Assembly (NCBI GenBank): GCA_030447245.1
Contig: JAUJPG010000023.1
Location: 1-64,000, forward strand
Source of the DNA: Chloroflexota bacterium
GTDB taxonomy: Bacteria > Chloroflexota > UBA6077 > JACCZL01
DNA: 64,000 bases
Reading direction: 5' to 3'
Within the stretch, counting starts at the first letter, position 1; the number at the start of each line of letters is the position of its first letter. This document shows positions 1 to 64,000 of this stretch, piece by piece. Under the pieces are notes generated by a model, which saw only the letters and a list, made by a program, of their open reading frames with translations, ran no database searches and was not told where the DNA came from. The position numbers and the translations under genes are program-made.

Positions 1-95
1 CAGTTGGCCTGGGCTTCGGTTGGCGCCTCCCGCGGCGCCACCGCGGCGGCCACCGCGATCACCATGAATGCCACGAGTACCGCTAGACGCTTCAT
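1..95 (-). CDS. N-terminus of an exported protein (partial)
   Basis: The complement starts with ATG at 95 and reads MKRLAVLVAFMVIAVAAAVA, a basic n-region followed by a hydrophobic core, then a proline/alanine-rich stretch that runs off the window edge. A GAGGAG ribosome site lies about 10 bases upstream of the ATG. This is a typical Sec signal peptide. The mature part lies outside the window, so no function can be given. Confidence 0.6.
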   Translation of the reverse strand, partial: MKRLAVLVAFMVIAVAAAVAPREAPTEAQAN

Positions 96-467
96 GTGCT
101 GCTCACTCCTCTTCGCGCCTCTGGCGCGCCGTATCGATCGGACGCTCCGTGCCTGACCCCCGAACCCGGTGCCGAGCAGGCCGCGCTTCGGGTGCGGGGC
201 GACTCGATCGATCCGGGTCGGACGATCGAGCAGCACCCGGTGCCGGACGCGGTCCCATGCAGAGGGTCAGGTGGGCGTCTCTGGTGATCTGAACGAACAA
301 CCGGCGACCCGGATGCGCACGAGCTCTCAAACGTGCAGTCCGCTAGGTCGCGGTGTTGCGGATCCCGCCGCACTCGCAGCTGGCATACAAGTTGCGGCTC
401 TCGCCGTCAGAGGCGGCCTGCGCCGACAGTGGCGACGGGCAGTCTTCGATGTGTCGGGAGGGTCGGG
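96..467. other. Intergenic region between divergent genes
   Basis: No open frame here has a plausible start or coding character; the candidates are short, arginine-rich GC artefacts on both strands. The stretch separates the leftward exported protein from the rightward 60-residue membrane peptide, so it should hold both promoters, but I see no convincing -35/-10 pair. An 11-base word, acccggtgccg, occurs at 164-174 and 235-245; its meaning is unknown. Confidence 0.4.
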
Positions 468-650
468 ATGAACCAGATCAACGTCAATCCTGGCGGAGGT
501 GACGGTGGCGAGAGTCCGATCGCCGCCGGCATCAACCTCATAACCGTGCTGGTCGTTCTCGGCGTCCTCGTCGCCCTGATCGCCGTCATCTTCTGGGGTT
601 TGCCGAACTGGTTTGGCAGCAACACGATCAACGTCAACATCCGCAGCTAA
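468..650 (+). CDS. 60-residue single-pass membrane peptide with INVN motifs at both ends
   Basis: ATG at 468 follows a GGGAGGGTCGGG ribosome site. The protein has a short polar N-terminus with QINVNP and a glycine/aspartate run, one strongly hydrophobic helix at about residues 24-45, then NWFGSN and a C-terminal TINVNIRS. The two INVN elements lie on opposite sides of the helix and are encoded by an identical 12-base word (476-487 and 626-637). I do not recognise a named family. The good ribosome site, helix and clean stop support a real small gene. It stands alone, about 70 bases before osmC. Confidence 0.6.
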   Translation: MNQINVNPGGGDGGESPIAAGINLITVLVVLGVLVALIAVIFWGLPNWFGSNTINVNIRS

Positions 651-720
651 CGCGCTCGGCGGGTACCGCGTTCGCGGCGGGCAGGCCGCTGTGATCACCA
701 CCTGGTAAGCTGTGGGAGTC

Positions 721-1170
721 ATGACGAGCGTCGTGGTCAGGGGCGGCCCAGGTCTGCGACAGGAGATCGCCGTGCGCGGCAAGCGTGTCGTCGCCGACGA
801 GCCCCGTGAGGTCGGGGGTGGCGACGAAGGCCCCACCCCCTACGAGTTGTTGCTCGGCGCGCTCGGGGCGTGCACTGCGATGACGCTGATGCTCTACGCG
901 CGGCGCAAAGGATGGGAGATCGCCGGCGTTGTCGTCGAGCTGGAGCACGACCGCATCCACGCTCGCGACTGCGAATCATGCGAATCTCCGGACGCGACGC
1001 TGGATCGGATCCGCGCACGGATCGCCGTCGATGGTCCGCTGCACGAGGAGCAGCGCAGCCGACTCGAAGAGATTGCACGCCGCTGCCCGGTCCGCATGAG
1101 CCTGTCCAAGGACATCAAGGTCGAGGACGAGTTGCGCCTCGGGGCCTACATGGGTGCGCAGCTCGGATGA
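721..1170 (+). CDS. OsmC family protein (peroxiredoxin-like)
   Basis: OsmC/Ohr proteins reduce organic peroxides with two cysteines and act in the cytoplasm. Here the two family cysteines are visible in LLGALGACTAMTL (about residue 56) and RRCPVRMSL (about residue 122), with the conserved PTPYELLL helix between the strands. Length of about 149 residues is normal. A GTG at 712 would add three residues (MGV); the ATG at 721 is equally possible because no clear ribosome site decides. The stop overlaps the next gene's ATG by four bases (ATGA), so the two are probably translated together. Confidence 0.88.
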   Translation: MTSVVVRGGPGLRQEIAVRGKRVVADEPREVGGGDEGPTPYELLLGALGACTAMTLMLYARRKGWEIAGVVVELEHDRIHARDCESCESPDATLDRIRARIAVDGPLHEEQRSRLEEIARRCPVRMSLSKDIKVEDELRLGAYMGAQLG

Positions 1171-1487
1171 GCGCGCACGCCGGCATCGACGGCGACGGGC
1201 CGCGGGCGTTCTACAACCCGGAAGACGGGTCGCTCGAGCTGCGGACCGGTGGTCCGGTGGTGACCATCGACGGCCTCGCCGGTGCGCTGCTCATCGAGCG
1301 GATGACGCCGGCCGGCGATAGCGCCGCGGCACTGTGGCTCGACCCGCGAGAGGTGGACGTGCTCGCCAGAATGATCCGCTACATCGTCGAGCACGTGAAG
1401 ATCACCGAGCAGTCGCGCCAGACGCTGGAGGGCCTCCTGCCGCGAGTCGAGGAGCTGAAGCGGGGTTCCGGCCCGCCCGAGGCGTGA
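1167..1487 (+). CDS. Hypothetical protein translationally coupled to osmC
   Basis: 106 residues starting at the ATG of an ATGA overlap with osmC. The sequence holds NPEDGSLELRTGGPVVTIDG, then a two-strand stretch and an amphipathic C-terminal helix (PREVDVLARMIRYIVEHVK). No signal peptide or membrane segment is present. I do not recognise the family. The overlap suggests a role linked to the OsmC protein, but that is only inferred from position. Confidence 0.65.
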   Translation: MSAHAGIDGDGPRAFYNPEDGSLELRTGGPVVTIDGLAGALLIERMTPAGDSAAALWLDPREVDVLARMIRYIVEHVKITEQSRQTLEGLLPRVEELKRGSGPPEA

Positions 1488-1511
1488 GCCGTTGCCCCAG
1501 GATGACTGTGC

Positions 1512-2000
1512 GTGACCGACCCTGACGGCCAAGCGGCCACAGCGCCGGACGCGCCAGGACATGAGTGGCGACCCACCGACAGCGTCGTCGACGTCGCCTT
1601 CCGCTACGTCCACCGGCTCCAGGTACGCTTCGGCGATCTCGATGCGCTCGGGCACGTCAACCACGCCAAGTACCTGACCTACGTCGAGCAAGCGCGAACG
1701 ATGTGGGCCCGGGACGTCCTTGGCGTTGACGTACCCGAGGCCCTGCGTTTCGTGATCGCAACCCTCCACTGCGACTTCCTGGCACCGCTCGGCTTCGCCG
1801 ACTTCGTCGACGTCGGATGGCGGCTTACACGGGTCGGACGGTCCAGCGCCACCTGCAAGTTCGAGCTCGCGGCCGAAGGCCGGACCGTCGGTCGTGGCGA
1901 CACCGTGATCGTCTGGGCAGACCCGAGAGCCGGCCGCGCCGTCCCCCTGCCCGACGACCTGCGCCGCCGCGCCGCCGAGTTCGACGGCCTGCAACAATAG
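1512..2000 (+). CDS. Acyl-CoA thioesterase, 4HBT hotdog family
   Basis: Hydrolyses acyl-CoA thioesters in the cytoplasm; the exact acyl group cannot be told. The signature of the 4-hydroxybenzoyl-CoA thioesterase/YbgC group is clear at about residues 36-54: RFGDLDALGHVNHAKYLTY, with the catalytic-loop Asp and the HVNHAKY segment, followed by a long helix. Length of 162 residues includes a slightly longer N-terminus than usual. The start is GTG at 1512, just after the preceding gene, so it probably belongs to the osmC operon. Confidence 0.85.
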   Translation: MTDPDGQAATAPDAPGHEWRPTDSVVDVAFRYVHRLQVRFGDLDALGHVNHAKYLTYVEQARTMWARDVLGVDVPEALRFVIATLHCDFLAPLGFADFVDVGWRLTRVGRSSATCKFELAAEGRTVGRGDTVIVWADPRAGRAVPLPDDLRRRAAEFDGLQQ

Positions 2001-2030
2001 ATTGGAGACAGGGGGCGGAGGCGGGCGCTC

Positions 2031-3611
2031 TCACTCACTGACCAGCCGCACGCCGATCGGCCCAGACCTGAAGAACATCGGGTCCATCCGGCGCAGCGGC
2101 TGGGCCAGGCGTGGGCGGAACTGCATCAGTGCTAGCACCTGATCCTCCAGGTCGATGCCCTCCGCCAGCTCGGTCAGGATGAGGCCTTCAGTCGTCAGCT
2201 CGAAGACCGCGCGCTCGGTGACGAATGTGACCCGTTGGCCCCGGCCGAGCCCGCGTCGCGCCGAGTACGTCCGGTGGTGCAAGTCGCGAACGAACTTGAC
2301 GTGCTTGCCTTCCCGTGCGATCCGCAGCCGGCCGTCAGCCACCTCCGCCTGCAGCCCGCCCGTGGTGAACAGTCCGCAGTAAACGATCCGGCCGACACGG
2401 TGGGTGATGTCGACGAATCCGCCGCAACCCGGGATCAGTCCCGGCAGCTTGCTGACGTTCACGTTCCCCTCGGCATCCGCCTCGGCGAACGCGAGGCAGG
2501 CGGCATCCATGCCGCCTCCACCGATGTAGTCGAAGTGAGCCGCGCCGTCGACAATCGCCTCGGGATTGGCCGAGGAGCCGAACTGGAACCCACCCAGCGG
2601 CACGCCGCCGACGGCGCCGTGCTCGACGGTGAACCGTACTGCCTCCTCTAGGCCTTCCTCCAGCACGACCTGCGGAACGATGGCCGGTGCGCCGAAGCCG
2701 ATGATGACCGTCTGGTCACGCCGTAGCTCGGCCAGTGCCCGGCGCGCCACGACCGTGTTGGGGTCGAGCGGCGGGGGGCGCCGGAGTACCGCCAGTGGCG
2801 CACGAGTCGTCCCCGAGATCGTCGGGTCGAAGATGATGCCAGTGGCCTGCACCTGCTCCGGATCGACCACGACGAGATCCACGAGCTCGCCCGGCACGCG
2901 CACCCGCTGTGGATCCAGGCTGCCCCGCTCGGCGACCCTCGCCACCTGGGCGATCACCACGCCGCCGGAGTTGTGCGCCGCCATCGCCTGGGCAAGCACG
3001 CCCGAGAACGTTCCCTCGTGCTCGAGCGTCAGGTTGCCGTCGATGTCGGCGGTCGTACCACGGATGATCGCCACGTCGATCGGGAATGGTCGGTACCAGA
3101 GATACTCGGTCCCGCCGAGCTCGACCAATTCGACCAGGTCCTCGGTCGTCCGCTCGTTCAGCTTGCCGCCGCCATGACGCGGGTCGACGAAGGTGTCCAG
3201 CCCGATCGGCGTGATCACGCCGGCCCTGCCGCCGGCGATCTCGCGATGCAAGTGCATCAGCGCGCCGATCGGCCAGTTGTAGGCCTCAACGCGGTTCTCG
3301 AGGACCATCTCGGTCGCCCGCGCGCGCCGCCCCGTCTGAGGATTGCTGCCGATCACCCAGGACCCGCCAATCATTCGACGGGTCATCCCGTCTCGGGCCA
3401 GGTGGTCCATGCCTGGCAGGTCCCAGACGTCGCCGACGGCGACCGGGAACACCAGCGTGAGGTCGCGTGGTTCGCCGGTCTGCTCGAAGCGACGCCCGAT
3501 GGCGGCGAGCACCGATGCCGGACAGAGCGCCCCAACGACCCCACAGACGGTCAGCGTCTGGCCGTTGCCGACCGCCAGCGCCGCCTCGTCGCCCGAAACG
3601 ACTCTGGTCAT
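2031..3611 (-). CDS. Acyl-CoA:carboxylate CoA-transferase (family I, Pct-like)
   Basis: Moves CoA between short-chain acyl-CoA and free acids, letting the cell activate organic acids without ATP. A fused alpha-beta form of about 526 residues is expected for propionate/acetate CoA-transferases. The catalytic glutamate is visible in FTVEHGAVGGVPLGG, preceded by the GFGAPAIVP segment and followed by the GNVNVS and GGFVDIT motifs of the family. I chose ATG at 3611 (MTRVVSGDEAALAV) because the ORF extension to 3671 is arginine-rich and unlike the family. A paralogue lies at 11293-12930 on the other side of the liv operon. Confidence 0.88.
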   Translation of the reverse strand: MTRVVSGDEAALAVGNGQTLTVCGVVGALCPASVLAAIGRRFEQTGEPRDLTLVFPVAVGDVWDLPGMDHLARDGMTRRMIGGSWVIGSNPQTGRRARATEMVLENRVEAYNWPIGALMHLHREIAGGRAGVITPIGLDTFVDPRHGGGKLNERTTEDLVELVELGGTEYLWYRPFPIDVAIIRGTTADIDGNLTLEHEGTFSGVLAQAMAAHNSGGVVIAQVARVAERGSLDPQRVRVPGELVDLVVVDPEQVQATGIIFDPTISGTTRAPLAVLRRPPPLDPNTVVARRALAELRRDQTVIIGFGAPAIVPQVVLEEGLEEAVRFTVEHGAVGGVPLGGFQFGSSANPEAIVDGAAHFDYIGGGGMDAACLAFAEADAEGNVNVSKLPGLIPGCGGFVDITHRVGRIVYCGLFTTGGLQAEVADGRLRIAREGKHVKFVRDLHHRTYSARRGLGRGQRVTFVTERAVFELTTEGLILTELAEGIDLEDQVLALMQFRPRLAQPLRRMDPMFFRSGPIGVRLVSE

Positions 3612-4136
3612 GCGACGATGCGCAGGACGACGCCTGCTTGCCTGCCCGCTTTCACACAGCTGGCGGCCCACGAAGCTCGCCTCACCGGCGTAAGCCGGTC
3701 ACAGCCTGGATCGGCGAGCGCGCGGGCCAGCGACCACCCGACCTCGTCGCCCGCGCCCCGGGGGGCGGCTGCCTGATTCTGGAGGCCCGCCGAAGCGGCA
3801 ATGTTTCGCCCCCTCGCACGTCTCGTGGCTCGGACAGGGTATCGAGCGCATGGTAGCCTGTCAATCACCGTCGGACCGCCGGTGTCCCGGCCGCTCCAAG
3901 TCGGGCAACGCGACGTCCGGACCCTGGCGGCTGCGGCTGCCATTGATCGCTTGCCGTGGGGAGGCCGTTCGTCGAGTGGTCAGGCTGGGCTGGAGCTACC
4001 CGGGTGGCTGGCGTACCTTGACGAGAACCTGCCTGACCGACAGCACGTTCCCTGTGCCCCGCGCCCGCGGTGGGCCTTGAGCCGAACACGCGGTGCACCT
4101 TCCGCATGACGAACCCCCCGCCTTCATCGCCACGAT
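3612..4136. other. 525-base intergenic region, no gene recognised
   Basis: The only frames are short, arginine- and proline-rich and overlap one another on both strands; none has a ribosome site or recognisable motif. The region lies upstream of the leftward CoA-transferase and downstream of nothing obvious. A small stem-loop at 3684-3699 is the only structured element I noticed. Confidence 0.4.
3684..3699. other. Stem-loop with GTAA loop
   Basis: accggc-gtaa-gccggt forms a perfect six-base-pair stem. Read on the plus strand the loop is of the stable GNRA type (GUAA). It lies about 70 bases upstream of the leftward CoA-transferase start. No T-run follows, so it is not a classical terminator; its role is unknown. 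Confidence 0.35.
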
Positions 4137-4937
4137 TCAGGCGAAGCCGTTCAGACGCGGCGCCAGCGCCGCGGCGCCCATGAGCGTCGTGCCACCGTCA
4201 ACGCTGAACGAGGCGCCGGTCACGTAGCGCGCCGCGTCCGATACCAGGTAGAGCATCGCACCGACAAGGTCGTCCGGCTCCGCGATGAAACCGAGCGGGA
4301 TGCCACTCAGGCGCTGCTCGCGGAAGCTCGTGTCGGCCAGCGCGTCGCGGTTGATGTCGGTTTCGGTGAGGCCCGGTGCCAGCGCGTTGACGCGGATGCC
4401 GTACGGGGCCAACTCGTACGCCATTTGCTTGGTCAGGGCCAGCGCCCCGGCCTTCGAAACCACGTAGTGGGCCAGATTGGGGGAGACGACCGTCTGGTTC
4501 ACTGAGGTGACGTTGACAATCGCGCCGCCGCTGCCGGCCGCCGCCATCCTCCGCGCGACGGCCTGGCCAACCAGGAAATAGCCGTCCAGGTTTGTCGCCA
4601 GCACCCGCCGCCACTCCTCCTCCGGCAGCTCGAGAAACGGGATCCGACGGAGCGTCCCGGCGTTGTTGACCAGGATGTCGATCCCGCCCAATTCGGCCGC
4701 CAGCTCGGCGACCATCTCCCGCACCCGTTCGCCGTTGCTGGTGTCCGCTTGAACGGCCAGGACCTGCCCGCCGCTCCCTCGGGCCGCCTCCACGGTCGAC
4801 TCAGCCGCCCTGGCATCCTGCCGATAGACGATCGCGACGTGCGCTCCGGATCGGGCCAGCCCGAGGGCGAGCGCCCTCCCGATGCCCCGCCCGCCGCCGG
4901 TCACGATCGCTCGTTGCCCCTTGAGGTCCACCTGCAT
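4137..4937 (-). CDS. SDR family NAD(P)-dependent oxidoreductase
   Basis: 266-residue classical short-chain dehydrogenase. The cofactor loop TGGGRGIG is at about residues 13-20, NNAG at about 90, a catalytic Ser in the NVTSVNQTVV segment and the YxxxK pair in YVVSK near 158. ATG at 4937 is chosen because it begins MQVDLKGQRAIVTGGG and has GAGGAG upstream; the longer ORF is artefactual. It lies downstream of a GH88 hydrolase on the same strand, so a KduD-like step acting on a keto-deoxyuronate product is conceivable, but the sequence alone fits many SDR activities. Confidence 0.85.
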   Translation of the reverse strand: MQVDLKGQRAIVTGGGRGIGRALALGLARSGAHVAIVYRQDARAAESTVEAARGSGGQVLAVQADTSNGERVREMVAELAAELGGIDILVNNAGTLRRIPFLELPEEEWRRVLATNLDGYFLVGQAVARRMAAAGSGGAIVNVTSVNQTVVSPNLAHYVVSKAGALALTKQMAYELAPYGIRVNALAPGLTETDINRDALADTSFREQRLSGIPLGFIAEPDDLVGAMLYLVSDAARYVTGASFSVDGGTTLMGAAALAPRLNGFA

Positions 4938-5252
4938 GATGCTGCTCCTCGCCGTCTGCCAAGTCCGCGCGCCCTTGCACGGCGTCGTCCGCGCCAGCCC
5001 CACGCTCACCGCTGGGGCTCTGCGCCCGATTCTGCCCGATCGCCCGTCCAGCCTGCCCCCCGTCCTCGAAGAGCCAGGAGCTCCGGAAACGCAACGGTCA
5101 GGATCGACGCTTCCGAAGTGCGGACCCCGAGCCCCGAAAATAGGATCGTGATCGCCCGGCAACGATCCGGATGTTTGCCGGCCAGGCGCGGGATGGCACA
5201 CCGGAACACGTACTCTGTCGGGCCGGTGGACAGCGGCGGGCGCCACCGAGGG
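4938..5252. other. 315-base spacer between GH88 and SDR genes
   Basis: The SDR reading frame stays open upstream through this spacer, but the translation is arginine- and serine-rich with no family similarity, so I read it as non-coding leader. It could hold a promoter of its own for the SDR gene. I found no palindrome or repeat worth naming. Confidence 0.35.
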
Positions 5253-6392
5253 TCACGTGATCGCCAACGCCTTCGCCAGCGCCTCCATGAAGTAATACTC
5301 CCCGAACATGAGTGACTCGTCGACGGCAAAGCCGGCCGCCTTGTGCCAGGTGCCGTGGAGCAGGTTGCCCTGTTGATCGGGCCGGCCGCGACTGCTCGCG
5401 TGCTTCCAGAGGCCGAGCAGGAGGTCGATTGCCGCCTCGTGGAGGATCGCGGCTCGCGCGGGGTCCTCGCGATTGGCTGCGAGCTGCAGAATTCCGGCCG
5501 CGGCGATGGCGCCGGCCGACGAGTCGCGCGGGGCCGCGGGATCCGGATCGTCGAAGTCCCAGGGCGGCACGCGATCGGCGGGGAGGCGACTTAGGAACTG
5601 ATCGGCCAGCTGGTCGGCAACGCGAAGGAAGTCGGGGCGGCCCGCCTGGAGGGCACTCCGCGCGAAGCCGTAGATGCCCCACGCCTGGCCGCGCGGCCAG
5701 CTCGACTCGTCCGAGTAGCCCTGGTGGGTCGAGCCGCGGATTGGCCGACCGGTCTCGGGGTCGAACTCGTAGACGTGGTAGGTCGAGCCGTTCGGGCGGA
5801 CCAGCGTTCGCGCCGACGTCTCGGCGTGGGCTGTCGCGAGCTCTGCCAGCCGCCGGTCGCCGCCTGTCTCGGCCGCCCAGAAGAGCAGCGCCAGGTTCAT
5901 CATCGCGTCGATCGTCGTCTCACCAGCCCGCTCGTCGCTGCCGAGTGGGCCCCAGGCGCGGATGTAGCGGCCGTTCGGGTTGTAGCGGCGGCTGAGCGTG
6001 CGCGCGGCCTCGATCGCCCCGTCGCGCAGCCATCCGACGCCCGTGATCTCGTACCCTTGGACGAAGCTCGGGTAGAAAACAAAGCCGAGGTCGTGGGTCG
6101 AGTCGTCGTCTTTGCGGTGGAGGAAACGTCGGCAGCGCGCCAGCGCCTCCTCCACGTACTCCTGACGACCCGTCGCTCGATGGGCCAACCAGAGCATGCC
6201 CGGCGTGAAGCCGACCGTCCAGCTCCCGTGGGCCGGCATGAAGCCCAGCTCGTCCGGTGACGTCGTCTGCCACACCCCGTCACGCGTCGCGTACGGGAAG
6301 TCGGCCAGCGTGCGGATCGTCTCCAGCCTTGCGATGCACGAGTCGAACGCGTCGCGGAGCGCGGGTCCGCGGCCAGGCTGGATTGCTGCCAT
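5253..6392 (-). CDS. Glycoside hydrolase family 88, unsaturated glucuronyl hydrolase-like
   Basis: GH88/GH105 enzymes remove the 4,5-unsaturated uronate from oligosaccharides made by polysaccharide lyases. About 379 residues, usual for the family. Family motifs appear in order: DLGFVFYPSFVQGYEITG, TIDAMMNLALLFWAAE carrying a conserved Asp, and GYSDESSWPRGQAWGIYGF. No signal peptide follows the chosen ATG at 6392, so it is probably cytoplasmic, acting on imported saccharides. It starts 22 bases after the end of livF on the same strand and is likely the last gene of that transport operon, which is unusual company for a Liv-type transporter. Confidence 0.88.
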   Translation of the reverse strand: MAAIQPGRGPALRDAFDSCIARLETIRTLADFPYATRDGVWQTTSPDELGFMPAHGSWTVGFTPGMLWLAHRATGRQEYVEEALARCRRFLHRKDDDSTHDLGFVFYPSFVQGYEITGVGWLRDGAIEAARTLSRRYNPNGRYIRAWGPLGSDERAGETTIDAMMNLALLFWAAETGGDRRLAELATAHAETSARTLVRPNGSTYHVYEFDPETGRPIRGSTHQGYSDESSWPRGQAWGIYGFARSALQAGRPDFLRVADQLADQFLSRLPADRVPPWDFDDPDPAAPRDSSAGAIAAAGILQLAANREDPARAAILHEAAIDLLLGLWKHASSRGRPDQQGNLLHGTWHKAAGFAVDESLMFGEYYFMEALAKALAIT

Positions 6393-6414
6393 GGTGTGCT
6401 CCGAGGCTGGGCTT

Positions 6415-7122
6415 CTACATCCCCAGGTACGATGCCTTGACTCGCGGATCCTCGAGCAGGTCGGCGGCCGGCCCTTCAAGCACCACCCGGCCGCTTTCGA
6501 GGACGTAACCGCGGTCAGCGAACTCCAGCGCCAGGTGCAGGTTCTGCTCGACCAGCAGGATCGTCACGCCCGTGCGATGGATTTCGGCGATCCCCTTGTA
6601 GGTGGCCTCGACCATGATTGGGGCCAGTCCAAGCGATGGCTCGTCCAGGATCAGCAGCTTCGGGAGCAGCATGAGCCCGCGCCCGATCGCCAGCATCTGC
6701 TGCTCGCCGCCGGAGAGCGTGCCGGCCTGCTGCCCAGTCCGCTCGCGGAGGATCGGGAACAGCTCGAGGACCCGCTCCATCGTCGCCGGCCGCTCGCGCT
6801 TGGCTCGCGGGAGGTAGCCGCCGAGATTCAAGTTCTCACGGACGGTCAGTTCAGGGAACACCCGCCGGCCTTCCGGAACGTGGGCGATGCCAAGCGCGGC
6901 GATGCGGTACGGGGCGCGGCCGTTCAGCTCCTGGCCCTCGAAGCGGATTCGGCCGCTTTCGGGACGAAGCAGCCCGGAGATGCACTTGAGCGTCGTCGAC
7001 TTGCCGGCGCCGTTGGCGCCGACGATTGAGACAGCCTCGCCTGGGCTGAGCGCGAGGGAGACGCCCTGCACGGCGCGGACCGCCCCGTAGCTGGCGTGGA
7101 GGTCCTCAACTTCGAGCAGCAT
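6415..7122 (-). CDS. livF: Liv-type ABC transporter ATP-binding protein (LivF-like)
   Basis: 235-residue ATPase of a branched-chain amino acid-type (HAAT) importer. Walker A GANGAGKST lies near residue 37, the signature LSGGEQQMLAIGRGLM near 136, and Walker B LLILDEPSLGLAP follows. The C-terminus SYLGM is typical of LivF. It is the second ATPase of the operon and pairs with LivG. The operon order LivK-H-M-G-F is complete. The actual cargo may be an amino acid, amide, urea or another carboxylate; the family is broad. Confidence 0.92.
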   Translation of the reverse strand: MLLEVEDLHASYGAVRAVQGVSLALSPGEAVSIVGANGAGKSTTLKCISGLLRPESGRIRFEGQELNGRAPYRIAALGIAHVPEGRRVFPELTVRENLNLGGYLPRAKRERPATMERVLELFPILRERTGQQAGTLSGGEQQMLAIGRGLMLLPKLLILDEPSLGLAPIMVEATYKGIAEIHRTGVTILLVEQNLHLALEFADRGYVLESGRVVLEGPAADLLEDPRVKASYLGM

Positions 7123-7161
7123 GGCCAGTCCCTGGCGGCCCGGCCGCGGACGGCCGCCTAC

Positions 7162-7893
7162 TCACGACGCGTGCCGATAGCTCGACCCGAGATACGCCCG
7201 AACGACCTCGGGGTCGTCGACCACTTCGCGGGGAAGGCCCTCGGCGATCTTCTGGCCGTGATCCAGCACGACAATCCGGTCGGCGATCGCCATGATTGCT
7301 CGCATCACATGTTCCACGATCACCACGGTCAGTCCCTCCTCGCGCAGGCGACGCACTAGCGCGACGGCCACGTCCGCCTCGGCCTGGTTCAGGCCGGCCA
7401 TCGTCTCGTCGAGCAACACCAATCGCGGGTCGGTCGACAACGCCCGCGCCACTTCGAGCCGCCGCTGGTCGATCGTGGTCAAGTCCCGCGCCAGCACGTC
7501 GATCTTGCCCTCGAGCCCGACCAACCCGAGCACCTCACGGGCCCGGCTCGCGGCTGCCGCTCGGCGCGGGCGGCGGCTGAAGGCGCCGGTCATGACGTTC
7601 TCGAGGACGGTCATGTCGCCAAAGGGCCGCGCCACCTGAAACGTGCGACAGACACCCTTCAAGCAGACCGCCGACGGACGCAGCCCGACCAGGTCGCTGT
7701 CGCCGAAGAGGACCCGGCCACTGTCGGCGCGGTGGAAGCCGGTGATCAAGTGGAAAGTCGTGGTCTTGCCGGCTCCGTTCGGGCCGATCAAGGCCAGGAT
7801 CTCTCCCTCTTGCACCTCGAAGCTCACGTCCTGGACAGCCCGCAGGCCGCCGAACCGCTTGCTGAGCCGTTCCACTCTAAGCAGCGCTGGCAC
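7162..7893 (-). CDS. livG: Liv-type ABC transporter ATP-binding protein (LivG-like)
   Basis: 243-residue ATPase. Walker [10 protein letters not shown], then the LivG-specific segment [12 protein letters not shown], and Walker [16 protein letters not shown] are all present. The usual LSGG signature is replaced by [16 protein letters not shown], a mild deviation also seen in LivG proteins (LPYGxQRRLE). GTG start at 7893 overlaps the end of livM by 17 bases, showing tight coupling. Confidence 0.92.
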
Positions 7894-8926
7894 GAGACAC
7901 CTCGCTTGCCGGGGCGACCCGCCGGCGGCGGTCGATCGCTGCGCCCGGTAGGATGCTCAGCGCTCGCCAGTACACCGGACTGAGCACCCCCACCACCCCG
8001 CTCGGCCTCGCCAGGATGACCACCAGCAAGATGACGGAGTAGACGATCAACTGGGCGCCGGCGTACGTGCTGCCCAACTGAGCCTGTGCGACGGCCGCGA
8101 TCGGTTGCAGCAGCAGCGCACCAATCACCGGCCCCCAGAGAGTCCCGACGCCGCCGACGATCGCCACGAGTACCGCCTCGGTCGAGATGGCCAGGCCAAA
8201 GACCGTGTCAGGCTGAATGAAATAGGTGTACTGGACGTACAGTGTGCCGGCCAGCGCCGACACAAAGGCGCTGACAAAGTTGGCCTGCTGCTTGACCCAG
8301 GGCGATCTGACCCCGACTGCCTCGGCCGCGTCCTCGTCCTGGCCCACGGCGACCAGATAGAAGCCCAGCTTGTTCCGCTCGATCCAGGCGGTTGCCGCGA
8401 CGGCCACCAGGACCAAGGTCACGGCGGTGTAGTAGAGGCCGAGCTTGTCGGCGAACAGGAAGTTCAGCGGTGCGTTCGGCGTCAGCGGGATCGTCGTCCC
8501 GAGCGCTCCGAACGTGAACTCTCGGAACTTCAGGGCCAGCAGTCGCAACGTCTCGGCCGTCGCGATTGACGCGATCGCGAAGTACGGACCGCGCAGCCGG
8601 AATGAGGCTAGCCCAATCGGGATGCTCAGCAGCATCGCCATGACCGCGCCGACCCACATCCCGTAGATTGTCGCCACGCCGCCGTAGACCAGCAACAGCG
8701 TCGAGGTGTACGCGCCCATGCCGAAGTAGGCCGCGTGACCGAGCGAAAGCTGCCCGGCGTAGCCCCCGAGAATGTTCCAGCCGACACCCAGCAGCGCGAA
8801 GATCGCAGCCTCGATCAGCACGCTGCGAAAAAACGCGTTCGGCACCGCCACCGGCGCGACGAGCGCCAGGACTAGCAGGAGCATCGGCACGTAGACGCTC
8901 GGCGCGCGCAGGTCGAGCCGCGTCAC
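7877..8926 (-). CDS. livM: Liv-type ABC transporter permease (LivM-like)
   Basis: 349-residue integral membrane protein with about eight to ten hydrophobic helices. The LivM hallmark [20 protein letters not shown] lies near residue 49, and the conserved [16 protein letters not shown] near 258. The C-terminus has a basic cytoplasmic tail. GTG start at 8926; four-base overlap with livH. It forms the channel with LivH. Confidence 0.93.
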
Positions 8927-9804
8927 GTGCGCGCCCCTCGCCCGCCGAACAGCCCACTCGGCCGCAGTATCAGCGTCAGCAACAGGATCAGGAAGACCAG
9001 GATCCGCCCGGAGTCAGCGCCGACGAACTGGATCCCGAGCGACTCGACAACGCCGAGCAGGAGTCCGCCCAGCAGGGCGCCCCGGATGTCGCCCAGCGTG
9101 CCGACGATCACGACCACGAACGCTATCAAGCCAAACTGGGCGCCGACGTACGGGTGGACCACAAAAAAGGGCATCAACAGCGTGCCCGCCGCCGCTGCCA
9201 GCGCCGAGGCCAGCCCGACTGCTACGCGGTAGACACGGTCAGGGTCGATCCCCACCAGCATCGCCGTGTCGCGATCCTGGGCGGCGGCGCGCATCGCCTG
9301 GCCGATGTCGGTCCTGGTCAAAAAGGTGAACAGCGCCCCGCTCAACGCCAGCGCGACCAGAAATGCGATCAGCCGCGGCCAGCTGATGAAGATCTCATTG
9401 GCGATGTTGATCGTCGCGTCGGTGTACGGCGTTCGCACCGTCCGAACATCGGCCCTGAAGAAGAGCAGGGCAAGGTTCGCCAACAGGATCCCGAGCGCAA
9501 AGGTCAGGAAGATCTGTGGTAGATCGCTCCCGCCGATGACCCGCCGAAATAGCACCTGCTGAACGCATGCCCCGAAGAGGAACATGAGCGGGACCGAGAT
9601 GAACAGCGAGACGTAGGGATCCAGCCCGAGCAGCTGCCACATCCAGAAGGTGGCGAACATCGCCACCATCAAGAATTCGCCGTGGGCGAAGTTCACGAAC
9701 TTGACCACGCCGAAGATCAGGCTGACCCCAATGCTCACGAGCCCGTAGATCCCGCCGATCAGCAGGCCATTGATGACCGCCTGGATGACGACCGTGGGGG
9801 TCAC
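8923..9804 (-). CDS. livH: Liv-type ABC transporter permease (LivH-like)
   Basis: 293-residue permease. The motif GLLIGGIYGLVSIGVSLIFG and then KFVNFAHGEFLM at the N-terminus is diagnostic for LivH. Other conserved parts are AAAQDRDTAMLVGID and GTLGDIRGALLGGLLLG. I use GTG at 9804, whose G is shared with the TAG stop of the binding-protein gene; the longer open frame upstream is antisense-like filler within livK. Confidence 0.92.
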   Translation of the reverse strand: MTPTVVIQAVINGLLIGGIYGLVSIGVSLIFGVVKFVNFAHGEFLMVAMFATFWMWQLLGLDPYVSLFISVPLMFLFGACVQQVLFRRVIGGSDLPQIFLTFALGILLANLALLFFRADVRTVRTPYTDATINIANEIFISWPRLIAFLVALALSGALFTFLTRTDIGQAMRAAAQDRDTAMLVGIDPDRVYRVAVGLASALAAAAGTLLMPFFVVHPYVGAQFGLIAFVVVIVGTLGDIRGALLGGLLLGVVESLGIQFVGADSGRILVFLILLLTLILRPSGLFGGRGART

Positions 9805-11123
9805 TAGACTGGCTTGACGATTGGCGCCTTGGCGACTTCCTTCGGGTACACCGTGACCAGGTCGCCGGCCTGCCACTGGACCCCGACTGGAAAGGCGCCG
9901 GAGTTCCAACCCCGCTCGTCGAACTCGACCTTGCCGTTCGGCATCGCCGCGCCAAAGCCTGTCGTGAGGCTGGTCTTCGCAAGCGCGTCGCGGACCGCTT
10001 CCGGGTCGGCCGATCCGGCGCGCTCGAGCGCGTCGGCGATGGTCCACATGAACACGTAGACCTCGCCGGCGTGCTCCTGGATGAACTCGCCGTGTCGCGC
10101 CTGGTAACGCTTGTCGATCTCCAGGGTGTCCGCGTTGAGGTCCTTGTTCCAGGAGCCAATGCTCAGCACGCCGTTCGCGTCGTCCCCGAAGTTCCTGCCG
10201 AACTCCGGAAACAGCGGGCCGGCCCCGCCGGCGATGATCGGGACCCTGACGTTCTGCTGTTTCAGCCCGCGGACAATCAGCGCAAAGTCGTTCGGATAGG
10301 AGATCGGGAACAGGACGCCCGGATTGCCGGACTTGATCTTGTTGATCAGCGGGCCGGCGTCGGTGAAGCTCTTCTCGTACGGTTCGAACAGCGTGACCTC
10401 GAGCCCCTGTTTCTGGGCCTCGTCCTGGACACCCTTTGACGTCGAGGAGCCGTACGCCGTGTTCTCGTACACCACGGCCACGCGCCGTTGGTCACCTGCT
10501 ACTTCCTGGGCCAGCTTGACCTGCGCTTCACCGAACTGCGAGGCGCGCGGAGCGACCTGGAAGATGTACTTGAAACCGCGCTCGATCAGCGGGTTGGTGA
10601 TCGAGCCCGTGACCATCGGCACCTTCTCGCGTTCGGTCACCTCGCTGGCGACGAGGCTGAGCGCACTGGCGTAGCAGCCGTTGACGGCGCTGCACTTCGT
10701 GCTGGTCAGGATCCGCTCCGTCTCGGTGCGGGTGACCTTGTCGTCAGAGCGCAAGTCCGAAGAAATCAGGTTGATCTTCGCCCCGCCGAGCGCCTTGATG
10801 CCGCCCGCGGCGTTGATGTCGTCGGCACCCAGCTTGGCGGCGATCAGGCAGGTCTCGCCGGGCCGGGCAAGGTCGCCGCTGAGCGGGAAGAGCGCGGCCA
10901 CGTTGACCTCGCCGACGGTCGCCTTGGCGGCAGGTGCCGACTGGGCTGGCTTGGCGGCGTCGGCCGGTTTTGCCTCGGTCGCCGGCTTGGCTGGCGCGGC
11001 AGTTGGGCTTGCGCCCGTGCCCGCCGATCCGCAGGCGCTGAGCAGCGGCAGGGCTGCGACGCCCGAGGCCAATCGGAGGAGGTGGCGGCGGCTCAGCCGC
11101 GGCGTGCGAGCAAGATCGTCCAT
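9804..11123 (-). CDS. livK: Liv-type ABC transporter substrate-binding lipoprotein
   Basis: 439 residues, periplasmic/extracellular solute-binding protein of Peripla_BP_6 type. The N-terminus has SRRHLLRLASG (Tat-like twin arginine) and the lipobox LLSAC, then an Ala/Lys/Pro linker of about 35 residues. The mature domain starts near VNVAALFPLSGDLARPGETC and contains the family features DDINAAGGIKALGG and AVVYENTAYGSS. It is the first gene of the five-gene importer operon. The ligand cannot be read from the sequence. Confidence 0.9.
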   Translation of the reverse strand: MDDLARTPRLSRRHLLRLASGVAALPLLSACGSAGTGASPTAAPAKPATEAKPADAAKPAQSAPAAKATVGEVNVAALFPLSGDLARPGETCLIAAKLGADDINAAGGIKALGGAKINLISSDLRSDDKVTRTETERILTSTKCSAVNGCYASALSLVASEVTEREKVPMVTGSITNPLIERGFKYIFQVAPRASQFGEAQVKLAQEVAGDQRRVAVVYENTAYGSSTSKGVQDEAQKQGLEVTLFEPYEKSFTDAGPLINKIKSGNPGVLFPISYPNDFALIVRGLKQQNVRVPIIAGGAGPLFPEFGRNFGDDANGVLSIGSWNKDLNADTLEIDKRYQARHGEFIQEHAGEVYVFMWTIADALERAGSADPEAVRDALAKTSLTTGFGAAMPNGKVEFDERGWNSGAFPVGVQWQAGDLVTVYPKEVAKAPIVKPV

Positions 11124-11292
11124 GATCCCCCCATGTCCGAGCGGGGCTGACCCGGTATGCCGAATGGCGAAACTATCCGGGTTCGCCCCGCGAGTCCCGC
11201 AACGCTACCTGATAGCGTGGCGGTTCGCGTGCCCGCTACTATGCTCCCCCGTCCGCTTTGTGTCAAGCCGAAGATCCGGTCAGGAGAGCGTG

Positions 11293-12930
11293 GTGCCAGC
11301 CAGCATCGTCGTCGACGCGGAAGCCGCCGCCCGTCTGGTTCCGAGCGGCGCCACGATCAGCGTGTCGTCGTCCTCTGGGGTGCTGTTGCCGGACGCGGTC
11401 CTGGCCGCGCTCGGCCGCCGCTTCGAGGATTCCGGCGAGCCGCGCGACTTGACCGTCGTCTTCCCAATCGCGATCGGCGACATGTTTGGCCAGCCCGGGA
11501 TCGACCACCTGGCTCGCCCTGGCATGCTCAAGCGGCTGATCGGCGGCTCGTATCCGTCAGGCCCCAGCTCGGCTGAGCCGCCCGCCGTGGTGGACCTGAT
11601 CTATCGCGACCAGATCGAGGCCTACAATCTACCCTCTGGCATGTTGATGCAGCTCCACCGCGAGATCGGCGGGGCGCGGCCCGGGGTCCTTACCAAGGTC
11701 GGGCTCGGCACGTTCGTCGACCCGCGTCAGCGCGGCGGCCGGATGAACGCCCGCACCACCGAAGATATCCTCGAGGTCGTCCGACTCCGCGACGCGGAGT
11801 GGCTGTTCCTGCCCAGCTTCCCGATCGACGTCGCGATCGTCCGCGGGACCACCGCCGACGAGGACGGCAACTTCCCGATCGACGTCGCGATCGTCCGCGG
11901 GACCACCGCCGACGAGGACGGCAACATGACGATGGAGCACGAAGCCGCGGTCCTCGGGGCTCACGTCCTGGCGCTCGCCGCGCGGAACAGCGGTGGCAAG
12001 GTGATCGCCCAGGTAAAGCGCGTCGCACGTCGCGGGTCCCTCGATCCCTACCGTGTCAGGATCCCGAGCGTGCTCGTCGATGCCGTTGTGGTCGACCCGA
12101 CCCAGCGCCAGGCGACGCTCACACCGTACGATCCGGCGCTGAGCGGTGAGGTACGCATGCCGCTCGAACTGATCTCATTGCCCGACTTTGGACCGGAGAA
12201 GGTGATTGCGCGGCGCGCGGCGCTCGAGCTCGCGGGTGGCCAGACGGTCGCGCTTGGCTTCGGCGTCTCGGCCTTGATTCCCCGGGTGCTGCTCGAGGAG
12301 GGCCAGCACGGCCAGGTGACATTTTGCATCGAGCAGGGCGCGGTCGGCGGCGTGCCGGCAATCGACTTCCAGTTCGGATGCAGCCTGAACCCTCAGGCGA
12401 TCGTCGACTCGCCATTCCAGTTCGACTTCTTCAACGGCGCCGGCTTCGACGTCGCGTTCCTGTCGTTCCTGCAGTACGACGCGGTCGGCAATGTCAACGT
12501 CAGCCTGCTCTCTTGGCGCCCTCATGTGACCGCCGGGATCGGGGGGTTCATGGACATTACCGCGCACGGCCGTCGCCTCGTGTTCTCAGGCTTCTTCCGC
12601 GCCGGCGGGCTCAGAGTCAACGTCCGTGACGGGCGGCTCGAGATCGAGCGGGAGGGCGCCCACGCCAAGCTCGTGGGCGCCGTGGACCAGATCACGTACA
12701 GCGGGCCGCGTGGGCGCGAGCGCGGAGCTGAGGTCACCCTCATCACCGAGCGCGGCGTGCTCCGCCAGCTCGACGGCGGGCTGACCCTGGTCGAAGTGGC
12801 GCCAGGGATCGACCCTGAGCGCGACGTCGTCCGCCAGGCCGAGCTGCCGATCCGCGTCAGCCCCGACCTCACGCTGATGGACCCGCGCCTCTTCCGCCCC
12901 GAGCCGATCGGGCTGCTCCTGGCCCGGTGA
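11293..12930 (+). CDS. Acyl-CoA:carboxylate CoA-transferase with internal tandem duplication
   Basis: Paralogue of the gene at 2031-3611, similar along its whole length. The catalytic Glu is in FCIEQGAVGGVPAIDFQFG. GTG at 11293 is preceded by AGGAG with good spacing; GTG at 11290 is possible. At about residues 176-211 an 18-residue segment, FPIDVAIVRGTTADEDGN, is present twice in a row without loss of frame; the paralogue has it once. Removing one copy gives the same length as the paralogue. Whether the protein is active with the insert is unclear. It is divergent from livK and followed by a crotonase 15 bases later. Confidence 0.88.
   Translation: MPASIVVDAEAAARLVPSGATISVSSSSGVLLPDAVLAALGRRFEDSGEPRDLTVVFPIAIGDMFGQPGIDHLARPGMLKRLIGGSYPSGPSSAEPPAVVDLIYRDQIEAYNLPSGMLMQLHREIGGARPGVLTKVGLGTFVDPRQRGGRMNARTTEDILEVVRLRDAEWLFLPSFPIDVAIVRGTTADEDGNFPIDVAIVRGTTADEDGNMTMEHEAAVLGAHVLALAARNSGGKVIAQVKRVARRGSLDPYRVRIPSVLVDAVVVDPTQRQATLTPYDPALSGEVRMPLELISLPDFGPEKVIARRAALELAGGQTVALGFGVSALIPRVLLEEGQHGQVTFCIEQGAVGGVPAIDFQFGCSLNPQAIVDSPFQFDFFNGAGFDVAFLSFLQYDAVGNVNVSLLSWRPHVTAGIGGFMDITAHGRRLVFSGFFRAGGLRVNVRDGRLEIEREGAHAKLVGAVDQITYSGPRGRERGAEVTLITERGVLRQLDGGLTLVEVAPGIDPERDVVRQAELPIRVSPDLTLMDPRLFRPEPIGLLLAR
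11818..11925 (+). repeat. Perfect 54-base in-frame tandem duplication
   Basis: Units 11818-11871 and 11872-11925 are identical, each encoding FPIDVAIVRGTTADEDGN. The identity at every third base means the event is very recent or an assembly product. It lies inside the CoA-transferase gene. Confidence 0.95.
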
Positions 12931-12945
12931 CCTGAAGGAGAGAAC

Positions 12946-13725
12946 GTGAGTGAGGCTCACCTGGTTCGACTGGAGCGGCGCGGTGCCGTGGCCCTGGTCA
13001 CCCTGGATAATCCCCCACTGAACCTGCTCAGCAGTGCTGTCAAGCGCGCTCTTGGGCAGGCGTTCGCGGAGATCGGCTCAGACGATGGACTCCGCGCGGT
13101 CGTCCTGACCGGTGCTGGACCGCGCGCCTTTTCGGCCGGGTCGGACATTCGCGAGTTCCCGGACGATGAGCAGCGGGGTCGGACGATGTCGCGTCTGGAG
13201 CACGACGTGTACGACCGGGTCGATCACTTTCCGCGGCCGGTTCTGGCTGCGCTGGACGCGGCCGCGTTTGGCGGCGGCCTGGAGCTGGCGATGGCCTGCG
13301 ACGCGCGGATCGCTGCCGACGACACGCGGCTCGGCTTGCCAGAAGTCAAGCTCGGCGTGTTCCCCTCGGGAGGGGGGACTCAGCGGCTCCCGCGGCTGAT
13401 TGGTGAGGGCCGCGCCAAGCTGATGATGTTCCTGGGTGAAACCATCTCGGCGTCCGAGGCCGCTCAGATCGGGCTGGTGGAACGCGTCGTTCCGCCGGGC
13501 CAGGCGCTGCCGGTCGCGCTTGAGCTGGCGACCCGGATCTCGGCACAGCCGGCCGCCGCGCTTCGAGCCATCAACGAGGCAGTCGACGTGGGCCTGGCGG
13601 AGGGGAGGGAGGCGGGATTCAAGCGCGAGGAAGAACTGATCGTTCGCGTGTTCCTGACCGACGATGCGCGCGAAGGCGTCGCGGCGTTCCTCGACAGGCG
13701 CGATCCGCGCTTTACCCATCGCTAA
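12946..13725 (+). CDS. Enoyl-CoA hydratase/isomerase family protein
   Basis: 259-residue crotonase. The oxyanion-hole segments AFSAGSDIREF and AFGGGLELAMACDARI are present. Both glutamates used by true enoyl-CoA hydratases seem to be kept, in GGGLELA and in LPEVKLGVFPSGGGTQRL, so hydratase activity is likely. GTG at 12946 has an AAGGAG site at 12935. It probably shares an operon with the CoA-transferase upstream. Confidence 0.88.
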   Translation: MSEAHLVRLERRGAVALVTLDNPPLNLLSSAVKRALGQAFAEIGSDDGLRAVVLTGAGPRAFSAGSDIREFPDDEQRGRTMSRLEHDVYDRVDHFPRPVLAALDAAAFGGGLELAMACDARIAADDTRLGLPEVKLGVFPSGGGTQRLPRLIGEGRAKLMMFLGETISASEAAQIGLVERVVPPGQALPVALELATRISAQPAAALRAINEAVDVGLAEGREAGFKREEELIVRVFLTDDAREGVAAFLDRRDPRFTHR

Positions 13726-13768
13726 CGCGGCGTCTATCATCGCAGCAGGACGTGGCAGAGGGGGACGC

Positions 13769-14212
13769 ATGATCCAGCAGGCCTCGGCAGAGACGGCGAC
13801 GTCGCGGGGGATGGCCCCAATCGGCACCAAGGTGCGCTTCTCGAAGACCATCGGCGAGAGCGACATCTACCTGTTTGCCGGGATCACCGGCGACCTCAGC
13901 CCGAACCACGTCAACGACGCGTACATGCAGAAGACGCGCTACGGGAAGATCATCGCCCACGGCGTGCTGCTGCTCGGCTTCATGTCGACCTGTTCGACCA
14001 AGGTCATCGAACAGGTCGAGCGGCCGGCTGTCTCCTACGGGTACGACCGCGTGCGGTTCATACGACCTGTCTTCGTCGGCGATACCATCACTGTCGACTA
14101 CGAAGTCACCGACGCGGAGCCGGACAACGACCGCACGTTCGCAAAGGTCCAGGTGGCCAACCAGCACGGCGAGGTTGTCGCCGCTGCGACCCACATTCTG
14201 AAGTACGTGTAA
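13769..14212 (+). CDS. MaoC-like dehydratase
   Basis: 147-residue hotdog-fold (R)-specific enoyl-CoA hydratase type. The hydratase-2 motif is clear: FAGITGDLSPNHVNDAY with the catalytic Asp and His, followed by the AHGVLLLGFMS helix. Members of this group hydrate enoyl-CoA to (R)-3-hydroxyacyl-CoA. ATG at 13769 follows GAGGGGGA. The gene sits between crotonase and acyl-CoA dehydrogenase genes on the same strand and fits a CoA-ester degradation operon. Confidence 0.87.
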   Translation: MIQQASAETATSRGMAPIGTKVRFSKTIGESDIYLFAGITGDLSPNHVNDAYMQKTRYGKIIAHGVLLLGFMSTCSTKVIEQVERPAVSYGYDRVRFIRPVFVGDTITVDYEVTDAEPDNDRTFAKVQVANQHGEVVAAATHILKYV

Positions 14213-14304
14213 GGACCATCCGCCACGGGGCGGCTCGGCAACGCCTCCGGGGAGAGGATCGGCGCCTGCTTCGCTCCAGCATTCGTGAGTTCGCGCGGCG
14301 GGTC

Positions 14305-15381
14305 GTGGCACCGCGCGCCGCCCAGATCGACCGCGACGATGTGTTCCCCTGGGACCTCTACCGCCAGGTCGGCGAGCTTGGTATCCTCGGGATGACTCTG
14401 CCGCGCGAGTACGGCGGCGAGGGGGCAGACAACGTCTCGCTCTGCGTCGCTATCGAGGAGCTGGCCGCTGCGAGCGCAACCCTCGCCAACGCCGCGCTGC
14501 TCGCCAAGATCCAGGGCGATTTGCTGCTCCGCAATTGCGACGACGCCCAGAGGCGTCGCTGGCTGCCACCCCTGGCCAGCGGTGAGCAGATTTGCCTGAT
14601 CGCCGCGACGGAGCCCGGAACCGGCTCGGACGTCGCGGCGATCCAGACGAGCGCTGTCCGGCGTGACGGGGGCTACGTCCTGAATGGCGAAAAGGTGTAC
14701 ATCACCGCCGGGCTGGTCGGCGCGTTCGCCGTCGTCCTGGCCAAGACCGACCCGACGGCCAGGCACCGCGGGCTGAGCGCGTTTATCGTCGAGGCGGATC
14801 GCCATGGCTACAGCGCCGAGAAGTCGGACGATTTCATGGGCCTGCGCGGGTTGGCCACGTCGTCGCTCCGCTTTCAGGATTGCTGGGTACCGGCGGAGAA
14901 CCTGATCGGCGCGGAGAACGGTGCATTCGACGCGGCGATGCACTCGTTCAACACGGGGAGGATCTTCATCGCCACCCTGGCGCTGGGGATCGCCCGTGGT
15001 GCGTTCGACGAATCCCGCAAGTACGCCGAGCACCGCCAGGCCTTCGGCCAGCCGATCGCCGACTTCCAGGGCGTCCAGTTTATGCTCGCCGATATGGCAA
15101 CCGAGATCGACGCCGCGCGTCTGCTGATCCACCGCGCTGCCCGCCTGAAGGACGAGTCCACCGACTTTGTCAAGGAGGCGTCGATGGCCAAGCTGTTCGC
15201 CTCCGACATGGCACAGCGAGCAACCACCAACGCCGTTCAGATCCACGGCGGCTATGGCTACACCAAGGCCGCCGCTGTCGAGCGGATGTACCGCGACGCC
15301 AAGCTCACCCAGATCTACGAGGGCACCAACCAGATCCAGCGCGTCATCATCGCCAGGGCCCTGCGCAAGGAGCCGGTGTAG
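14305..15381 (+). CDS. Acyl-CoA dehydrogenase (start uncertain)
   Basis: FAD enzyme that makes the alpha-beta double bond of acyl-CoA. Motifs: CLIAATEPGTGSDVAAI, GEKVYITAG, the RQAFGQPIADFQ helix, and QIHGGYGYTKAAAVERMYRDA followed by QIYEGTNQIQ, in which the catalytic Glu is present. GTG at 14305 would cut into the normal N-terminal helix: residues encoded from about 14254 (EDRRLLRSSIREFARRVV) match the family, but there is no ATG, GTG or TTG in frame before them. A small indel near 14220-14250 is likely. The protein would then be about 375 residues. Confidence 0.88.
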   Translation: MAPRAAQIDRDDVFPWDLYRQVGELGILGMTLPREYGGEGADNVSLCVAIEELAAASATLANAALLAKIQGDLLLRNCDDAQRRRWLPPLASGEQICLIAATEPGTGSDVAAIQTSAVRRDGGYVLNGEKVYITAGLVGAFAVVLAKTDPTARHRGLSAFIVEADRHGYSAEKSDDFMGLRGLATSSLRFQDCWVPAENLIGAENGAFDAAMHSFNTGRIFIATLALGIARGAFDESRKYAEHRQAFGQPIADFQGVQFMLADMATEIDAARLLIHRAARLKDESTDFVKEASMAKLFASDMAQRATTNAVQIHGGYGYTKAAAVERMYRDAKLTQIYEGTNQIQRVIIARALRKEPV

Positions 15382-15502
15382 TGGCCGGTCATGCCCGGGG
15401 AGTGTGGGAGGGCCATGGAGGCCACTCGCCGACCGCCCCTGTGACAAGCGCCTACCCCCGACAGCTTGGGGGGGTGTCGGTCGCCCCGACCCGACGTCCC
15501 TC

Positions 15503-17200
15503 GTGAAGATCGACCCGCTCCAGGCGACGCTCGGCGACATGTTGAATGCGTGTACCGAGGAGCACGCGAACCAGACCGCGGTCATCTTCAAGCAGCGAGC
15601 GCTTACGTTCGGCGAGCTGTGGTCCGAGGCAAGCCGGCTCGCCGGCGGGCTCTCTCAGCTCGGTTTGCGCAAGGGCGAGCACCTGGCCGTCTGGCTGCCG
15701 AGTAGCATCGAGTGGGTGCTGCTCGAGATCGCGGCCGCTCGCCTGGGTTTGGTGATCGTCCCGATCAGCACCCGCTACAAGCTGCAAGAAGCCGCGTACA
15801 TCCTCAATCAATCGGACGCCGCCGCGCTGATCCTGCCCGATCGCTTCCTGGACGTCGACTTCCTGGGTCGTCTAGACCAGTTGGCGGGTGGCCGCTTCGT
15901 GGGTCCCGGCGTGCCGAGCTTCCCGCGCCTGCGCCACGTGATCGTCCAGGGTCAGCGGGTCCCGCCTGGCGCGCTCCCGTTTGTCGAGCCAGCCAGCGGT
16001 GCGCCACTCGAAGCGGGTCGTCGTCCATCACCGGACGATCCCCTCTTTATTCTCTACACCTCTGGAACGACCGGCTTTCCCAAGGGCGCCATGCTCAGTC
16101 ACCGGAACGTCGTCTACAACGCGTTCCACATGGCCGAACGGATGCGACTCGGGCCAGGAGACCGGCTCCTGCTCATGCCGCCGCTTTTCCACGTCTTCGG
16201 CTGCGTGAACGGTGTCGTCGGCGCGTTCTCCCACGCTGCGAGCATCGTCATCCAGGAGACGTTCGAGCCCGCCGCCGCGCTCCAGCTCCTCGAACACCAC
16301 GACTGCTCTGCCCTGTACGGGACGGCCACGATGTTCCAGATGCTGCTACAGGACCCCACCCTCGCGACGACCCGCCGGCCACGGCTGAGGACCGGCATGA
16401 TCGGCAGCATGCCCGTGCCAGACACCGTCATGCGCGGCATCGTCGAGCGGCTCGGCGCGCGGGAGATCTGCAACTCGTACGGCCAGACCGAGGCGTCGGT
16501 TAGCCTGCTCACCCGTGCCGAAGACGGGCTGGACGTCCTGCTGCGGGGCGTCGGGCCGCCGATCCCGGGCGTCGAAGTGCAGGTGGTCGACCCGCGGGGC
16601 GCGCGGGTCGCCGAGGGCGAGGACGGCGAGATCTGCGTGCGCGGTCCGCACCTGATGATTGGCTACTACAACATGCGTGAGAAAACCGCCGAGGCCGTCG
16701 ACGCCGATGGCTGGCTCCACTCCGGTGACCTCGGGCGGATGGTTGGTGCGGGGCTGTACCAGATCACCGGACGAATCAAGGACATGTACATCAGCGGCGG
16801 CCTGAAGGTGTACCCTGCCGAGGTGGAGAACGTCTTGTACCAGCACCCGGCCGTCCTGGAGGCGGCGATCGTCGGGATGCCAGACGGTCGCCTCGGCGAG
16901 GTCGGCTGCGCCTTCGTCCGACTGCGTCCGGGTTCAAACGCCGAGCCCGACGACCTGCAAGCGTGGGTCCGTCAGCACCTGGCCGGCTACAAGGTTCCCC
17001 GTGCCGTCCGCTTCGTCGAGACCTTCCCGACGACAGCGAACGGAAAAGTCCAGAAGTTCCGCCTGCGCGAGGAGGCCAGTCGATTGCCGCTCGGGGATGA
17101 AGCCGTGCACCGTTGTCCAGGCACCGCCACTGACACCGAGGCGGCGCCCGCCGACGAGGGCGGTGTCCGGGCAGGGACATTCGGAGTTGACGCTCGATGA
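15503..17200 (+). CDS. AMP-forming acyl-CoA synthetase
   Basis: 565 residues. Activates a carboxylic acid with ATP and CoA. P-loop FILYTSGTTGFPKGAMLSH, then YGQTEAS, the GWLHSGDLG and ITGRIKDMYISGG hinge motifs, and the conserved C-terminal lysine in TANGKVQKF. About 40 C-terminal residues past that lysine are not typical and may be harmless extension. GTG at 15503 (MKIDPLQATLGDML) gives the expected N-terminus. The stop overlaps the next ATG by four bases. The substrate is not evident; fatty or aromatic acids are both possible. Confidence 0.9.
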   Translation: MKIDPLQATLGDMLNACTEEHANQTAVIFKQRALTFGELWSEASRLAGGLSQLGLRKGEHLAVWLPSSIEWVLLEIAAARLGLVIVPISTRYKLQEAAYILNQSDAAALILPDRFLDVDFLGRLDQLAGGRFVGPGVPSFPRLRHVIVQGQRVPPGALPFVEPASGAPLEAGRRPSPDDPLFILYTSGTTGFPKGAMLSHRNVVYNAFHMAERMRLGPGDRLLLMPPLFHVFGCVNGVVGAFSHAASIVIQETFEPAAALQLLEHHDCSALYGTATMFQMLLQDPTLATTRRPRLRTGMIGSMPVPDTVMRGIVERLGAREICNSYGQTEASVSLLTRAEDGLDVLLRGVGPPIPGVEVQVVDPRGARVAEGEDGEICVRGPHLMIGYYNMREKTAEAVDADGWLHSGDLGRMVGAGLYQITGRIKDMYISGGLKVYPAEVENVLYQHPAVLEAAIVGMPDGRLGEVGCAFVRLRPGSNAEPDDLQAWVRQHLAGYKVPRAVRFVETFPTTANGKVQKFRLREEASRLPLGDEAVHRCPGTATDTEAAPADEGGVRAGTFGVDAR

Positions 17201-18015
17201 CGGCGTCCGGGATGCGGACCGGCGTCGACGAGCCATTCGATCCTTCCTGGTTCCGCCTCGACGGCCGCACGGCGCTGGTCACGGGTGGTGGGCGCGGGAT
17301 CGGCAACGCCATCGCCCACGGGCTCGCCAGATCCGGTGCGCGGGTGGGGATCGTCGACCTGAACCAGGGGAGCGCGGGAGCGGCCGCCGAAACGATCCGA
17401 GCGAGTGGTGGCGCGGCGCTCGGCCTGGATGCCGACGTCCGCGACCCCGCACAAATTTCGGCGGCGCTCAAAGAGATCCAGGCGGATTTGGGGCCGGTTC
17501 AGGTGCTGATCAACAATGCGGGCATCGCGATCCGCAAGCCGCTCCTGGACATGGCCGAGCGGGAGATTCGCGACCTGATCGACACGAACCTGCTTGGGAT
17601 GATTCACTGCGCGCGGGCGGTCGGACCCGGGATGGCCCAGGCCGGATACGGGCGGATCGTCAACGTCGCCTCGATCTCGGCGATTCATGGCATGGTTACC
17701 CGCGTCGTCTACTGCGCCACGAAGGGTGGAGTCGACGCGTTCACCCGCGCGCTGGCCGTCGAGCGGGCGCCCGCAGGCATCACGGTCAACGCCATCGGCC
17801 CGGGCATCATCGCCACACCGTTGCTGGCCGCGTACCTGGAGCAGCATCCAGACAAACGCCGCCGCGCGGAGACCGAGGTGCCGCTCGGCCGGATCGGCGT
17901 GCCGGATGACCTCGTGGGCGCCACCCTCTTCCTGGCATCCGAGGCCGCGCGCTACATGACCGGCCAGACAATCTACGTCGACGGCGGCCTGGTTGCCGGC
18001 GACTCCTGGTGGTAA
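17197..18015 (+). CDS. SDR family oxidoreductase (FabG-like)
   Basis: 272-residue short-chain dehydrogenase. Cofactor loop TGGGRGIGNAIA, NNAG, catalytic Ser in NVASISAIHGM, and the YxxxK motif YCATK are all present. The C-terminus MTGQTIYVDGG is typical of FabG-like enzymes. It is translationally coupled (ATGA) to the CoA ligase, so a 3-hydroxyacyl-CoA or related substrate is plausible. It ends ten bases from the convergent dehydroquinase gene. Confidence 0.87.
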   Translation: MTASGMRTGVDEPFDPSWFRLDGRTALVTGGGRGIGNAIAHGLARSGARVGIVDLNQGSAGAAAETIRASGGAALGLDADVRDPAQISAALKEIQADLGPVQVLINNAGIAIRKPLLDMAEREIRDLIDTNLLGMIHCARAVGPGMAQAGYGRIVNVASISAIHGMVTRVVYCATKGGVDAFTRALAVERAPAGITVNAIGPGIIATPLLAAYLEQHPDKRRRAETEVPLGRIGVPDDLVGATLFLASEAARYMTGQTIYVDGGLVAGDSWW

Positions 18016-18024
18016 GCGGCCCGG

Positions 18025-18477
18025 TCAGGCGTACTCCTGCCGATCACGCGCCTCGCCCACCAGGACGCGGAGCGCCGCCTCGTAGCCGCGCCAGCCGAGG
18101 CCCTGGATCAGCCCCTTGGCGGCCGGCGAGATGATCGAGTGAGTCCGCCACGGCTCGCGCGCATGGAGATTGCTCAAGTGGACCTCGACGACCGGATAAT
18201 CGACCGCCTTGATCACGTCGTGAACGCTCACGCCGTACTGGGTCAGCCCGCCAGGGTTCAGGATGCAGCCAATCAGTCCAGTTGCGTGACGCTGTTGGAG
18301 CAGATCGACAATCGCCCCCTCGTGATTGCTCTGGAACGTCTCGACCTCCACGCCAAGCTCATCGCCCAGCGCGCGCAGCCGCTCGTCGATCCCGGCGAGC
18401 CGCATCGTGCCGTAGATGTGTGGCTCGCGAATGCCGAGCATGTTCAGGTTCGGCCCATGGACGACCAGGATCTTCAT
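18025..18477 (-). CDS. aroQ: Type II 3-dehydroquinate dehydratase-like protein, atypical active site
   Basis: 150 residues, normal size. The family elements GPNLNMLG, IREPHIYG (substrate Arg and catalytic Tyr), SNHEGAIVD, NPGG and VEVHLSNLHARE are all present. The segment that normally reads NPGAYTHTSVALRD is NPGGLTQYGVSVHD here: the conserved active-site His is Gln and the nearby Arg is His. It may still be a dehydroquinase or a relative with another substrate. Start ATG at 18477 with GGGAGAG upstream. It stands alone, convergent with an SDR gene. Confidence 0.75.
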   Translation of the reverse strand: MKILVVHGPNLNMLGIREPHIYGTMRLAGIDERLRALGDELGVEVETFQSNHEGAIVDLLQQRHATGLIGCILNPGGLTQYGVSVHDVIKAVDYPVVEVHLSNLHAREPWRTHSIISPAAKGLIQGLGWRGYEAALRVLVGEARDRQEYA

Positions 18478-18520
18478 CGTCTCTCCCAGGATGGAGTATT
18501 ATCGCGGTAGGCTAGCCCGG

Positions 18521-18540
18521 CGCTGGCGTGACCGCCAGCG
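18521..18540. other. Perfect 8-bp inverted repeat in a divergent promoter region
   Basis: cgctggcg-tgac-cgccagcg forms an eight-base-pair stem with a four-base loop. It lies between aroQ (leftward) and yqhA (rightward), about 45 bases from the aroQ ATG and 90 from the yqhA start. It could be an operator for a dimeric regulator or a leader hairpin. No T-run follows. Confidence 0.4.
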
Positions 18541-18631
18541 AGCAGGGCGAGGGTCGTCGCACCCACGGCACGGGACGTGCGATTCCCGGTCGCGCCGGCC
18601 CCGCGCCGGGGACCGAGATCGGGAGCATACC

Positions 18632-19297
18632 GTGACGATCGAGAACCCGCCGCCCCGCACTGCCCGCAATGGGCGACGCGCTAATCCCACGTCGCCGTCC
18701 GCACCCCTGGCCCACCTTGTCGGACGAACTCGGTACGTGGTGCTCCTGGCCGTAGCGGCGGTGCTGCTGGTCTCGATGGCGCTGTTCGTCTTGGGGGCCT
18801 GGACGGCCCTCTTGAGCCTCTGGCATGCGGGCCAGGCGATGCTCTCTGGCCAGGCGAACACAGCTGATATCACCGTCGAGTTCCTCGAAGTCGTCAGCAC
18901 CATGCTCAAGGCTGTCGTCTTCTACATCATCGGCACCGGCTTCTACAGCCTCTTCATCTCCCCGCTGAATGTGACCCACGCCCTTGGCGTGGAGTCATTG
19001 ACCGACCTGGAGACGAAGATCATCAGCATCGTCATCGTCCTAATGGCCGTCACAATGCTCGAGCACTTCATACGGTGGGAGCAGGCTCAAGACACCCTGC
19101 TATTCGGTGTCACCCTGGCTCTCGTCGTTGCTGCCCTGGTGCTCTTCAGCTGGCAGGCCGACCGCAGCAAGAACGAGACGCGCCGGCCCGATCCGGGGCG
19201 GGAGACCGCTCAGCGGGAGCTGTTCGAGGCGGATCGAGAGGAGGGCCCGGCGTCGGTCGGCAACGCCGGTGGGCAAAGCGACTCCTGCCGCGTTTGA
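18632..19297 (+). CDS. UPF0114 (YqhA) family membrane protein
   Basis: 221 residues with about four hydrophobic segments. The family region is the middle: GTGFYSLFISPLNV, then LGVESLTDLETKIISIVIVL and AVTMLEHF, matching the YqhA pattern. The basic N-terminal tail and acidic C-terminal tail are cytoplasmic. GTG at 18632 has GGGAG six bases upstream. The function of YqhA proteins is not settled. It is followed by a DUF1622 membrane protein on the same strand. Confidence 0.8.
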   Translation: MTIENPPPRTARNGRRANPTSPSAPLAHLVGRTRYVVLLAVAAVLLVSMALFVLGAWTALLSLWHAGQAMLSGQANTADITVEFLEVVSTMLKAVVFYIIGTGFYSLFISPLNVTHALGVESLTDLETKIISIVIVLMAVTMLEHFIRWEQAQDTLLFGVTLALVVAALVLFSWQADRSKNETRRPDPGRETAQRELFEADREEGPASVGNAGGQSDSCRV

Positions 19298-19363
19298 TCG
19301 GCGCCAGAGCGCGGCGGGCGGCACGCCCGGAACCCTGCTCCCCACCCGGAGATCAGAGCAGTG

Positions 19364-19738
19364 ATGCCGGAGCTCGCGACTGTCTTGCGGATGGTGGCCC
19401 AAGCGGCAGCCACGCTGGTCGAGGCGATCGGTGTAGCCATCGTGGCGGTCGCGGTCGTCCTGACGGTCGTTCGGTACGTCACCATACTCGTCGCCCGGCA
19501 GCAGCCGTTTCCGCCGGAATCGCTGCGCCTGGAGCTGGGACGCTCGCTAGCCCTGTCGCTGGAGTTTCTGCTCGGGGCGGACATCCTCCGCACGGCCGTC
19601 GAGCCAAGCTGGGAAGAGATCACGCGCCTGGCGGCGATCGCGGCCATCCGAACAGCCCTGAACTTCTTCCTCCAGCGCGAAATTGCCAGCGAGGCCGCCC
19701 GTGTGGAGAGCGCTCGCACCGAAAGAAGTCGAGACTGA
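19364..19738 (+). CDS. DUF1622 family membrane protein
   Basis: 124 residues. A first hydrophobic helix (residues 17-40), then the family core LGRSLALSLEFLLGADILRT and the segment IAAIRTALNFFLQREI near the C-terminus. These match DUF1622 closely. GTG at 19361 directly before the ATG is also possible. It lies 66 bases after the YqhA-family gene, and the two probably form one unit. No function is known. Confidence 0.8.
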   Translation: MPELATVLRMVAQAAATLVEAIGVAIVAVAVVLTVVRYVTILVARQQPFPPESLRLELGRSLALSLEFLLGADILRTAVEPSWEEITRLAAIAAIRTALNFFLQREIASEAARVESARTERSRD

Positions 19739-19847
19739 ACGCGACTCACCGGCCTGATCGCCGTCACCCGACTCCTCGCGGCGTTGATCCTGAGCCTGCG
19801 GGGCGACGCAGTACGGACCCGGCAAGGTGGGAGCTGGCGTACCCCGA

Positions 19848-22109
19848 TTACTCCGTCTGTGGGGCGAAGCCCCGGACGTAGTTGATGACGTGCCAGCGGT
19901 CGGCCTCCGAGAGTTGACCGCCGTAGGCCGGCATCGCCGTTTCGGGTACGCCGTTGGTCACCCAGTTGAAGAGCTCGCCATCGGTGTGGCCAGCTGCCAT
20001 GTGGGCGCGGAAGTCGGCCGGGCGGGGCTGCAGGTTGCGAGCGAGCGGGCCGTCACCGCGGCCGGCCACGCCATGGCAACCGACGCAACCCTGTTCCTGA
20101 TACAGCTCGCGCCCACGCGCCAGCGATTGGGCATCCGGCGGAATCGGGTTGCGCACCGACAGCATGTCGGGCGTTGCACTCGGCGCGGCGACGACGCGGG
20201 AGTAGAGCACCCCGCCGAGCAATGTGACCGCGAAGCTCGCGGCGTAGAGTACGGCTCGCTCTCGACGCTTGACGCCGCGAACGCGGCTGATCCAGACCAC
20301 CAGCCCTAGCCCGAGGGCGACCAGCCCGGCCGCTGCCGCCTGACCTCTCACGAGCCCGAGTGCGGGTGCGGAGTCGAGCCAGGGTGCCTGGGCCGCCGTC
20401 TCCGTGCTGGCCATGCTGAGTCGGAAGCCGGTTCGCGCGTCCTCGCGCCCGCGGCGACGGAGGATCGGCTCGACCTGCCAGGTGCCTTCGGTGCTGAGGT
20501 TCCCGGCGACGGCGCCGTAGCTACCATCGTCGCGGCGCGCCAGTACAAGGTTGCCAGACCCGAGGTCCTGGTCCAGGTACGTGAAGCGCAGGATCACCCG
20601 CTGCACGTCGGCTGGCGGCTGACCGGTCCCGTCGTCCAAACGCATGACGAAGGTGTTGACGCCCGGCCGTCCGGGGTTGATGTTCAGGCTGGTGTTGACG
20701 TCCTCGATCTCGCCGGTAAGATCGATCGGCCGCGGCTGACGGGCGTACGTTTCGCGCGCCGGCTCGGAGGCGGCCAGCACAGCCGTCGCAAGCAAGACGC
20801 CGACCCCGAGCATAGCCTCGGCAGCGACTGCCCAGCGGAGGCGGCGAATGAGCGGCGCCACGTCCGCGCCGAGCGTCGACCGGCGGCCCGCCGCGGCGCT
20901 GACGAGTCGTGGACGAGCAAGCCAGAGGTTCGCTCCGCCGAGCAGCAGCATCGGCACGATCAGCGCCAGCTTGACGAGCAGGCTAACCCCGTACAGCGTG
21001 CCAAGGGCCGGTATCGTCGTCACCTGCAGCCAGGAATGGAACAGCCCGGTCAGGCCCAGAATAATCACCGCTACGATCGCCAGCTTTGAGAAGCGTGGGA
21101 CGATCTCGGCAAGAACTGCGGTGCGGACGATCGGCTTCAGCGGTCGCAAGATCGGCGCAACCAGCAGTGCGAAGGCGAACAATCCGCCGACCCAGGCAGC
21201 GGCAGCGATTTGGTGGAGCCAGTCGAGCGCGGCGGCCAGCCAGGCTCCTCTCGAGACCGCCGCCGCGTGGCTGTTCAGGCTGATCGTCGCCAGCACCGCG
21301 CCGCCGAGCGCGGGTCCGCCCCAGCCGAGCACGCGGCCGCGCCCCCGCCAGGCGAGCAGCAGGAGCAACAGCCCGAGCGTCAGTCGCGCTTCCCAGAGCA
21401 AACCGAGTCGCGTACCGAGTAGCTGGAGGAGTGGCCATCCCAGCGCCCCGCCGAGCGACACGTCGGCGGCGTTCGCGGCCTGCGACAGCATCCCGAAGAA
21501 CGTGGCGGCGACGAGGGCGAACCCGGCCCAGAGCGCACCCCGCCTGGCGCGTCGATCGAACGCCTCGATCAGGTCGTGCGGCAGCGTGCTCGCCGCGTGC
21601 AGGGCTGGGGCCAGTACTGCCGATCGGAAGATAAAGCCGCCGAGTAGGGCCAGCGCCGCCAGGTATCCAATCCAGCGCGCCGCGACGTCGCGCGCGCTCG
21701 GCACGAACGCCTGAGCGTCCTCGAGCGCACCGGAGATGCCGCCGCCTCCAACTACCAGCGGGAACACCCCGCGCGTGACGTGCCCGTCGATCGCTGACAG
21801 CGCCTGCCAGGACACGGTGTAGGTCCCGTCCGGTACGGTGCCGACCGAGACGACCAGCGCGCGCGGATCTCCGGGCACAGGATGGGTGTCGGCGCTGTCC
21901 ACGCGCCGACGGTTGCCGTCGAGCACTTCGATCTTGCTGAAGCTCGGCTCGACATCCTCGGTGAACCACACCTGGATCTGGCCGGGGGAAACCAACTGGC
22001 CTCCCGAGGCCGGGTCCGAGCGGAGGTACAGCGCATGCCCGAACGCGCGTGGCGCCGGGACCACGAGGAGGAGCATCGCGAGCGCGAGTGAGCGAAGAAA
22101 CAGATTCAT
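19848..22109 (-). CDS. CopC-CopD-cytochrome c fusion protein
   Basis: About 753 residues in four parts. A signal peptide is followed by a CopC domain (about 25-120) that begins HALYLRSDPASGG and has the GTYTVSWQALSAIDGH copper-binding segment. Next comes a CopD/PcoD-type membrane domain of about eight helices (140-460) with SHAAAVSRGAW and LHQIAAAAWVGGL, then an exposed beta domain resembling YtkA/FixH (about 470-600). After one or two more helices a C-terminal cytochrome c domain carries CVGCHG and a probable axial Met in ETAMPAYGG. It should handle copper and electrons at the membrane. ATG at 22109 is preferred to GTG at 22142 because it gives a normal signal peptide. Followed upstream by other copper-type genes. 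Confidence 0.85.
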   Translation of the reverse strand: MNLFLRSLALAMLLLVVPAPRAFGHALYLRSDPASGGQLVSPGQIQVWFTEDVEPSFSKIEVLDGNRRRVDSADTHPVPGDPRALVVSVGTVPDGTYTVSWQALSAIDGHVTRGVFPLVVGGGGISGALEDAQAFVPSARDVAARWIGYLAALALLGGFIFRSAVLAPALHAASTLPHDLIEAFDRRARRGALWAGFALVAATFFGMLSQAANAADVSLGGALGWPLLQLLGTRLGLLWEARLTLGLLLLLLAWRGRGRVLGWGGPALGGAVLATISLNSHAAAVSRGAWLAAALDWLHQIAAAAWVGGLFAFALLVAPILRPLKPIVRTAVLAEIVPRFSKLAIVAVIILGLTGLFHSWLQVTTIPALGTLYGVSLLVKLALIVPMLLLGGANLWLARPRLVSAAAGRRSTLGADVAPLIRRLRWAVAAEAMLGVGVLLATAVLAASEPARETYARQPRPIDLTGEIEDVNTSLNINPGRPGVNTFVMRLDDGTGQPPADVQRVILRFTYLDQDLGSGNLVLARRDDGSYGAVAGNLSTEGTWQVEPILRRRGREDARTGFRLSMASTETAAQAPWLDSAPALGLVRGQAAAAGLVALGLGLVVWISRVRGVKRRERAVLYAASFAVTLLGGVLYSRVVAAPSATPDMLSVRNPIPPDAQSLARGRELYQEQGCVGCHGVAGRGDGPLARNLQPRPADFRAHMAAGHTDGELFNWVTNGVPETAMPAYGGQLSEADRWHVINYVRGFAPQTE

Positions 22110-22211
22110 GTGCTTCTGGATGCGGCGAAACGGTCGCCGCACGAATCGTCGACGAGGCTGCTCCGGGGAGCGGGGGCCGCACGCGCCCGCGCGCCCGAAA
22201 TGTCGACTCCG

Positions 22212-22671
22212 TTAGTCCGAGGTGTGCTGGCGGGGTGCCGCTCAGCATCGTGTACGATGCCGCCGAGACGTCATGCGCCAGGTCGTGGACTTTCTTGCCC
22301 AGGGGCGCCGCGCGCGTGACGTCCTCGGCCCGCAAGGCCTCCTCGAGCCCATCATCTGCCCGGCCAGATCGCCGACCATGCCCTGCATCGACTCGGGCCA
22401 GTCGGTGGCCTGCGTCGCGATCCTGGTCTGCCGCACGTTCCCAAGCGCTCCCAGGCATCATCGCCGGCCGCTGGGCTCACGTCGATGTCGTGGAGGCCCG
22501 ACGTCGAGCTGGAAGGTGACGGCCATCATCTGCGCCTTCTGCGCCATCTTCATGGCGTTCTCGCTCTCTTGGGCAGACACCGCGGGCGCGGTGTACGCGA
22601 CGGTCGCGAGGGTGAGCGCGGCGCCGGGCGGCCAGGCCGGCCAGGGCGAACAACAGGTTGTTGCGTTGCAT
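22212..22671 (-). pseudogene. Exported helical protein of unknown function, frameshifted
   Basis: The ATG at 22671 (complement) overlaps the stop of the CopC frame as TGATG. It starts MQRNNLLFALAGLA, and after a one-base frame change continues GAALTLATVAYTAPAVSAQE, together a good signal peptide with an AxA site. Further pieces in other frames read NAMKMAQKAQMMAVTFQLDV, then DWPESMQGMVGDLAGQMM, then LGKKVHDLAHDVSAASYTML. At least four frame changes are needed to join them. I do not recognise the family. Its place inside the copper locus suggests a periplasmic accessory role. Confidence 0.5.
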
Positions 22672-23145
22672 CACGTACCCCCAGGGCACGAAGGGGCTGA
22701 CGTACGCCAAGGTCGGCGGGGGCCGGCGAGGGCGTGCCGCTCGCGGCCCGGCGGCACGACCCCAACCCCGAAGGTGAACGATCCTGCTTCGTCGTGGCCG
22801 TCCTCGGCGGAGGCCGCCAGGTAGTAGACCCAGTAGTCGCCGGGCGGCAGCGGGGGCAGCGTCACGAGCATCGTCTTACGCTCGAGATCGTCTGGGTCGA
22901 CTCGACCATCGCCGAGGTCCACCTGCGTCGGCCTCGTCGGTCACCGCCAGCCCACTGCGCAGCATCAATTCCTGGGTGAACCAGGCTCGCACCACAGCGG
23001 GTGACGCGTCGACCGTCGTGCCGGCCGGCGGGTCTGACCGCTCGAAGCGGGCGTGCGCCGCGGCATCGATCGCACCGAAGCCGAGGAGCAACAGGATGGC
23101 CAGTGAAGCCGCCGCGAGCGCGGCGAGATTTGAAATGCGAATCAT
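22671..23145 (-). pseudogene. CopC domain copper-binding protein, frameshifted
   Basis: ATG at 23145 with AGAGGA upstream begins MIRISNLAALAAASLAILLL, a signal peptide, followed by AHARFERSDPPAGTTVDASP, the CopC N-terminal copper-binding region. At about 22930 the frame changes; the next frame gives QVDLGDGRVDPDDLERKT and then LPPGDYWVYYLAASAEDGHD and SFTFGVGV, the rest of the CopC beta-barrel with the second His. One base added or two lost at this point explains the break. The C-terminal end is uncertain because the frame may change again. Confidence 0.75.
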
Positions 23146-23696
23146 GGTCCTCTCGTCCGAGTTGTCCGTGCTGAATGCGCAGCGCCCGGCGCTGCGCGGC
23201 GCGGGTGTGCGCGGCAATGCGAGCATCAGGCTCGCGCGACGGATCAACTGGCTCGGCGTGGAGGAGGAGGTCGGCGCCGCCCAGAACTCCGTCGGTCGGA
23301 ACACGTCCACCGCGACGCGAGTGCCCACCTGGGGGGCGAAAACTCGTGGCAGTAAGGGGGGCAGAATCTGGACGCCGGCCATCCAGCCAGCAGAACCAAA
23401 CGCGGTACTCGCCGTCCAGGTGGTTCCCTGACTGGCGCTCACCGGACCGCTCATCCCGTGCTGGCTAGCGGTCCAATCCTCGTCAGTGTGGTCGGTCAAC
23501 GGGTGCCCGCGAGCCTCGCGGCCCATCGCCGTGTGCTCGTCTGCCGCATTGTGGTGGTGGCTGTGGTCGAACAGCGGGTGCAAGGATGACCGCTGTGTCG
23601 CGCCATCTCACCCCAGCCGATAACCGGCGTGGACACCGCCATCGCCAGCACCAGGGCGCACGCGGCAAAGTGTCGGGCAGCCACGACCAACGTCAA
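23146..23696 (-). pseudogene. His-rich exported protein in the copper locus, frameshifted
   Basis: A TTG at 23696 after GGAGGGAAGG begins a signal-like segment ending ALVLAMAVSTPVIGWGE. After a frame change near 23585 it continues HPLFDHSHHHNAADEHTAMG and further with HPLTDHTDEDWTASQHG, giving about ten histidines in 45 residues. The frame then stays open into the CopC gene, so its true stop is hidden. No family recognised. The histidine cluster and position suggest metal binding outside the cytoplasm; this is inference. Confidence 0.4.
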
Positions 23697-23837
23697 CCTT
23701 CCCTCCGACCAGGTGGAGCATACGGCAGGGAACGCGCCGTAGGCCAACGATTGCCGACCGCCGCCCTGCTGACGGCGCGGCGCCGACGGACCCAAGCGCA
23801 GCCGCGCTTCTTCACCTAGCTCTCTACCGACTACTCG

Positions 23838-24430
23838 TCACAGGCTCCCCTTGGTTGAGGGCACCTGGTCGGCAATCCGCGGGTCAGGCCGTGTCGCGAG
23901 CTCGAGGGCGCGGGCCAGCGCTTTGAAGGTCGCCTCGGCGCGGTGGTGGTCGTTCTCGCCGGCGAGCAGCCGTACGTGGAGCGTCAGCCGCGCTTCGATC
24001 GCGAACGAGCGGAGGAAGTGGGGGACCATTTCGGTCGGAAGCTGGCCGATCATCTGGCCCGCGAACGGCAGGTCAATGCTGGCGAACCCACGCCCGCTCA
24101 GGTCGACCGCCACGTGGATCAACGCCTCATCTAGCGGGACGGTCGCGTCGGCGAAGCGGCGCAAACCGCGCTTGTCGCCAAGTGCGCGGTCGAGCACCTG
24201 GCCGAGCACGATTGCAACGTCCTCGGCGGTATGGTGCGCGTCGACGTGGAGGTCGCCGGCGGCCTGGACGGTCAGGTCGAAGCGCGCGTGCCGGGCGAGG
24301 CTGTCGAGCAGGTGGTCCAGGAAGCCAACACCGCGGCGATCTCCGCCGCTCCAGTCCCGTCCACGTCGAGCGAGAGATCAACCGTTGTCTCTCGCGTCTC
24401 GCGCTGGAGCTGGGCGATGCGGTGCGGGAG
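23838..24430 (-). pseudogene. hisB: Imidazoleglycerol-phosphate dehydratase, frameshifted
   Basis: Sixth step of histidine synthesis; needs two manganese ions held by HHxxE-type motifs. Both are readable: VDAHHTAEDVAIVLGQ and NDHHRAEATFKALARA, the second in the ORF that ends at 23838. The N-terminal part, QLQRETRETTVDLSLDVDG, is in another frame and joins near 24330, where GVGFLDHLLDSLARHARF continues. No start codon is seen just before the N-terminal homology, so a second indel is likely near 24430. No other his genes are nearby. Confidence 0.82.
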
Positions 24431-24614
24431 CTTGGGGACGACACGCCGAACACCTCCGAAGGCAGAGCGTTGCTGGCCGCGAGTCTCCGCCAGTATGCGC
24501 CCCTGGGCCGGGCTCGTCGTCGCGCGGGAACCTCCAGACCGCATACTCCGGAAGCTACGCTACGGCGCGGGCGACGCGTCACCTGCCGCCCGCACTGCGC
24601 GGAAAGGCTCTGCC

Positions 24615-26090
24615 GTGGAAGGCAACGCTCTACTATGGGTGCTAGTCGCATGCGTGGGACTGGCGGTAGGTCTCGGCCTGGCGCTGGCGCGGCCGCGACG
24701 TCCTTCGTCCGAGCGCACCGACTTGCTTGCCGAGGCGCATGCCGCGCACGACGAGCTGCTGCGCGCGCGCGCCGCGCGCGGTCCCGGAAGAGCGCTCGAG
24801 GCCGAAGGCGCTGCTCGCCAGGCACTCAGCGTGATCGAAGAGACCGAGCGCCGCCTCTCCGCCGCGAAGAGCGCCTTCGAGCCGGGCCGACGGCCTGGCG
24901 GCCCGTGAGGCCCAGGCCGCGTCTCGTGAGGCGGAGCTTGACCAGCGCGATGAGGGGGTCCGACAGCGCGGGACGAGGAGATGGCCGAGTTGGAGCGTGT
25001 CCGCGCCCTGGGGCCCGAGGAGGAGCGTGGATTGCTGCTCGAAGAAGTCGCACCGCCTGTTCGCGAGGCGGCAACCGCGCGCGGCATCACCGTCCTCCGC
25101 GAATCTGGAGCAAACCTGCGAGATGGTTCCAGCGCGTTCAGCCGCGCTCGCCGTTCAGCGCACCTGAAAGACCTGGTCGGCGAGTTCACCCTGGTCCCGA
25201 TTCCGATCCCGCGCGATGACGTCAAAGGCGCGGATCATTGGGCGCGAGGGGCGCAACATCTAAGGTTTTCGAGGCCGCCACCGGCATGTCGAGCTGGTCG
25301 TCGACGACGCGCCCGAGATAGTCACGTTGTCGGGCTTCGACCCTTAGGCGCGAAGTCGCCCGTCGAGCCCTACTGGATCTTGTCGAGGACGGGCGAATCC
25401 ATCCGCCGGATCGACGAGGTTGTCTCCCACACCCGTGAGATGCTTGGTCGGCAGCCCGGCAATGAGGCCTGGCCGCCCGAGGTCGCCGAGGTTGAAACGA
25501 TTCCCCCAGAGCTGGCCGAGTTGTTCAAGCGCCTGCGGCTGTTCCGCGGCGGCAGCGAGGACGCACTCAGCGCGTCGGTGCGACTGACCGGCCTGGCGGC
25601 GACGATGGCCGCCGAGCTCAGGGCCGACGTGCGCATCACGCGACGGGCGGCGCTGCTGGCAGGATCTGGGTCGAGCGGTCGGCCGAGGCTGACGGCTCGA
25701 CCCAGGCGATCCTGCTGGACGTGTTGACCTGGCTGGCGAGTCGCTGGCCGTCATCGCGGCCGTTCGACGACCCGCGAGCTTTACCCGAGGTATCGCCGAA
25801 CAGCGGCGGTCTGGCTGGCCTCGAGCGGTCGTCGAGGCTGGCCTCGGCGCGCGGGAGGAGCTTCCAGTTCGCCGCGTCGAAGCCATCGAGCGGGTGCCGT
25901 CCTCGTCGACGCGCAGGCAGTTCGCCTTCCAGTTTGGCACGCGCGTCATCCTGCTGCTCCGCCCGACCGAACCGAGACGCGCCGGGTACGTTCTCCTCGC
26001 GGACGGCGTGATCCAGCGTCTTGAGGCCTGCTGGGGCCGCGTGTCGGACTGACCGTCGCCGTGCAGGGCCAGACCCTGCGGCGGGCGTAG
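24615..26090 (+). pseudogene. RNase Y-like protein with altered HD domain, frameshifted
   Basis: GTG at 24615 with GGAAAGG starts a membrane helix (LLWVLVACVGLAVGLGLALA) followed by a coiled coil, LERVRALGPEEERGLLLEEV, the KH domain (VPIPIPRDDVKG, then RIIGREGRNI and VTLSGFDP in other frames) and GRIHPPRIDEVV. This is the order of RNase Y. In the HD domain the usual QHS, HDIGK and GSH residues read SAS, QDLGRAV and GST, so the metal ligands seem absent. The C-terminus VILLLRPTEPRR and GRV-LTVAVQGQTLRRA also matches RNase Y. At least six frame changes occur. It may be a non-catalytic paralogue. Confidence 0.65.
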
Positions 26091-26250
26091 TGACGCCGCG
26101 CACGGCAACGGGCTGCCCGGCTTGAGAGCGGGCGCTTCGGCGGGCGCACGCGATCGCGCCGGTCTGGCCAGGCCGCCGACTTCGGGACGGGCAAGCGGGT
26201 CGGGTGGGCTTCGCCCCGCCTCGGGCTGAACATTCGGCTCGGGCCGAACG

Positions 26251-27466
26251 TTGAACTCCGCGCGCCGGGCTGCTTCTCGCCGCTACGCTGTTGGCGCTGA
26301 TTGGGCCTGGATGCCCGCCGGGCCGGTGCCAGCCCTGGAATGGAGCTCGCCGAGTTGTGGAGCCAGATCGTCCGCGTGCGCGGCCTGGAGCCCTCGCGGA
26401 CGTTGCCGTCGAGCCGCTTGATCGCGAAGCCTTGCGGGCGAACCTGTCATCCGAGCTGCCAACGCCGACCCCCGCCCGCCGCAAGCTGCTGATCCTTCTT
26501 GGAATACTGCCGTCTGAGCTCGACTCCTGAAGGGCTAACACTCGACCTCCTGGGTGCACGCCATCGTCTGTACAGCCGGCCGACAAGCGCCTCTACTCCT
26601 CACCCAGAACGCCGACGCGAACGCTGTCGATCGCCTCGCCCTTGCGCACGAGTTGGCGCATGCCCTGCAGGATCAGCACTTGACCTTCTTCCACCCTTTA
26701 CCTGTGGGGATCAGGACTGGCCGTGCCGCGGCGGGCGTCGTCGACGGCGACGCTGATGCTCACCATGCTCCGCTGGGGTCGGCGCTTTCTGAGGCCCGAG
26801 GAGAAGCTCCGCTCGTCGAGCCGATCGCGCGCCTGGGGCCGCCGAGCTGGCCGAAGCGCCGCCGTGGTCCGCGAGGAGCCCCTTCTCCCGCATCGGGAAG
26901 GGCTCGACTTCGTCCGAGCGCTCGACGCACGTGGTACTCGACGCGGTCAACCAGGCGTTTGACCACCCGCCGCTCTCCACCGAGCAGGTCATGCACCCCG
27001 ACAAGTACCTCAACGGGGAGGTGCCGCGTCGGTCAATGCTGCCAGTGATGGCTGGCCCGCTCGGTCCTGGCTGGCTGAAGACCGACACACTCGGCGTATT
27101 GTATCTCCGCATGCTGATCGAGCAGTATGCGGATTCCGAGGAAGCCGTCGTCGCCGCTGCTGGCTGGGGCGGCGACATCGTGGAGCTGCTCGAAGACGAA
27201 GCCGGTCGACTGTCGCTCGTCCTGGCGTCACCGTCTGGGACGCCGAAGCCGAGGCGGCTGAATTCTACATGCCCAGGAGCGTGCATCGCCTGCCGCTTCG
27301 GCGTCGGGTGCACGACGCGCGCTCGGCCTGCCGTCGCTGAGCCGCTGGTCAGCCCCGATTGGCGAGATCCGCTTCCCTGTGGCCGGGCGACCAGGTGGTG
27401 ATGCTCGTGGCTCCGACCGCCCAGCTCCTGGACGTGATGGCGGCGCAGTTCCGGCCAGGCCACTGA
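26251..27466 (+). pseudogene. HELAH zinc metallopeptidase-like lipoprotein, frameshifted
   Basis: Pieces in different frames form one protein. A lipoprotein-like signal (GLLLAATLLALIGPGC) near 26265 is followed by PARRKLLILLGILPSELD, then LALAHELAHALQDQHL with the HExxH zinc motif near 26640-26690. Further on are PLSTEQVMHPDKYLNGEVPR, LGVLYLRMLIEQYADSEEAV and a C-terminus GDQVVMLVAPTAQLLDVMAA ending at TGA 27464. This pattern (HExxHALQDQH, later STEQxxHPxKY) is familiar from uncharacterised exported proteins of Chloroflexota and Actinobacteria. At least five frame changes are needed. Confidence 0.6.
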
Positions 27467-27486
27467 TGGTCCACGAGGAGAGGGCC

Positions 27487-28282
27487 ATGCAACGACGGCC
27501 TGGGCGGACCGCGTTGAGGTGCCGACGATCGGGTGGGGCACCAGGTGACCTTCGATGCCGGTGCACTGGAGGAGGCTTCCGCCACAAGATCCTGATGGAA
27601 GCGGTTGAGGCCGAAGGCGGAATTCGTCGACTCGTCCCCGATGTACGGCGAGGCGGAGCGCGTCCTCGGCGATGCTGTCCGCTCGATTCGCGAGCAAGAA
27701 ATGGCCACCAAGGTCTGGACCCTTCGGCCGCGGGGTCGGCGCTGATCGATGCGTCGCTTGCGTACTTCGGCGGTCGAGTCGACTTCTTCCAGATTCACAA
27801 TCTGGTCAGCTGGTCGACCACCTGGTAGAGCTCGAGCGGCGACGCGAGGTCGGCACCGTCCGTTGGATCGGCGCCACCCACTACGAGCATGCAGCGTTCG
27901 ACGAGTTGCGGCGAGTGATGGAGACGGGCAGGACGGCATCCAGATCCTGTACAACGCCGCCGGACGGGTCGTCGAGCGGGAGATTCTGCCGCTGGCAGCC
28001 GAGCTGACCTTGGGGTGGTCGTCATGCGCTCCGTTCGGCAAGGGCGTCCTGGGCCCGCCAGGCGCCGCCCGCGTCCGAGCTGCGGCCGCTCGAGCGCTAC
28101 GGGATCCAGACCTGGGCCCAGGCGCTGCTCAAGTGGATCCTGGAGCGACCCCGCCGCGTCCACGTCCTGATCCCGCTACGTCCAGGGAGGGGCGCATGAC
28201 CGAGAACGCCGCGGCCGGCCCCACCTCTGGCTCGAGCCCGAAGACCGCGAGCGAGTCGCATCCTCGCGTCAGAAATCCATGA
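27487..28282 (+). pseudogene. Aldo/keto reductase, frameshifted
   Basis: ATG at 27487 follows AGGAG. Segments in alternating frames give PTIGWGT, then EFVDSSPMYGEAERVLGDAV with the catalytic Asp and Tyr, MATKVWT with the catalytic Lys, DFFQIHNLVSW with the catalytic-region His, EVGTVRWIGATHYEHAAFDE and FGKGVLGPPG. This is the TIM-barrel order of the family. NADPH-dependent reduction of a carbonyl is expected; the substrate is unknown. The 3' end is uncertain and close to the convergent MoaD-like gene. Confidence 0.68.
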
Positions 28283-28309
28283 AGGCCGAACGATCGATCG
28301 AGGCCTGCG

Positions 28310-28571
28310 CTACCAAAGGGATAGTCCGGCCTGGTCGGGATCCCCGCTGACCGGGATCAGAGCCAGCTCGTCACCGTCGGCCAGTGGCGCTGACGCCTGG
28401 ACGTCGCTCTTGATACACCGCCAGCATCGCTTGATCGGTCCCCGACCCCAGACCTGGATAGTCGGCGCGCAGGCGTCGATCCACCGGCCGCAGTCGCGCC
28501 CACCGCGTCAACGGTCGATCACCGCGCCGACGGCCCGCGGGGAAGGCGCGACATAGCCGGCGAACCCGCAT
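28310..28571 (-). pseudogene. MoaD/ThiS-like small protein, frameshifted
   Basis: On the complement, ATG at 28571 begins MRVRRLCRAFP; later frames give RLRADYPGLGS, AMLAVYQE and QASAPLADGDELALIPVSGD, ending at TAG 28310. The last piece is the typical MoaD C-terminal strand. MoaD normally ends in GG for thiocarboxylation; here SGD is followed by PDQAGLSLW, so either the reading frame shifts again or this is not a working sulfur carrier. A molybdoenzyme is encoded at 36.9 kb. Confidence 0.5.
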
Positions 28572-28605
28572 GCCCGGAGTATACGGCTACCCACCCGCCC
28601 AACTT

Positions 28606-30092
28606 TCAGGATGGCTCGCGCCAGGACGCGTTCAGGTGCTCGGCGGGATAGCTCGAGGCCAGGTGGAGCAGCGCAGGCCAAAGATCGCGACAACGGATAG
28701 CCCCATGATCGTGGTGTAGGTCATCGGCTGGAAGACCGACCAGACGTACTTGAACACCACATAGTTGAGCACGCCGCCGAAGCAGAACAGCAGCGCCCGC
28801 CGTGCAGCGAGCGGTTCGGCAGCAGCGCCAGCGCCACGAGCCAGGTCAGGTACCAGGGCTCCCACCAGATGCAGGCGAACGTCAGGTAGGCGAATGACGT
28901 CGGGCCGCGCCCAACCAGCCTTCCCAGAGCGGACCCGCGATTGGCACGCCGCGGCTGCTCGACCACCACCAGCCCACGCGCGCCAGGACGTACAGGCTGA
29001 ACCCTACCCCGCCAGAGTGGCGGCAAGGCGTCCGCCTTCTTCCAACTCCCGCGTTTGACGGAAGTACTCGCGGAGCATCGTCGGGTCGAGGCGGTAAACC
29101 AGTTCCCCCGCGTGAGGAAGTGCAGCGTTCGCGTTCCTCCCAGAACGGTGCGTAGCAGCACCGCGAGCGCCAGCGCGATTGCACCGCCTCCGAGTATCCA
29201 GATCGCCTTGTGCCGCCCGGGGCGCGTTGACCCGCAGAAGCCCAACGAGAAAGGCCGCCGAGCGCGACGGCGAGCGCCTTGGTCAGCACGGCCGCTCCGA
29301 AGAGCGGGAACACCAGCAGACGCGGCCCGCTGACGAGCGCCCCGATTGCGAGCAGGACGAACAGGACCATCGCGACGTCGTTAGTGCGTTGCCGGCCAGC
29401 TCGAACTGGAGGAGCGGGTTCCAGGCGAAGAGGAGCGTGCCGGACGGGCGCCATGCAGGCGTCGCCGGGTGCGGCGGGAGCAAGTGCCAGATCACCACCG
29501 AGCAGCCGACGTAGGTCAGCAGGGCGGTCAGCTTGAACAGGACGAGCCCGGCAAGCAGACTCCCACCGGCCAGGGCGGTCGGGACCAGGCTCGCGTACAA
29601 CCAGATCGGCCTGTACACGGTGGCCTCACGCGGCCACGGCGAGAAGCGGACGAGCGTGTCCGCGAACTCGGCCGGGTGGCTGGACAAACGGGTTGCCGCC
29701 GTGGACCAGCACAATCCGTCCGTACATCAGGTAATCGTAGACGTCGAGCGCCGCGACCGGGATAGATCCCAATGAGCAGCACGCCGAACCCAATCTGCCC
29801 GCCCAGGATCAGCGGCAGGCCGCCGCCGCCGTCGCTTGACGGCGTGGTAGGCGCCGTACTGGAGGGCGAAGAGGAGCGCAAAGGCGCCGAGAAAGACCGC
29901 CTGTCCCTCGGGCGTGTAGCGACTGAGCCAGGTGTAGTCGAGGTTCGGCTGGTCGTACAAACGCCAGAGCGGCCAACGCAGGGTAAAGGCCGACAGGTAC
30001 ACCGCCGCGCTCGCAGCGCCGATGACGGCGAGCCACTCGGCCGAGAACCGGCGCGTAGTCTCGGCGCCGCGCGCGGCAAGGCCAGTCGTCAC
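28606..30092 (-). pseudogene. Polytopic membrane glycosyltransferase-like protein, frameshifted
   Basis: GTG at 30092 starts a long hydrophobic protein reconstructed from five frames. Pieces include AVYLSAFTLRWPLWRLYDQP, GGGLPLILGGQIGFGVLLIG, LYASLVPTALAGGSLLAGLV, FAWNPLLQFELAGNALTNDV and ALVSGPRLLVFPLFGAAVLT, and it ends with LHLASSYPAEHLNASWREPS at TGA 28606. The membrane-helix pattern and the WNPLLxxELxGNxHND-like motif are those of lipid-linked-sugar glycosyltransferases of the GT-C type (DUF2029/ALG group). About 480 residues if the frame is repaired. Confidence 0.6.
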
Positions 30093-30301
30093 GGCACGGC
30101 CGATGCCCCCGTCCTCAAGCGCGGCGTGGCTGTTGGCGACAGCCAGCCGGCCAACGCCGGGCGGTGTCTGACAACGGCGAGCCTAACGAGGTTCATCAGT
30201 CTGAAGGCGAGCAGCCAGCCGATCTCGAAGGTGCACATGCGGGGCCTCGCCGGATACTAGCACGCGGCCCGAGCCGGCCCGGCTGGCACCCGCGGAGGTA
30301 T

Positions 30302-30316
30302 TGAGATACCATCTCA
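30302..30316. promoter_or_regulatory. Probable Zur/Fur operator (inverted repeat)
   Basis: tgagat-acc-atctca is a perfect six-base inverted repeat with three-base spacer, 33 bases before the ATG of the Fur-family gene. The size and symmetry fit binding sites of dimeric Fur/Zur proteins. Self-regulation of the zur-znu unit is the simplest reading. The identity of the bound regulator is inferred. Confidence 0.6.
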
Positions 30317-30349
30317 CAGATGCGGACTGCGCGTTGCCAGGGTGAGCAG

Positions 30350-30847
30350 ATGTTTGGAACAATCCTGCGTGGCGAGGACGTGACCTTGCCGGTGGCCGAG
30401 GAGCCGGTGCGAGTGAGCGACGCGACGCAGATCATCGAGCGGCTGACCGAGGACGGACATCGTCTCACGACGCCGCGTCAGGCGATCATCAAGCTGGTCG
30501 CCCCGCGCACCGACCATTTCAGCGCCCAGGAAGTCTGGGACCAGGTCCGCGGCAAACACCGTGGCATCGGGCGGGCGACGGTCTTCCGAACGCTCGACCT
30601 TCTCGCCGAGTTGGGTGTCCTGAACCGCGTCCACGTTGGCGACAACTGCCACCGCTACACGGTCTGCGAGACGACCCACCACCACCACCTCATGTGTATC
30701 CAGTGCGGCAGCGTCGTCTCGCTAGACGCGGCCCCCGTCGAGCGGCAGATCCGCGAGATGGCCGGCGACGCTGGCTTCGAGCTGCTGACCCATCACCTCG
30801 AGCTCGTCGGTCGCTGCTCCACCTGTCGCCGCGCATCGTCGGTCTGA
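30350..30847 (+). CDS. zur: Fur family transcriptional regulator, probably Zur
   Basis: 165 residues. Winged-helix domain with GHRLTTPRQAIIKLV and the recognition part GIGRATVFRTLDLLAELGVL, then the dimerisation domain with THHHHLMCIQCGSV and CSTC, the structural zinc cysteines, and HHLELVG. ATG at 30350 follows GGGTGAG; ATG at 30320 would place the start beside the operator. Two zinc/manganese-type transporter genes follow on the same strand, so zinc is the most likely signal, though manganese or iron cannot be excluded. Confidence 0.85.
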   Translation: MFGTILRGEDVTLPVAEEPVRVSDATQIIERLTEDGHRLTTPRQAIIKLVAPRTDHFSAQEVWDQVRGKHRGIGRATVFRTLDLLAELGVLNRVHVGDNCHRYTVCETTHHHHLMCIQCGSVVSLDAAPVERQIREMAGDAGFELLTHHLELVGRCSTCRRASSV

Positions 30848-30978
30848 GCTGCTGGCCTGCACCCAGAATGCTGAGGACGGCTCGGTTCCACGAACCATCG
30901 TGTGATCCTGAGCCTGTGTGTCGTCGAGACGGGCCTTGCCTGCTCCATCGGAGCTGAGGGGCCTTCTCGGGAGCGGGT

Positions 30979-31812
30979 GTGACGACAATGTCCACGGCCA
31001 CTGACGAGACCGCGCCGAAGCTCCCGCGGCCGCCGCTCGGCGCGAGACCGATCGTCGAGCTCACCGGCGTCACGGCCGGCTATCGGGGCCAATCGGCTCT
31101 GGACGGCATTTCGCTAGCCCTGCCAGGCGGCTGCATGGTCGCGGTCGTCGGCCCCAACGGCAGTGGCAAGTCCACCCTGCTGAAGCTGCTGCTCGGGCTT
31201 GTCGTTCCGTGGTCGGGCATGGTCGAGGTTTTCGGCCAGACGCCGCGCGCGACGCGCCGCCGCGTCGGCTACGTCCCACAAACAGGTGCCGGCGACTGGA
31301 GCTTCCCGGTGACGGTCGGCGAGGTGGTGATGATGGGCCGCTACGGACGGCTGGGCCTCTTCTCGCGGCCCGGTCGCCTGGATCGAATGGCGGTCGCCGC
31401 CGCGCTCGAGCAGGTCGGCATGGCCGAGCACATGGACGAGCAGGTCGGGGAGCTTTCCGGCGGTCAGCGCCAGCGCGTCTTCCTGGCCCGCGCGCTGGCC
31501 CAGCAGCCGGAGCTGCTGTTGCTGGACGAGCCTCTGGTCGGAGTCGATGCGGTGACCGAGCAGGACGTGTACGGCCTGCTTGCCGGGTTGCGCGATCGCG
31601 GCGTGACCGTGCTGTTCACCACGCACGACCTGTCCACGCTGGCCGACCACTTCGACCTGGCCGTGTTCCTCAACCGCCGAGTCGTGGCCTTCGGCCGCCC
31701 TGAAGACGTCGTCACGGAGGAGCACCTGAGAACGGCGTACGGGCCGCGCATGAGCCTGGTGCAAATCGGCGGCCGGTTCTTCGCTGTCGATACCGGCGCT
31801 CACCATGACTGA
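30979..31812 (+). CDS. znuC: Metal ABC transporter ATP-binding protein (ZnuC/MntB type)
   Basis: 277 residues. Walker A GPNGSGKSTLLK, Q-loop GYVPQTGAGDWSFPVTVGEV, signature LSGGQRQRVFLARALA and Walker B LLLLDEPLVGVDAVTEQ are typical of the zinc/manganese importer ATPases. GTG at 30979 with GGGAG upstream; ATG at 30988 is an alternative. It lies 130 bases after zur and 21 bases before the permease. No binding-protein gene (ZnuA) is seen in the window. Confidence 0.9.
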   Translation: MTTMSTATDETAPKLPRPPLGARPIVELTGVTAGYRGQSALDGISLALPGGCMVAVVGPNGSGKSTLLKLLLGLVVPWSGMVEVFGQTPRATRRRVGYVPQTGAGDWSFPVTVGEVVMMGRYGRLGLFSRPGRLDRMAVAAALEQVGMAEHMDEQVGELSGGQRQRVFLARALAQQPELLLLDEPLVGVDAVTEQDVYGLLAGLRDRGVTVLFTTHDLSTLADHFDLAVFLNRRVVAFGRPEDVVTEEHLRTAYGPRMSLVQIGGRFFAVDTGAHHD

Positions 31813-31833
31813 CTCGCCTCTCGGACGCTCGGC

Positions 31834-32712
31834 GTGACCGCGTTTGGCCAGCTCCTCCTCGAGCCCTTTCAACTCGCCTTCATGCAGCGGGCGCTGGCCG
31901 CCACGGTCCTGGTCGGGCTGGTCTGCGCTGTTGTCGGTGCCTTTGTCGTCTGGAAGGGCCTGTCGTTTATCGGCGACGCTCTGGCCCACGCCTCATTCGC
32001 GGGAGTCGCGGCTGCCTACGTGCTCGGGCAGAGCATCTACCTTGGCGCAGCGGTCGCCGCGGTCGCGACCGCCTTGTCGATCACCTTTCTAAGCCGCCGG
32101 GCACGGCTCAGCGTCGACACGGTGATCGGGGTGCTGTTCGCCTTCGCATTCTCGCTTGGCATCGTCATCATGAGCCGTGTTCGCAACTACACTGGCGACC
32201 TGTTCGGTTTTATCTTCGGCAACGTCCTGGGGATCGGGTCGAGTGACCTGGTCGTCATCGCCATCTCGGGCTCGGTCATCGTCGGCGTCGTCCTGCTGCT
32301 CTACAAGGAGCTGTTCTTCGTGGCCTTCGACCCGGTTATGGCCGAGGCCAGCGGTCTGCCGGTCGCGGCGCTCCAATACTCCCTGTTGGTGTTGCTCGGG
32401 GCGACGGTCGTCGTCGCGATGCAGGCGATCGGCATCATCCTGGTCGTCGCGATGCTCGTGACGCCGGCGGCCACCGCCTCGATGGTGACGCGGCGTTTCC
32501 ACCGCATCATGCTGCTCGGCGGCGCGCTGTCGACCGTCGCGTCGGTCGCCGGGTTGTATCTGTCGTACTACGCAAACGTCCCGTCAGGCGCGGCAATCGT
32601 CCTGGTCAGCACGGCGATGTTCCTGGCGACGCTCTTGGTCACCAACCTCGGCTCCAGGCCACGCGCAGCGGCCGCCGCGGCGGGGGTGGGGCTGACCGCG
32701 GCTGAGTTCTAG
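31834..32712 (+). CDS. znuB: Metal ABC transporter permease (ZnuB/MntC type)
   Basis: 292 residues with about eight hydrophobic helices. The N-terminus FMQRALAATVLVGLVCAVVG, then WKGLSFIGDALAHASFAGVA, and AIGIILVVAMLVTPAATASM are hallmarks of the ABC-3 permease family. Start GTG at 31834. It forms the importer channel with the ATPase just upstream. Confidence 0.92.
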   Translation: MTAFGQLLLEPFQLAFMQRALAATVLVGLVCAVVGAFVVWKGLSFIGDALAHASFAGVAAAYVLGQSIYLGAAVAAVATALSITFLSRRARLSVDTVIGVLFAFAFSLGIVIMSRVRNYTGDLFGFIFGNVLGIGSSDLVVIAISGSVIVGVVLLLYKELFFVAFDPVMAEASGLPVAALQYSLLVLLGATVVVAMQAIGIILVVAMLVTPAATASMVTRRFHRIMLLGGALSTVASVAGLYLSYYANVPSGAAIVLVSTAMFLATLLVTNLGSRPRAAAAAAGVGLTAAEF

Positions 32713-32824
32713 GAGTCGTAGGATGGGGGGTAACCCTCCGGTCGCTGCCAGGCGCCAGACGGCTCGCGACAAAATCACCATCGTGGCACGCCGCATGCGT
32801 TTCGCCAGGTAGGAGGATTCAGGC

Positions 32825-33196
32825 ATGTTCGGACGATTCAGGCTTATGGCGCAGATCCTCGGGACAGGACGGCTGGCACTTGGATTGTTGCGCGACTCGC
32901 GCGTGCCGATGGGCGCCAAGCTCATCCTGGGCGCAACGGCGGCGTACCTGATCCTGCCGATTGACCTCGTGCCAGACGTAATCCCGGGCCTGGGACAGGC
33001 TGACGACGTGCTGGCGCTACTAGCCGGGTTGAACCTGTTCATCCGTGCCTGCCCGCGCTGGCTCGTCGACGAGCACGAACGTCGGCTGGGCGGCAAGCAG
33101 CGCCAGGGGATGGGGTACTCGGGGGCAAGTAACGGCCAGGACCCAAGCAACAGCGCTGGGCCCGTGATCGAAGGCCGCTATCGCCAGGTCCGCTAA
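32825..33196 (+). CDS. DUF1232 (YkvA-like) membrane protein
   Basis: 123 residues. The family core is plain: YLILPIDLVPDVIPGLGQAD followed by DVLALLAGLNLFI. It has one or two hydrophobic segments and a polar C-terminal tail. A strong AGGAGG ribosome site at about 32810 precedes the ATG. The function of DUF1232 proteins is unknown. Confidence 0.88.
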   Translation: MFGRFRLMAQILGTGRLALGLLRDSRVPMGAKLILGATAAYLILPIDLVPDVIPGLGQADDVLALLAGLNLFIRACPRWLVDEHERRLGGKQRQGMGYSGASNGQDPSNSAGPVIEGRYRQVR

Positions 33197-33327
33197 CACA
33201 GGCCTCGATCGCGGCGCAAATACCGCTCGATGAGTAGGCGCGAGATGCGTCTCGCCGCACCCAGCCCGGCTGGCCCGCGCAATCCAGGCGCCGACGGCTC
33301 CTCGCATACAAGGAATCGTACCGGGCC

Positions 33328-34488
33328 ATGATGGGCGGATGTGGAGCGTTGCCGCTGCTCGTGGTCCAGGGAATCTTCGGTGCGCGAGTCCTGCTACGTC
33401 TGGCACGGACGGCACGCGGGACGCCGATCTCGGCTGTTCCCGCCACGAGAGCGATTCCTGGCCAGATCAGCATTGTCGTGCCGGTCCTGAACGAGGCCGG
33501 GCGTGTCGGGCCGTGCCTTCAGGCGCTGATCGCCCAGGACGCGAGCGTCGCCGAGATCCTGGTGGTTGACGGCGGCTCGACCGACCGCACGCCCTCGCTA
33601 GTGGAAGAGTATGCCAGGCGGGACGGCCGCGTCCGGCTGGTGGACGCGACTCCGGTTCCGGCCGACTGGAACGGGAAGGTCTGGGGCCTGGAGGTTGGCT
33701 TGCGACAGGCTAGACCGCAAGCTGCATGGCTGTTGACGATCGACGCGGACGTGTTAGCCGCCCCGGCGTTGGCGCGCTCGCTCGTCGCCCATGCCCGCCT
33801 GCTGGAGCTGGACGCGTTCAGTGTAGCTACCCTCCAGCACCTGTCGGGCCCCGCCGAGGCGCTCATCCATCCGGCGTTCCTGACGACGCTGGTCTACCGG
33901 CTGGGTGGCCCCGGCCGCATTGCCGCGCGCGTCCAGAGCGTCCAGGCAAACGGTCAGTGCTTTCTCTTTCGGCGTGAGGTGCTCGACGCACGGGGTGGGT
34001 TCCGGAGCGCCCGTGCGTCGCGCTGCGAGGACCTGACGATCGCTCGCGACCTGGTGGCCCACGGGCATCGGATCGGGTTTTATGAGATCGATGGCCTCGC
34101 ATCTGTCAAGATGTACGCGAGCTGGCGCGAGGCGTGGCACAATTGGCCCCGTTCGCTGCCACTCGTCGACCAGTTCGCCCGGACGGCGAGCGTCCTCGGG
34201 CTGCTGGAGGTAACGTTCGTGCAAGCGCTGCCGATCCCCCTCCTGCTCCTCTTTCTCGCACGCGCTCGACTGCACGGCCTTCTGGGACCCGCCATCGCGC
34301 TGAACGCGCTGCTCGCCGCCATCCGACTTGGCGTGCTCGTAGGCACCGCCCGGGCATACCCCGATCGGCCATCGACCTATTGGTTCTCGCCGGTCTGCGA
34401 CGTGCCCGCTGTGGTCCAGATATGGCGGAGCCTGCGGCGGCGCCGGCATGTCTGGCGTGGCCGAGTGATGGTCGACGGAGTCTCTTGA
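33328..34488 (+). CDS. GT2 glycosyltransferase, carotenoid-cluster (CruC/CruG-like)
   Basis: 386 residues. An N-terminal membrane segment, then a GT-A domain with ISIVVPVLNEAGRVGPCL, VDGGSTDRTP and the DxD-like IDADVLAAP, followed by about three C-terminal helices. It lies directly before the CruF-like gene (TGATG overlap), the arrangement expected for carotenoid 1'-hydroxyl glycosylation. Specificity is inferred from the neighbours; ATG at 33331 is an equal start choice. Confidence 0.8.
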   Translation: MMGGCGALPLLVVQGIFGARVLLRLARTARGTPISAVPATRAIPGQISIVVPVLNEAGRVGPCLQALIAQDASVAEILVVDGGSTDRTPSLVEEYARRDGRVRLVDATPVPADWNGKVWGLEVGLRQARPQAAWLLTIDADVLAAPALARSLVAHARLLELDAFSVATLQHLSGPAEALIHPAFLTTLVYRLGGPGRIAARVQSVQANGQCFLFRREVLDARGGFRSARASRCEDLTIARDLVAHGHRIGFYEIDGLASVKMYASWREAWHNWPRSLPLVDQFARTASVLGLLEVTFVQALPIPLLLLFLARARLHGLLGPAIALNALLAAIRLGVLVGTARAYPDRPSTYWFSPVCDVPAVVQIWRSLRRRRHVWRGRVMVDGVS

Positions 34489-35334
34489 TGCACGCCGCGA
34501 CCCGGCCTGCTGGGGGCTCATCTCTTCGCGCTCGTCTTCGGCCTGATCGGGATGCTCGTGATGATCCCCCACCCGTGGCTGTGGGTCGGCAACCCCATCC
34601 TGGTTCAGGTCTTCTCGCTCAGCATGCAGCACGCGCCGAGTGCTGCACATCCTGCTCGGCGCGGCGGCGATGCTCGCGTTCGGCTCGCGCTTCGTTGGCG
34701 CGCGGAAGACGCTCACCTTCTTCATCGTCTCGACGGTCCTGTCGTGCAGCTTCGAGCTATTCGGGGCCGGGACTGGCTGGCCGTTCGGTGCGTATCAGTA
34801 CACCGAGGGCTCGGGGCCAAGATCGGCGACCGCGTGCCATATACGATCCCGCTCTCCTGGTTTTACATGGGTTTCGCCTCCTACCTGCTGGCTGGCACGA
34901 TCGTGGGCCGATTGATGCGGCGGCGCGTCGGCTGGTGGACGGTCCTGCTCGGTTCCTGGTTTCTGATGGTCTGGGACCTGGTGCTAGACCCCGCGATGGC
35001 CCATGAGTCGCTGCCGATCCGCTTCTGGGTCTGGCATCAGACTGGCCCCTACTTCGGGATGCCGCTCCAGAACTTCGTCGGCTGGTATGCGACAGGGCTG
35101 CTCTTCATGGCGGTGAGCCGCTGGTTGTGGCGCGGGGACGTCGCTCCGAACGGTGCGCCCGCCCTGTTCTCGCTGATCGTCTACGCGGCCAACCTTCTGT
35201 TCGGAATGGTTCTCAGCGGCAGCGTCGGCCTCTGGGTGCCAATCCTGTTGGCGATCGTCCTCGGGCTGGCACCGGCCAGCGTTGCCTGGCGCCCGAGCCT
35301 CGCCCGAGCCCCCGTCCTCGCTCGTGGCACCTAG
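34488..35334 (+). pseudogene. cruF: CruF-like carotenoid hydratase (DUF422), frameshifted
   Basis: Adds water to the 1,2 bond of an acyclic psi end group. ATG at 34488 begins MHAATRPAG; removing one G from the run at about 34511-34515 keeps the frame into HLFALVFGLIGMLVMIPHPW. Two more changes, near 34640 and 34810, join LHILLGAAAMLAFGSRFVGA and SFELFGAGTGWPFGAYQYTE to GAKIGDRVPYTIPLSWFYMG and the rest, which is intact to the stop (VWDLVLDPAMAHE, FVGWYATGLLF). All family parts are readable, so base errors are more likely than decay. Confidence 0.78.
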
Positions 35335-35342
35335 TCCGAGGG

Positions 35343-36197
35343 ATGAGGGACGTGAAAAGCACGTTCCATCACGCCTCACGCCTGGTCTCTCACGCCTCGT
35401 TTGAGCCATTCGCCCGCGTCGCAATCCGCCAATTTTGTATCGTGGCGGTGTCCCGGCGGATGGCCCCACGCGTCCAGGGTTTGGAGTTCATCCCGCCCGC
35501 CGGTCCGGTGGTGCTGGCCGGCCGCCACTATCATCATTTCTGGGATGCCGCGATCCTGCTGGCCTCTGTCCGCCGCCCACTCCACTTCCTCGTCGCTTTG
35601 GACTGGGTGCACGCGTCCCGTGAGCGGCGATTGATGGAGTGGGCCTGCCGAGCCGCGCGCTGGCCGGCACTGCTCCGGGCGGAGCGAGTCGGGGTCGACG
35701 GTGGCGTGTACCGTCCCGAGGATCTCGATCCGTACGTGCGGCGTGCCGCTCGCGACGCCGTCGAGCTTCTGCGTCAGGACCGAGCCCTGGTCGTCTTTCC
35801 CGAAGGCTATCCGACGGTCGATCCGGAAGGATCGCGCAAGCGCCGAGCTGACGCGTTCTTGCCGTTCCGCGCAGGCTTTGTCCGATTGGTGGTGCTCGCC
35901 CAGCGCACCGGTTCCGTCCGTATCCCGATCGTGCCATTTGGGCTTGCCTACCAGCCTGCCGGCGGGCCTCAGGTGCTCCTCCGAATCGGCGCCCCAACGT
36001 ACCTGCAGCCGGGCACTGACCCTGAGGCGTTGGCGGCGGTTGTCGAGGCCCGAGTGCGCTCGCTCTCGGCGCCGCTCAGTCGGGCCCACGTCCCCGCGCC
36101 GTCGACCTCTCGCCCGAGGCGGCCCGGGAGCGGCGCCAGATGGTGGACCTTTCGTCGTCAGGCGAGTCCAGCATCAAGATGCCCTGGACCACCATGA
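35343..36197 (+). CDS. PlsC-type acyltransferase (CruD-like)
   Basis: About 284 residues. Acyltransferase domain with GRHYHHFWDAA in the place of the usual NHxxxxD motif, and VVFPEGYPTV as the FPEG motif, then PIVPFGLAY. The first motif has the histidines one position away from the normal HX4D spacing. In Chloroflexus-type pathways a similar enzyme (CruD) acylates the carotenoid glucoside, and the position here fits. The last 40 residues are arginine/serine-rich and overlap the convergent lycopene cyclase gene by 122 bases, so the true end may be earlier. Confidence 0.75.
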   Translation: MRDVKSTFHHASRLVSHASFEPFARVAIRQFCIVAVSRRMAPRVQGLEFIPPAGPVVLAGRHYHHFWDAAILLASVRRPLHFLVALDWVHASRERRLMEWACRAARWPALLRAERVGVDGGVYRPEDLDPYVRRAARDAVELLRQDRALVVFPEGYPTVDPEGSRKRRADAFLPFRAGFVRLVVLAQRTGSVRIPIVPFGLAYQPAGGPQVLLRIGAPTYLQPGTDPEALAAVVEARVRSLSAPLSRAHVPAPSTSRPRRPGSGARWWTFRRQASPASRCPGPP

Positions 36198-36462
36198 CGT
36201 TGGTCAACAGGAAGAACACGGCCTCTTCAAGCGGCAGCCCTCCGATCCAGACGTTCAACGTCAGCTCTGGATTGAGCGACCAAATGCCAACCCGAATCGC
36301 CAGCGCGTCGGCCAGCGAAAGGTACAACGTTGGGATGAGCACTGCCCCCAGCAGCAGGCGGAGTTGTGCCCAGAGGATCTCCCGCGCCAGTACCCACTGC
36401 AAGACGATGATCGGCAGTGCCCAGATCAGCTCCGTCCCGAGGTACGTCCACTGACCCATCAA
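36076..36462 (-). CDS. crtYd: Lycopene cyclase domain protein, CrtYd-like subunit
   Basis: 128 residues, about three helices. The lycopene cyclase domain motif LPLEEAVFFLLTNVMVVQG is present, after GIWSLNPELTLNVWIGG. In actinobacteria and relatives two such small subunits make one heterodimeric cyclase. ATG at 36462 overlaps the stop of the partner gene by four bases. The polar C-terminal tail overlaps the convergent acyltransferase ORF. Confidence 0.87.
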   Translation of the reverse strand: MMGQWTYLGTELIWALPIIVLQWVLAREILWAQLRLLLGAVLIPTLYLSLADALAIRVGIWSLNPELTLNVWIGGLPLEEAVFFLLTNVMVVQGILMLDSPDDERSTIWRRSRAASGERSTARGRGPD

Positions 36463-36830
36463 TCTGGTTCCGCGCCCCGCACGGGGCGTTTCGGACGGCG
36501 GTCAGGCGCAACATGAGGCTCCGAACCCGGCACGCGCGACCGGCGTAGCGCCAGCAGCACCAGGCCGGTCAGAATGGTTTGGAGCCCGTAAAACAGGTAC
36601 TCTTCAAGCGGGACGTAGCCGATGATGATGCCGGCGATCAGCGACCGGTCGTAGGTCCAGACCCCAAGCGCGACGATCAGGTTGTCCCACGGCGTCGTGT
36701 ACGCAAAGGCCACCAGCGCCAGGATAGCCAAGGAGCGCAGATACCGCGCGCTGAGTCGCCGCCGCAGAGCTATGCCAAACACCACAATTGGCAGGACGAG
36801 AAAGACGACGAGGAATTGCCCGTAGCTCAC
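36459..36830 (-). CDS. crtYc: Lycopene cyclase domain protein, CrtYc-like subunit
   Basis: 123 residues, three helices. Motifs VAFAYTTPWDNLIVALGVW and GYVPLEEYLFYGLQT are typical of the CrtYc half. The pair should close a beta ring on one or both ends of lycopene. Together with CruF, which needs an open end, a monocyclic product is expected. Confidence 0.88.
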   Translation of the reverse strand: MSYGQFLVVFLVLPIVVFGIALRRRLSARYLRSLAILALVAFAYTTPWDNLIVALGVWTYDRSLIAGIIIGYVPLEEYLFYGLQTILTGLVLLALRRSRVPGSEPHVAPDRRPKRPVRGAEPD

Positions 36831-36902
36831 GGCACACCCTCAGCGGGGATCGGCGAACATTCTGCGCGCCCCCAAGATCATACGATCCGGGCCCGGCCCG
36901 GG

Positions 36903-38372
36903 GTGACTGCTCGAACGGCGCAGCGCCGGGGGGAGCTCGCGGCGCTCTCGGCGCTGGTGTCCAGCGCGCTCCTGGCCGGGTTGGTCGGCGCCCCGCCGCC
37001 CCTCGAGCCGCTGGCGGCACTCATCATGGAGTGGACGCCCGTCCCGGTCGCCAACGCGCTGTTGGACGCGCTCGGACGCCTGGGCAAACCCCTTGCCCTC
37101 TGGGGCGCCGCCGCGCTCGTGCTGGCCATTGGCGGCCCGCTCGCGATCCTTGCCTGGCGCGGACCATTCGGCAGCCTGAATGGCGCCGCGGTGACGACAG
37201 TGGCTCTGCTGCTCTGCTGGCCACTGTTCAGGCCCACCTCGACGCTCGGGCCGGCGACCCTCCTGGCCGCCTACCTGCTCGCGCTGGGATGGCTCGGCCT
37301 TCGTCGACCTGCCCACTCGGCCGATTTGGTCGGTCGGCGTCAGTTCCTACTCGTCGCTGCGCGGAACGCCGGGGCGCTGGGTCTGGTCAGCCTCCTGCCA
37401 CTCGCCGCGGCGGCCGCTCGTGCCGCCGTGCACGGGCGGACCGCGCGTGGGCCACTCTTCCCGTTTTCGCCCCCGAGCCCGCGCGCGGCCGGCTATGACC
37501 TGGAGGGGCTGACCCCAGAAGTCACGTCCGCCGGCTCGTTCTACCGGATGAGCAAGAACGTCGCGGACCCGGTCGTCGACGGGAACGTCTGGAGCCTGAC
37601 CATCTCCGGCCAGGTTCGGAAGACGATAAGCCTGACTCTGGACGATGTAGCGTCGTTGCCGCGCACCGACCGCTGGGTCACCATGCAGTGCGTCAGTAAC
37701 CCCGTCGGCGGGCCTCTCTGGAGTGCTGCGCTCTTCTCCGGCGTCACTCTCGCCGAGGTGCTTGGTCGGGCTGAGCCGCTGCCGGGTGCCGCCTGGGTCA
37801 GCTTCGAGGCGCCGGACGGCCACCGCGAGCAGCTCCCGCTGGCCCGGGCGCTTGACCCGTCGGTGCTGGTCGCGTATGGAATGAACGGCGACTGGCTGGA
37901 GGGGCCCCACGGGTTCCCAGTCCGCCTGCTGGCGACCGGCCTGTACGGCTTCCGCAGCGTCAAGTGGCTGTCCAGGATCGACGTCCGCGACGAGCCACGC
38001 CCCGGGCATTGGGAGGAGCGAGGTTGGACCGCTGCTGACGTCCACACCACGGCGCGGGTCGACCTGGTCCGCCGCGATCCCGCCGTCGGAACTCGCGCCC
38101 TTGGAGCCGGAGTTGCGTTTGCCGGCCTGCGCGGCGTGAGCGCGGTTGAGGTGCGGGTTGATGGCGGCTCCTGGCGGCCGGCCGAGCTCCACGTGCCGCC
38201 GCTCGCGCCGGCGATGTGGGTCCAGTGGCGGGCCGAGTTGGACCTACCGCCTGGCGAGGCGCGCGTCGAGGCGCGGGCGATCGACGGCCGCGGGGTTCCG
38301 CAGGATGTAACCCCGCGCGGCCAGTACCCGATCGGTGCGGCCGGCCTGCATGGGCTGGTGGTGCGAGGCTGA
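36903..38372 (+). CDS. Membrane-anchored sulfite oxidase-like molybdopterin enzyme
   Basis: 489 residues. Four or five N-terminal helices (about 10-140), then an internal twin-arginine-like VGRRQFLLVAARNAGALGLV before the catalytic domain. The molybdenum-binding Cys is in VTMQCVSNPVGGPLW, followed by FEAPDGHREQLPLARAL, YGMNGDWLEGPHGFPVRLL and the SVKWLSRI segment of the sulfite-oxidase fold, with a C-terminal dimerisation domain. No haem domain is seen. GTG at 36903. Divergent from crtYc, followed directly by a GT2 gene (TGA-ATG), so it is physically part of the carotenoid run. Confidence 0.86.
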   Translation: MTARTAQRRGELAALSALVSSALLAGLVGAPPPLEPLAALIMEWTPVPVANALLDALGRLGKPLALWGAAALVLAIGGPLAILAWRGPFGSLNGAAVTTVALLLCWPLFRPTSTLGPATLLAAYLLALGWLGLRRPAHSADLVGRRQFLLVAARNAGALGLVSLLPLAAAAARAAVHGRTARGPLFPFSPPSPRAAGYDLEGLTPEVTSAGSFYRMSKNVADPVVDGNVWSLTISGQVRKTISLTLDDVASLPRTDRWVTMQCVSNPVGGPLWSAALFSGVTLAEVLGRAEPLPGAAWVSFEAPDGHREQLPLARALDPSVLVAYGMNGDWLEGPHGFPVRLLATGLYGFRSVKWLSRIDVRDEPRPGHWEERGWTAADVHTTARVDLVRRDPAVGTRALGAGVAFAGLRGVSAVEVRVDGGSWRPAELHVPPLAPAMWVQWRAELDLPPGEARVEARAIDGRGVPQDVTPRGQYPIGAAGLHGLVVRG

Positions 38373-39671
38373 ATGCAGCGCTGCCGCCGTCGCGTGAGTC
38401 ACCGTCCCCGAATGGTGCGATCCCTCGCGTCCTCGGCCGCCCTGGCTGCCCGCATCGCGCCCTGGGACTCACTGGCGCTTCAGGCGGGCTTTGCGGTCCG
38501 ATCCTGGGCCGGCTACCGTCGATGGCCGAGCCTGCCCGAAGGGCCGGCGCCGTCTCAGCTGCCGCCTGTCTCGATCATCGTCCCCGCTCGCGACGAGTCC
38601 GACAATCTCTTGCGGCTGCTGCCCTCGCTGCTCTGCCTGGAACCGGCGCCGACGGAGGTGCTGGTGGTGGACGATCGATCCATCGACGACACCGCCGCTG
38701 TTGCCGCCGGCTTCGGCGCCCGCGTCCTCCAGGCCACCGAGCCGCCGGCGGGCTGGAGCGGGAAGAACTGGGCCTGCCAGCTCGGACGGCGCGAAGCGCG
38801 AGGCGAGTGGCTCCTGTTCACCGACGCCGACACCTGGCACGCCCCGGCGTCGATGGGAGCGGCGCTGCGCGCCGCGCTCGTCGAGGAGGCCGATCTGCTG
38901 AGCGTGCTGACCGGCCAGGACTGTCGCGGCTTGTGGGAGAAGCTGGTCCTGCCCTTCGCCTACGGCCAGTACTTCGCGGCCGCCCAACCCGAGTGGGCTA
39001 ATAACGATCGTGCGCCAACCGCGTTGGCGAATGGTCAGTACCTGCTCGTCCGTGCCGCCGCCTACGATCGGGTCGGCGGCCACGCGGCCGTCCGCGGGAG
39101 CCTTGGCGAGGACGTCGACCTCGCGCGTCACCTGCGCCGCGCCGGGGGCCGGGTCCGGGTCCTTCGCGCAGAGCGGCTGGTCCGGGTGCGGATGTACAGG
39201 TCGCTCGCCGGGATCCAGTCCGGGTTCCGCAAGTACATGGCCGGCTACCTCCGAGCATACTGGCCGCATGGCATCCTCGTCGCCGCCTCGACGGCCTACG
39301 CCGGGCTCCCGCTGATCAGCCTTGTCCAGGCGCTCTTGGGACGCGGTCCGGCCACGCCAGCGTCCGCCGCCTTGGCGTACGCCATTGGGGTAGCGGCCTA
39401 CCTGCCCTGGCTCCGCTGGTTCGGCGTGCAGCCGGCCTACGCCCTGCTCCAGCCACTCGCCTACGCCGCGTTCCAGGCCATCGCGCTGGAGGCTGGACTG
39501 CGGAGCCTTTTCGGCATCCGCGTGACCTGGAAAGGCCGGCGCTACCGCGCCTCATCACGCGGCCAAGGGCGAGCGAGGAGAGAGGCGAGACCAAAGGCGA
39601 TGGACCGTCGACGACTGCGTGACTGTCCGATCGCCCATCCTTGGGCATTCCTCGTTCGTCCTCGCAACTGA
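38373..39671 (+). CDS. GT2 glycosyltransferase, membrane-bound (second copy)
   Basis: 432 residues. GT-A domain with VSIIVPARDESDNLLRLLPS, VLVVDDRSIDDTAAVAAGFG and FTDADTW, then helices in the last third. The acceptor-side GEDVDLARHLRRAGGRV matches the (Q/E)D…RW-type region of membrane GT2 enzymes such as CruG and HpnB. The ATG lies directly after the molybdoenzyme stop; ATG at 38412 is an alternative. The last 40 residues are arginine-rich and unusual. Confidence 0.82.
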   Translation: MQRCRRRVSHRPRMVRSLASSAALAARIAPWDSLALQAGFAVRSWAGYRRWPSLPEGPAPSQLPPVSIIVPARDESDNLLRLLPSLLCLEPAPTEVLVVDDRSIDDTAAVAAGFGARVLQATEPPAGWSGKNWACQLGRREARGEWLLFTDADTWHAPASMGAALRAALVEEADLLSVLTGQDCRGLWEKLVLPFAYGQYFAAAQPEWANNDRAPTALANGQYLLVRAAAYDRVGGHAAVRGSLGEDVDLARHLRRAGGRVRVLRAERLVRVRMYRSLAGIQSGFRKYMAGYLRAYWPHGILVAASTAYAGLPLISLVQALLGRGPATPASAALAYAIGVAAYLPWLRWFGVQPAYALLQPLAYAAFQAIALEAGLRSLFGIRVTWKGRRYRASSRGQGRARREARPKAMDRRRLRDCPIAHPWAFLVRPRN

Positions 39672-40408
39672 TGGCGCGCTGGACGCGGGCGATCTCCTGG
39701 CTGCCGACCGATACACGCCGCGTGCTGGACGACGGCTCGGCGTTCGGATTCGCCACCGTACGCGTGCATCGCGCACTCCAATCGGGTCGTGGCCAGGCGC
39801 CGCTTGTCGTCGGGCTGGAGTACGATGCCCGCTACGTCAACCGCGCCCGGCGATCGTACCCGTGGCTCGAGTTCGTGCGCGGTAAAGCCGAGGAGCTGCC
39901 GTTCTCGGCCGGCGCGTTCGACGCGGTCCTGCTGCTGGATGTGCTGGAACACCTGCCGTCGGAGGAGCCGGCGCTGGCCGAGGTCTGGCGCGTGCTTCGC
40001 CCCGGGGGGGCGCTCCTGACCAGCGTCCCCTACCTTGGCCCGCTGGCTTGGGCGGACTCGCTCAACGTGTACGGAGACCTCCGCCGGCGGCTGCCGTTCC
40101 TTCTACCGCTAGACGCGACCGAGCAAGGATGTCCGCGTCACCGCCACTACTCGGTGGCTGACCTGGACATCCTGCTCAGCGGTCGCTTCCAGATCGAACG
40201 CGTCGCGCGGACCGGCCTCGGACTGGCCGAGCCGATCAACCTGGCCCTTCTTCTGCTCTGTCGAGGCCTGCTTCGCTCCGGCCACGCGTACAACGCCCTT
40301 CGCTATCTCTACTACGCCGTCCATCTGGCCGAAGACCTGGTGCCAGCCGGCCGCTGGGGCTACAACCTGACTGTCCGCGCGCGCCGGCTGGACGCAGCCC
40401 CCTGCTAG
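39671..40408 (+). CDS. SAM-dependent methyltransferase, class I
   Basis: 245 residues. The glycine-rich SAM loop is partly changed (VVGLEYDARYVNRARRSYP gives the acidic residue of motif II). The later VLLLDVLEHLPSEEPALAEV and RVLRPGGALLTSVP are clear Methyltransf_11 motifs. Start ATG at 39671 overlaps the GT2 stop (TGATG), so it belongs to this operon. It might modify the carotenoid sugar or a quinone; not decidable. Confidence 0.8.
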   Translation: MARWTRAISWLPTDTRRVLDDGSAFGFATVRVHRALQSGRGQAPLVVGLEYDARYVNRARRSYPWLEFVRGKAEELPFSAGAFDAVLLLDVLEHLPSEEPALAEVWRVLRPGGALLTSVPYLGPLAWADSLNVYGDLRRRLPFLLPLDATEQGCPRHRHYSVADLDILLSGRFQIERVARTGLGLAEPINLALLLLCRGLLRSGHAYNALRYLYYAVHLAEDLVPAGRWGYNLTVRARRLDAAPC

Positions 40409-40425
40409 GGGCGATGCGTCCGCGT

Positions 40426-41127
40426 TCAATCCACCTCGAACTTCGCTGGCGCGGTGGCGCGGTCCGCGTCGCGATACGCGGCAACGGCGACCTGCTGACG
40501 TTCGAAAGAGACCCAGTTCACCTTGTACAACCGGCGACCGACGCGGAACGTCTCGCCCTTGTACAGATAGTCGTCGCGGGGCTCGCGGGTGGAGCGCACG
40601 AGTAGGCCCATGACGCGGGTTTCGCGCGGCACGATCAGTTCGCTGTGGATGACGGCGTAGGCGCTCTGGTCGGGGTGCACCGCTTCCTGGCGACGCTGGA
40701 TGCTGGCGATAGTGAGCGTGCGCGTCTGGGAGCCGCCGATTTGAGCGCCGACGTCCAGGCGGACTAGCTCGTCGAACTCGGTGTCCTGGGCGAGCGCGTC
40801 GCGTGGCGGATGGGCCGGGTCGGCCACGTCACGGACCGACTGAACCGCCCGGCCGACGGTGCTCGCGCCATCTCCGAGCGCCGCGCCGATCCGATTGCCA
40901 ACGCTTGCCGTTGCGCCCCCGCCGACGCCGAGTATGCCCATCAGGCCGACGAGGACGGTTAGGAGGATCAGCAGCAGCGTGAGCTTGACGAGTAGTCCAA
41001 CCCCACGGCTAGCTACCCCGAGGAGATCGCCGTCACGGCGCGCCAGCGGGCGGACCGGTCGGACGCGGGTCATCAACGCATCGTCGTCATCATGGCGCCG
41101 TAGGGACCGTGCGTCGTCCACCATCAT
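40426..41127 (-). CDS. Membrane-anchored hypothetical protein
   Basis: 233 residues. A charged N-terminus (RRHDDDDAL, then arginine-rich) precedes one hydrophobic helix at about 45-70. The exposed domain begins near TEFDELVRLDVGAQIGG and contains TRTLTIASIQRRQEAVHPDQ, SELIVPRETRVMGLLV and a beta-rich end (RLYKVNWVSFERQQVAVAAY). It is reminiscent of DUF4230-type proteins, which I cannot confirm. 78 bases downstream of the DUF4349 lipoprotein gene on the same strand. Confidence 0.6.
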   Translation of the reverse strand: MMVDDARSLRRHDDDDALMTRVRPVRPLARRDGDLLGVASRGVGLLVKLTLLLILLTVLVGLMGILGVGGGATASVGNRIGAALGDGASTVGRAVQSVRDVADPAHPPRDALAQDTEFDELVRLDVGAQIGGSQTRTLTIASIQRRQEAVHPDQSAYAVIHSELIVPRETRVMGLLVRSTREPRDDYLYKGETFRVGRRLYKVNWVSFERQQVAVAAYRDADRATAPAKFEVD

Positions 41128-41205
41128 CCCTCAGTGTACCGCTCGCCGAGCGTCGTCGCTGAGGCGACGCCCGGCCAGCTCGACGCGTTCAGGCTGAGCC
41201 GGCGC

Positions 41206-42180
41206 TCAGGGGCCGCCACCCGAAGTGGGAGCCGGCGTAGCCTCAGGACGACCAAGATTTAATCGCGGAACCCGGACCAGTCGCCGAACCAGCCACAGGA
41301 TCGCCAGCAGTCCGCCCCAGACCGGCGTGAAGATCAGCAGCCAGATGGCCGCGGTCCCGAGGGCGCTCACCCAACGGCCAAGCTCGGCGAGCGCCTGGCC
41401 GGCTATCGTATCGGGTCGCCAGCCGTCGCGCCCGAAGGTAGCCTGCTCGCGCATCTGAAGGTTGATCGTCGCCATCTCAGAACGGCGTTCCAGCGCCTGC
41501 TTGCGTCCCTGGATCTGCTCGATCTGGCCGCGCACGTTGGTCAGCTCGCGCTGGACTTGCAGGAGGTCTTCCACCCGCTGGGCCTTACTGAGCAGGGCGA
41601 GCAGGCTGTCCTCGCTGGCCCGGAGATTGCGCAATCGAGACTCCAGGTCGACGTGCTCCTCGGTGACATCCTGGCCTTGAGCCTGCTCGTCGATCACCCT
41701 GGCGGCAACACCGCGCAGACGGTCGAGCGTCAATTGGACGTTCGCGGCGTTGGCTGGCACGCGGACCGTCATCGTCGCCATGGTACGGTCGCCGTCCTGT
41801 CGAATCTGGGAAGCAGCAACCACGCCGCCCTGTTCAAGGGCGATCCGCTCGACCAGCCGATACGCTTCCTGGACGTCGCCGACGCCGAGCGTGAGAGTGA
41901 ACGTGCGGATGATCATCCGATCGAGACCCGGCAGGTTCTGCTGGGCGGCCTCGGCGGCACTCGCGGCGCCCGTCGGCGGGGCGCCCGGAGCGGCGGCCCG
42001 TGCCTGAGCGGGCGCGGCCGCGGGCCTCACAACATCGGCGGTGGCCCCGCTGCTGGAAGCTGGTGCGTCCGAGGACGCGACCTCGGCCGACTTCGCCGGC
42101 GCGGAGCTGGGGCTGGCCGCGCATGCGCCGCTGATTACGAGGCTGAGCAGGCTCACGATGGTCAACGTTCGCATCGGCAT
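41206..42180 (-). CDS. DUF4349 lipoprotein
   Basis: 324 residues. Lipobox VISGAC near residue 19, an Ala/Ser/Pro linker, then the DUF4349 domain with TMTVRVPANAANVQLTLDRL, GQDVTEEHVDLESRLRNLRA, KAQRVEDLLQVQRELTNVRG and a coiled coil IEQIQGRKQALERRSEMATI. One helix near residue 275-300 at the C-terminus anchors it a second time. This family is found in the envelope of many bacteria without known function. Confidence 0.88.
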   Translation of the reverse strand: MPMRTLTIVSLLSLVISGACAASPSSAPAKSAEVASSDAPASSSGATADVVRPAAAPAQARAAAPGAPPTGAASAAEAAQQNLPGLDRMIIRTFTLTLGVGDVQEAYRLVERIALEQGGVVAASQIRQDGDRTMATMTVRVPANAANVQLTLDRLRGVAARVIDEQAQGQDVTEEHVDLESRLRNLRASEDSLLALLSKAQRVEDLLQVQRELTNVRGQIEQIQGRKQALERRSEMATINLQMREQATFGRDGWRPDTIAGQALAELGRWVSALGTAAIWLLIFTPVWGGLLAILWLVRRLVRVPRLNLGRPEATPAPTSGGGP

Positions 42181-42272
42181 GACGGCCTCCCTGGCTGGTG
42201 CTGCTTGTGCTAGGAGACGCGCCGGCGAGCCCGTTGGTTCCAGATGGGCCGCTCAGGTACGATGAGCCTCCC

Positions 42273-43061
42273 ATGAGCGACCCCCTGCTGCTGGAGCATC
42301 GCGGCCCGGTCCGCACGATCACGTTCAACCGTCCCGAGCAGCGGAACGCGCTCCGTCCTGACGAGTGGCTGCGGTTGCGCGACCTGCTCGGCGAGATCGA
42401 GGCGGACGCTGCGGCGCGGGTGGTGATCCTGCGCGGCGCCGGCGGTCGGGCCTTCTCGGCCGGCTATGACATTGGTGCACTGCGGCAGCTCGAACAGCGC
42501 GGCATCGTCCTCTCGACGCCGGAGGATCCGTTCGAGATCGCGCTGGCCGCCGTGGTCGCGCACCCGTTGCCGATCATTGCGCTCGTCGACGGGTTCGCGG
42601 TCGGAGGCGGCTGCACGCTGGCGGCCGGCTGCGATCTGCGGCTGGCCGGCGCAGGTGCCCGTTTCGGGATGCCGCCGGCCAGGCTCGGCGTCTTGTACAG
42701 CGCGACCGAGTTGAAGCCATTTTTGGACCTCATCGGTCCGGGGCGCACCAAGCTGCTGTTCTACTCAGGACGGATCGTCGATGCACGGCGTGCCTGGGAG
42801 CTTGGGCTCGTCGAGGTCGTCCTGCCCGACGACGAGCTTGAGACGTACGCCTACGCGCTCGCCGACGAGATCGCGGCAAACGCCCCGCTCTCGGTCCGCG
42901 GCACCAAGCGCATCCTCGGCCACATGACCGGCGCCCCTCCCTCGCCCTCCGCTGCCGAGGACATCGATGCGACGATCCGCGCGGTCAACACCAGTGCCGA
43001 CCTGCGCGAGGGCATGCAGGCCTTCTTGGAGAAGCGCCGACCCGACTTCCGCGGGCGCTAG
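42273..43061 (+). CDS. Crotonase family protein lacking hydratase glutamates
   Basis: 262 residues. Starts MSDPLLLEHRGPVRTITFNR. The oxyanion loop AFSAGYDIGALRQL and GFAVGGGCTLAAGCDLRLA are present, but the position of the first catalytic Glu is Thr (GGGCTLA) and the second region reads GMPPARLGVLYSATEL without PE. It is therefore probably an isomerase, thioesterase or decarboxylase rather than a hydratase. Divergent from the DUF4349 gene, convergent with the opuBC-like gene. Confidence 0.83.
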   Translation: MSDPLLLEHRGPVRTITFNRPEQRNALRPDEWLRLRDLLGEIEADAAARVVILRGAGGRAFSAGYDIGALRQLEQRGIVLSTPEDPFEIALAAVVAHPLPIIALVDGFAVGGGCTLAAGCDLRLAGAGARFGMPPARLGVLYSATELKPFLDLIGPGRTKLLFYSGRIVDARRAWELGLVEVVLPDDELETYAYALADEIAANAPLSVRGTKRILGHMTGAPPSPSAAEDIDATIRAVNTSADLREGMQAFLEKRRPDFRGR

Positions 43062-43111
43062 CCGGGCGGCCCTCCCTCTTGTGACCTCCACCCGACCCTG
43101 ACGCTCAGTGA

Positions 43112-44242
43112 CTACCTGACCAGGTTCTTGGACTTGAGCCACTCGGCCGCGACGTCACGCGGCTCGCGCCGGTCGACGCCCACCTGGCGGTTGAGGTCGA
43201 TGAGCTCCTCGGTGGTCAACAGACGTGTGACGCCGTTGATCAGCGTTCGAAACTCGAGCGGCGCGCGGGTCAGCAGCTCATCGCGGACGACCGGCACGAT
43301 GTTGTCGGCAAGCTGGAGCTTCTTGTCGTCTTCGAGCACCACGAACCCGCGCTGTGTGATCACGGCATCCGTGCTGAAGATGAGGGCGACGTCCACCTGG
43401 CCGCCGTCCAGCGCCGCAACGGTCAGCGGCCCTCCGGCGTCCAGCGGCCGGAACTCCTTGAAGGTGATGCCGTAGGTGCGCTCCAGCCCCTGCAGGCAGA
43501 ACGGGCGCTGCGGACACTCCGGCGGGCCACCCAGCACCAGCTGCTGGGCGACGGGCGCCAGGTCGCTCATCTTGGCGAGGTTGAGGCGCTCAGCCGTCGC
43601 CCTGGTGACGGCGAAAGCGTTCGTGTTGATGCCAGGCGCGTAGTCCAGCGCGCTGATCCCCTTGGGGCGAAGCGCTTCCTGGAATCGAGCGGCCGTTTCG
43701 GCCGCGTCAGAGCTTCCGACCACCTGGGCTCGCGTCTGGAACGCCAGCGCGGTGGCCAGGTACTCGGGATAGATGTCGATCTGCCCCGATTCGAGGGCTG
43801 GCGCAACGATCTCACGGTTGCCGAGGTTGAGCCGCCGCTCGACCCGATAGCCGTCCGACTCCAGCACTTGCGAGTACAGCTCGGCCAGGATGACCTGTTC
43901 GCTGAAGTTGGTTGACCCCACGCGGACGGCTGGCTTGGGACTGCCCGGCGGAGCCGGCGGCGGCAGCCCGGCGACGACCGGCGAGGGCGAAGCTGCCGCG
44001 ATTGGCGACGGCGAGACGCCAGCCACCGGCGACGGCTTGGCTACCGCGGCGCCCGGCGAGGCCACGCCCGCCGGCGAGGGAGACGCCGCTACGGCGGGCG
44101 ACGGCGACGCGGCCGCCGGCTTGGTCGCCTCGGCCGGCTTGGCTGGCGCCGTCGTTGCTGTGGGCTGGGCGCCGCCGCCACAGCCAGCGAGCACAAGGCT
44201 GAAGACGGCGAGCAACGCCGTAGCGATTCGAACTCTCGACAT
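43112..44242 (-). CDS. Compatible-solute ABC transporter binding lipoprotein (OpuBC/OsmF type)
   Basis: 376 residues. Lipobox LVLAGC; then an unusually long linker of about 80 residues built of short ASPSP/PSPVA units (about 43930-44180). The binding domain starts VRVGSTNFSEQVILAELYSQ, then GQIDIYPEYLATAL, GINTNAFAVTRA and AALDGGQVDVALIFSTDAVI, typical of glycine betaine/choline-type proteins (OpuAC). It is the last gene of the operon, 83 bases after the second permease. Confidence 0.88.
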   Translation of the reverse strand: MSRVRIATALLAVFSLVLAGCGGGAQPTATTAPAKPAEATKPAAASPSPAVAASPSPAGVASPGAAVAKPSPVAGVSPSPIAAASPSPVVAGLPPPAPPGSPKPAVRVGSTNFSEQVILAELYSQVLESDGYRVERRLNLGNREIVAPALESGQIDIYPEYLATALAFQTRAQVVGSSDAAETAARFQEALRPKGISALDYAPGINTNAFAVTRATAERLNLAKMSDLAPVAQQLVLGGPPECPQRPFCLQGLERTYGITFKEFRPLDAGGPLTVAALDGGQVDVALIFSTDAVITQRGFVVLEDDKKLQLADNIVPVVRDELLTRAPLEFRTLINGVTRLLTTEELIDLNRQVGVDRREPRDVAAEWLKSKNLVR

Positions 44243-44325
44243 GCAAGTATCCTCCCAGGATGACGGCGACGATTATGGCCGTTTTGAGCAGCCAGTCGCC
44301 TGATTCGGAGCGGCCCACGGACCGG

Positions 44326-45045
44326 TCAGCGCGGACTCGCGGTTTCCGGTGCGTCCCGCTGCGCCGAATCAGCCCGCGCGCCGGTCGAGACCGCCAGGCG
44401 CTCGACGATCCCGAACGCGAGCTCGACAGCCACTGCCAGTAAAGCGACGAGGATGGCCCCCACGACCAGTCGCTCGTACTCCTGCAGAGCCAGTCCGTCG
44501 ATGATGTAGCGGCCCAGCCCACCGCCGGCCACGAGCGCGCCGAGCGTCGCCGTGGCCACGACCGCGACTGCCGCGTTCCGGACCCCGACGATGATCAGCG
44601 GAGCGGCTAGCGGTAGCTCGACTTCGGAGAGCACGTGCCACTCCCGAAATCCCATCCCGCGGGCCGCCTCCAGCACGTCGCGGTCGACCTCGCGAACGGC
44701 GACGAAGCTGTTCGTCAGGATCGGCGGAACCGCCAGCGGGATCATCGCCAACAACGTCGGCCAGAACCCCAGACCGAGACCGAGTGAGAAGGCGAGCGGC
44801 AGCGCGAATGCGAGCAGCGCCATCGAAGGCAGCGCCCGGCCCATGTTGGCGACGTTGATCGCTGCGAAGCCTCCGCGCCCGGTGTGCCCGAGTAGGACTC
44901 CGAGCGGCAGCGCAATCAGGATCGCGATCCCAACCGCCAATCCGGAGAGGAACAGGTGCTCGCCAACGCGGTTCGGGATGCCGTCTACCCCTTGCCACCG
45001 GCTCGGATTCGACAGCCACGCCCCGACCTGGCCTAGGAAGCCCAT
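44326..45045 (-). CDS. Compatible-solute ABC transporter permease (OpuBD-like)
   Basis: 239 residues, about five helices. MetI-type permease motif LAMIPLAVPPILTNSFVAVR and then ARGMGFREWHVLSEVELPLA. The pattern VGEHLFLSGLAVGIAILIAL at the N-terminus is shared with the other permease gene. Pairs with the permease at 45083-45739. Confidence 0.88.
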   Translation of the reverse strand: MGFLGQVGAWLSNPSRWQGVDGIPNRVGEHLFLSGLAVGIAILIALPLGVLLGHTGRGGFAAINVANMGRALPSMALLAFALPLAFSLGLGLGFWPTLLAMIPLAVPPILTNSFVAVREVDRDVLEAARGMGFREWHVLSEVELPLAAPLIIVGVRNAAVAVVATATLGALVAGGGLGRYIIDGLALQEYERLVVGAILVALLAVAVELAFGIVERLAVSTGARADSAQRDAPETASPR

Positions 45046-45082
45046 CTTCCCGCTCGGCTCCCCACAGCGCTCGGGTGAAGCA

Positions 45083-45739
45083 TCATGAGGTCGCTCGCGC
45101 CCACGGTGTCAGTTGGCGCTGGAGCAACACCAGCGCGGCATCCACGAGCACCGCCAGCAGGACCGATAGCGTCGCACCAACGATCAGCGGAGTGCTGAAA
45201 AAGCGCTGAATGCCCTCGAGAATGAAGTAGCCCAGGCCACCCTGGCCGATCAACGCCGTCACCGTGGTCAGCCCGATAGTCGTAACCGTCGCGACGCGGA
45301 CGCCAGCGATGATCACCGACAAGGCCAGCGGCAGCTCGACCCTCCAGAGAAGCTGGCGCTCGGTGTAGCCCATGCCGATCGCCGCTTCACGCACGTCCGC
45401 CGGCACGGATCGAATGCCGCCGACGATGTTGCGGATCAGAATCAGCAGGGTGTAACCCACCAGGCCGATCTCGGCCGTCAGCAGCGACAATCCGGTCACG
45501 GGAATCAACAGCGCAAATAAGGCCAGGCTCGGAATCGTGTACAGGATGCCGGTGATCCAGGTCACCAGTGCGTAAAGGCGCGGCTTCCGCGCGATCCAGA
45601 TGCTCAGCACGAAGGAGATGACAAAGCCGATCCCGACCGCCAGGCCGGTTAGGACCAGGTGCTCGCCGACCCGCTGTCCGATCACGTCCAGGTTGCGTAC
45701 GATCCAGTCCCAGCGGATCAGCGGCTCTCCCGGCGTCAC
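45083..45739 (-). CDS. Compatible-solute ABC transporter permease (OpuBB-like)
   Basis: 218 residues, five helices. Motifs GILYTIPSLALFALLIPVTG, IRNIVGGIRSVPADVREAAI and GMGYTERQLLWRVELPLALS are those of ProW/OpuBB permeases. Start ATG overlaps the stop of the ATPase gene by four bases. Forms the inner-membrane channel with OpuBD. Confidence 0.9.
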   Translation of the reverse strand: MTPGEPLIRWDWIVRNLDVIGQRVGEHLVLTGLAVGIGFVISFVLSIWIARKPRLYALVTWITGILYTIPSLALFALLIPVTGLSLLTAEIGLVGYTLLILIRNIVGGIRSVPADVREAAIGMGYTERQLLWRVELPLALSVIIAGVRVATVTTIGLTTVTALIGQGGLGYFILEGIQRFFSTPLIVGATLSVLLAVLVDAALVLLQRQLTPWARATS

Positions 45740-46965
45740 TGCGCGCGCTCCGTGGCAGGCTCCGCTCCACTCGGAACGGCCGCGCCGTTGGTCGACTCGG
45801 CCGCCGACGCGCGGAGCGCCGCGCCGACCGTCTCCAGACTGAGCGTGCCCTCGTAGCGACCGTTCTCGTCGACGACGACGCCGGTCTGCACGGCAGTTGC
45901 GAGCAGTCTCGAGATGGCCTCGCGGAGCGTCGTCTCATGCGTGAAGATCGGCGAGGAAGGATCGGCCAGTTCGGAGGTAATTTCGCGGTCTTCCCGCAGT
46001 TGCCCCACGCTCAGCCAGCCTTCCGGGCGCCCATCGGCGTCGAGCAACAGGATCCAGGAGGCGGTGCCCGCCCTGGCGCGCGCGGCACCCACCGGCTCGC
46101 CGAGCCGGGCCGTCGCGGCCCGACCAAGCTCGACATCGTCGACGGTCATCAGCGACAGCCGCTTGAGGCCGCGGTCGGCGCCCACGAAGTCGGCCACGAA
46201 CTCGCTGGCCGGGTGGGTCAACAGTTCAGCCGGCGGAGCGTACTGGGCCAGGTGACCTCCCTGCTGCATCACGGCGACCCGGGTACCCATCTTGATCGCC
46301 TCGTCGATGTCGTGCGTCACCAGCAGCACCGTCGTCCCGAGCCGACGGTGCAGACGCAGGAACTCATTCTGCAGCCGCTCGCGGACGATCGGGTCAACCG
46401 CCCCAAACGGTTCGTCCATCAGCATCACCGGCGGCTCGGCGGCCATCGCGCGGGCGACGCCGACGCGCTGACGCTCGCCGCCCGAGAGCTGGGACGGGTA
46501 TCGGTCGCGGACCCGCTCAGGCTCGAGGCCGATCAACCGCAACAGCTCGTCGACGCGAGCACGGATCCGCTCCTCGGGCCAGCCGAGGAGGCGCGGCACG
46601 GTGGCGACGTTGCGGCCGATCGTTTGATGCGGGAACAGCCCGGTTTGCTGGATGACATACCCGATGCGCCGACGCAGGGCGGTGACCTCGATCCGCTGAA
46701 CGTCCTGACCGTCGATGAGGACCTGGCCGCTCGTCGGCTCGACCAGCCGATTGACCATCTTGAGCGTCGTCGTCTTGCCGCAGCCGCTTGGCCCGACCAG
46801 CACGCAGATCTCGCCCGGCGGAACCTCGATCGACAGGTTGTTCACCGCGCCCGCCGTCCCCTTCACGGCTGGGCCGAACTGCTTGCTGACGTCACGTAGC
46901 TCGACGGTCGCCCCACGTCCGCCCGTCGTGAGCAAGGCGTCGTGACCCGGCGACCGGTCAGCCAT
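45736..46965 (-). CDS. Compatible-solute ABC transporter ATPase with CBS domains (OpuBA-like)
   Basis: 409 residues. Walker A GPSGCGKTTTLKMVN, signature LSGGERQRVGVARAM, Walker B VMLMDEPFGAVDP, then two CBS-like regions at about 275-390 that in this family sense ionic strength. ATG at 46965 (MADRSPGHDALL) is chosen; the frame upstream is antisense to nothing useful and arginine-rich. First gene of a four-gene operon, five bases after the DUF1684 gene. Confidence 0.9.
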   Translation of the reverse strand: MADRSPGHDALLTTGGRGATVELRDVSKQFGPAVKGTAGAVNNLSIEVPPGEICVLVGPSGCGKTTTLKMVNRLVEPTSGQVLIDGQDVQRIEVTALRRRIGYVIQQTGLFPHQTIGRNVATVPRLLGWPEERIRARVDELLRLIGLEPERVRDRYPSQLSGGERQRVGVARAMAAEPPVMLMDEPFGAVDPIVRERLQNEFLRLHRRLGTTVLLVTHDIDEAIKMGTRVAVMQQGGHLAQYAPPAELLTHPASEFVADFVGADRGLKRLSLMTVDDVELGRAATARLGEPVGAARARAGTASWILLLDADGRPEGWLSVGQLREDREITSELADPSSPIFTHETTLREAISRLLATAVQTGVVVDENGRYEGTLSLETVGAALRASAAESTNGAAVPSGAEPATERAQ

Positions 46966-46970
46966 CTCGC

Positions 46971-47651
46971 CTACGCCGACGTGCCTGAGCGTTCGCCGGA
47001 CTGAATCGGAATCTCGAGCCAGTTGTCGCGCGGCGCGAGCGGACAAGACCATTGTGGATCGTAGGTGCACGACGGGTGGTACGCATAGTTGAAGTCGAGC
47101 ACCACCGTCGCCTCCTCGTGCTCCGAACCAAGGTCGGCGCTCTTGATCGTGTCGAGCAAGTATCGTCCGCCGCCGTAGGTCTCGTGCCCGCTGGTTGCGT
47201 CTCGAAACGGCACGAAGAGCCCGCCGGCGTAGCCGTGGATCCAGTACGCGCCCAGGCGGCAATCTCGGCCAGCGTAGGCGAAGTCCAGCCAGCCGATCTG
47301 CGAGAACCTGATCGCGTCGCCGGTGCTCGTTTCGATGTTCGCCGGTGCTTCGGAGGGCACCGGGGAGAAACGCGCCACCAGGCGAGCGCCCACGTCGTGC
47401 GGCCAGTACGGCAGGCCGCGGAACCCGATTCGCCGCTCAGTCGGCAGGGGGCTCTCAGAGTGCGACCGGAACAGCTCGTCCTTCTCGGCGCGAAACCAGC
47501 CAAGTGTCGCGTCGTCCGGTGCGCGGCGGCGCAGTTCGCCGAACAGCTCGGCGACGCGGCGCCGCCAATCCAGCAGCGCGAGGTAATCCGTCAGCAGTTT
47601 CTCCACGCCGCGAGCTCGCGCCAATTGTAGCCGACGTGCGCAGGCGGACAT
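46971..47651 (-). CDS. DUF1684 family protein
   Basis: 226 residues. The family motifs are well kept: [60 protein letters not shown] and [15 protein letters not shown]1684 proteins have no settled function. No signal peptide is clear. It lies just upstream of the OpuBA-like gene on the same strand and may be in the same transcript. Confidence 0.88.
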
Positions 47652-47906
47652 GGCTCCGGCTGGGTGGCGGGGGTATGCCCCTGCCGCCCAGCTCTCGGTC
47701 CCGCACCGTCGCCATCATCCCGTTCGGCGCTTGGCGCAGAGAACATCGAACACTCATGCGCAAACCACATGGAAGCCCGCTACGACCAGTCTTACAAGCG
47801 GTGCGTCCCCGGGCAGTGGGTAAGAGAAATGCCCAAAATCCGCTCAGACGTTCTGTGTCGAATCAGGCGGGACTGGTACAATTCGAGGCCGCGGTCCCAA
47901 GATCTG

Positions 47907-49934
47907 ATGCCCGACTTCAAGGTGGTCTCCGACTTCCAGCCGACCGGCGATCAGCCCCAGGCGATCGAGCGGCTGGTTGATGCTGCCCGCCGAGGGGTAC
48001 GGCAGCAGACGCTTCTCGGTGTGACCGGATCGGGTAAGACCGCGACCATGGCCTGGACCGTCGAGCAGCTTCATCGGCCGACCCTGGTGATGGCGCCGAA
48101 TAAGACCCTGGCAGCCCAGCTAAGCTCCGAGTTCCAGGAGTTCTTGCCGGAGAATGCCGTCGAGTACTTCGTCTCGTACTACGACTACTACCAGCCCGAG
48201 GCGTACGTCCCGCGGACCGATACCTACATCGAAAAAGACATGCTGATGAACGAGGACATCGATCGTTTGCGCCACGCGGCGATGCAGTCGATCCTCACGC
48301 GGCGTGACACTCTGGTCGTGGCGTCGGTGTCGTGCATCTTCGGCCTGGGTGCCCCGGAGGACTACGGTCAAGCCGTTGTCAAGCTGCGGCGCGGCGAGCA
48401 GCGCAAACGGGACAAGGTGCTGCGCCACCTCACGGAGATTTACTACGAGCGCAACGACTATGACTTCAAGCGTGGGACCTTTCGCGTCCGCGGCGACACC
48501 CTCGATGTCCATCCGGCCGGGCTGGAAGTTGGGGTGCGGATCGAGTTCTGGGGCGACGAGATCGAGCGAATCAGCGAGTTCGACACCTTGACGGGTAGCG
48601 CGCTCGTCGAGCGCACGGCGGTCGACATCTACCCCGCAAAGTACTTCGTGACGACCCGCGACAAGCTCGAGGCGGCGCTGGTGGACATCGAGGCGGAGCT
48701 AGAGGAGCGAGTCGCCGCGCTAGAGCGCGAGGAGAAGGTCCTCGAAGCGGCGCGGCTCAACCAGCGGACCCGGTACGACATGGAGATGCTGCGCGAGACG
48801 GGCGTCTGCCACGGCGTGGAGAACTACTCGCGCCACCTGAGCCGTCGGGCGGAAGGCAGCACGCCATGGACGCTGCTGGACTACTTTCCGGACGACTTCT
48901 TACTGCTCGTCGACGAATCGCACATCTCGATCCCGCAGATCCGCGGGATGTTCAATGGCGACCGCGCGCGCAAGCAAGTCCTGGTCGACTATGGCTTCCG
49001 TCTGCCGTCCGCTCTCGATAACCGCCCACTCACCTTCCAGGAGTTTGAGAGACACGTTGGCCAGGTGATTTACGTTTCGGCGACGCCGGGTCCGTACGAG
49101 CAGGAGCACAGCGAACAGGTGGTCGAGCAGATCATCCGGCCGACGGGGCTGGTCGATCCGAGCCTCGAGGTCAAGCCGACTAGGGGCCAGATTGACGATC
49201 TCCTGGAGCAGATCCAAGCGCGCACGTCGCGGGGCGAGCGTGTCCTGGTGACCACGCTGACCAAGCGGATGGCCGAGGATCTGGCTGACTACCTTCGCGA
49301 GATGGGGGTCAAGGTCCACTATCTCCATTCCGAGATCGATACGATGGAGCGCGTCGAGATCCTGCGCGACCTGCGCCTGGGTGTCTACGACGTAGTCGTA
49401 GGGATCAACCTGCTGCGCGAGGGCCTGGACTTGCCTGAGGTATCCCTCGTCGCGATCCTCGACGCGGACAAGGAAGGCTACCTGCGCTCCGAGAACTCGC
49501 TGATCCAGACAATCGGTCGAGCAGCCCGCCACGTCGAAGGCCATGTGATCATGTACGCGGACAACGTGACCGGGTCGATGCAGCGGGCGATCGACGAGAC
49601 CTATCGGCGGCGTCGAATCCAGGTTGAGTACAACCAGCGTCACGGGATCGAGCCGGCCGGCATCAAGAAGGCGATTCGGGACATCTCGAATCGCGTCAAG
49701 GCCGTGGCGGAAGCGGCAGCTGAGTACAGCGCTGATGGCGGGCCAGTTCTGATGCCCAGGGAAGAGGCGGCGCGCCTGGTCGCGGATCTCGAGGTGCAGA
49801 TGAAGCGGGCTGCGAAGGATCTGGAGTTCGAGAAGGCCGCGATGCTGCGCGACCAGGTGGTGGAGCTCAGGCGCATGCTCTCGTCCGACGATCCGGTGGT
49901 GCCGCGGGAATGGCTGGCGAAGGCCAGCCGCTAA
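47907..49934 (+). CDS. uvrB: Excinuclease ABC subunit B
   Basis: 675 residues, complete. Damage-verifying helicase of nucleotide excision repair. Walker A GVTGSGKT at 38-45, the beta-hairpin [18 protein letters not shown] near 93, LLVDESH with the Walker B acids, motifs [25 protein letters not shown] and [24 protein letters not shown], and a C-terminal UVR domain binding UvrC/UvrA (about 620-660). ATG at 47907 is the natural start ([20 protein letters not shown]). Followed seven bases later by uvrA. Confidence 0.96.
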
Positions 49935-49940
49935 GTACGA

Positions 49941-52905
<2,965 letters not shown>

Positions 52906-53016
52906 TCCGTGGCCTGGGCCGCCAGCGCGAAGAGAATCCAATCGACTCCCAGGCAGAGTCGGTACAATGGCCTCGGGGCACCACGGCGCGCCAACAGTCG
53001 GCGATCGGAGCGAATC

Positions 53017-54195
53017 ATGACGGACGTGTACATCGTCGGAGCGGCGCGGACTCCGATCGGGAAGTTCATGGGCGGACTGAGCTCCGGTGCCGGCGACGGC
53101 GCTGGGGGCCACGGCGGTGCGCGCGGCGGTCGAGCGGGCTGGGGTTGACCCGACTCGGGTCGACGAGGTGATCGTCGGCAACGTCGTCTCGGCCGGTCTG
53201 GGCCAGGCTCGGCGCGGCAGGCCGCGCTCGGCGCGGCATCTCCGAGCACAGCTCGGCGACGATGGTGAATAAAGTGTGCGCGTCTGGTCTCGAAGCGATC
53301 GAGCTGGCGACGCGGACCGTTCGGCTGGGCGAGGCCGACCTGATCGTCGCCCGGCGGCATGGAGAACATGAGCGCGGCGCCGCACCTGTTTTTGGGCTCG
53401 CGACAGGGCGTGCGTCTTGGGCCGCTCGAGATGAAGGATTCGGTCGTCCACGATGGGCTCTGGTGCCCTTTCGAGGGCCAGCACATGGGCCAGGCGGCCG
53501 AAGCCATCGCCGAGAAGCACGGCATCAGCCGCGGTGAGATGGATGAGTACGCGCTGCGCAGCCATCACAAGGCCGTGGCGGCTCACGCTGAAGGGCGGTT
53601 CGCCGCCGAGATCGCGCCGGTCGTCGCGAAGAACGGCAAAGGTCCTGTGACGATTGAGGCTGATGAGACGCCTCGGGCCGACACGTCGGCGGAGAGCCTG
53701 GCGAAGCTGAAGCCGGCATTCACACCGGACGGCCTGGTGACGGCCGGCAACGCGCCCGGGATCACCGACGGAGCGGCCGCTGTCGTGGTGGCCGGCGAGG
53801 GCGCTGTCCGCGAGCAGCGCCTCCGTCCGCTCGCGCGGGTCGTTGCCCATGCCAGCGTCGGCATCGCCCCGCTCTGGTTGTTCGAAGCGCCGGTCGACGC
53901 GGTCACCAAGCTCCTGGCCAAGACCGAAACCAGCCTCGACGACTATGACCTGTTCGAGATCAACGAAGCGTTCGCCGCCCAGGTGCTTGCAAACGGCAAG
54001 GTTCTGGGCTGGGACTGGGGCAAGGTCAACGTGAATGGCGGAGCGATCGCTCTGGGACACCCGATCGGCGCGACCGGCGCGCGCCTGGTCGTCACCCTGC
54101 TCCATGCCCTCCAACAGCGCGGCCTGAAGCGCGGGCTGGTGGGCCTCTGCCACGGCGGCGGCGGCGCGGTGGCGATGAGCTTCGAGCTGGTGTAG
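53017..54195 (+). pseudogene. Acetyl-CoA acetyltransferase (thiolase), frameshifted in the first third
   Basis: About 395 residues if repaired. Joins two acetyl-CoA or cleaves 3-ketoacyl-CoA. ATG at 53017 (GGAG upstream) begins [20 protein letters not shown]. Frames change near 53090, 53215, 53250 and 53360. The nucleophile Cys is in [18 protein letters not shown], and the remaining catalytic residues are in GGAIALGHPIGATGARLV and GLCHGGGGAVAM. From 53362 (MENMSAAPHLF) the frame is intact to the stop. It follows uvrA after about 100 bases. Confidence 0.85.
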
Positions 54196-54208
54196 CGGCC
54201 GATCTTCG

Positions 54209-54757
54209 TTAGCGGCACCACACGACGACATTCTGGCCCGGGCGGATCGTCCGCAAAATGCGGAAGACGCGGCCAATTCGGTGCATCCGACGTGCGGTCC
54301 GGCGGTCCAGGAAGAGGTTGAACGCCGCCTGTCCCCTCGGAGCCAGCATGCCGCGTAGCCTTCGGAGGAACGGTCGTCCGACGATCGCACCCTGGACCTG
54401 GGCGCCACGGTAGAGGTCGACGCACGCGAGGTCGAATCGCTCGTCCGACTCGGCGACGTAGCGAAAGGCGTCGGCCTGGACGACCTGCAGGCTGGGCAGA
54501 TCGCCCAGAGTCCGCTCGGCCAGGGCAATCATGTGCGGGTCGTCGTCGACGGCGACGATCGGCAACGGGCCAAAGCGGGCGCAGAGCAGATGGGCAACCG
54601 TCCCGCCGCCCAGGCCGAGCAGCAACGTCCGACCTGGGCGGGCGTCAGGCACCATCGCCGCCCAGTAACCGTGACTGCCGTCGGTGACGGACTGGACGGC
54701 GCCGTTTGCGAGCAGCGCCGGTCGATCTTCGTCCTCGCCCCAGCGTACCTCGGGCAA
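54209..54757 (-). CDS. Spermidine synthase-like methyltransferase-fold protein
   Basis: 182 residues. Rossmann core with TLLLGLGGGTVAHLLCARFG, an acidic residue in IVAVDDDPHMIALAERTLG, and ERFDLACVDLYRGAQVQGAI, as in spermidine synthases and their relatives, but shorter and without the N-terminal tetramer domain. Start is TTG at 54757, one base after the stop of the Ldh-family gene, so translation is probably coupled. True polyamine activity is doubtful. Confidence 0.72.
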   Translation of the reverse strand: MPEVRWGEDEDRPALLANGAVQSVTDGSHGYWAAMVPDARPGRTLLLGLGGGTVAHLLCARFGPLPIVAVDDDPHMIALAERTLGDLPSLQVVQADAFRYVAESDERFDLACVDLYRGAQVQGAIVGRPFLRRLRGMLAPRGQAAFNLFLDRRTARRMHRIGRVFRILRTIRPGQNVVVWCR

Positions 54758-54758
54758 C

Positions 54759-55835
54759 TCAGCCCAGCGGTGCCGGTAGCGGGACTCCGACCTCAGTTCC
54801 GAGCTGCTCCAGGGTCCCTATCACCTGGGGATGGTAGGGAATGCCGTTACGCTCACGGTCCCGGCGCGCCTCGAACTCTTTCTCACCGTGGACGAAAACT
54901 CGCTCCGAACCCTCAGCCACCTCGGTTGCCTTGAGCGTTCGGAGCAGCTCGTCCATCATCGCCCGGAAGCCGCCAAGCGGGCGGAAGCCCTCGATCAACA
55001 GCGCGCCCTGGAAGTGCGGCGTCGGGCCAGCGCCGCTGGTGCGCAAGGCGGCACTGAACCCCAGGCCGGACAGGATGCCGGTCAAGATGTCGATCATGAC
55101 GGAAAGCCCGTAACCCTTGTAGCCCCCCGTCTCCGCGGCACCGCCTAAGGGGAGAATCGCACCACCCCGCCAGTAGTCATCAGGGTCAGTTGTCGGCTTG
55201 GCATCCGCATCGACGATCCAGCCGAGCGGCACCTGCTTGCCGGCCATCTTCGCAAGCTCCAGCTTGCCAGCGGCGACGACGCTCGTCGCGATGTCCAGGA
55301 TGAACGGCGGCTCGTTGTCGGCCGGCGCGGCGACGCTCATCGGGTTGATTCCCAGCCGGCGCCCACGGCCGTGGGTTGGGACCACCCCGAGCCCGCCCAT
55401 CGTCATCGAGACCCCAATCATGCCGTGGTCGAGCGCCATCCTGGAGTAGTGGGCGGCGGCGCCATAGTGGCGGCTATTCGTAACGGCGACGAACCCGGCT
55501 CCGGTCTGCCGTGCCTTGTCGATCGCCAGCTCCATCGCTCGAGATGCCGCCACCGGCCCCAGACCACCGCCTCCGTCGACCACACCGGTCGCCGCCGCCT
55601 CGTGGACGACCCGTGGCGCGACCGCTGGATCGACCGTGCCCTCACGGATGCCGCGAACATAGCTCGGATGCACCGCCACGCGCGCCAGGCCGTGAGAGTC
55701 GATGCCCATCAGGTCGCTGTCGATCAGAGCCTCGGTCACGATGGTCGCGTCAGCGGGCGGAACTCCGAGCCCGGCCCAGACCGTGTTCATCCAGGTCGCA
55801 AGGCGACCTGCGTCGTAGCGTGCATAGCTGCTCAC
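54759..55835 (-). CDS. Malate/L-lactate dehydrogenase family oxidoreductase (Ldh2 type)
   Basis: 358 residues. NAD(P)-dependent 2-hydroxyacid or ureidoglycolate dehydrogenase family. Motifs DSDLMGIDSHGLARV with the catalytic His, NSRHYGAAAHYSRMAL, LDIATSVVAAGKLELA and GGYKGYGLSVMIDILTGILSG are all present. ATG at 55835. Substrate candidates include malate, lactate, sulfolactate and ureidoglycolate; the divergent neighbour is an amidase. Confidence 0.88.
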   Translation of the reverse strand: MSSYARYDAGRLATWMNTVWAGLGVPPADATIVTEALIDSDLMGIDSHGLARVAVHPSYVRGIREGTVDPAVAPRVVHEAAATGVVDGGGGLGPVAASRAMELAIDKARQTGAGFVAVTNSRHYGAAAHYSRMALDHGMIGVSMTMGGLGVVPTHGRGRRLGINPMSVAAPADNEPPFILDIATSVVAAGKLELAKMAGKQVPLGWIVDADAKPTTDPDDYWRGGAILPLGGAAETGGYKGYGLSVMIDILTGILSGLGFSAALRTSGAGPTPHFQGALLIEGFRPLGGFRAMMDELLRTLKATEVAEGSERVFVHGEKEFEARRDRERNGIPYHPQVIGTLEQLGTEVGVPLPAPLG

Positions 55836-56271
55836 CGGTGCTGCTCCCCTGCCCCAGCCGGCCTGCCCACAATCAAGCGGGTGGTGGCTGCCGGCGGCCG
55901 ACAGAATACCATCCGAGCGGCCTTCGGGGGACTGTCAGAAGTGGAAGGCGGCGAGGCATCCGTGTCGGCGCTCACCATCCAATCCCGACGAACGGCCTTG
56001 CCCATGCAGGGGCACAGCATCGACGATCGCGAGTCATCGCATGGCTCACGCACTCGGCCAGCAGGAGACTTTTAGCCTGGCGGCCCGTTTCGTGCGCGCC
56101 GTCCCCCGACGGAACGCTCGCCTCAGTCTGAGGCTCGGCACGTCCCGCAATGGTTGTAGTCGCTCGGAGCCACGCTCCTGCACGCCTGGCGTGACGGTGA
56201 CACTACACTTGGAGCAGCCCGTGGATGAAGGCTGCACGGAAGAGGCCGCCGGGCGGCACGTGGGAGGGATC
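55836..56271. other. 436-base divergent intergenic region
   Basis: Lies between the leftward Ldh-family gene and the rightward amidase. The amidase frame stays open upstream to 56041, but that part is rich in Arg/Ser and has no family similarity, so I treat it as leader. Promoters for both genes must be here; I found no convincing boxes. Confidence 0.4.
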
Positions 56272-57738
56272 ATGGCCCAAGATGCGAGCGACCTGTGCTA
56301 CACCCCGGCTACTGAGCTGGGACGGCTGTTCCGAGCGGGTGAGCTGTCGCCAGTCGAGCTAACCGACATCGTCCTCGAGCGGATCGACGGGCTCAACCCC
56401 ACGCTCAACGCATTCCTGACGGTTACCCCAGAGCTGGCGCGGGAACAGGCCCGCGCCTCCGAAGCGCGCGCCCTTCGGCACGAGCTTCGAGGCCCTCTCG
56501 ACGGCATCCCGTACTCGATCAAGGACCTCGAGCCGACGGCCGGGGTTCGCACAACGTTCGGCTCGAAGTGGTCTGAGCAAAACGTGCCGACCGAAGACGG
56601 AGCGGTTGCCGGCCGATTGCGAGCGGCCGGCGGCGTGCTGCTGGGGAAGACGAACACGCCGCACTTCGGCCACAAGGACATGTGCGACAACCTGCTCGGA
56701 CCGCCCTGCCGCAACCCGTGGCGTCTCGACCGCACGTCCGGGGCGTCCTCCGGCGGCGCCGGCGCGGCGGTTGCTGCCGGGCTGGGACCGATCGCCCACG
56801 GGAGCGACGGCGCGGGCTCGGTCCGCATACCCGCTGCGCTGTGCGGCGTGTTCGGCTTGAAGCCATCCTTTGGACGCGTGCCGTACTACCCTACGGCGGA
56901 CTACTGGGGCGCGCGTTCACATATCGGGCCGATGACGCGCACCGTGCGCGACGCTGCCCTGCTGCTTCAGGCGATGGCCGGGCCCGACCCGCGAGACCCG
57001 TTGACGATCGACGCGGTACCGGACGACTACCTGGTCGCCTGTGATGCCGACCCGCCGGCCGGCTCAGCCCGAAGTCTGGCCGGCCTGCGGGTGGTCTGGA
57101 GTGGCGACCTCGGGTATTCGCCCGTTGATCCTGAGGTCTGCGCGCTCGCGGAGGCGGCGGCACGTCGCTTCGTCGACTTCGGCGTCACGCTCGAGGAGCG
57201 CGATCCTGGCTGGCCTGACCCGGACGCGTTCCACCGGATCCTGTATGAGGTCGGCATGGCTGGGCGGCTGGTGGAGCGCGCGGATGAGCGGCCCGAGTGG
57301 ATCGAGCCAACGTTGATGGAGATCATCGAACGCGGGCGACGCGTCTCGGGCGTCGAGCACGCCAGGGCACAGCTCGCGCGCTCTCGGTTCTACGAGCAGG
57401 CCCACCAATTCTTCGAGACGTGCGACTTGCTGTTGACACCACAGATGCCGGTCGGGGCGTGGTCGGTCGAGCCCGGTGCGGGGCCGCGTGAGATTGGCGG
57501 CCGACCGACGCCGTCGATGTTCGATCGGCTGGCGTTCACCGTCCCGTTCAACTTGACCGGCCAGCCCGCGGCGAGCGTGCCGTGCGGCTTCACCGCGGAG
57601 GGCTTGCCCGTCGCGCTGCAGATCGTCGGCCGCTGGCACGCGGACACTACGGTCTTGCGGGCCGCGGCATGCCTCGAGGCGGCCGAGCCCTGGCGTGAAC
57701 GGCGACCGTCGATCGTCACCGGGCCCGGGCCGGCGTGA
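56272..57738 (+). CDS. Amidase signature family amidohydrolase
   Basis: 488 residues. Ser-cisSer-Lys triad visible: Lys in GIPYSIKDLEPTAG (about residue 83), and the serine pair within TSGASSGGAGAAVAAG and GSDGAGSVRIPAALCG. The C-terminal GQPAASVPCGFTAEGLPVAL is also typical. ATG at 56272 follows GGGAGGGA. Likely cytoplasmic; substrate not known. The end overlaps the convergent gene by 23 bases. Confidence 0.9.
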   Translation: MAQDASDLCYTPATELGRLFRAGELSPVELTDIVLERIDGLNPTLNAFLTVTPELAREQARASEARALRHELRGPLDGIPYSIKDLEPTAGVRTTFGSKWSEQNVPTEDGAVAGRLRAAGGVLLGKTNTPHFGHKDMCDNLLGPPCRNPWRLDRTSGASSGGAGAAVAAGLGPIAHGSDGAGSVRIPAALCGVFGLKPSFGRVPYYPTADYWGARSHIGPMTRTVRDAALLLQAMAGPDPRDPLTIDAVPDDYLVACDADPPAGSARSLAGLRVVWSGDLGYSPVDPEVCALAEAAARRFVDFGVTLEERDPGWPDPDAFHRILYEVGMAGRLVERADERPEWIEPTLMEIIERGRRVSGVEHARAQLARSRFYEQAHQFFETCDLLLTPQMPVGAWSVEPGAGPREIGGRPTPSMFDRLAFTVPFNLTGQPAASVPCGFTAEGLPVALQIVGRWHADTTVLRAAACLEAAEPWRERRPSIVTGPGPA

Positions 57739-58918
57739 AGCCGGTCCGGGCCGTGGCGCTGCCGGCGGCCGACGTGCAGGTGACGTCCACCGGCACGAAG
57801 ACGTTGTAGGTCGCGCCCTGGCCGTCAACCTGGAACGTGGCGACACCGTTCGCCCCGGTGCGTGCTCCGCCCTCCGGCTGGCGAACCGTCGCTGTGCGGA
57901 AGGTGACCGTCGCGATGCAGAGGGCGCCGCTGACCGGGGCACCGTTGTTGGTCATCGACGCCGTGATGGTGACGATCGCTCGCTCGGACACCGGGTTCGA
58001 GGGCGACGCGCTAGCCTGAAGCCGCAGCCCGGCGGCGCTCCGCGCCACGGGAGGCGGGTCGGCTGGCGCAGCAGTTCGAGGCTGCGGCGCGGCGGCCTGG
58101 GCCGGTGGGGGCGCGGGAGCGGCTGCCCGAGCGGGCTCGACCGGCGCGGGAGCGGCTGCCCGAGCGGGCTCGACCGGCGCGGGAGCGGGCGCGCGGGTGG
58201 GGATCGAGGCGCCACCGGAATCCACGGGTGGCACCGGCGCGTTCGCTGGGGGGCCGGAGGGTTCCTCTGACCGGACCGCGTCCGATCCTGCGCCCTCGTC
58301 AGGCGACGGAAGTTCGCCGGAAGGCGTCGTCTCGGGGGCTGGTGCAGACGAGAGTGCGCCGCCGGCGTCAGGCGCAACGACGGATGGCTCGGGCGTCTGA
58401 CCTGAGGCTGAAGGTTCGGTTGCGGCCGGCCTCTGTGCCGATGTGACTGCCGGCACGGTGACCCCCTCGGCACCGGTCGGCGCGGCCTCGTCGGCCGTCG
58501 CGGTGGTGGAGTTCGGCTGCAGTTGGGGGACGCCAGCCTCAGTTGTCGCCGAGCTGTCAACCGCGGAAGTGGGGGCGACCGTGGCGCTACGCGGCGTCGG
58601 GAACAGCCACTGGAGGCCAAGCCAGAGGCCGGCAAGCACGGCAATCCCGAAGACGCCGCTCGCGAGCCACACCAGGGGGCGCGACTCGCGTGGTCGTGGC
58701 GCCGGCTGTCGCCAGTGTCCGCCGCGCCAGTAACGGGGCGCCCCGCGTCGTTGGCCTGGCGCCGACTCGGGAGAATCGGATGGTCGAGCGACCGTGCCCT
58801 CGTTCGCCACCGAGTCGTCGAGTCCGTCGTCGTGCTGGTCTGAAGCTGGCGCCTGCCTCAACGTGCGCCTCCCCGCTCTCTGCGCAGCATCGCCTTCCTC
58901 CTGGGCGCTCGTCGCCAA
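57716..58918 (-). CDS. Single-pass membrane protein with Pro/Ala repeats and C-terminal Ig-like domain
   Basis: 400 residues. A hydrophilic N-terminus (to about 80), one helix (LVWLASGVFGIAVLAGLWLG), a long low-complexity region rich in Ala, Pro, Thr, Ser with two copies of PAPVEPARAAA, then a beta-rich end: SNPVSERAIVTITASMTNNG and ATFQVDGQGATYNVFVPVDV, resembling a bacterial Ig-like/invasin-type fold. Probably extends from the membrane to the outside. Function unknown. Confidence 0.7.
   Translation of the reverse strand: MATSAQEEGDAAQRAGRRTLRQAPASDQHDDGLDDSVANEGTVARPSDSPESAPGQRRGAPRYWRGGHWRQPAPRPRESRPLVWLASGVFGIAVLAGLWLGLQWLFPTPRSATVAPTSAVDSSATTEAGVPQLQPNSTTATADEAAPTGAEGVTVPAVTSAQRPAATEPSASGQTPEPSVVAPDAGGALSSAPAPETTPSGELPSPDEGAGSDAVRSEEPSGPPANAPVPPVDSGGASIPTRAPAPAPVEPARAAAPAPVEPARAAAPAPPPAQAAAPQPRTAAPADPPPVARSAAGLRLQASASPSNPVSERAIVTITASMTNNGAPVSGALCIATVTFRTATVRQPEGGARTGANGVATFQVDGQGATYNVFVPVDVTCTSAAGSATARTGFTPARAR
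58113..58178 (-). repeat. 33-base tandem repeat, two copies plus partial third
   Basis: Units 58113-58145 and 58146-58178 are identical and encode 11 residues (PAPVEPARAAA) on the minus strand. A partial third unit follows. It lies in the low-complexity stretch of the membrane protein gene at 57716-58918 and could change in copy number by slippage. Confidence 0.9.
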
Positions 58919-59208
58919 TCCTCGCTGGCGCGTTTTCAGCGATCGGCATCGGCCGGCGAGCAGGCGTCGCGTGGACCGTTCACGCGCCGGCTCGGTCCGA
59001 GCGAGCGAATTCTACGCCGCTGTCAGAGGGCACAGGGCCACACTCGCGTCACAAGCGCGGCACCCAAGCGACACAGCTACGTCGCGGCTTTAGCGCGTCC
59101 CGAGCAGGGCGAAGCCGGCCGCGACATTGCGGCTATTCGGAGCGGGCGGAGCCTTTGGACACCCTCGCCTCAACGTTGCGGCACGCCACGTGCTCCGTGG
59201 GCCGATGG

Positions 59209-60591
59209 TCAGGCGCCAGGATCCTTGATGTCGCGGAACGTCTCGACGACGACGTTGCTTGGCTTGCCGCCGACGTCGCGAGCCTCGCGGGCGTAGACGT
59301 TATGAATCGGGTTGCGCGTCTCGGGATCCATCCTGAACGGCCCACGCGGGCTGGCAAAGGACATGCCTTCGATCGCTTTGATCAGCGCATCCTTGTCGGA
59401 CGTGTTTCCGCTCGTCTTGTTCAGGGCTTCGACGATCACATGCGCCGTGTCGTAGCCTTGCATCGCGTAGACATCCGCGTCGCGGTTAAACTTGGTCCGA
59501 TACTCCTGGACGAACTTCGTGTTCTCCGGATTGTCCAGGGTCAGCGCCCAGTGGAGCCCCGTGACGCCGCCGACGCCGGAAAGCCCCTGCGCCTCGAAGA
59601 CGTCCTGCTCCAGCATGAAGCCGGAGCCGAACAGCTTGATCTCCTTCTTGAGGCCGAACTCGTCGAACTGCTTGACGAAGTTGACGGCGTCCGAGCCGGC
59701 GAAGAAGCTGTACACCGCTTCTGGGCCGGCCGACTGGATCTGGCCCAGGAACGGCGCGTAATCGGTATTCGGGAAGGGCGGGTACACCTCGGAGACGACT
59801 GTCCCGCCGGCTTGCTCGAATCCACCGCGGAACGCGGCCATGCTCTCCCGACCGGCCCCGTAATCGGCGGCGCAGATCGTGACCTTCTTGGCTGTCTTGG
59901 CGACGTACTCACCCATCGGCAAGCTGGGCTGGGCGTTCGAGAAGCTGGTCCGGAAGATGTACTGGCTCTTGCGCCCACGAGACAGGTCGTTGCCACCGGC
60001 GTTGGCGCACAGGAAGATGGTCTTACTCTGGTCGACGATGTCGCGGATCGCGTACGCCGTGGGCGTCGAAACCACGCCGGCCAGCAGGTCGACGTTGTCC
60101 TGCTCGATCAGCTTGCGCGCCTTGCGCAGCCCGATCTGCGGATCGACCTCCTCGTCCTCCTTGATCAGCTCCACCCGCCGCCCACCGGCCATGCCGCCGA
60201 CGCCGTCGAAGTAGAGCTGCATACCGTTGGTGATGCTCTCGCCCAGCTGGGCGTACACCTGGGAATAGGGGAGGACCAGGCCAAGCTTGAGCGCCGCGTC
60301 GCTCGGCGGCTTGGCAGCCGGTGCCGCCTGCGCTGTCGGCTTCGCGTCAGCGGCCGGCTTGCTCTCCGCGGGCTTGCTTTCGGCCTGCTTGGACGCGGGA
60401 TCCGCCTTCGGCTTCGCGTCCGCCGGCTTGCTCTCGGCCGGCTTGCTGTCCGCGGGCTTCGCCGGCGTTGACGGCTGGCCGCCACAAGCCTGGATCAGCG
60501 ATCCACTTGCCGCGAGACCTGTGGCCAGGACGAACGATTTCAAGAACCGGCGTCGAGACGCCCGTGTGCTCCGCGACAGATCTTCGGACAT
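59209..60591 (-). CDS. Liv-type ABC transporter substrate-binding lipoprotein (orphan)
   Basis: 460 residues, Peripla_BP_6 type. Twin-arginine signal SRRRFLKSFVLATGLAASG with lipobox SLIQAC, a linker of about 55 residues with repeats such as KPAESKPA, then the binding domain LKLGLVLPYSQVYAQLGESI, LFLCAN-like IFLCANAGGN, CAADYGAGRESMAAFRGGFE and the C-terminal LNKTSGNTSDKDALIKAIEG. No permease or ATPase genes lie next to it within the window, unlike the livK at 9.8 kb. 290 empty bases separate it from the membrane protein downstream. Confidence 0.88.
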   Translation of the reverse strand: MSEDLSRSTRASRRRFLKSFVLATGLAASGSLIQACGGQPSTPAKPADSKPAESKPADAKPKADPASKQAESKPAESKPAADAKPTAQAAPAAKPPSDAALKLGLVLPYSQVYAQLGESITNGMQLYFDGVGGMAGGRRVELIKEDEEVDPQIGLRKARKLIEQDNVDLLAGVVSTPTAYAIRDIVDQSKTIFLCANAGGNDLSRGRKSQYIFRTSFSNAQPSLPMGEYVAKTAKKVTICAADYGAGRESMAAFRGGFEQAGGTVVSEVYPPFPNTDYAPFLGQIQSAGPEAVYSFFAGSDAVNFVKQFDEFGLKKEIKLFGSGFMLEQDVFEAQGLSGVGGVTGLHWALTLDNPENTKFVQEYRTKFNRDADVYAMQGYDTAHVIVEALNKTSGNTSDKDALIKAIEGMSFASPRGPFRMDPETRNPIHNVYAREARDVGGKPSNVVVETFRDIKDPGA

Positions 60592-60705
60592 CGTTCACCC
60601 TCCCCGTGTTGGCCCCGGATCGACCGGGCGGTGCTGGACTCGATTCGCTGCCAGGATAGCGAACGGGCGGCGGCGCGGCAACGTCTTGACAGAGAGAGGG
60701 CATCC

Positions 60706-61110
60706 TTATTCCGGTAACAGCGCTGTGGCTTCGATCTCGACGCGGGCCCGCTCCTCGAGGAGTGCCGTTACCTGGACCAGCGTCATCGCCGGGTAGTACG
60801 GGCCGATCACCTCGCGATAGGCCTGGCCGACCTCGACCAGCGCGGCGAGGTACTCCCGCGTGTCGATGACGTACCACGTCATCCTGGCGAGGTGCTCGGC
60901 CCGGGCGCCAGCCACGGCGAGTACGGCGACGATGTTGCCGAGCGCCTGCCGGACCTGGCCAGCAAAGTCGTCGGTCTCGAGCTCGCCGCGAGCGTTCCAG
61001 CCAATCTGGCCGGCGATGAAGATCGTTGTCCCTCGTCCAGCAATCCCGTTCGCGTAGCCCCGGGGATTGACCCAGCCCGCCGGCTGGAGGGTCCGCAACC
61101 CATGCTCCAT
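60706..61110 (-). CDS. RidA (YjgF/YER057c/UK114) family deaminase
   Basis: 134 residues. Hydrolyses reactive enamine/imine intermediates. Family residues: TIFIAGQIGWNARGELETDD, FAGQVRQALGNIVAVLAVAG, and MTWYVIDTREYLAAL; the final segment VQVTALLEERARVEIEATAL carries the Glu, while the usual Arg before VEV appears as ERARVEIEA. ATG at 61110 is chosen because AAGGAG lies five bases upstream; the GTG at 61116 would be inside that site. Divergent from an SDR gene. Confidence 0.85.
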   Translation of the reverse strand: MEHGLRTLQPAGWVNPRGYANGIAGRGTTIFIAGQIGWNARGELETDDFAGQVRQALGNIVAVLAVAGARAEHLARMTWYVIDTREYLAALVEVGQAYREVIGPYYPAMTLVQVTALLEERARVEIEATALLPE

Positions 61111-61180
61111 GGTCACTCCTTGCCGCGGCCGGCGCGACGCTCTACCCTTGGCTCATTATGCTCGGGCCAGTACCCTTACG

Positions 61181-62002
61181 GTGACCCCGTCGAACGGCCA
61201 GCAAGCAATCGCACCACATTCGGCCCTGCCGCTCGACGGTCAGCACGCGGTCGTGACCGGCGCCAGTCGCGGGATTGGGGCGGGCATTGCTGACGAGCTC
61301 GGGCGGCTCGGATCAGCGCTGACCCTGATCGGCCGAACGCCGCGGCCCCTGGAAGATCGGGCCAACCGGCTGCGCGCCGCCCACAATTGCTCGGTCCAGG
61401 TGGTGGTGGCCGACGTCACGAGCCAGAACGAGGTTGCTCGGGCCTTCAAGACCGCGGCCGCCGCCTTTGGCCCGCCGACGATCCTGGTCAATAATGCCGG
61501 CGGGGCGCGAAGCGCGCCGTTCGCCCGGACTGACCCTGAGCTCTGGCAGGAGATGCTTGACCTGAACTTGACGAGCGCGTATGTCTGCATCCGGCACGTG
61601 CTGGCAGGGTTGCTTGCCACCGGCTCCGGGCGGATCGTCAATGTCGCCAGCACGGCCGGGCTGACCGGCTACGCCTACGTGTCAGCCTACTGCGCCGCCA
61701 AGCACGGTCTGGTCGGCCTGACGCGCGCGCTGGCCCAGGAGACGGCGCGCACCGGGGTGACCGTCAACGCGGTATGCCCGGGGTTCGCGGATACCGACCT
61801 GACCGCCGAGTCGGTCGCCACGATCGCCGCCCGGACCGCGCGGAGCCTGGAGCAGGCCCGCGCCGAGCTCGCTGGCCGCAACCCGCTCGGGCGCCTGATT
61901 CAACCCGAAGAAGTGGCGCAGGCGGTCGGCTGGCTGTGCTTGCCCACTTCTCGGGCGATCACCGGTCAGGCAATTGTCGTCGCCGGTGGCGAGCTAATGT
62001 AG
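61181..62002 (+). CDS. SDR family oxidoreductase
   Basis: 273 residues. Cofactor loop [23 protein letters not shown], catalytic Ser in [14 protein letters not shown], and YxxxK in YCAAK. The end [15 protein letters not shown] is typical. GTG at 61181 gives a short N-terminal tail; an earlier start is not supported. Followed by crotonase and acyl-CoA dehydrogenase genes on the same strand, so a 3-hydroxyacyl-CoA or ring-diol substrate is possible. Confidence 0.85.
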
Positions 62003-62049
62003 CCACTCGCCCACGGCGCCGAAGTTCACAGCCACGACTGGAGGGATGG

Positions 62050-62859
62050 ATGGACGCCGCGAACCTCACCACCGAGCATGTCGGATGGTCGACCGACCGT
62101 GGGGTGGCCACGCTGACGCTGGATCGACCGGGGCGTAAAAACCCGCTCACATTCGAGAGCTACGCTGAGATCCGCGACACCTTCCGGACTCTGGCATTCG
62201 CCGAGGACGTCAAGGCGGTCGTTTTGACCGGCGCCGGCGACAACTTCTGCTCGGGTGGCGACGTCCATGAGATCATTGGTCCACTGATCAAGATGAACAT
62301 GCCCGACCTGCTGAAGTTCACCCGAATGACCGGCGACGTGGTCATCGCGATGCGGCATTGCCCCCAGCCGATCGTCGCCGCCGTCGACGGCGTGTGCGCC
62401 GGCGCCGGGGCAATCCTGGCGATGGCGTGCGATCTGCGGGTAGGGACGGCTCGGAGCAAGGTCGCGTTCCTGTTCAACCGCGTCGGCCTGGCCGGCTGCG
62501 ACATGGGCGCGTGTGCGATCCTCCCGCGCATCATCGGATTTGGCCGGGCGGCCGAGCTGCTCTACACCGGCCGCTCGATGGCTGGCGAAGAAGCTGAACG
62601 CTGGGGTTTCTACAACCGGGTCTGCTCGCCTGACTCCGTCCTGGCGGAGGCGCAAGAACTGGCCCGCCAGCTCGCGGATGGCCCGACCTTCGCGAACGGG
62701 ATCACCAAACGGATGCTCCACAAGGAGTGGGACATGGGTCTGGACGAGGCCATTGAGTCCGAGGCGCAGGCCCAGGCGATCTGTATGCAGACCGAGGACT
62801 TCGCCCGCGCGTACCGGGCGTTCGTCGCCCGTGAGCGGCCGGTGTTCGAGGGGAATTGA
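62050..62859 (+). CDS. Crotonase family protein, dienoyl-CoA isomerase-like active site
   Basis: 269 residues. [15 protein letters not shown] oxyanion loop, [19 protein letters not shown]. Neither hydratase glutamate is present ([25 protein letters not shown]). The Asp in GLAGCDMGA lies where dienoyl-CoA isomerases and 4-chlorobenzoyl-CoA dehalogenase have their catalytic Asp. ATG at 62050 follows GGAGGG. Its stop overlaps the next ATG (TGATG). Confidence 0.84.
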
Positions 62860-64000
62860 TGGCTGATCGCGACTTCCTCGATTGGCCGTTCTTCGACCCG
62901 GAGCACCGCGAGCTGGCGCTCGGGCTCGAAGCATGGGCCGCGACGCAGATCGCGCCCTTCGAGTACCAGGAGGACGATGTCGACGCATTGTCGCGCCGCT
63001 TCGTTCGTGTGCTCGGCGAGGGAGGATGGCTGCGCCACTGTGTGCCGGCGGCCTTCGGAGGGGCTCGCGATCGGCTCGACGTCCGGAGCTTGTGCCTCGC
63101 GCGCGAGACGCTAGCGCGCGTTTCTGGACTGGCTGATTTCGCCTTCGCCATGCAGGGTCTGGGCAGCGGGCCGATCTCCCTGTTCGGCTCGCCCGAGCAA
63201 AAGGCCGCGTACTTGCCACCGGTGGCCCGTGGGGAACGAGTCGCCGCCTTCGCGATCTCAGAGCCGGACGCGGGCTCGGACGTGGCTGCGCTGGCCACAA
63301 CGGCGCATCAGGATGGCGGCGGGTGGGTTCTCTCCGGCACCAAGACGTGGATATCCAATGCCGGCATCGCCGATCACTACGTGGTTTTCGCGCGAACCGG
63401 CGAGCCGACATCCGGCGCCAAAGGGCTGAGCGCATTTATCGTCGACGCCGCGCGGTGGGCCTGACCGTCAGCGAGAAGCTGAAAGTGATCGCGCCGCACC
63501 CGCTCGGGACGTTGCGCCTCGAGGAGTGTCGGGTGCCCGCGAGTCGCCTGCTTGGCACGCCCGGCGAAGGGTTCAAGATCGCCATGGCGACGCTTGACGT
63601 CTTCCGATCTACGGTTGGCGCGGCGGCGCTCGGCTTCGCCCGTCGAGCGCTCGACGAGGCGGTCGCGCGGAGCCTATCGCGGACGGCGTTCGGCCAGCCG
63701 TTGGCTCAGTTCCAGCTCACGCAGCAAAAGCTCGCCGACATGGCGATCGGCGTGGACGCGAGTGCGCTGCTGGTCTACCGCGCCGCCTGGACCCGTGATT
63801 GCCGGGCCGACCGGGTCACTCGCGAGGCGGCGATGGCCAAGCTGTTCGCCACTGAGGCAGCCCAGCAGATCGTCGACGCGGCCGTCCAGATCTTCGGAGC
63901 CCACGGCGTCATTTCGGGTGCGGCGGTCGAGCGCCTGTACCGCGAGGTTCGCACCCCCAGGATCTACGAGGGCACGAGTGAGATCCAGAGAGTGATCATA
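62859..64000 (+). pseudogene. Acyl-CoA dehydrogenase, frameshifted and cut by window edge
   Basis: About 380 residues visible. First frame: [60 protein letters not shown] and LSAFIVDA, stopping at 63464. From about 63455 the next frame continues [60 protein letters not shown] and [13 protein letters not shown] to the edge, with the catalytic Glu. One base lost in gcgcggtgggcc explains the change. Coupled to the crotonase by TGATG. Confidence 0.87.

Follow-up and report, generated by a model that had tools for sequence, protein, structure and literature searches.

Gene content of the locus

The DNA analyzed here (the window) is a 64,000-nucleotide stretch of a Chloroflexota draft genome. Profile searches confirmed the cluster genes at the coordinates below, so that the gene list of the original prediction stands except on two points: cruF is not one open frame, and a molybdoenzyme gene (MoOx) had been overlooked.

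33328 to 34488, plus strand: GT2a, CruG-like glycosyltransferase of the open (psi) end (PF00535, 74.5 bits)
34489 to 35334, plus strand: CruF-type carotenoid 1',2'-hydratase with two frameshifts (PF04240 and NF045693, on pieces)
35343 to 36197, plus strand: acyltransferase (AT) of the CruF cassette, putative CruD-like role (PF01553, 39.8 bits; cut-off, 23)
36076 to 36462, minus strand: CrtYd-like lycopene cyclase subunit (TIGR03462, 73.1 bits)
36459 to 36830, minus strand: CrtYc-like lycopene cyclase subunit (TIGR03462, 66.9 bits)
36903 to 38372, plus strand: MoOx, sulfite-oxidase-family molybdoenzyme, predicted to be membrane-anchored (PF00174, 136.3 bits; cut-off, 24)
38373 to 39671, plus strand: GT2b, second glycosyltransferase, ring-end module (PF00535, 61.3 bits)
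39671 to 40408, plus strand: S-adenosylmethionine (SAM)-dependent methyltransferase (MT), ring-end module (PF08241, 61.8 bits)

These carotenoid-finishing genes form two adjoining modules, each serving a different end of the pigment: an open-end cassette made up of GT2a, CruF, and AT and a ring-end module made up of CrtYc/CrtYd, MoOx, GT2b, and MT. This gene order is found again in other genera and families, more than would be expected by chance. What the sequences show directly is the identity of the genes, the conservation of two gene orders, the clades, and natural one-frame joins (CruF to AT and GT2b to an acyltransferase). On balance, we favor the view that the region encodes two modules that decorate the end groups of a C40 carotenoid with one ring, and the pigment predicted from the genes would carry an acyl-glycoside at its open end and a second sugar, added by GT2b, at its ring end.

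The open-end cassette

GT2a and GT2b both scored below every NCBIfam equivalog cut-off, GT2a reaching 305 bits against CruG (NF045692; cut-off, 600) and 120 bits against HpnB (TIGR03469; cut-off, 379.25). In a tree, GT2a fell in a clade of CruF-adjacent glycosyltransferases (support, 98) and was sister to cyanobacterial glycosyltransferases (support, 100). A cyanobacterial CruF neighbor (L134) scored 624 bits with NF045692. Neither of the two outcomes that would have counted against the original prediction occurred: GT2a does not group with unrelated lipid glycosyltransferases, and the genome does contain crtB and crtI.

CruF exceeded the gathering score of PF04240 (25 bits) in two pieces lying in different frames (54.8 and 146.1 bits). 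Against NF045693, its pieces scored 20.9, 55.7, and 160.3 bits, to be read against a cut-off of 400 that applies to the whole protein, the gene here being frame-broken. Its reading frame changes twice, near 34630 and near 34809, neither site having a stop close by, and the counterpart in G001, a genome of the same family, is one open frame. The AT, by its PF01553 match and its place beside CruF and a GT2, qualifies as a putative CruD-like carotenoid glycoside acyltransferase. The three genes stand together in 44 of the 46 non-cyanobacterial CruF loci in named records (the exceptions are L097 and L128), and at 19 of those 44 loci CruF and AT share one open frame.

We propose that CruF would hydrate C-1', that GT2a would then add a sugar, and that AT would place a fatty acid on the sugar. 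In nonphotosynthetic relatives such as Thermomicrobium roseum, acylated glycosides of carotenoids are believed to give order and protection to the membranes. Together with CrtYc/CrtYd, the cassette predicts a carotenoid with one ring whose open end is hydrated, glycosylated, and acylated, as had been proposed for this DNA at the outset.

The cassette is of the type already published for T. roseum and is sister to cyanobacterial CruF-CruG; these, and not Chloroflexus, which had been named as the parallel, are its closest documented counterparts. In the T. roseum cluster (trd_1158-trd_1167), as in the window, a GT2 adjoins a CruF-type 1,1'-hydroxylase with an acyltransferase, and acylated glycosides were detected by HPLC; unlike in the window, CruF and the acyltransferase are one protein (trd_1162), the excerpted text reports no lycopene cyclase and a linear pigment, and it describes no MoOx-GT2b module (PMC2615216). 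Cyanobacteria likewise have a GT2a-like gene by CruF (30 of 34 loci), but there was no AT by CruF in any of the 34 stretches fetched. The hydroxy-gamma-carotene glucoside ester pathway of Chloroflexus (cruF, cruC, cruD) has the same predicted open-end chemistry as the window, but in the excerpted account its lycopene cyclase is given as crtY, together with a crtO ketolase (PMC4155588). Staphyloxanthin CrtQ-CrtO and Planococcus cruF-GT-AT also combine a glycosyltransferase with an acyltransferase, to which Planococcus adds a CruF-like hydratase, but these systems concern C30 carotenoids, and the excerpts describe neither a cyclase nor a molybdoenzyme (PMC8502411).

The ring-end module

The small adjoining genes CrtYd and CrtYc both exceed the TIGR03462 cut-off of 39.4 and are predicted from their sequences to close one ring, making the pigment monocyclic. 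MoOx, a full gene between CrtYc and GT2b, starts 72 bases from CrtYc and diverges from it, and the start of MT overlaps the stop of GT2b. MoOx adjoins GT2b in 15 Chloroflexota genomes. CrtYc/d lies directly beside MoOx in 10 of them, from several families; of the remaining five, G002, G250, and G272 are truncated by the contig at this flank and G222 and G292 have no CrtYc/d there, so that the adjacency holds in 10 of the 12 module genomes with readable flanks. Five of the 10 CrtYc/d-MoOx genomes (G031, G043, G068, G257, and G300) have no CruF-family match, and the ring-end module is therefore independent of the open-end cassette. In G300, the order on one strand is crtB-crtI-CrtYd-CrtYc-MoOx-GT2b-acyltransferase-methyltransferase. 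In most module genomes, MT comes after GT2b, either immediately or with an acyltransferase in between. The four module genomes that have the CruF cassette lack the module's own acyltransferase at their loci; of the 10 other readable ones, 8 have it. In G001, neither acyltransferase nor methyltransferase is found at the locus. G250 and G292 encode GT2b and the acyltransferase in a single open frame. In the original prediction, a second GT2 and a methyltransferase pointed to decoration beyond the known pathway; both genes are real, but they are not mere extra decoration of the same end, since they belong to this separately conserved CrtYc/d-molybdoenzyme module.

The module GT2b copies form their own clade (support, 97), whose closest relatives adjoin crtB-crtI-CrtYcd in G208 and G117. 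A plasmid search outside Chloroflexota returned three GT2b records, and on plasmid 2 of Deinococcus deserti a carotenoid cluster includes a relative that is 43% identical over 234 residues.

An alternative account would confine decoration to the open end, giving a hydroxy-gamma-carotene acyl glycoside, with MoOx, GT2b, and MT belonging to another lipid pathway and neighboring CrtYc/d by chance. Consistent with it, MoOx-type proteins are common (207 of 400 genomes of the phylum match at 1e-35), GT2b scores higher with HpnB (176 bits) than with CruG (98 bits), both under the cut-offs given above, and G222 and G292 carry MoOx-GT2b-acyltransferase-methyltransferase with no adjoining CrtYc/d. Those two genomes and G250 have no CrtYc/d match genome-wide, so the module can occur in genomes that lack this cyclase. 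Chance proximity is, however, hard to reconcile with the recurrence of the CrtYc/d adjacency across several families or with the occurrence of the nearest outside GT2b relatives within carotenoid clusters as well. A hopanoid (HpnB) identity of GT2b was rejected: its score is below the cut-off, and HpnB is less likely because the window's genome has no squalene-hopene cyclase match (PF13243). We regard this account as unlikely.

In the two-module reading, one ring would be closed by CrtYc/CrtYd, GT2b would attach a sugar to the ring end, and its completion would fall to the methyltransferase and probably also to the shared acyltransferase. MoOx would belong to this module, with its catalytic domain at the outward-facing side of the membrane, and most likely would prepare or oxidize the ring end, either ahead of glycosylation or alongside it. 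What we infer are the substrates, the end of the carotenoid that GT2b modifies, and all of the chemistry and topology of MoOx.

The molybdoenzyme and its possible role

MoOx shares with sulfite oxidase, sulfite dehydrogenase, and MsrP the family sequence and the Mo-binding Cys, which is conserved in 13 of 13 aligned module copies; it differs from them in missing the enzyme-level equivalog cut-offs (SoxC, 103 bits against 420; SorA, 88.7 against 600; SorT, 67 against 570; MsrP [NF003767], 57 against 207) and in forming a separate clade tied to carotenoid genes. In a tree with 14 other family members, the module copies were a single clade (100/100), and copies outside that clade are present in the same genomes. 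The sulfite-binding Arg, which in chicken sulfite oxidase lies five residues past the Mo-binding Cys, is absent from MoOx (CVSNPV, compared with chicken CAGNRR) and likewise from the other Chloroflexota copies aligned. The sequence has hydrophobic stretches and an internal RRQFL. AlphaFold modeling of MoOx based on two sequences gave a mean pLDDT of 38 and was set aside.

We tentatively suggest that MoOx is a membrane-anchored carotenoid-modifying enzyme that oxygenates or oxidizes the ring end made by CrtYc/CrtYd, giving GT2b the group to which its sugar is attached. It is quite possible instead that MoOx is a repair enzyme resembling methionine sulfoxide reductase, coexpressed with the carotenoid genes when the cell responds to oxidative stress or light and leaving the pigment untouched, with the rest of the two-module reading unchanged. 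The family includes MsrP, and MsrP-type enzymes can be co-regulated with stress genes. A Thermus plasmid carries a MoOx-like gene behind those for a sigma factor and an anti-sigma factor, and the neighborhood listed for this MoOx-like gene holds no carotenoid genes; it came from a plasmid search outside Chloroflexota whose 53 MoOx records were general family members, the best among the matches listed having 41% identity over 60%. Weighing against a repair function are the clade's tie to CrtYc/d and GT2b, the non-clade copies in the same genomes, and the single open frame that joins CrtYc to MoOx in G230, a contig that may carry indel errors.

A role of MoOx on a carotenoid would be the novel part of our reading; among the titles and abstracts listed in searches of open-license PMC papers, none described a molybdoenzyme in a carotenoid cluster. 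The excerpted T. roseum text calls the source of that organism's 2,2' hydroxyl groups unidentified (PMC2615216). This molybdoenzyme clade, which travels with a second glycosyltransferase and the lycopene cyclase, offers a concrete candidate for an unassigned end-group step, and the module places in context genes that would otherwise be labeled automatically as sulfite oxidase or HpnB-like. If MoOx does act in this way, it would represent a new route of carotenoid end-group oxygenation, using a molybdenum cofactor instead of a non-heme iron hydroxylase or P450, and a new reaction type for the sulfite oxidase family.

MoOx is not the sole possible source of hydroxyl groups, since CrtC-domain proteins (PF07143; 12 of 12 genomes tested) and P450s (11 of 12; none in G052) are also present. 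The CrtC-domain copy in the window's genome is encoded apart from the carotenoid genes; it is a lipoprotein-like, two-lipocalin protein that we take to be AttH-like, and a hydratase role for it is possible. A CrtZ-type hydroxylase (PF04116) was found in 1 of 16 genomes (G257).

Early pathway genes and frame breaks

Lycopene would be supplied by crtB and crtI from elsewhere in the genome. That these genes lie outside the window had been pointed out originally, and a search of the genome found both, adjacent on contig C98 and frame-broken as assembled: crtB is in two pieces, and crtI has several frame changes. A search for a CrtD-like desaturase with PF01593 gave three matches (C16, C95, and C34), those on C16 and C95 resembling UDP-galactopyranose-mutase-type flavoproteins by eye. 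It missed crtI because that gene is broken, and CrtD may be missed likewise.

The breaks in cruF, crtB, and crtI could be taken to mean that the cluster is decaying and the pigment is no longer made. However, the frame changes are patchy and also affect unrelated stretches of the window (22.5 to 23.0 and 25.3 to 30.2 kb), which makes selective decay of the carotenoid genes unlikely; a P450 gene on C75 is also in two adjoining pieces, and the other cluster genes are open. We therefore consider decay very improbable and attribute the breaks to what are probably indel errors of the assembly, the better explanation.

Gene order and reading frames in the window's genome

The original prediction, a glycosylated, acylated monocyclic carotenoid of the hydroxy-gamma-carotene glucoside ester type, rested on a gene list that omitted a sulfite-oxidase-family molybdoenzyme (MoOx). 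The genes, with their upstream neighbours, are as follows:

30320-32712, genes for a Fur-type regulator and an ABC transporter
32825-33196, small gene that by eye looks DUF1232/YkvA-like, with an ABC permease gene on one side and GT2a on the other
33328-40408, in order: GT2a (GT2 glycosyltransferase), CruF, AT (acyltransferase), CrtYd (-), CrtYc (-) (lycopene cyclase subunits), MoOx, GT2b (second GT2 glycosyltransferase), MT (methyltransferase)
36903-38372 (+), MoOx

The order of the regulator and transporter genes is kept in G001, a genome of the same family, directly upstream of the carotenoid genes, and a similar small gene may stand at the same place there (L037 7810-8271). At the GT2a-CruF and GT2b-MT joints, the ATG overlaps the preceding stop codon as TGATG; CrtYc and MoOx point away from each other across a gap of 72 bases.

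The CruF family match is split over two frames (shift at ~34630, return at ~34809, no nearby stop), and the G001 CruF is one open frame. The early genes crtB and crtI, which the prediction required elsewhere in the genome, were found side by side on contig C98, crtB in two pieces and crtI in several. Because similar frame changes occur in unrelated window genes (22.5-23.0 and 25.3-30.2 kb) and a P450 gene on contig C75 is in two adjoining pieces, we read the frame changes as assembly error in patches. Draft genes within these patches (window 22498-30230; C98, L036 7800-11225) are thus not to be counted as pseudogenes.

The GT2a-CruF-AT cassette and its predicted role at the open end

Among the best 80 named CruF loci (34 cyanobacterial, 46 non-cyanobacterial), 44 of the 46 non-cyanobacterial ones have CruF flanked by both GT2a and AT. 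At L128 the contig stops 473 bases past CruF; at L097 neither gene was found by CruF despite long flanks. CruF and AT form one open frame in 19 of the 44 cassettes, an arrangement also reported for T. roseum trd_1162 (PMC2615216). A GT2a-like gene occurs in 30 of the 34 cyanobacterial loci and AT in none of the 34.

GT2a falls within a clade of CruF-adjacent glycosyltransferases (support 98) that is sister to their cyanobacterial counterparts (support 100). By its score GT2a is not a CruG equivalog, since it reaches 305 of the required 600, whereas a cyanobacterial neighbour of CruF passes with 624; it may have a CruG- or CruC-like function, with either the 1' or the 2' hydroxyl as acceptor. 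Judged from sequence, the core prediction appears to hold for the open end of the carotenoid.

GT2a-CruF-AT cassettes also lie at L109, L115, L121, L125 and L137. The titles of these records name Rhodospirillales and Candidatus Eremiobacterota, which points either to transfer of the cassette across phyla or to mixed bins. L182 (G089, Thermogemmatispora carboxidivorans PM5; 5988-11668) carries a second, distant PF04240-acyltransferase fusion of 532 aa. Behind it stand three HpnB-like GT2 genes in tandem, which form their own clade; the product of the locus is possibly a carotenoid bearing several sugars.

The proposed ring-end module

GT2b and MT belong to a proposed ring-end module, in which the unifying members are the lycopene cyclase and a molybdoenzyme clade. 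This is the new part; among the titles and abstracts listed from open-licence PMC papers, none described such a link. GT2b resembles HpnB but misses its cut-off, and the window's genome gave no squalene-hopene cyclase match. Across 400 Chloroflexota genomes, GT2b has matches in 161 (at 1e-30) and MoOx in 207 (at 1e-35). When the neighbourhoods of the best matches were fetched, MoOx directly adjoined GT2b in 15 genomes, with CrtYc/d the next gene on its other side in 10; those fetched for GT2b in G110, G117 and G208 are not such modules. In a search of 40 chosen genomes, CrtYc/d was present in 10 of 14 module genomes versus 7 of 26 others, and was not found in G002, G222, G250 and G292.

Module genomes: other side of MoOx; AT2 (the module's own acyltransferase) after GT2b; MT relative after GT2b or AT2
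G000 (window): CrtYc/d; no AT2; MT
G001: CrtYc/d; no AT2; MT not found
G002: contig end; no AT2; MT
G031: CrtYc/d; AT2 (PF01553); MT
G043: CrtYc/d; AT2; MT
G052: CrtYc/d; AT2 position cut off
G068: CrtYc/d, across a contig break splitting MoOx; AT2; MT
G222: readable, no CrtYc/d; AT2; MT, cut by contig end
G230: CrtYc alone (CrtYd farther away, next to crtI); no AT2; MT
G250: contig end; AT2, one frame with GT2b; MT
G257: CrtYc/d; AT2; MT not found
G272: contig end; no AT2; MT
G292: readable, no CrtYc/d; AT2 (PF01553), one frame with GT2b; MT
G300: CrtYc/d; AT2; MT
G306: CrtYc/d; no AT2; MT not found

AT2 is thus present in eight genomes. It is absent from the locus in G000, G001, G230 and G306, which are all the module genomes that have a GT2a-CruF cassette (the G001 cassette has no AT alongside), and in G002 and G272, where no CruF was found; G052 was outside the 40-genome CruF search. 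This pattern hints that one acyltransferase may serve both sugars, but as the lineages are related it is no more than a hint. The two modules were seen side by side only in the window, G001 and G230.

In the MoOx tree all 15 module copies group on a single branch, apart from the 14 other family members (100/100); G000, G001, G230 and G300 have one copy on each side of this split. In the phylogeny, proposed for both glycosyltransferases, the module copies of GT2b form a clade (support 97). The nearest rows outside are glycosyltransferases of G208 and G117, which adjoin crtB, a flavoprotein desaturase and CrtYcd, with a B12-binding MerR regulator and a PlsY-type acyltransferase besides in G117. 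On Deinococcus deserti plasmid 2, a GT2 with 43% identity to GT2b over 234 residues is clustered with phytoene synthase, desaturases, a carotenoid biosynthesis protein and an acyltransferase. The record (L227, strain VCD115, 163998-174887) holds the carotenoid biosynthesis protein, acyltransferase, DoxX, the GT2, two FAD oxidoreductases and then a methyltransferase.

MoOx and possible sources of the hydroxyl group

In MoOx, hydrophobic stretches precede the sulfite oxidase family domain; the protein also has an internal RRQFL that, with the hydrophobic stretch after it, resembles a Tat signal. The Mo-binding Cys is kept in all 13 module copies aligned, and the Arg at the sulfite-binding position of the chicken enzyme is missing from the window's MoOx and the other copies aligned. 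One position is Phe in 13 of 13 module copies and Met (11) or Leu (2) in the others. MoOx misses all enzyme-level cut-offs. In G230, CrtYc and MoOx are joined in a single open frame (756 residues) in which both domains are seen, that of the cyclase just below the Pfam cut-off (26.8 of 27). As the linker is of low complexity and the contig is a draft, the join could also stem from an indel error.

Six CrtYc/d module genomes (G031, G043, G068, G257, G272, G300) gave no CruF-family match and, except for G257, no PF04116 hydroxylase, and in the run of eight genes in G300 the only oxidative step without an assigned role is MoOx. The elimination argument for MoOx as the hydroxyl source does not close, because a CrtC-domain protein is present in 12 of 12 genomes tested and a P450 in 11 of 12. 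We therefore regard action of MoOx on the carotenoid ring end as possible but rather unlikely. Contig C84 of the window's genome encodes, at ~48600-49700, a protein that resembles a lipoprotein and has a CrtC and a Lipocalin_9 domain.
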